Origin: a virus
Direction: 5' to 3' (one strand)
Length of the DNA stretch: 20,389 nucleotides
Virus record (IMG/VR): IMGVR_UViG_3300027759_000530
Span: 1 to 20,389 of that record
How positions within the stretch are numbered: position 1 is the first letter of the stretch; every line of letters begins with the position of its first letter. A program made the position numbers and the translations under genes. Of the stretch, positions 1-20,389 are shown in pieces. The notes under the pieces were generated by a model that searched no databases, was not told where the DNA came from, and worked only from the letters and a program-made list of their open reading frames with translations.

Positions 1-258
1 GGCAGAGATCGTGCATGTGCCAGCGCCGATATTAAGAATGTTCAATACAGTGCCAATAGGGAATGCTACTGAAGCATTAGTAGGGATTTTATAGGCGATC
101 GCTGTTGCCTTGTTCATGAGCTTTAATACCTGATATTGATCTGCTGAGACAGCAGTATAGTCAGCAGTCTGAGCTGCGCCAACCTCAAACGACACTAAGC
201 CGTTATAATCGGCTGCCGTGAAGATGTCCCCTGTAACGCTTGGAAATCCTGTTGCCAT
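1..258 (-). CDS. Fibre-base / tail-tip protein, partial (C-terminus beyond the window)
   Basis: This is an 86-codon open frame on the minus strand that starts with ATG at 258 and leaves the window at base 1. It begins MATGFPSVTGDIFTAADYN and matches the complete 129-residue protein at 15046-15435. Shared stretches are GDIFTAADYN, DQYQVL, the run KIPTNASVAFPIGTV, and LNIG followed by CTISA. The middle, about residues 25-52, has diverged. An AGGAGA ribosome site lies just upstream in the 11-base gap after the distal tail gene. Its place directly after the distal tail protein suggests a tail-tip or fibre-attachment part. That role is inferred from position only. Confidence 0.8.
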   Translation of the reverse strand, partial: MATGFPSVTGDIFTAADYNGLVSFEVGAAQTADYTAVSADQYQVLKLMNKATAIAYKIPTNASVAFPIGTVLNILNIGAGTCTISA

Positions 259-269
259 TGTATTTTCTC

Positions 270-1514
270 CTAGTATCCCATAATGGATTGTCCGATTATA
301 CCGAAAGTACTTGATCCTACGATAAAAGCCTCGACGATTGGCTCGAGGGTAGTTACAGTGCATTTCATCTCATTAGGCGTAATCTGCCACGCTAGGCCCT
401 GTACCTGTAGGGTCTTAGTTATGTAACTGCCGCCGGGCTGCTCGTCGGTAATAGTGACGTTATCGAAATACTCAAGCCCGATCATCGTATCCGTCGGTAC
501 GGCCGTATTGAGCAGATCGACCGTCATAGCATCGATACGGATAGTAGTCTCGGCCCTAGTAGCTACATAGATCCGAGCTATATCTAATACCTGTGCATCG
601 GTTTCAGGGATCATGTCCGTAATGGTTGTACCGTGCGGAAAGTACTTAGCCGATGAAGTGGCATTACTTACTACTTGAGCACTACCGCTAATCCGAGTCA
701 TACTCGACTGATTGATAATTAATTTATCGTCAAAGGCGTATTTGAGATCACTTGCCGGTATCCCTGTAGTTTGATTAAAGGCTATTGCAGCATTGGCTAA
801 AGTGCCTGAGACACTATTGCGATCCTTAAATACAGCTGTACCGGAGGCGTTTATAAAATAAGCCCCCTGCTCCGCAAATTCGGCCGCTTTGAGAGCTGCG
901 AGGGACGTGCGAGCAGTACCCGGGTCTGCCTGTACGGTAGTAGATCCTGTATCTATTGTCCTCATAGAGGTTGGAAAAGAGACTTGATCGAGGATCTTGC
1001 CTATACGAGTGCCTGTAGTTTGCCCTGCCGTTGCATCGGTAATCGTTGCCACGTTAGCCATTTGAAAGAGTCGAAACGCATCCGAGCAGACAATATCTAC
1101 ATACCCTAATTCTTGGCCTGTTGGATAAGAATAGTTATATGAATCTACATAGCCTGAAAATAGAAACTTTTGAGAGGTGGAGGTAGTTGCAGCTACACGA
1201 ATCTTTCTTAGGGGAGTGAGGTAGCCGTAATACGGGCTAGCCGTATTCTGAGGATTAAAGTCGCCGTTTTGATCGATTACTCTTACCGTACAGGTGCCAG
1301 TCTCGTAAGTATCGCGCATGACGTTACGGCCCCGATTAATTTTAATTGATCTAGTCTGGTCGCTGAGATCGACTACGGGCTCTGGCACTTCACTAGAGGC
1401 GAATTGATTAACGCCGATAACGCCGTACTTAGAATCGCCCACTGTAAACGGATAGCCGAATGTAGCGCCTTGGCTGAAATCGAATGAGACTGAGATCGTT
1501 GCAGGTAAGGCCAT
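270..1514 (-). CDS. Distal/minor tail protein (tail tip), copy 1
   Basis: This 414-residue protein follows the tape measure gene, with a TAATG junction (1-base overlap), the usual place of the distal tail or baseplate hub protein. The N-terminal third (residues about 45-150) is a beta-rich domain with R-G-R-N and an F-S-G-Y-V-D stretch typical of actinophage minor tail proteins. A short motif with YGVIG near residue 30 recurs as FGIIG near the C-terminus (about 403). The copy at 15445-16689 is about 97% identical in protein, with a small cluster of replacements at residues 218-235, while the DNA differs at many third positions. I cannot tell a Dit-like from a Tal-like role. Its position makes a virion tail-tip role likely. 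Confidence 0.8.
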   Translation of the reverse strand: MALPATISVSFDFSQGATFGYPFTVGDSKYGVIGVNQFASSEVPEPVVDLSDQTRSIKINRGRNVMRDTYETGTCTVRVIDQNGDFNPQNTASPYYGYLTPLRKIRVAATTSTSQKFLFSGYVDSYNYSYPTGQELGYVDIVCSDAFRLFQMANVATITDATAGQTTGTRIGKILDQVSFPTSMRTIDTGSTTVQADPGTARTSLAALKAAEFAEQGAYFINASGTAVFKDRNSVSGTLANAAIAFNQTTGIPASDLKYAFDDKLIINQSSMTRISGSAQVVSNATSSAKYFPHGTTITDMIPETDAQVLDIARIYVATRAETTIRIDAMTVDLLNTAVPTDTMIGLEYFDNVTITDEQPGGSYITKTLQVQGLAWQITPNEMKCTVTTLEPIVEAFIVGSSTFGIIGQSIMGY

Positions 1515-3160
1515 TAGGTAGCTACCGCTCCTCTAAAGTTGCCTCTATTAACCGTGTTAAAAGATCCAGATAGTGAGTCGTTAATAGAGGAATCACGGAT
1601 GGCTCCACCTACCGTTTGACCGTCGAGCTCTACAGTTATATTGATCGGCGGCGGATTTACGCCTGCAATAACTCCAGCTCGTAACCCTCCCATTGGTCCG
1701 ACTTGGCTATAAGAATCTTTTGCATATTCTGGGACGTTAAAATTAGGTATTGGCTGATCGTAGGGGATATTGAAAGGGTTACTAGGCGCAGTAGGCGTAG
1801 TCGGTGCCATGGCAATCGGGCCCATATCTGGGGCTTTCCAATTACGATACGGGTTAGGAGCCTCAGGCGTAGCTAGTAATAAAGCGTTTAGATCGTTTTG
1901 CCGCTTTACTGCCTCCGTTAATTGACCGGCTAACTTAGTAGCGGCTGTATCGTTTTTATCTAAAAGTGCTAGCTGCAAGTTAAGGGATAGGCGATCAGTC
2001 TCGCTAATCTGTCCCTTAAGCGCAGCGGCTATACCAATACGCTCTAAGTCTAAAATTCCAGCAGATTTTTCTAACGCGGCCTTTTTCTTGGCCTCGGCTA
2101 AGCCTTTGGCCGTAAGAGCTGCTAGATCCTTTTGCCGTTTGAGAGCATCCGCCTCCGCCTTTTTTCGCTTAGCCTCCTCAGCCGCCGTAGGATAAATACC
2201 GACCGCCATAGATCCGTAGTATCCCTGTGTAGGTATAGTACGAGCCGCGGTATATTCTGCGCCAGATTTACTTAATTCGTCTAATCCCTTTTTGATTACA
2301 CTTATAGCAGTAGCAAAAGGTGAAGAATATCCGGCAACTTTGCCGCCCTTACCGCCCATACCAGGAATCTTATTTAATTTATCTATAAGTACGCCCGTAC
2401 CTATAATTGCATCGCCTACATAGGTACCAAAATCTTGCATAGAGTCCGCTAAAGGTTGGACGGTATTACCTTCACCGGCTAATAATTGTAAAGCGGTTAC
2501 TAAGCCCTTACCTATACTCTCTTTAGCCTCACCGGCGGCGGTACCAAGTAACTCTATTTGACCTGCATAAGTAGTTAGATATGCGGCACTAGCACCGCTA
2601 AATTGTGCAGTGAGTTTACTCTGCACGTCGGAGAAACTCATCGTCTTGAGTTCAGCGTTAGTAAGTCCTAGAGAATATTTTTTAAGACCCTTAGTATTAC
2701 CTACATACGCGGAGGCTAAATCGCCTACTACGCTCTCGTACTCGACACCGGATCCCCGACTTATGTCTAACGCTTGTGTAAGTAATTCTTGAGACTTAGT
2801 AACTGAGCCCGTGGTCTGTAATAGTTTTTGCATAGACGGCCGAAGCATGTCATCGGCTACCCCTGAGGCTTGAGATAACTCCGATATAAAACGCTCGATC
2901 TTAGGAGTCTCAAATGCTAAACCTAAATTTTTTACGGATACGGCTAACTGAGAGGCGGCTTTTTGATCTGCTATAAAAGCCTTAGCTGCTTCCTTACCGA
3001 ATCTAATAATGGCATCAACACTAAACGCGGCGGCAAGTGCTCCAGCCGCTTTTTTTGCGCCTTTCTCAAAAGACGATATTTCTTTACTGCCCTTTTTTAG
3101 CGCCTTGCCATCGAAGGTAGTTACAGCGCTTACGACTAAACTAGGTAACGTAGCCATCAT
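1514..3160 (-). CDS. Tail tape measure protein, copy 1
   Basis: At 548 residues this is a short tape measure. By the usual rule of about 0.15 nm per residue it predicts a tail of roughly 80 nm. The N-terminus is Ala/Lys-rich and helical (residues 1-70). The middle has the N-x-L-S-x-A-S-G-V pattern and Gly/Ala stretches of tape measure proteins. A charged coiled-coil segment rich in Lys, Ala and Glu covers about 325-420. A Pro-rich linker (about 428-490) precedes a conserved C-terminus with P-P-I-N-I-T-V-E-L-D. The start ATG overlaps the upstream gp10-like stop as ATGA. Only the Pro-rich linker differs strongly from the copy at 16689-18347. Confidence 0.9.
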   Translation of the reverse strand: MMATLPSLVVSAVTTFDGKALKKGSKEISSFEKGAKKAAGALAAAFSVDAIIRFGKEAAKAFIADQKAASQLAVSVKNLGLAFETPKIERFISELSQASGVADDMLRPSMQKLLQTTGSVTKSQELLTQALDISRGSGVEYESVVGDLASAYVGNTKGLKKYSLGLTNAELKTMSFSDVQSKLTAQFSGASAAYLTTYAGQIELLGTAAGEAKESIGKGLVTALQLLAGEGNTVQPLADSMQDFGTYVGDAIIGTGVLIDKLNKIPGMGGKGGKVAGYSSPFATAISVIKKGLDELSKSGAEYTAARTIPTQGYYGSMAVGIYPTAAEEAKRKKAEADALKRQKDLAALTAKGLAEAKKKAALEKSAGILDLERIGIAAALKGQISETDRLSLNLQLALLDKNDTAATKLAGQLTEAVKRQNDLNALLLATPEAPNPYRNWKAPDMGPIAMAPTTPTAPSNPFNIPYDQPIPNFNVPEYAKDSYSQVGPMGGLRAGVIAGVNPPPINITVELDGQTVGGAIRDSSINDSLSGSFNTVNRGNFRGAVAT

Positions 3161-3774
3161 GCAGCCTTTGTGTAGTTGCCTTTATTAAAGGCCGCTATCG
3201 TGTTTTCGATCGCTTTAATGACTGCCGCCTGAGCCTTGCCCTCATCCTCAGCCCACGCTCTAAAGATCATGCGGCCACGCTCCTCGCGCTTGCTACCGTA
3301 AAGAGGTCCCATTCGACTCACAAAATGATTGCCGGCCTCAGGGTTATTTGAGCGATAGCCGTTGCGCGAGCTATTGCCAGCTCGCCCAGCTGTCTCATAA
3401 ATAGCACCGGCAGCGGATTTATTACCTACGTAATACAGAGCTCGCCATCCGTTTTTATTCTTTTCACCGGCAGGTTGAGCATAAAAAATACCTTTTTTTA
3501 CGGTTGCATAGTCATAAAGTGGAAAGAGTCGGACCCGGCCTTCAGTATTAAAATTTCTAAAGGCTGAGTTTTTTGCCGTAATAGTCTTACCCTCGCTATT
3601 TTCATTCCACGCATAAAGATTATCCGGCTGAGGCGATGGAGCATATCCTCGAGCCTTATCTCTAATTGGCAGCATGATCGCTTTTATTTGTTTATTCATT
3701 TCTTTAAGCAGCTCGGGATCAACTTTACGGATGGCTTTGATAGTCTGCTTAACGCCTTTTACTTCTATAGGCAT
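3157..3774 (-). CDS. HK97 gp10-like head-tail/tail protein, copy 1
   Basis: This 205-residue protein opens with MPIEVKGVKQTIKAIRKVD and continues through a helical stretch to K-A-R-G-Y-A-P near residue 45. That N-terminal layout is like the HK97 gp10 family of head-tail joining or tail-completion proteins. The remainder is basic and Asn/Gly-rich with a helical Ala-rich C-terminus. A ribosome site AAAGGAG lies 7 bases before the ATG. The gene starts inside the tail chaperone -1 frame extension (26-base overlap) and ends in an ATGA overlap with the tape measure. Sitting between chaperone and tape measure is unusual for gp10 relatives, which normally precede the major tail protein, so the precise role is uncertain. 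Confidence 0.7.
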   Translation of the reverse strand: MPIEVKGVKQTIKAIRKVDPELLKEMNKQIKAIMLPIRDKARGYAPSPQPDNLYAWNENSEGKTITAKNSAFRNFNTEGRVRLFPLYDYATVKKGIFYAQPAGEKNKNGWRALYYVGNKSAAGAIYETAGRAGNSSRNGYRSNNPEAGNHFVSRMGPLYGSKREERGRMIFRAWAEDEGKAQAAVIKAIENTIAAFNKGNYTKAA

Positions 3775-3919
3775 CCGCTTGCTCCTTTGCTCGATCCTTT
3801 AACGCTTTTAATAACATTTGTAACATTGACGCATCTAAATCTATTAAAGCTTGAGGAGGGATAGCCGTCTCAATACTTAATCGAGCTATGAGATAGTGCA
3901 GGCTCTCCCTGTCTAAGCT
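3749..3919 (-). CDS. Tail assembly chaperone, -1 frameshift extension (T part), copy 1
   Basis: This frame has no start of its own. It is entered by a -1 slip at 3919-3925 and adds 56 residues to the first 84 of the upstream chaperone frame, giving a product of about 140 residues. The extension begins SLDRESLHYLIARL, includes LIDLDASMLQMLLKALK, and ends in Arg-rich residues before TAA at 3749-3751. It has the helical, acidic-then-basic look of chaperone T domains. In the second copy (18936-19106) the two base differences in this frame are both silent (Ala GCG/GCA and GCT/GCG), which supports translation. The family and position between major tail protein and tape measure are classical for G/GT-type chaperones. 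Confidence 0.82.
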   Translation of the reverse strand, partial: SLDRESLHYLIARLSIETAIPPQALIDLDASMLQMLLKALKDRAKEQADAYRSKRR

Positions 3920-4170
3920 AAAGGGTCTGACTCGGCAACCTCCACACTTTTTAGGGTGTCGAGGTAATCTGGGCCAAAAGGTTTAACTACTACGCCGCTT
4001 AATCGTAGCCCCTCCCACGATAACCAATAGACCGAGGTTTGCATTTCATCATCTCTAAAAGATTTGTGAAAGCCCTTTTTTGCATATAACTCGAACGCGT
4101 ACTCTAGTCGAGGTGTTATCTCAATATCGTGTACTGCTCCATCTACCATCGTTACGATTAGTTTTGCCAT
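3913..4170 (-). CDS. Tail assembly chaperone (G part), copy 1
   Basis: An 85-residue protein starting MAKLIVTMVDGAVHDIEITP, placed between the major tail protein and the tape measure. It includes E-Y-A-F-E-L-Y-A-K-K-G-F-H-K and a W-E-G-L-R motif, as in small actinophage chaperones of this position. It would bind and hold the tape measure during tail assembly, in both the short form and the frameshifted form. The first 60 residues differ noticeably from the second copy (for example S-V-Y-W-L-S-W against D-V-Y-A-L-S-H) while the last 25 are identical. An A/G-rich ribosome site, GGGGCAAAAA, precedes the ATG. Confidence 0.8.
   Translation of the reverse strand: MAKLIVTMVDGAVHDIEITPRLEYAFELYAKKGFHKSFRDDEMQTSVYWLSWEGLRLSGVVVKPFGPDYLDTLKSVEVAESDPLA
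3919..3925 (-). promoter_or_regulatory. Programmed -1 ribosomal frameshift site CCCTTTA, copy 1
   Basis: On the minus strand the heptamer reads C CCT TTA in the chaperone zero frame, a canonical X_XXY_YYZ slippery site. It lies two codons before the zero-frame stop TAG at 3913-3915. Slipping back one base opens a 56-codon frame running to 3749. The same heptamer is kept in the second copy. I see only short candidate pairings downstream and do not claim a stimulatory pseudoknot. Confidence 0.85.
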
Positions 4171-4194
4171 TTTTTGCCCCTTTGTTTAATTGGA

Positions 4195-4608
4195 TTATGA
4201 AGTAGTGATAGCGATAGTGCCGGATACATTCCACGTTACAGATTGAGTCGATAGGTCTCCGACTGCGCCGTTAATTGGTGTGACTCCGTTTACGAGGCAT
4301 GTCATCGTATATAATGGATTAGCGGCAGATGTGACCGCTGAAGTTTGTTTTGCAGTGACAGTAACATTCTTACCAAATACTGAAGATGAGTTTAATGTCT
4401 GTAGTGTTTTAGAGGCGGCATCATCATTATAAAACTCGATAGTAATAGATGAGGCTTCCAACCCAGCAACATAAGTGTGACCACTCTGGCCCATACTTGT
4501 GGTTTCTAACTCGTCTACGGTTCTATTTATTGTCACGCTACTGACTAAACTTGAGAGGTCCACCGCGTTTACAGTGAGTACCACTCCGTTACTTAGATAT
4601 ACTGACAC
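4195..4608 (-). CDS. Major tail (tube) protein, copy 1
   Basis: This 137-residue beta-rich protein fits a compact tail tube subunit without an added Ig domain. It contains T-I-N-R-T-V-D-E-L-E-T-T-S-M-G-Q-S-G, the early strand-and-loop pattern seen in actinophage major tail proteins, followed by Thr/Ser/Val-rich strands ending in SGTIAITTS. The start is GTG, with GAGGAA 6 bases ahead. That Shine-Dalgarno is formed by the last codons of the upstream micro-gene. The second copy (19382-19789) is only about two-thirds identical by eye and two residues shorter, making this the most diverged gene in the duplicated region. Confidence 0.82.
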   Translation of the reverse strand: MSVYLSNGVVLTVNAVDLSSLVSSVTINRTVDELETTSMGQSGHTYVAGLEASSITIEFYNDDAASKTLQTLNSSSVFGKNVTVTAKQTSAVTSAANPLYTMTCLVNGVTPINGAVGDLSTQSVTWNVSGTIAITTS

Positions 4609-4611
4609 GGT

Positions 4612-4719
4612 TTATTCCTCATCTTTCTTAGTTATTGACTTTGCAGCCATTGATTTGGTTTCGCCTATCATTTCCATAAATAGGTTTTTTTCTTTTTCCC
4701 ACTGCTCTATATCTGTCAT
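4612..4719 (-). CDS. Micro-gene, 35 residues, between tail terminator and major tail protein, copy 1
   Basis: ATG at 4719 and TAA at 4612-4614 bound a 35-codon frame. It begins MTDIEQWEKEKNLF and ends KSITKKDEE, and it is highly charged and helical, perhaps a short coiled coil. GGAG sits 7 bases before the ATG, inside the end of the tail terminator gene. The equivalent frame in the second copy (19795-19905) stays open over 36 codons although the DNA differs heavily, and keeps MTD, QW, KE, the I-G pair, T-K-S and the K-K-D-E-E end. The gene has no family I recognise. The last codons double as the Shine-Dalgarno of the major tail protein, so conservation there is not independent evidence. Confidence 0.68.
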   Translation of the reverse strand: MTDIEQWEKEKNLFMEMIGETKSMAAKSITKKDEE

Positions 4720-4722
4720 TAT

Positions 4723-5115
4723 TTAACTCCAGCTCGTTAGTACGGATATGTCAAAACTGGCAGTAAGCAAGTCGCCGCTCTGTACGCTAAGCACTGAGGG
4801 AGCCGACATACTGCCAACATTCATTACGATCGTAGAGGCGACAAGTTTATTAAAGACTGCCACCGCTAAAGTTTCAATACCGTTTAAGTTCCCTTGGTTA
4901 TCTAGCATCGGTACTGTCATAATAATTTTAAGGTTAGCTAAAGGTGAGATCGTGTTATACGTATTATTATTAGGAGTTATGTAAGGATCGCTAGGAGCCA
5001 CGATTACGCTATTAGCTGTAATAGTTGGAGGCGGAAACGCGTAGGTATTCCACACACTCGCATTAGCAAGGGCTGTAGCTAGATTAGCTCGTAGGGTAGT
5101 AATGGCCGCTGGCAT
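4723..5115 (-). CDS. Tail terminator / head-tail completion protein, copy 1
   Basis: This 130-residue protein starts MPAAITTLRANLATALAN, an N-terminal helix of the kind seen in tail terminator proteins, followed by a beta-rich body with P-S-D-P-Y-I-T-P and L-N-G-I-E-T-L-A. It lies two bases after the connector gene and before the major tail protein, the usual place for the protein that caps the tail and docks it to the head. The second copy (19908-20300) differs at only two residues (Pro/Ser near 30 and Val/Ala near 92), in strong contrast to the diverged major tail protein next door. Confidence 0.7.
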   Translation of the reverse strand: MPAAITTLRANLATALANASVWNTYAFPPPTITANSVIVAPSDPYITPNNNTYNTISPLANLKIIMTVPMLDNQGNLNGIETLAVAVFNKLVASTIVMNVGSMSAPSVLSVQSGDLLTASFDISVLTSWS

Positions 5116-5117
5116 CT

Positions 5118-5768
5118 TTAGCCCACCATCGAGTTAGGATTTTGATAGCCGGATAATAAAGCTCTTACCTTGCCGATCATCGAATTGCCCATTCGATAAG
5201 GTGACGGGCTAAAGCCATCGATCGTTACGCCGCCGGTTTGTGAGACTTGTCGAGCTTGGAAAATATCAACGGCGAGGATCATCGCGGCCTCGCGAACCGC
5301 AGGTGTAGTCGCGTACGTGTTGGTCTTTGTATCTGCTCCAACGGCTGAGCCGTAGGGGAGTACTCGATTAAAATTAGAGTTAGCGGCAATCTTAGCGAAT
5401 TGAATAAAGCTGTAACCCTGAGGCCAATTAAAGGCGTAGGTATTAAACGCTATTGATGGAAAGCTAGTGGCCGTACCGGCAGTCCACGGGATCGTGCCGG
5501 TTACTGTGTAAGTGCCGTTAAAGGTTGAGCCGCATCCACTCAAGGTTATCGAGTCCCCGGTGCTAAAGATTGCGGGATTAGCGATCATAACCGTAGCTAC
5601 GTTACTTTGTAGAGCAGTACCGACTACAGGTGCAGAATCAAACCAAAGAAATTGGTTAAGTAAATCTTGAGCAGTCTGGCAGCATGTCTCGACTATATCG
5701 CTCGAATACAAGTTTTCAATACCAAGGTTAGCTCTTAGCTCGGCCTCGGTGACGTAAGTCGCTGGCAT
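5118..5768 (-). CDS. Head-tail connector protein with an inserted beta domain, copy 1
   Basis: This 216-residue protein follows the capsid gene and a terminator. The N-terminus (MPATYVTEAELRANLGIEN, then a helix to about residue 42) and the C-terminal helix (about 155-180, A-V-R-E-A-A-M-I-L-A-V-D-I-F-Q-A-R) form the helical core of gp6/gp15-type connectors that sit under the portal. Between them, residues about 50-115 are beta-rich with S-G-C-G-S-T-F-N-G-T-Y-T-V-T, resembling the small domain inserted in many actinophage connectors. Ribosome site GGAG is 5 bases before ATG. The matching C-terminus at the right window edge is diverged but clearly homologous. Confidence 0.8.
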   Translation of the reverse strand: MPATYVTEAELRANLGIENLYSSDIVETCCQTAQDLLNQFLWFDSAPVVGTALQSNVATVMIANPAIFSTGDSITLSGCGSTFNGTYTVTGTIPWTAGTATSFPSIAFNTYAFNWPQGYSFIQFAKIAANSNFNRVLPYGSAVGADTKTNTYATTPAVREAAMILAVDIFQARQVSQTGGVTIDGFSPSPYRMGNSMIGKVRALLSGYQNPNSMVG

Positions 5769-5783
5769 CTCTACTCCAATCTT

Positions 5784-5825
5784 AAAAAAAGGCCGGTAGG
5801 GCTCATAGGGCTAGGAGCCCTACCG
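5784..5825 (-). terminator. Intrinsic terminator between capsid and connector genes
   Basis: An 11-base perfect inverted repeat (CGGTAGGGCTC at 5794-5804, GAGCCCTACCG at 5815-5825) with a 10-base loop is followed on the minus strand by GCC and seven T residues (5784-5790). That is a classic rho-independent terminator in the transcription direction, in the 74-base gap after the capsid stop. It lies inside the late operon, so it probably acts as a partial terminator. That would make more capsid than connector and tail message. Confidence 0.88.
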
Positions 5826-5842
5826 ACTATTAGGGTTATTGC

Positions 5843-7468
5843 TTAGGTGAAGTTATAGCGGATAATTCCCTTAGGCATCTTGGCGATTGTTGCCATGTAG
5901 CCGTAGATCGCTACCTGTACTTGCAAGTTGCTTACGACGTTTACGCTCATGTAAGCCTGTGGGCTCTGATAAACGGTAAACGCTTCGGGTGCGAGGATGA
6001 TTGCAGAATCGTCTACAGTCGTAGTAGCTGCGAAGTTCTTATCTACGTAAAGATCAAGACCGAGAACGTTGCCGCGAATTGAGTTAGCTGTTACGCCGCC
6101 TGCGTTATTCATTGGATTAGAGGCGCTGTAAATTGGTCGCCCGGTGGAATCTACAGCACCGAGTAGTAATTGCCACTGTGAACCGTTAGCAATGTAGTTG
6201 CTAGCAAAATAGCCAGTAGCTTCATAGACAAGTCTAGACGCTTCAGATGTGTAACCAATAATGCCGGCAGATGTAGCAGCCTGAGCAGTAGTAGCAACGG
6301 TACCGGCTGTAATTAGCGCGGCATTGACTGTCGTATCGATTGTCTTGAGGTAAGCGTTCTGTAGCTGAGTAGTGAGCTCGGCGTAGAAATTAGGGTCTGA
6401 TCGCTCTAACAATTCGACGCTGAGTGTATTCATACCTGAGTACTTAGAGACTGTACCCGTTAGGTACTCTGTAACCATACCTGTATTTTGTACAGCTCCA
6501 GCCTCGGCCTCGACCGTGACGGCAGGTGCGACGCCTGACTGACCGCCGGCGCTTGTGACAAGTGACGGTACGTTAATTGTCATGCCGCTAGTTGGCAGTG
6601 TGCCACGTGAGCAAGCATCGATAGATGGTGTACCAAAACGTGTATTGGTTGGAAACTCTGATAGGTACTGAGTTGGATTAAATGCAGGGTTAGTACTAAA
6701 TGAATCATCGGCAGCTGTTACATAAAGCTTAGAATCTTCACTACCGAGTGCAGCTTTGATCTTGTGCTCTGTATATGAGCCCATTGAGATAATAGGAGTA
6801 CGGACTCGTTGGGAGTCAAGTACGGATGGGCGAATGATCTTACGAGCGGCCTCGACTTTTTCAGCCTCGACCGGTGCATCTACCGGAGCTTGCTCCGATG
6901 TATTTTCTGGGGCTGTAGTCACAGCTTCCTCGCTTTCAGTTTCTGTTTCAACTTCTACGATGGTCGTAGAAATAGTCGTAGTTTTTTCTTTTGTGCTAGT
7001 TGCAGCTTCTAACTCTGCGCGTGCCGCCATAATTTCATCGACTGAGGCACTCGCGAAGGCCGCACTCTCGACGAGGCTTACCTCTTTGAGGACGGCCGCA
7101 GTGACGAGCAAGTAATCTCCCATCGGCTTAGAGGCGGTTACATCAACCCCTACGGATAAGCCAGAAACTAGATTTTCTTGCGCAAGGAGTAAGGCATCCT
7201 GTCCCCGGCTGCTCATACTCAATCGAAAGGATCCATAAACTCCAGCGGTTGAATCGCTAAATGAAATTGCGCGTCCTACCGGTTTATCCTGTTGATGCTG
7301 CGCTAATAATTTAACAGATGTTGCATCTGGTATAGCTATAGAGCCACGCTCAAACATAACGGGCCCGGCGCTTGTGTGTCCGACCTCGCCGTAAGGTGCG
7401 ACTAGCCCTGAGACAATACGTCTCTCGGTATCGGCGGCTTGTATTTCTTGGCTAAACGTTAGTAACAC
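5843..7468 (-). CDS. Fused prohead protease and major capsid protein (HK97 type)
   Basis: This 541-residue protein joins two normally separate genes. Residues 1-150 resemble the S78 prohead protease: H58 in AQHQQDKPVG, S105 in SGLSVGV, and L-K-E-V-S-L-V-E-S-A-A-F at 127-138. An acidic, Thr/Glu-rich linker (about 150-208) may act as the scaffold or delta domain. Residues about 212-541 are an HK97-fold capsid protein, with G-M-T-I-N-V-P near 300 and a C-terminal strand ending R-Y-N-F-T. Start is GTG at 7468 with a strong AGGAGA 6 bases ahead, overlapping the portal end by 17 bases. The protease would cut itself from the capsid during maturation. Such fusions are known in other very small actinophages. 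Confidence 0.92.
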   Translation of the reverse strand: MLLTFSQEIQAADTERRIVSGLVAPYGEVGHTSAGPVMFERGSIAIPDATSVKLLAQHQQDKPVGRAISFSDSTAGVYGSFRLSMSSRGQDALLLAQENLVSGLSVGVDVTASKPMGDYLLVTAAVLKEVSLVESAAFASASVDEIMAARAELEAATSTKEKTTTISTTIVEVETETESEEAVTTAPENTSEQAPVDAPVEAEKVEAARKIIRPSVLDSQRVRTPIISMGSYTEHKIKAALGSEDSKLYVTAADDSFSTNPAFNPTQYLSEFPTNTRFGTPSIDACSRGTLPTSGMTINVPSLVTSAGGQSGVAPAVTVEAEAGAVQNTGMVTEYLTGTVSKYSGMNTLSVELLERSDPNFYAELTTQLQNAYLKTIDTTVNAALITAGTVATTAQAATSAGIIGYTSEASRLVYEATGYFASNYIANGSQWQLLLGAVDSTGRPIYSASNPMNNAGGVTANSIRGNVLGLDLYVDKNFAATTTVDDSAIILAPEAFTVYQSPQAYMSVNVVSNLQVQVAIYGYMATIAKMPKGIIRYNFT

Positions 7469-8603
7469 TTGTATCTCCTAGCGGTGTGAGTTGCTCCATT
7501 TGTCTAGCTTGGTTTACGTCGATTAAATCTAGGCTTAGCATTTTCTCAATAATCTCTAAACGTTCTTTTGCATCTACTCGTAAGAAAGTGTCGTCTACTG
7601 CAAAACGCACCTGATTAGCAGAATTTGTTATGTCATTCATAGATAAACGATCTTCAATCGCGCAGATATACGGCTGTAGTGAATAAGCCATAAACTCTTT
7701 TCTACCGTCTAATATATTTTGGTAGGTCGTAGAGTTATTCATATCTGCGCTAATCATGTACGCCGGTACGTTCATGGCTCGTGCTATTTCTGTAGCTAAG
7801 TATTGCGATGCTTCGTTATACATCATTTCTTTAGGAGAAAATCCGATATTTTCTACTGATAAAGTGCTAGTCAAATATGCAGTACTACGCGATGCGCGAG
7901 ATGCTTTCCATGATGCAAGTAATCCCTGTATCTGAGCCTCCGGTAAATCTGCACCGTTATTTTTAATTACAGAGGTAGCCATCGGAGTAGCTGCACTTAC
8001 GGCGGCGGCTTTTTGTATATCGTAAGCAGCTTTAATAGTCGTGCCGGCAGTATCCAATACACCTGGTATTAATCCTTGAAAAGTTACAAGCGAACCGATC
8101 CCACTCATTGGTACTTTAATACCGTCTACAAAATAATCTTCAATCTCTGTACCGAATTTATTTGTCGTATATGTAACGCGATTGTTAGCAATCCACTCAA
8201 AGCCGCTAGGTCGCCCATCATCGGCATAGAGTGAACTCGTTCTCCAATACGCACAATTATAAAAGATGAGGCTGTCCACTGTGGCCGAGATAGTTACACT
8301 TCGAGGCTGTCTTTGATCTGGCTGCTCTAACCAAATAGGTGAGCCGAGTTTTTCACCGGTAGATTTTTTGTAAAGTCCCAGATCAATTCCTGAAATAACT
8401 CCGGCGATTAAATTACGGCAACGGGCAACACTGGCAACTTGTAGAGCAAAATTTCTATCGATACCGCTTGAGTTATATCCATAAGTAGAACCCGTATTAA
8501 AAGATCCATAACCGTAGCCGGTAGACATAACGGCAGGTGCGTACTGCGCCTCTACAGACGGCTTAGCAGCCGGCCTCAGTCCCAGAGTTTGCAATAATCC
8601 CAT
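7452..8603 (-). CDS. Portal protein (HK97 family)
   Basis: This 383-residue protein forms the dodecameric DNA channel at one capsid vertex. The family shows in residues about 40-75 (a helix with V-A-R-C-R-N-L-I-A), the hydrophobic core with W-I-A-N-N-R-V-T-Y near 145, and the C-terminal signature: A-R-A-M-N-V-P-A-Y-M-I, then S-T-T-Y-Q-N-I, then L-Q-P-Y-I-C-A-I-E-D-R-L, a pattern typical of phage_portal proteins. The C-terminus A-R-Q-M-E-Q-L-T-P-L-G is also typical. It lies between the large terminase and the protease-capsid gene, as expected. No good ribosome site is visible before the ATG, which sits in a small inverted repeat. Confidence 0.92.
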   Translation of the reverse strand: MGLLQTLGLRPAAKPSVEAQYAPAVMSTGYGYGSFNTGSTYGYNSSGIDRNFALQVASVARCRNLIAGVISGIDLGLYKKSTGEKLGSPIWLEQPDQRQPRSVTISATVDSLIFYNCAYWRTSSLYADDGRPSGFEWIANNRVTYTTNKFGTEIEDYFVDGIKVPMSGIGSLVTFQGLIPGVLDTAGTTIKAAYDIQKAAAVSAATPMATSVIKNNGADLPEAQIQGLLASWKASRASRSTAYLTSTLSVENIGFSPKEMMYNEASQYLATEIARAMNVPAYMISADMNNSTTYQNILDGRKEFMAYSLQPYICAIEDRLSMNDITNSANQVRFAVDDTFLRVDAKERLEIIEKMLSLDLIDVNQARQMEQLTPLGDTSVTNV

Positions 8604-8623
8604 AGTGGGATATTTTCACTATG
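8601..8623 (-). other. Inverted repeat covering the portal start codon
   Basis: CATAGTG (8601-8607) and CACTATG (8617-8623) form a 7-base stem with a 9-base loop. On the minus strand the second arm contains the portal ATG. No clear Shine-Dalgarno stands in the loop. The hairpin could hold back portal translation or be chance; the repeat itself is plain in the sequence. Confidence 0.5.
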
Positions 8624-8654
8624 TCAATCACATTTGAGATAAGCCACAACGTAT

Positions 8655-10103
8655 TTAACTATAGACTTTAGCCTCGGCCATGGGCTGAGTAAGTACATGT
8701 ACGACCATCGATAAGCCGATAGCAATATCAACGGGCCCGGCAGATTTACGGCGGACTATTCTCCAGCTAGCGTCGCTTTCTTTAGCTGCACAATTAGCCA
8801 TAGAGGTAACTAGCTCGTCTTGGCCAGAATGGACTAGCCGCTTATTAGATAGGGCCTCGTAAAGATCGCCGCTAGCTTGGTAGCCCTTTGTGCCGGATAC
8901 GTCGAGGATCTGTATACCGTTTACCTCGAGGCGTTTAGCGATTGATGCGGTCGTATATTTATCGCAGGCAACGGCCCTCGGGTAGTAAATCTTGCACCAT
9001 TTAGCAATCGCATTAGCTACAAAGAGCTCGTCTATAGATACGTCGGAGTGAAATATCTCGAGCACTGCTACACCGATACGACCATCGGCGAGGACTTGCC
9101 CCATTACGAGACTGCCGTCCCTTCTCGACGGTGCCACGTCAAAAGCAAAAATAGTAAGAGGCCCGGGTACAAGTTTTAGATCCTTGTCGCCCGACTCCTC
9201 TACCGACATATGCGGCCACGGGCTCGCCGTACTAGATATCCACTGGCATAAGAGCTCGGTTTTTGTAGTTTCAATCGGCTGTGTAGCTACCGCCTCCTCG
9301 AGTGCCTGCTCTGTGACTGTATATCCGAGTGCCGGATTAGCCATCGCCCACGCGGCGCGATCTGTAATCTTGGCAAAAGATGGAGCTGAGTATTCGTAAA
9401 ATCCAAAAGTCGGAGGCGGACTAGATAGAGCTCTCTCGCGTAAGTCATTGAGTACGACGCTAAAAGCATCCCCAGCATTTGAGGTTAAGAGAGTCTGAGC
9501 ATTAGCTTTAGCGCGAGTAGTTGGAGTAGCTGCCCGGTAGCCCTCCTCACTGATCTCTCGGATCTCATCAATGTAAAGAAATGATGCGGTACGTCCACGC
9601 GATCCATCTCGAGTCGCTGCAACTACATCTAGCCGGTGCCCGTTTTTTAGCTCGATCGACTCGGTGCCATTGGCGTATCGGATCTGCTTTACCTGTCTAC
9701 TCAGATCAGCTGAGCCCTCGATCGCGTAGCAGACTTGCCTAAAGGTATCTAAAGCCATTGATCTATTAGAGCTCATCATAAGTACGTTAGGGGAGTCAAA
9801 TAAAAACATGTGGCCTAGCATCATCATCCGAGCTAGGTGCGTTTTACCCTGTTGCCGGGCACAGAGTACGAGGCTTGTCTTACGTATAAATAAATTATCG
9901 TCACCTATAGAGGTCATGTCTCTAATTACAAAATCTTGCCACGGTAAAAGGGGCAAGCCGATGGAGTCTGCGAGCTGGGCGATCTCATCTCCGCGATTAG
10001 GGCCCTTGATGTAGGGACTATGTAGGCGAGGCTCAGTAGCCCCCATACGGGGCGGAGTCATCTGGGACATATAGGGATCAATCCTGCTCAATCTGGCCCA
10101 CAC
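8655..10103 (-). CDS. Terminase large subunit
   Basis: This is the packaging motor and nuclease. From the GTG at 10103 it has 482 residues. Walker A is ARQQGKT at 82-88, Walker B LYIDE at 176-180, and a coupling motif T-S-N-A-G near 207. The nuclease domain shows acidic residues D322 (F-A-F-D-V-A-P), D381 (A-C-D-K-Y) and D459 (G-P-V-D-I-A). An ATG at 10070 (MSQMTPPRMG) would give 471 residues and is a good alternative start, as it lies just after the HNH stop. The gene follows the HNH endonuclease and precedes the portal. I find no small terminase gene beside it. Confidence 0.95.
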   Translation of the reverse strand: MWARLSRIDPYMSQMTPPRMGATEPRLHSPYIKGPNRGDEIAQLADSIGLPLLPWQDFVIRDMTSIGDDNLFIRKTSLVLCARQQGKTHLARMMMLGHMFLFDSPNVLMMSSNRSMALDTFRQVCYAIEGSADLSRQVKQIRYANGTESIELKNGHRLDVVAATRDGSRGRTASFLYIDEIREISEEGYRAATPTTRAKANAQTLLTSNAGDAFSVVLNDLRERALSSPPPTFGFYEYSAPSFAKITDRAAWAMANPALGYTVTEQALEEAVATQPIETTKTELLCQWISSTASPWPHMSVEESGDKDLKLVPGPLTIFAFDVAPSRRDGSLVMGQVLADGRIGVAVLEIFHSDVSIDELFVANAIAKWCKIYYPRAVACDKYTTASIAKRLEVNGIQILDVSGTKGYQASGDLYEALSNKRLVHSGQDELVTSMANCAAKESDASWRIVRRKSAGPVDIAIGLSMVVHVLTQPMAEAKVYS

Positions 10104-10425
10104 ACGGACCTGCTGGGACCCTTGAGGAGGTTATCGGGGAGGTTTGGATCGGTAAGGCAGGGGGGGTAGCCAAGCGTGCTAAAAAAAGGCCCTGTGAGCG
10201 TGAACCCTTAGCGCTATTGCAGCGCTTGCAGCAAGCCAATAAGTTCTCTGGATTAATCGGATCTCCCCCGGCTTTGATACTGACCACATGATCCACGGTC
10301 GTAGCATCTTGACCACAGTAATAACACACATAACCATCTCGAGCTAAGACGATGAGCCTTACTCTTTTATAGTCTCTACTTACTCGAGGGTCTTGCCTAC
10401 CTCTGACCATCTTAGTAGTGACCAT
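10078..10425 (-). CDS. HNH endonuclease
   Basis: This 115-residue protein has the full HNH zinc-finger core: C-Y-Y-C-G near residue 36, D-H-V-V-S-I-K-A-G-G-D near 45, N-P-E-N-L then C-C-K-R-C-N-S-A-K-G near 66. Genes of this kind next to the terminase are known in several cos phages to be needed for terminase cutting of concatemers, and that is the likely role here rather than a homing nuclease. It overlaps the lysozyme-like gene by 14 bases and the terminase GTG start by 26. An alternative ATG at 10410 would remove the first overlap. The C-terminal 40 residues are Pro/Ser-rich and look disordered. Confidence 0.9.
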   Translation of the reverse strand: MVTTKMVRGRQDPRVSRDYKRVRLIVLARDGYVCYYCGQDATTVDHVVSIKAGGDPINPENLLACCKRCNSAKGSRSQGLFLARLATPPALPIQTSPITSSRVPAGPCVGQIEQD

Positions 10426-10822
10426 TCATCTTATGATATGACCACGCATTACATACAGTCTTATAGCGTGAGGCTATGTACTTAAGGCCAAGGTCTATCT
10501 GTACGTAAGGGTCATGACTCTTAAGCTTAAGCAGCTGAGGTATACCGTAGGCAGTGGACTTAGGGTTATCGGCTCGAGGATTCCATTTACTCTCTTTATC
10601 CCATAACATCTCTAAACATCGATATTGCTTAGCATCTATTATCTGTATATGAGCATATAACTTATAGCTATTAATATGATTGTTATTAACGCCCAGTGCT
10701 GGGCTTATGTTTAACCCCGTTAAACAGAGTACGCCCCATGAGATAGTTCTCCGCGAGCTACACCGCCACAGCGGCTCTCGTCGAGAGAGTGATCGTAGCG
10801 GACGTGTCAAGTACCTATTCAT
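10412..10822 (-). CDS. Lysozyme-like lytic transglycosylase (peptidoglycan hydrolase)
   Basis: From ATG at 10822 this is a 136-residue protein. Residues about 67-136 match the short SLT/goose-type lysozyme domain of actinophages: catalytic E77 in W-D-K-E-S-K-W-N-P-R-A, then P-K-S-T-A-Y-G-I-P-Q-L, D-P-Y-V-Q-I-D-L-G-L-K-Y-I, and the H-x-x-N-G-H-Y end. The N-terminus is Arg-rich, followed by a moderately hydrophobic stretch (about 27-44) that could be a weak signal or membrane anchor. An upstream TTG at 10846 would add eight residues but lies at the likely transcript start. The position next to HNH and terminase, away from the holins, suggests a virion-borne or accessory cell-wall enzyme rather than the main endolysin. 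Confidence 0.82.
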   Translation of the reverse strand: MNRYLTRPLRSLSRREPLWRCSSRRTISWGVLCLTGLNISPALGVNNNHINSYKLYAHIQIIDAKQYRCLEMLWDKESKWNPRADNPKSTAYGIPQLLKLKSHDPYVQIDLGLKYIASRYKTVCNAWSYHKMNGHY

Positions 10823-10839
10823 GCTAGACACGCCCAAAG

Positions 10840-10871
10840 TTATCAACAGATGTTATACACAGATATCCACA
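10840..10871 (+). other. Cluster of three DnaA-box-like sequences (candidate replication origin)
   Basis: Three 9-mers in the same orientation lie within 32 bases: TTATCAACA (10840-10848, one mismatch to TTATCCACA), TTATACACA (10853-10861, full match to TTATNCACA) and ATATCCACA (10863-10871, one mismatch). They fill the gap between the early nuclease gene and the late lysozyme gene. A DnaA cluster is consistent with a phage that has no polymerase, helicase or primase gene and borrows host initiation. Origin function is an inference. Confidence 0.55.
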
Positions 10872-10880
10872 CCCTGTACA
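10852..10880 (-). promoter_or_regulatory. Candidate sigma70-type late promoter
   Basis: On the minus strand TGTACA (10875-10880, 4/6 to TTGACA), a 17-base spacer, and TATAAC (10852-10857, 5/6 to TATAAT) predict a transcript start near 10845, about 23 bases before the lysozyme ATG at 10822. It would drive lysozyme, HNH, terminase, portal and capsid. The elements are interleaved with the DnaA-box cluster, so replication and late transcription could be linked. Confidence 0.4.
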
Positions 10881-10890
10881 TTCGAGTACA
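10875..10890. repeat. Inverted repeat TGTAC-N6-GTACA over the promoter -35 element
   Basis: TGTAC (10875-10879) and GTACA (10886-10890) are separated by six bases and overlap the candidate -35 box. The shape is that of a dimeric regulator binding site. No regulator gene is obvious; the unknown plus-strand protein (12650-13024) or a host factor could bind it. It is short enough to be chance. Confidence 0.3.
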
Positions 10891-10968
10891 TGCACGTAAG
10901 CCGGTAATAATTCTGAAACTACGCGTATTTGATGATTGATCTCAGTCTTGCATATTTTGCAATAATGG

Positions 10969-11448
10969 CTAATGCACTGCATAAATACTCCGAGCAAGAT
11001 CACCGATAGGCGCTAGATCATCTTGATTAATCCAGTAGCTACCATCCTTACGCCTGCGCTGGGCTACCTTGGCACTCTTAATCGGTATCCATCCAGCTAT
11101 GTAGTAGGTAGGGGATTTACCCGTGACAAGGATTGCAATATCGGAGGATCTATCTCGATCAGTCAGGATCAGGTGAGCATCTTTATAGCTAGACCACTTA
11201 ATCTCGATATTGCCACCTATATCGGCATGTAGCTTAAATGTGTTTACACCCGGCTCATAGTTTTTTATCCCGAAGTAATAGGCGACCACCATTTCAGCAC
11301 CTATTGACTCAGCATCTCGAGCAATACCCTCATGTAGGTTTACCTTTTGGAATGATCGATCGATCTTATTAGGAGACTCAAAGGCCCTGCGAAAGGCTAT
11401 TGAGGCAGCCACAAACTCATCATCGCGCTGTAAGCGCTGCATAATCAT
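10969..11448 (-). CDS. PD-(D/E)XK-like nuclease, putative recombination nuclease or resolvase
   Basis: This 159-residue protein shows a likely PD-(D/E)XK core: E52 in a helix with G-A-E-M-V-V-A-Y-Y-F-G, D76 in H-A-D-I-G-G, and E82-x-K84 in N-I-E-I-K-W, followed by strands A-H-L-I-L-T-D and S-D-I-A-I-L-V-T-G. The size and order suit either a Holliday-junction resolvase or a compact exonuclease. As the last gene of the early operon with an ERF-like annealing protein, it could supply the nuclease half of a phage recombination pair. ATG at 11448 overlaps the upstream stop as ATGA. A second ATG two codons later is possible. The fold call rests on motif reading only. Confidence 0.6.
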   Translation of the reverse strand: MIMQRLQRDDEFVAASIAFRRAFESPNKIDRSFQKVNLHEGIARDAESIGAEMVVAYYFGIKNYEPGVNTFKLHADIGGNIEIKWSSYKDAHLILTDRDRSSDIAILVTGKSPTYYIAGWIPIKSAKVAQRRRKDGSYWINQDDLAPIGDLARSIYAVH

Positions 11449-11651
11449 TTACGATTACACTCCAAACAAATCCAGAGCTGACTAGGGCCCTCGCCGGTAT
11501 AGCCGCCATGTAAACGGTTGGAAAAGTGTTCGCCCTTGTCACACCATTCAATCGACGGAGGAGTGACGGTATCCCGTAACTCGGTGCCGTCCATGTCGAT
11601 ACGTAGGCGTTCACCTGTCGATAGATTGATCATTTCGAGATCGCCTGTCAT
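11445..11651 (-). CDS. Small Cys/His protein, possible zinc-binding
   Basis: This 68-residue protein starts at ATG 11651, which overlaps the ERF gene stop as ATGA, and ends in an ATGA overlap with the nuclease gene. The C-terminal half carries C37, H42, H48, C62 and C65, the last pair as W-I-C-L-E-C-N, which would suit one zinc site. The N-terminal half (N-L-S-T-G-E-R-L-R-I-D-M-D-G) looks like two beta strands. I do not recognise the family. It is not a WhiB: the four-cysteine pattern of that family is absent. The tight operon suggests a role in recombination or replication. Confidence 0.65.
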   Translation of the reverse strand: MTGDLEMINLSTGERLRIDMDGTELRDTVTPPSIEWCDKGEHFSNRLHGGYTGEGPSQLWICLECNRK

Positions 11652-12229
11652 TTTTCCCACCGAGGAGGACACTGCACATCGCGGTTACTCTCAGTGCAGA
11701 CAAATCCTTTATATGGTTTCCCAGTCTTGCCGTTCACGCCCTCTTTATAGGCCATAGCCCCATGCCGGCAACTTGGCACATCGAGGACAGCTGTAGGGGT
11801 CACTAGCTGCTGGCCCACGTTTTCAATCGCTGAGCCAAAACTCCAAGGATCTCGCTCCTCGGTGACAGTCATAGTCACACTGCCTACAGGCGGTACGACA
11901 GATAAACCGACCCGGCGCATCTCCTCAAAGCTAGGCCGATTGGCATTTTCGCTAAATTTAGATATGCCGCCAGTGTGTAGGGAACGCCCTATAGATGATG
12001 TAACACAATTCTCCATAGGAAAGCGATTAGATGAGCTACGGATCTCCTCAGCGAAATCACTGGCATAAGGGATCATGTCCTGTACATCTCGGTATAAATC
12101 TGTCTGGACAATGTAACGAGTACCGTCTTGATAGACGAGCTTTGTATCTATGCGACCGGTGGGGTAGTGGAGCCAAAACTTCTCTATACGTTCAGCTACA
12201 GATTCATAGCCCTCGAGTGGATTAGCCAT
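11648..12229 (-). CDS. ERF-like single-strand annealing protein with C-terminal Cys/His tail
   Basis: From ATG 12229 this protein has 193 residues. Residues 5-85 follow the ERF-like pattern of actinophages: G-Y-x-S-V-A-E-R-I-E-K-F-W-L-H-Y-P-T-G-R-I, then M-E-N-C-V-T-S-S-I-G-R-S-L at 72-84, matching the E-x-x-x-T-S-A-x-G-R-A-L signature. A low-complexity middle leads to a C-terminal module with C154, H156, C178 and C187 and the G-K-P-Y-K-G-F-V-C stretch often seen at the end of these proteins. It would anneal single strands and recombine or circularise the genome. The start overlaps the upstream membrane-protein gene by 8 bases; a GTG at 12241 is a weaker start. Confidence 0.75.
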   Translation of the reverse strand: MANPLEGYESVAERIEKFWLHYPTGRIDTKLVYQDGTRYIVQTDLYRDVQDMIPYASDFAEEIRSSSNRFPMENCVTSSIGRSLHTGGISKFSENANRPSFEEMRRVGLSVVPPVGSVTMTVTEERDPWSFGSAIENVGQQLVTPTAVLDVPSCRHGAMAYKEGVNGKTGKPYKGFVCTESNRDVQCPPRWEK

Positions 12230-12383
12230 GGTTGGTCTCACGCTCTGATCCGATTCTCATACCAACAGATCGACCGCGCCAGTATCCGTCTTTCTTACCG
12301 GCTGAGTGGCCGAGTGTGTAAAAGATTGTGGCCGATGCGAATGTATATATAACTATCCATACAAATAGCGTTTCATAATTCAT
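12222..12383 (-). CDS. Small membrane protein, 53 residues, first gene of the early operon
   Basis: ATG at 12383 and TAA at 12222-12224 bound a 53-codon frame. A strong AAGGGG lies about 8 bases upstream. Residues 5-24 (T-L-F-V-W-I-V-I-Y-T-F-A-S-A-T-I-F-Y) form one likely membrane helix, followed by a basic, Gly-rich cytoplasmic tail with G-K-K-D-G-Y-W-R-G-R-S-V-G, a pattern common in tiny single-pass actinophage proteins. Its end overlaps the ERF start by 8 bases, indicating translational coupling. Function is unknown; host takeover at the membrane is possible but unproven. Confidence 0.72.
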   Translation of the reverse strand: MNYETLFVWIVIYTFASATIFYTLGHSAGKKDGYWRGRSVGMRIGSERETNHG

Positions 12384-12529
12384 AACTTTTGCCCCTTAGT
12401 GTTATGGTCGTAACACGGGAACAGATCAAGTTATGTAAAGCTAGTAGGAGCGGATCACGCTCAAATTAACTTGACATAATGTAACGAATCGGATGGAAAA
12501 TAATTATGTGTTTTTCACCACAATTTGTC

Positions 12530-12559
12530 TTGACTTGCTCCTCAGTTCGACGGTTGAAT
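12530..12559 (+). promoter_or_regulatory. Candidate promoter for the plus-strand gene
   Basis: TTGACT (12530-12535, 5/6 to TTGACA), an 18-base spacer and TTGAAT (12554-12559, 4/6 to TATAAT) would start transcription near 12566. That gives a leader of about 85 bases before the ATG at 12650, containing most of the hairpin structure described separately. The -10 is weak, so this remains a candidate. Confidence 0.35.
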
Positions 12560-12614
12560 GAGTGGTAACACTCACTTGCTAAGACTCTAGGGGATACCCC
12601 AGACACTAGGCAAG
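12559..12614 (+). other. Structured leader: two adjacent hairpins
   Basis: The first hairpin is TGAGTG (12559-12564), GTAA loop, CACTCA (12569-12574). The second runs from CTTGC (12575-12579) to GCAAG (12610-12614) and contains a tight inner stem GGGG-ATA-CCCC (12590-12600) extended by TCT/AGA with one bulged A. No T run follows, so it is not an intrinsic terminator for the plus strand. It may be a regulatory RNA leader, a protein-binding DNA site or a packaging/end site. Confidence 0.45.
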
Positions 12615-12649
12615 TACCGACACGCGGACGCTACAGAAATGGGGCTAAA

Positions 12650-13024
12650 ATGTCTGCACCTAAAATGCACCCTAACGGGTTTGTGAGTGTCACTAGTACG
12701 GCCAATATGCAGGGCAGAATACAGCTATTTGGTTATGGCTTTCATGAACAAGCGGTAAACCCGGGGGACCTAGTAATCGTTACTACAGATTATCTAGTCG
12801 AAAATGCCAATAGACAAAAAATAGAATTTTGTCTAAAGGTACGCGGTAGGGACATGCACCTATTTGAGGCTGCATCACATACGGCGCGGTTGCTCTGGGA
12901 TGATAATAAACATTGGCTTACGGCGGCTAACGGTACGCTCGGCCTCGACATGCGCGGTAAGAGTGAAATACGCCTATCGGAGTCACTAGCTAACATAGCG
13001 GCGTTTTACCCCCCCTCCGACTAA
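12650..13024 (+). CDS. Unknown protein, 124 residues, the only plus-strand gene
   Basis: ATG at 12650 is preceded by GGGG five bases upstream. The product is predicted mostly beta: V-S-V-T-S-T-A-N-M-Q-G-R-I-Q-L-F-G-Y-G-F near the start, D-L-V-I-V-T-T-D-Y-L-V around 40-50, K-I-E-F-C-L-K-V-R-G-R-D around 57-68, then a region with L-L-W-D-D-N-K-H-W-L and a C-terminus ending F-Y-P-P-S-D. I recognise no family, membrane segment, helix-turn-helix or catalytic motif. It faces the holin genes tail to tail with an 11-base gap and runs against every other gene. A regulatory or early host-interaction role is a guess from position. Confidence 0.75.
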   Translation: MSAPKMHPNGFVSVTSTANMQGRIQLFGYGFHEQAVNPGDLVIVTTDYLVENANRQKIEFCLKVRGRDMHLFEAASHTARLLWDDNKHWLTAANGTLGLDMRGKSEIRLSESLANIAAFYPPSD

Positions 13025-13035
13025 GTGATTATGCG

Positions 13036-13239
13036 CTAGCGGCCTGAGTTTTCGACCACGATCACATAAAGGCGATCGAGTCGCTCCTCAATTCTTGTTA
13101 CTTGGTCTTTCATGGAATTACCGCCATTAGGTAAGAGCTCACGCATAATAGATTTAACCAAGTACCTAACCAAAAAAAAGAATGAGGAGATGAGCGTAGC
13201 GATAGCTACGCCCATCCCGGCCCATTCAGTCGGAGTCAC
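13036..13239 (-). CDS. Small membrane protein with C-terminal coiled coil, probable second holin or holin partner
   Basis: This 67-residue protein has one membrane helix at about residues 7-27 (G-M-G-V-A-I-A-T-L-I-S-S-F-F-F-L-V), a basic R-x-L-V-K-S patch, and a charged helix with D-Q-V-T-R-I-E-E-R-L-D-R-L (about 45-57), a likely short coiled coil. The layout resembles the small single-pass proteins often found next to actinophage holins. The ATG overlaps the upstream holin stop as ATGA. It is the last gene of the late transcript before the convergent plus-strand gene. It could be an antiholin, a pinholin-like partner or a second holin. Confidence 0.7.
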   Translation of the reverse strand: MTPTEWAGMGVAIATLISSFFFLVRYLVKSIMRELLPNGGNSMKDQVTRIEERLDRLYVIVVENSGR

Positions 13240-13421
13240 TTCCCCTTGACTCCGAAAGCTGCATCGTTAGGGTTTAGCCAGCGCAGCGCTACAGGTACAA
13301 GGGCTGCAACTCCGCCCATGGCTAGTTTTTTTGGATCAGTAATGCCGGCAGCGTACATACCTAGCGCAGCTGCTAAAAATGATCTGGCCCATGAGGCCGC
13401 GGTCTCTTTTAATTCTTTCAT
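13236..13421 (-). CDS. Holin
   Basis: This 61-residue protein has a basic/charged N-terminus (M-K-E-L-K-E-T-A-A-S-W-A-R), a first hydrophobic helix at about 13-27 (S-F-L-A-A-A-L-G-M-Y-A-A-G), a short turn with D-P-K-K, a second helix at about 34-48 (A-M-G-G-V-A-A-L-V-P-V-A-L) and a polar tail. Two helices in about 60 residues fit the r1t-like holins of actinophages. The gene overlaps the upstream endolysin stop as ATGA. Holin pores would let the M15 peptidase reach the wall. Confidence 0.8.
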   Translation of the reverse strand: MKELKETAASWARSFLAAALGMYAAGITDPKKLAMGGVAALVPVALRWLNPNDAAFGVKGK

Positions 13422-13888
13422 CGTTTTAGTCCTAACTTAGAGATTAGCGCCTCGACTTTTGCCGGTGCGATTTCAACCTCGAAGTGCATCTCGTCGATCC
13501 TGCCCTTGTAATCGCCGCCCCACTTGAGGCCGTATTTTTTAGCAAGTGCCCTAATCATCGGTACTTTCTCAGGCGGGAATGTGCCCACCTTGCCTAGAGG
13601 ATGTTTAGTCGCGTTAAGGTCGATCGCCGTGCCGGATGAGTGACACGAAAGGCGATCAGTAGATCCGCGTACATTTCTAAACGCGTACGCCCAGTCATCG
13701 TAAACGCCTTGATCTATCGGCTCTATTAGCTCATGAAACTCAGAGGCGAAAGCTGCAAGTAATGGCCCTACACTCTCGGCACATTTAAGTTTACGATCCG
13801 TACCCTTTACCGGGTAAGAGGTAATTCTAATTTCATCTGGGTCTTTACTGGCCGGGTAGCCATTGTAGCTCCGCAACGTGTTCTGCAT
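13418..13888 (-). CDS. M15-family peptidase endolysin
   Basis: This 156-residue protein shows the zinc peptidase signature of VanY/L-Ala-D-Glu peptidases: S-C-H-S-S-G-T-A-I-D at 81-90 with H83 and D90, and D-E-M-H-F-E at 132-137 with the third zinc ligand H135. It cleaves peptide bonds in the cell wall. It is a single catalytic domain with no visible wall-binding domain, no signal peptide and no membrane segment, so release depends on the holin genes directly downstream. The start at 13888 lies inside the preceding gene (44-base overlap); no other good start precedes the domain. Confidence 0.88.
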   Translation of the reverse strand: MQNTLRSYNGYPASKDPDEIRITSYPVKGTDRKLKCAESVGPLLAAFASEFHELIEPIDQGVYDDWAYAFRNVRGSTDRLSCHSSGTAIDLNATKHPLGKVGTFPPEKVPMIRALAKKYGLKWGGDYKGRIDEMHFEVEIAPAKVEALISKLGLKR

Positions 13889-14171
13889 TTGAGCACTCCC
13901 ATCGCATTAAATCGTTAAGTACTATTTCAGAATGTCCGCACTTTGGCTCAGGCGGAATAAATGCATCAAAAACTTCATCGTATTTATAACCGATTCCGGC
14001 ATAGTTATATCTAATGTTGCCGTTATAACTTGTACGTTTACATACTTGTCCTCGGATTTCTCCGTACGCCTGCTCCCAATCAGTTATGCCGTCTATGATT
14101 TCCCACTCATCGCGGCCTGTAATAACCTCGGTAACGATATTATTCTCATCTAAAAATGCATAGTGAGCCAT
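13845..14171 (-). CDS. Phage tail-associated protein of the MAHYAxLDENNIV type
   Basis: This 108-residue protein starts MAHYAFLDENNIVTEVI and contains T-S-Y-N-G-N-I-R-Y-N-Y-A-G-I-G-Y-K-Y-D and D-A-F-I-P-P, the hallmarks of a small family widespread in aquatic phages next to tail fibre genes. The usual continuation after P-P is replaced by a Cys-containing tail (C-G-H-S-E-I-V-L-N-D-L-M-R-W-E-C-S). TAATG joins it to the fibre gene upstream. It is probably a virion or fibre-assembly component; the biochemical role of the family is not established. Confidence 0.75.
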   Translation of the reverse strand: MAHYAFLDENNIVTEVITGRDEWEIIDGITDWEQAYGEIRGQVCKRTSYNGNIRYNYAGIGYKYDEVFDAFIPPEPKCGHSEIVLNDLMRWECSNAEHVAELQWLPGQ

Positions 14172-15046
14172 TAGACAGTCACCGTTCCCGTTCCAGATGT
14201 GAATGAGTAAATCTTAAAACCACCTGTTGTAGTCTTTGTGTAAACTAGTGTTCCTGCAATTGTAGTCAAATCTGGGAATGTATCGGCGTAGCGAATTATC
14301 ACAATTCCCGATCCGCCATTACCTCCTGAACCTGCGAATGAACTTTGATATGCAGCTCCGCCTCCACCAGATCCAGTATTTACTACACCTGCTGCGCCTG
14401 AATTATTTGTACCTGCTGCACCAGCGTTTCCACCAATACTGCTTCCACCGAGTCCAGCAGTTCCTCCTTGATAAGTCGCCGCGCCTCCGCCGCCTGCATA
14501 AGTTACGGATGCGCCTGAATAACTATTAGCAGTTCCTGCGCCGCCATTGCCGCCTGCAGTGCTAGTTCCGTTTGCACCTACTGCACTTGCTCCGCCGCCG
14601 CCACCACCACCGTAATTAGGAGCTGCACTATTGCCTGAACCGCCATTGTTGCCTTGAGAAGGTGAAGCACTCGGAGTGTTACCTGTTCCGCCGCTGCTCC
14701 CGTTATATCCGCCGCCGCCTGAACCGCCGTTGCCACCATTTCGTGCACCACTTGATGAAGCGAAACCTCCACCTGCTGAAGTAATAGATGAAAATACTGA
14801 ATCTGATCCTACTGTTCCATCTGCGTTACCGATTGGATTAACTCCGCCTGCACCGCCAGCGCCAATTGTTACTGTAAAACTTGCACCGATTGAGAAACTT
14901 GCAGCAGTTCTAAATCCACCTGCACCTCCGCCTGCTGAACCACCATTAGCACCGCCGCCGCCACCTGCGACGACTAGATAATCTACAGAAGATGGGGGAA
15001 CCACTAGGTTAGGTCTGCTATAAAATGCTAAGCAATTATTGAGCAT
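14171..15046 (-). CDS. Glycine-rich tail fibre protein
   Basis: With ATG at 15046 (TAATG junction with the preceding stop) the protein has 291 residues; a longer frame from 15073 is possible but has no support. After a short N-terminus comes V-D-Y-L-V-V-A-G-G-G-G-G, then about 200 residues of Gly/Ala/Ser/Asn repeats, then G-I-V-I-I-R-Y and a beta C-terminus. This is the known glycine-rich fibre design of phages infecting aquatic bacteria, where polyglycine-type helices pack into a stiff tip that binds the host. The Gly-rich DNA produces long Pro-rich open frames on the other strand that are not genes. It is likely the receptor-binding part. Confidence 0.85.
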   Translation of the reverse strand: MLNNCLAFYSRPNLVVPPSSVDYLVVAGGGGGANGGSAGGGAGGFRTAASFSIGASFTVTIGAGGAGGVNPIGNADGTVGSDSVFSSITSAGGGFASSSGARNGGNGGSGGGGYNGSSGGTGNTPSASPSQGNNGGSGNSAAPNYGGGGGGGASAVGANGTSTAGGNGGAGTANSYSGASVTYAGGGGAATYQGGTAGLGGSSIGGNAGAAGTNNSGAAGVVNTGSGGGGAAYQSSFAGSGGNGGSGIVIIRYADTFPDLTTIAGTLVYTKTTTGGFKIYSFTSGTGTVTV

Positions 15047-15435
15047 TAGCCAATAGCCCCGACGACGTACCAAGCGTCTGTGCCTGTTTTAATGCATGCA
15101 GCGCTTCTATATTGTGCAAGCGTAGGCGCGGCAGGGACTGTGCCTGCCGAGAGAATTGTAGTAGTTCCTGGAGTCACTGCCGATATAGTACAAGCGCCTA
15201 CGCCTATATTAAGAATTGTAAGTACTGTGCCAATTGGAAAAGCAACAGAGGCATTAGTAGGTATTTTAATGGCATTAGCTGAGGCATTAGATTGCGTAAT
15301 AAGTACCTGATATTGGTCATTAAGTACCGTCGTATAAGTAGTGCCTGTCTGTGCATTGAGAGTAAAAGCTACTAAAGAATTATAATCTGCCGCTGTAAAG
15401 ATATCTCCCGTAACGGCCGGCATACCTACAACCAT
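15046..15435 (-). CDS. Fibre-base / tail-tip protein, complete copy
   Basis: This is the complete 129-residue counterpart of the partial gene at 1-258. It starts with ATG at 15435, aligned with the start of the other copy, and GGGGG lies 5 bases upstream. A later ATG at 15423 would remove four residues. The body is Ala/Thr/Val/Ile-rich beta strands with A-P-T-L-A-Q-Y-R-S-A near the C-terminus and ends A-W-Y-V-V-G-A-I-G. This end matches the short beta-barrel domains placed before fibre tips. It probably links the distal tail protein to the glycine-rich fibre; that role is inferred from position. Confidence 0.75.
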   Translation of the reverse strand: MVVGMPAVTGDIFTAADYNSLVAFTLNAQTGTTYTTVLNDQYQVLITQSNASANAIKIPTNASVAFPIGTVLTILNIGVGACTISAVTPGTTTILSAGTVPAAPTLAQYRSAACIKTGTDAWYVVGAIG

Positions 15436-15444
15436 CTGAACCCC

Positions 15445-16689
15445 CTAATATCCCATAATCGATTGTCCGATTATCCCGTAAGTACTTGATCCAACGATAA
15501 AAGCCTCGACGATTGGCTCGAGGGTAGTTACGGTGCATTTCATTTCGTTAGGGGTGATCTGCCACGCTAGTCCCTGCACCTGTAGGGTCTTAGTTATGTA
15601 ACTGCCGCCGGGCTGCTCGTCGGTAATAGTGACGTTATCGAAATACTCAAGCCCGATCATCGTATCGGTAGGCACTGACGTATTTAATAAATCGACGGTC
15701 ATGGCATCGATCCGCATAGTGGTCTCGGCTCTAGTAGCTACATAGATCCGGGCTATGTCTAGTACCTGTGCATCGGTCTCCGGGATCATCTCGGTAATTG
15801 TCGTACCGTGAGGGAAGTACTTAGCCGATGAGGTGGCATTACTTACTACTTGAGCACTGCCGCTAATCCGAGTCATAGAGGATTGATTGATAATTAATTT
15901 ATCGTCAAAGGCGTATTTGAGATCACTTGCCGGTATCCCTGTAGTTTGGTTAAAGGCGATTGCGGCATTGGCTAAAGTGCCGGATACATCCGTGCGATCT
16001 CTAAACTCAGCCGTACCATCGGCCTTTATGTAAAAGGCCCCCTGCTCGGCAAACTCGGCCGCCTTGAGAGCTGCAAGCGATGTACGAGCTGTCCCCGGAT
16101 CAGCCTGCACCGTCGTACTACCGGCATCGACTGTACGCATCGATGTAGGGAATGAGACTTGATCGAGGATCTTGCCGATACGTGTACCCGTAGTCTGACC
16201 AGCTGTAGCATCGGTAACGGTTGCCACGTTAGCCATCTGAAATAATCTAAAAGCATCCGAGCAGACAATATCTACATACCCTAATTCTTGGCCCGTTGGA
16301 TAAGAATAGTTATATGAATCGACATAGCCTGAAAATAAAAACTTTTGGGATGTAGAGGTGGTTGCAGCTACGCGGATCTTTCTTAGGGGAGTGAGGTAGC
16401 CGTAATACGGGCTAGCCGTATTCTGAGGATTGAAGTCTCCATTTTGATCGATCACTCTTACCGTACAGGTGCCAGTCTCGTAGGTATCACGCATGACGTT
16501 ACGGCCACGGCTAATTTTGATTGATCTAGTTTGGTCGCTCAGATCGACTACAGGCTCTGGCACTTCACTCGAGGCGAATTGATTTACGCCGATAACGCCG
16601 TACTTAGAATCGCCCACTGTAAACGGATAGCCGAATGTAGCGCCTTGGCTGAAATCGAATGACACTGAGATCGTTGCAGGTAAGGCCAT
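15445..16689 (-). CDS. Distal/minor tail protein, copy 2
   Basis: This second copy of the 414-residue tail-tip protein has the same length as the first. Differences in protein are few: N60S, scattered Ile/Val changes, a patch at residues 218-235 (F-Y-I-K-A-D-G-T-A-E-F-R-D-R-T-D here), and F to Y at the end motif (Y-G-I-I-G). The DNA differs much more, mostly at third codon positions, which shows long separate evolution under constraint. TAATG joins it to the tape measure gene. Functional remarks given for 270-1514 apply. Confidence 0.8.
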   Translation of the reverse strand: MALPATISVSFDFSQGATFGYPFTVGDSKYGVIGVNQFASSEVPEPVVDLSDQTRSIKISRGRNVMRDTYETGTCTVRVIDQNGDFNPQNTASPYYGYLTPLRKIRVAATTSTSQKFLFSGYVDSYNYSYPTGQELGYVDIVCSDAFRLFQMANVATVTDATAGQTTGTRIGKILDQVSFPTSMRTVDAGSTTVQADPGTARTSLAALKAAEFAEQGAFYIKADGTAEFRDRTDVSGTLANAAIAFNQTTGIPASDLKYAFDDKLIINQSSMTRISGSAQVVSNATSSAKYFPHGTTITEMIPETDAQVLDIARIYVATRAETTMRIDAMTVDLLNTSVPTDTMIGLEYFDNVTITDEQPGGSYITKTLQVQGLAWQITPNEMKCTVTTLEPIVEAFIVGSSTYGIIGQSIMGY

Positions 16690-18347
16690 TAGGTAGCTAC
16701 CGCTCCTCTAAAGTTGCCTCTATTAACCGTGTTAAAAGATCCAGATAGTGAGTCATTAATAGAGGAGTCACGGATGGCTCCACCTACCGTTTGACCGTCG
16801 AGCTCTACGGTTATATTGATCGGCGGTGTATAGCTAGGTTGCCCAGTAACTCCAGCGATTACGCCTGCTCTTAATCCGCCGCCGGGCCCAAAATCTCTCA
16901 CGCTATCGCTAGGCATATCCGGTACTAGGTTGGGCGGGTAAGGCCCGTACGGGTTTTTAACCGATGGTGGATATTGTGGCAGGGTCACACCCGGAGGTAT
17001 TGGCGTACCAAAATTAGGCGGGTACCAATTACGGTACGGGTTAGGAGCCTCAGGCGTAGCTAGTAATAAAGCGTTTAGATCGTTTTGCCGCTTTACTGCC
17101 TCCGTTAATTGACCGGCTAACTTAGTAGCGGCTGTATCGTTTTTATCTAAAAGTGCTAGCTGCAAGTTAAGGGATAGGCGATCAGTCTCGCTAATCTGTC
17201 CCTTAAGCGCAGCGGCTATACCAATACGCTCTAAGTCTAAAATTCCAGCAGATTTTTCTAACGCGGCCTTTTTCTTGGCCTCGGCTAAGCCTTTGGCCGT
17301 AAGAGCTGCTAGATCCTTTTGCCGTTTGAGAGCATCCGCCTCCGCCTTTTTTCGCTTAGCCTCCTCAGCCGCCGTAGGATAAATACCGACCGCCATAGAT
17401 CCGTAGTATCCCTGTGTAGGTATAGTACGAGCCGCGGTATATTCTGCGCCAGATTTACTTAATTCGTCTAATCCCTTTTTGATTACACTTATAGCAGTAG
17501 CAAAAGGTGAAGAATATCCGGCAACTTTGCCGCCCTTACCGCCCATACCAGGAATCTTATTTAATTTATCTATAAGTACGCCCGTACCTATAATTGCATC
17601 GCCTACATAGGTACCAAAATCTTGCATAGAGTCCGCTAAAGGTTGGACGGTATTACCTTCACCGGCTAATAATTGTAAAGCGGTTACTAAGCCCTTACCT
17701 ATACTCTCTTTAGCCTCACCGGCGGCGGTACCAAGTAACTCTATTTGACCTGCATAAGTAGTTAGATATGCGGCACTAGCACCGCTAAATTGTGCAGTGA
17801 GTTTACTCTGCACGTCGGAGAAACTCATCGTCTTGAGTTCAGCGTTAGTAAGTCCTAGAGAATATTTTTTAAGACCCTTAGTATTACCTACATACGCGGA
17901 GGCTAAATCGCCTACTACGCTCTCGTACTCGACACCGGATCCCCGACTTATGTCTAACGCTTGTGTAAGTAATTCTTGAGACTTAGTAACTGAGCCCGTG
18001 GTCTGTAATAGTTTTTGCATAGACGGCCGAAGCATGTCATCGGCTACCCCTGAGGCTTGAGATAACTCCGATATAAAACGCTCGATCTTAGGAGTCTCAA
18101 ATGCTAAACCTAAATTTTTTACGGATACGGCTAACTGAGAGGCGGCTTTTTGATCTGCTATAAAAGCCTTAGCTGCTTCCTTACCGAATCTAATAATGGC
18201 ATCAACACTAAACGCGGCGGCAAGTGCTCCAGCCGCTTTTTTTGCGCCTTTCTCAAAAGACGATATTTCTTTACTGCCCTTTTTTAGCGCCTTGCCATCG
18301 AAGGTAGTTACAGCGCTTACGACTAAACTAGGTAACGTAGCCATCAT
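16689..18347 (-). CDS. Tail tape measure protein, copy 2
   Basis: At 552 residues this is four longer than the first copy. Residues 1 to about 435 are identical to copy 1 and the underlying DNA from 17035 to the start shows no difference. The Pro-rich linker (about 436-500) is entirely different in sequence though similar in composition, here with Y-P-P-N-F-G, P-P-G-V-T-L-P-Q-Y-P-P-S and P-Y-G-P-Y-P-P-N. The last 40 residues (from P-P-I-N-I-T-V) are again conserved. A four- to five-residue insertion (T-G-Q-P-S-Y) before that end adds length. The start overlaps the gp10-like stop as ATGA. Confidence 0.9.
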   Translation of the reverse strand: MMATLPSLVVSAVTTFDGKALKKGSKEISSFEKGAKKAAGALAAAFSVDAIIRFGKEAAKAFIADQKAASQLAVSVKNLGLAFETPKIERFISELSQASGVADDMLRPSMQKLLQTTGSVTKSQELLTQALDISRGSGVEYESVVGDLASAYVGNTKGLKKYSLGLTNAELKTMSFSDVQSKLTAQFSGASAAYLTTYAGQIELLGTAAGEAKESIGKGLVTALQLLAGEGNTVQPLADSMQDFGTYVGDAIIGTGVLIDKLNKIPGMGGKGGKVAGYSSPFATAISVIKKGLDELSKSGAEYTAARTIPTQGYYGSMAVGIYPTAAEEAKRKKAEADALKRQKDLAALTAKGLAEAKKKAALEKSAGILDLERIGIAAALKGQISETDRLSLNLQLALLDKNDTAATKLAGQLTEAVKRQNDLNALLLATPEAPNPYRNWYPPNFGTPIPPGVTLPQYPPSVKNPYGPYPPNLVPDMPSDSVRDFGPGGGLRAGVIAGVTGQPSYTPPINITVELDGQTVGGAIRDSSINDSLSGSFNTVNRGNFRGAVAT

Positions 18348-18961
18348 GCAGCCTTTGTGTAGTTGCCTTTATTAAAGGCCGCTATCGTGTTTTCGATCGC
18401 TTTAATGACTGCCGCCTGAGCCTTGCCCTCATCCTCAGCCCACGCTCTAAAGATCATGCGGCCTCGCTCCTCGCGCTTGCTACCGTAGAGCTGTCCCATT
18501 CGACTCACAAAATGATTGCCGGCCTCAGGGTTATTTGATCGGTAGCCTTTACGCGAGCTATTTTCAGCTCGTCCAGCCGTCTCATAGATAGCACCGGCAG
18601 CCGATTTGTTACCTACGTAATACAGAGCTCGCCACCCGTTGCGGTTACGTTCACCGGCAGGCTGAGCATAAAAAATACCTTTTTTTACGGTTGCATAGTC
18701 ATAGAGTGGAAAGAGTCGGACTCGACCCTCAGTATTAAAATTTCTAAAGGCCGAGTTTTTTGCCGTAATAGTCTTGCCCTCAGTATTTTCATTCCACGCA
18801 TAAAGATTATCCGGCTGAGGAGATGGAGCATATCCTCGAGCCTTATCTCTAATTGGCAGCATGATCGCTTTTATTTGTTTATTCATTTCTTTGAGCAGCT
18901 CGGGATCTACTTTACGGATGGCTTTAATAGTCTGCTTAACGCCTTTTACTTCTATAGGCAT
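18344..18961 (-). CDS. HK97 gp10-like head-tail/tail protein, copy 2
   Basis: Same 205-residue length as 3157-3774, with under ten replacements, including S60T, K-N-K to R-N-R near 105, and G-N to E-N and N to K near 133-138. The changes concentrate in the middle, basic segment; both ends are conserved. Signals match copy 1: AAAGGAG before ATG, start inside the chaperone -1 frame, and ATGA into the tape measure. The identical tape measure block extends into the 3' part of this gene to about 18462. Confidence 0.7.
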   Translation of the reverse strand: MPIEVKGVKQTIKAIRKVDPELLKEMNKQIKAIMLPIRDKARGYAPSPQPDNLYAWNENTEGKTITAKNSAFRNFNTEGRVRLFPLYDYATVKKGIFYAQPAGERNRNGWRALYYVGNKSAAGAIYETAGRAENSSRKGYRSNNPEAGNHFVSRMGQLYGSKREERGRMIFRAWAEDEGKAQAAVIKAIENTIAAFNKGNYTKAA

Positions 18962-19106
18962 CCGCTTGCTCCTTTGCTCGATCCTTTAATGCTTTTAATA
19001 ACATTTGTAACATTGACGCATCTAAATCTATTAACGCTTGAGGAGGGATAGCCGTCTCAATACTTAATCGAGCTATGAGATAGTGCAGGCTCTCCCTGTC
19101 TAAGCT
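18936..19106 (-). CDS. Tail assembly chaperone, -1 frameshift extension (T part), copy 2
   Basis: This is the 56-residue extension matching 3749-3919 with identical protein. Both base differences between copies (in the codons for the Ala of L-K-A-L-K and of P-Q-A-L) are silent in this frame. It has no start codon of its own and is reached only by the slip at 19106-19112. It ends at TAA 18936-18938, 26 bases inside the gp10-like gene. Confidence 0.82.
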   Translation of the reverse strand, partial: SLDRESLHYLIARLSIETAIPPQALIDLDASMLQMLLKALKDRAKEQADAYRSKRR

Positions 19107-19357
19107 AAAGGGTCTGACTCGGCAACCTCCACACTTTTTAAGGTGTCGAGGTAATCTGGGCCAAAAGGTTTAACTACTACGCCGCTTAGGCGTAGCCCCT
19201 CATGCGATAGGGCATATACATCGCTTTGCTTTTCGTCATCCCGAAACGCTTTATGAAAGCCCTTTTTAGCATAAAGTTCGAACCAATACTCAAGCCTTGG
19301 CGTGATCTCGATATTATGTACTGATCCGTCGATCATCGTAACGATTAGCTTTGCCAT
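19100..19357 (-). CDS. Tail assembly chaperone (G part), copy 2
   Basis: 85 residues, as in copy 1. The C-terminal 30 residues, from L-R-L-S-G-V-V-V-K-P, are identical, while the first 55 differ at about ten positions: V9I, A12S, D15N, A25W, S37A, and the segment D-D-E-K-Q-S-D-V-Y-A-L-S-H in place of D-D-E-M-Q-T-S-V-Y-W-L-S-W. Divergence rises toward the major tail protein gene, so this N-terminal half travels with that diverged cassette. The role is tape measure chaperoning, as for copy 1. Confidence 0.8.
   Translation of the reverse strand: MAKLIVTMIDGSVHNIEITPRLEYWFELYAKKGFHKAFRDDEKQSDVYALSHEGLRLSGVVVKPFGPDYLDTLKSVEVAESDPLA
19106..19112 (-). promoter_or_regulatory. Programmed -1 ribosomal frameshift site CCCTTTA, copy 2
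   Basis: The heptamer and its distance from the zero-frame stop TAG (19100-19102) are the same as in the first copy. Conservation of site, frame and extension across both copies makes the -1 frameshift the best reading. Confidence 0.85.
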
Positions 19358-19381
19358 GATGTGCCCCTTTGTTTAATTGGA

Positions 19382-19789
19382 TTATGAAGTAGTAATTGCT
19401 ACGGTGCCTGAGACTGTCCACGTTACAGACTGAGTACCTAGATCGCCCACCGCACCGTTAATATCGGTGAGGTTATTGACAAGGCAGGTCATTGTGTAAA
19501 GTGGATTAGTTGCAGATGTAGCCGCTGAGGTCTGCTTGAGTGTTACGCTTACGTTAGTACCGTAAGCAGTCTGCAAGGTTTGTAGTACGTTTGCGGAGGC
19601 CGTGTCATTGAGAAAGTCAATCGTTAGAGATGATGCTTCCAACCCTTTAACGAATGTGTGACCACTCTGGCCCATCGCTGTAGTCTCAAGCTCATCGAAG
19701 GTACGGTTAAGTGTTACAGATGTAACGTGGTTAGATAGATCAACGGAGTTTACCGTGACTACTACTCCATTATTAAGAAATACAGCCAT
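19382..19789 (-). CDS. Major tail (tube) protein, copy 2
   Basis: This 135-residue version begins MAVFLNNGVVVTVNSVDLSN and keeps the D-E-L-E-T-T-x-M-G-Q-S-G-H-T core and the S-G-T-V-A-I-T-T-S end. It uses ATG (copy 1 uses GTG) with GAGGAA just upstream from the micro-gene end. Replacements are spread along the whole protein and a two-residue gap lies near residue 75. The fold is clearly the same, the surface probably differs. Confidence 0.82.
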   Translation of the reverse strand: MAVFLNNGVVVTVNSVDLSNHVTSVTLNRTFDELETTAMGQSGHTFVKGLEASSLTIDFLNDTASANVLQTLQTAYGTNVSVTLKQTSAATSATNPLYTMTCLVNNLTDINGAVGDLGTQSVTWTVSGTVAITTS

Positions 19790-19794
19790 GGTTA

Positions 19795-19905
19795 TTATTC
19801 CTCGTCTTTCTTAGTAGTTATTGGTTTAGGTATTGATTTTGTAACTTGACCGATTAAAGCCAAGAAATCGTTATTTTCTTTATTCCATTGATCCATGTCG
19901 GTCAT
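19795..19905 (-). CDS. Micro-gene, 36 residues, copy 2
   Basis: ATG at 19905 and TAA at 19795-19797 bound 36 codons: it begins MTDMDQWNKENNDF and ends with T-T-K-K-D-E-E. GGAG stands 6 bases before the ATG. Compared with copy 1 the DNA is heavily changed and one codon longer, yet the frame, start, stop position relative to the next gene and several residues are kept. No known family. It could be a tail tube assembly factor or a leader peptide that couples translation to the major tail protein. Confidence 0.68.
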   Translation of the reverse strand: MTDMDQWNKENNDFLALIGQVTKSIPKPITTKKDEE

Positions 19906-19907
19906 AG

Positions 19908-20300
19908 TTAACTCCAGCTCGTTAGTACGGATATGTCAAAACTGGCAGTAAGTAAGTCGCCGCTCTGTACGCTAAGCACTGAGGGAGCCGACATACTGCC
20001 AACATTCATTACGATCGTTGAGGCGGCTAGCTTGTTAAAGACTGCAACCGCTAAAGTTTCAATACCGTTCAAGTTCCCTTGATTGTCTAACATCGGTACT
20101 GTCATAATAATTTTAAGGTTTGCTAAAGGTGAGATCGTGTTATACGTATTATTATTAGGAGTTATGTAAGGATCGCTAGGAGCCACGATTACGCTATTAG
20201 CCGTAATAGTTGAAGGCGGAAACGCGTAGGTATTCCACACACTCGCATTAGCAAGGGCTGTAGCTAGATTAGCTCGTAGGGTAGTAATGGCCGCTGGCAT
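19908..20300 (-). CDS. Tail terminator / head-tail completion protein, copy 2
   Basis: This 130-residue copy matches 4723-5115 except for two residues, and most of its DNA is identical, including the intergenic bases before it. It starts two bases after the connector stop. With the diverged major tail protein just downstream, the sharp change in similarity near 19905 marks one edge of the divergent cassette. Confidence 0.7.
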   Translation of the reverse strand: MPAAITTLRANLATALANASVWNTYAFPPSTITANSVIVAPSDPYITPNNNTYNTISPLANLKIIMTVPMLDNQGNLNGIETLAVAVFNKLAASTIVMNVGSMSAPSVLSVQSGDLLTASFDISVLTSWS

Positions 20301-20302
20301 CT

Positions 20303-20389
20303 TTAGCCCACCATCGAGTTAGGATTTTGATAGCCGGCAATGAGTCCGCGGATTTTCCCAATCATGGCGTTTCCCATACGGTAAGGGCT
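20303..20389 (-). CDS. Head-tail connector, copy 2, C-terminal fragment cut by the window end
   Basis: The last 28 codons and TAA are present: S-P-Y-R-M-G-N-A-M-I-G-K-I-R-G-L-I-A-G-Y followed by Q-N-P-N-S-M-V-G. The first copy has S, V, A-L and S at the variable places. Upstream of the last ten residues the DNA differs clearly between copies, so divergence resumes here beyond the near-identical tail terminator. Confidence 0.85.
   Translation of the reverse strand, partial: SPYRMGNAMIGKIRGLIAGYQNPNSMVG

Follow-up and report, generated by a model that had tools for sequence, protein, structure and literature searches.

The window analysed here is the entire 20,389-bp IMG/VR record IMGVR_UViG_3300027759_000530, which is classed as linear. 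On its minus strand, it carries genes for a major head protein (5843-7468; phrog_2263, E 1.6e-59), a portal protein (7452-8603; phrog_12, E 6.7e-43) and a terminase large subunit (8655-10103; phrog_9, E 1.7e-59), each of which, like the endolysin gene, is found in one copy in the window. An HNH endonuclease gene (10078-10425) is found just upstream of the gene for the terminase large subunit. Further on, the ORF 11648-12241 matches phrog_11717, of unknown function, in its N-terminal part and, in its C-terminal 40 residues, Phage_gp49 of mycobacteriophages L5/D29 (PF25690) instead of ERF. The region 14171-15435 encodes a 300-aa protein that is rich in glycine and matches phrog_2295, of unknown function; beside it is an ORF (15046-15435) matching the minor tail/tail fiber families phrog_8780 and phrog_16053. 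The proteins of this region are probably parts of the tail tip or fibre.

Other tail genes occur towards both ends of the window. A major tail protein is encoded at 4195-4608 (phrog_4574, E 6.5e-19) and has a counterpart at 19382-19789; in the terms used below, the former belongs to strain X and the latter to strain Y. A presumed tape-measure gene of 548 aa is found at 1514-3160, and another of 552 aa at 16689-18347. A gene for a 205-aa protein (3157-3774) separates the first of these from the major tail gene; like both tape-measure genes and the major tail gene at 4195-4608, it is on the minus strand. Neither the presumed tape measure nor the 205-aa protein gave a significant family match, and we name the former from its position and length.

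Self-comparison of the window revealed one long overlap only, between its two ends. Positions 2-1651 are 85.9% identical to 15179-16826, and 1838-5152 are 91.7% identical to 17025-20337. The overlap amounts to 5.2 kb and is located exactly at both contig ends, each of which is cut inside the repeat. Within this overlap the original prediction described a tract free of substitutions, from 1848 to 3275 against 17035-18462, flanked by sequence with many silent differences. Base comparison bears this out and extends the run by one base: over 1429 bp, 1848-3276 shows 0 differences to 17035-18463, the offset between the two passages being 15,187 bp. The second-longest exact run in the overlap is 124 bp. 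Outside the block, 655 of 3763 alignment columns differ (gaps counted), and these differences are spread very unevenly.

The contrast is clearest at fourfold degenerate sites. Within the block, none of 243 differ (0/226 in the presumed tape measure and 0/17 in the adjoining gene), whereas outside it 21/48 differ in the remaining part of the tape-measure gene and 16/77 in the rest of the 3157-3774 gene. Across the flanking genes, 7-51% of these sites differ, as illustrated by the 270-1514 gene (70/208), the major tail gene (31/61) and the least diverged one, at 4723-5115 (5/68). The borders are sharp: the final difference falls at 1847 and the next at 3277, followed by about 10% divergence. Under an evenly spread mean difference rate, such a run would have a chance of about 1e-80; this figure overstates the surprise, as divergence is patchy, yet no other patch of the overlap exceeds 124 bp. 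The identity of the block is therefore real in the sequence and not due to chance. With respect to gene content, the predicted positions were correct, since the block carries codons 1-437 of the 548 in the presumed tape measure, together with the final 39 codons of the 3157-3774 gene, within which its right border falls, but calling that gene gp10-like finds no family match to lean on. Adjoining the block, the presumed tape measure has a proline-rich, hypervariable C-terminal part: between the strains, in 1656-1846 compared with 16839-17034, some 30-40% of bases differ and indels occur as well.

To place the record, we gathered relatives via the terminase and tape-measure proteins. Many of their contigs measure about 15.0-16 kb. 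The terminase had no counterpart in the bacterial genomes searched, which therefore yielded no prophage or host evidence, and phage records gave only matches below 60% identity, the best among the matches listed being about 29%, to Arthrobacter phages. Four of the relatives, L023, L026, L090 (15,087-15,556 bp) and L046 (15,747 bp), carry exact repeats of 123-127 bp at their ends, the size that the k-mer overlap of circular contigs should have at a k which these repeats place near 127. The window is thus longer than the genomes of its relatives, and its end genes recur at an offset of one genome. Given the single-copy head and packaging genes, the 15,187-bp offset and the 15-16 kb of the relatives, the window represents 1.34 turns of a 15.2-kb map rather than a genome in which the tail module has been duplicated.

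Direct evidence comes from L083 (IMGVR_UViG_3300027969_001836), an independent contig of 7737 bp. Over 4540 bases, L083 is an exact match to window positions 13924-18463, a stretch made up of the second passage's left flank and the block itself, the latter being 100% identical here too; the 552-aa tape-measure gene is accordingly identical over its full length. From 18463, L083 runs straight on, still without a mismatch, into 3277-6452, the sequence to the right of the first passage. Read from this join, the left flank of the second passage, the block and the right flank of the first belong to one genome, which we call strain X and which therefore closes into a circle with a length of exactly 15,187 bp. 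Once around, X comprises 3277-17034 (X-right, middle and X-left) and one copy of the block, and it contains no internal repeat even at k=33. The path of L083 through the block is probably unambiguous, because no Y-type sequence from its sample turned up in our searches.

Two pieces of the window remain, both differing from X by about 14% or more. The first, Y-left (1-1847), is homologous to X-left (15179-17034), with the 85.9% identity over 2-1651 given above. The second, Y-right (18464-20389), is homologous to 3277-5202 of X-right and 85.5% identical to the X-type contig L083. Among the loci compared, no sequence is closer to Y-left than X itself. Y-right, however, is 91.1% identical to another relative, L162, over 1455 bp, compared with 79.4% for X-right. 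Most simply, the two end pieces would belong to a second strain, Y, in which they flank the block, and we take both to come from a single strain. The 548-aa tape-measure gene as assembled would accordingly combine the block with a Y-left part. Searches with Y-left and Y-right patterns and with the Y major tail protein found no near-identical record that could represent a separate Y contig, and a Y-specific 24-mer was absent from other IMG/VR records.

Taken together, these results lead us to read the record, with a probability of about 0.9, as a metagenomic contig that runs past the full length of its source, a small tailed phage whose circular map measures 15,187 bp, and that joins strains X and Y through the block. 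Letter for letter, the contig equals Y-left, the block, the X circle and Y-right, and no unitig other than the block is common to the X and Y pieces at k=127. The 1429-bp stretch of tail genes that X and Y have in common would then form one node of the assembly graph, with two entries (X-left and Y-left) and two exits (X-right and Y-right), X being a loop and Y a path. The assembler would have come in via Y-left, passed the node, gone once round X, passed the node again and left towards Y-right; that it chose to traverse the loop is a step which we infer. The lack of silent changes in the block may be explained by the same node having been written twice. Since the passages come from different strains, the two ends of the window do not form a perfect repeat and the record is classed as linear. 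Among the explanations first offered for the block, collapse by an assembler came nearest, but a contig that wraps around a circle and joins two strains goes beyond a collapsed repeat.

Other over-long records of the same type exist in other samples. The contig G002 (L136, with pieces L252 and L253; IMGVR_UViG_3300047560_000424) measures 21,644 bp and wraps by about 5 kb; its initial 127 bases recur exactly at 16595-16721, which is its longest exact repeat. The contig G001 (L206, with pieces L250 and L251; IMGVR_UViG_3300027782_000239) reaches 31,965 bp, with terminase genes at 12000-13388 and 28180-29571. It covers nearly two genome turns from two different strains, 70-93% identical by segment, and is likely another wrap between strains. 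In both records, about 16.2-16.6 kb separate the two terminase genes, and the copies are 70-93% alike.

Why X and Y should share a node is a separate question, and one answer is compatible with the assembly reading: the 1429-bp tail segment may truly be identical in both strains, following a recent homologous exchange. We favour this explanation and consider it probable. For the node to be entered and left as proposed, about one k-mer of identity between Y and X is needed at either border, and any SNPs flattened inside would have to lie more than k apart, about 1 per 128 bp, which would allow at most about 11 in the block. Much of the flanks, at 10-40% divergence, is far above this level. Even with SNPs flattened, the block is therefore far closer than its flanks, and exchange between X and Y is probably behind the shared stretch. 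Consistently, silent divergence drops abruptly at the sharp borders, while relatives diverge in this same stretch, and the greater proximity of Y-right to a third lineage (91% to L162) than to X suggests that these phages are mosaic. Against this stand the missing independent Y contig, as the middle of the block could differ in Y if its path had been lost at low coverage, and the lack of any recombinase identified among the scanned proteins. Exchange by a phage ERF system had been one of the options put forward in the original prediction. Homologous exchange, placed between strains, is the part of this proposal that we retain; the ERF part is not supported, as no ERF-family protein was matched in Pfam or PHROGs among those of the replication-region proteins that were scanned.

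Could the record instead correspond to a real molecule of at least 20.4 kb? A circular X integrated into Y through one crossover within the block, as a Campbell-like cointegrate or a mixed replicative concatemer, would give exactly the observed order of Y-left, block, X, block and Y-right, and such a crossover in the tail genes could take place during co-infection of the two strains. We regard this as very unlikely. L083 displays the normal junction of X-left, block and X-right, the relatives are 15-16 kb long and over-length records of the same type recur in other samples. Moreover, the 1429-bp repeat is longer than typical short-read fragments, so that, if short reads were used, the linkage across it would not come from read evidence.

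On its own, the block would also resemble a conversion tract, and the original prediction had indeed considered two diverged copies in one genome exposed to gene conversion. Two paralogous tail modules homogenised within one 20.4-kb genome are hardly credible here, given that the 5.2-kb duplication sits exactly at the contig ends, both of which are cut inside the repeat, and that its offset equals the genome length of the family. The join in L083, which connects both copies directly, and the resulting 15,187-bp circle led us to reject any duplication within one genome. A conserved functional DNA or RNA element, named beforehand as the finding that would overturn a recent exchange and in itself able to account for the zero silent differences between the passages, is refuted to near certainty: in three relatives (L084, L085 and L090), the tape-measure gene differs at about half of its fourfold sites, as do neighbouring genes, the loci that come next in similarity show only 70-79% identity over the block, and the window has no Rfam match.

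The apparent duplication is thus an assembly artefact at a naturally shared segment, an ordinary effect of metagenome assembly. Where strains share a segment, the path that an assembler takes through them can look like the duplication of a tail module that includes a gene-conversion tract; here, one short sibling contig was enough to settle the matter. Properly read, the record consists of one 15,187-bp genome with a piece of a second strain at each end, and any gene count, genome length or 'duplication' taken from the 20,389-bp sequence would be wrong. The biology that remains, mosaic tail genes in phages, is already well known.

The closest known systems include the circularly assembled small tailed phages of IMG/VR represented by L023, L026 and L046, whose head, portal and terminase DNA is about 73-77% identical to that of the window over 6 kb. 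They share with L090 a genome length of about 15-16 kb, whereas the window reaches 20.4 kb through its wrap. For IMG/VR contigs in which a genome is repeated, the authors of CheckV considered an assembly artefact probable (PMC8116208). The window resembles these contigs in being longer than the genome, with a part of it repeated, and it differs from them in making only 1.34 turns and in drawing its two passages from different strains. Phables, in turn, described unitigs shared by phage strains in assembly graphs (PMC10563150). As in its mosaic strain components, X and Y have a unitig in common and differ elsewhere, a situation that assemblers are unable to separate; in contrast to those components, the shared unitig did not break the contig but was written twice within a single one.
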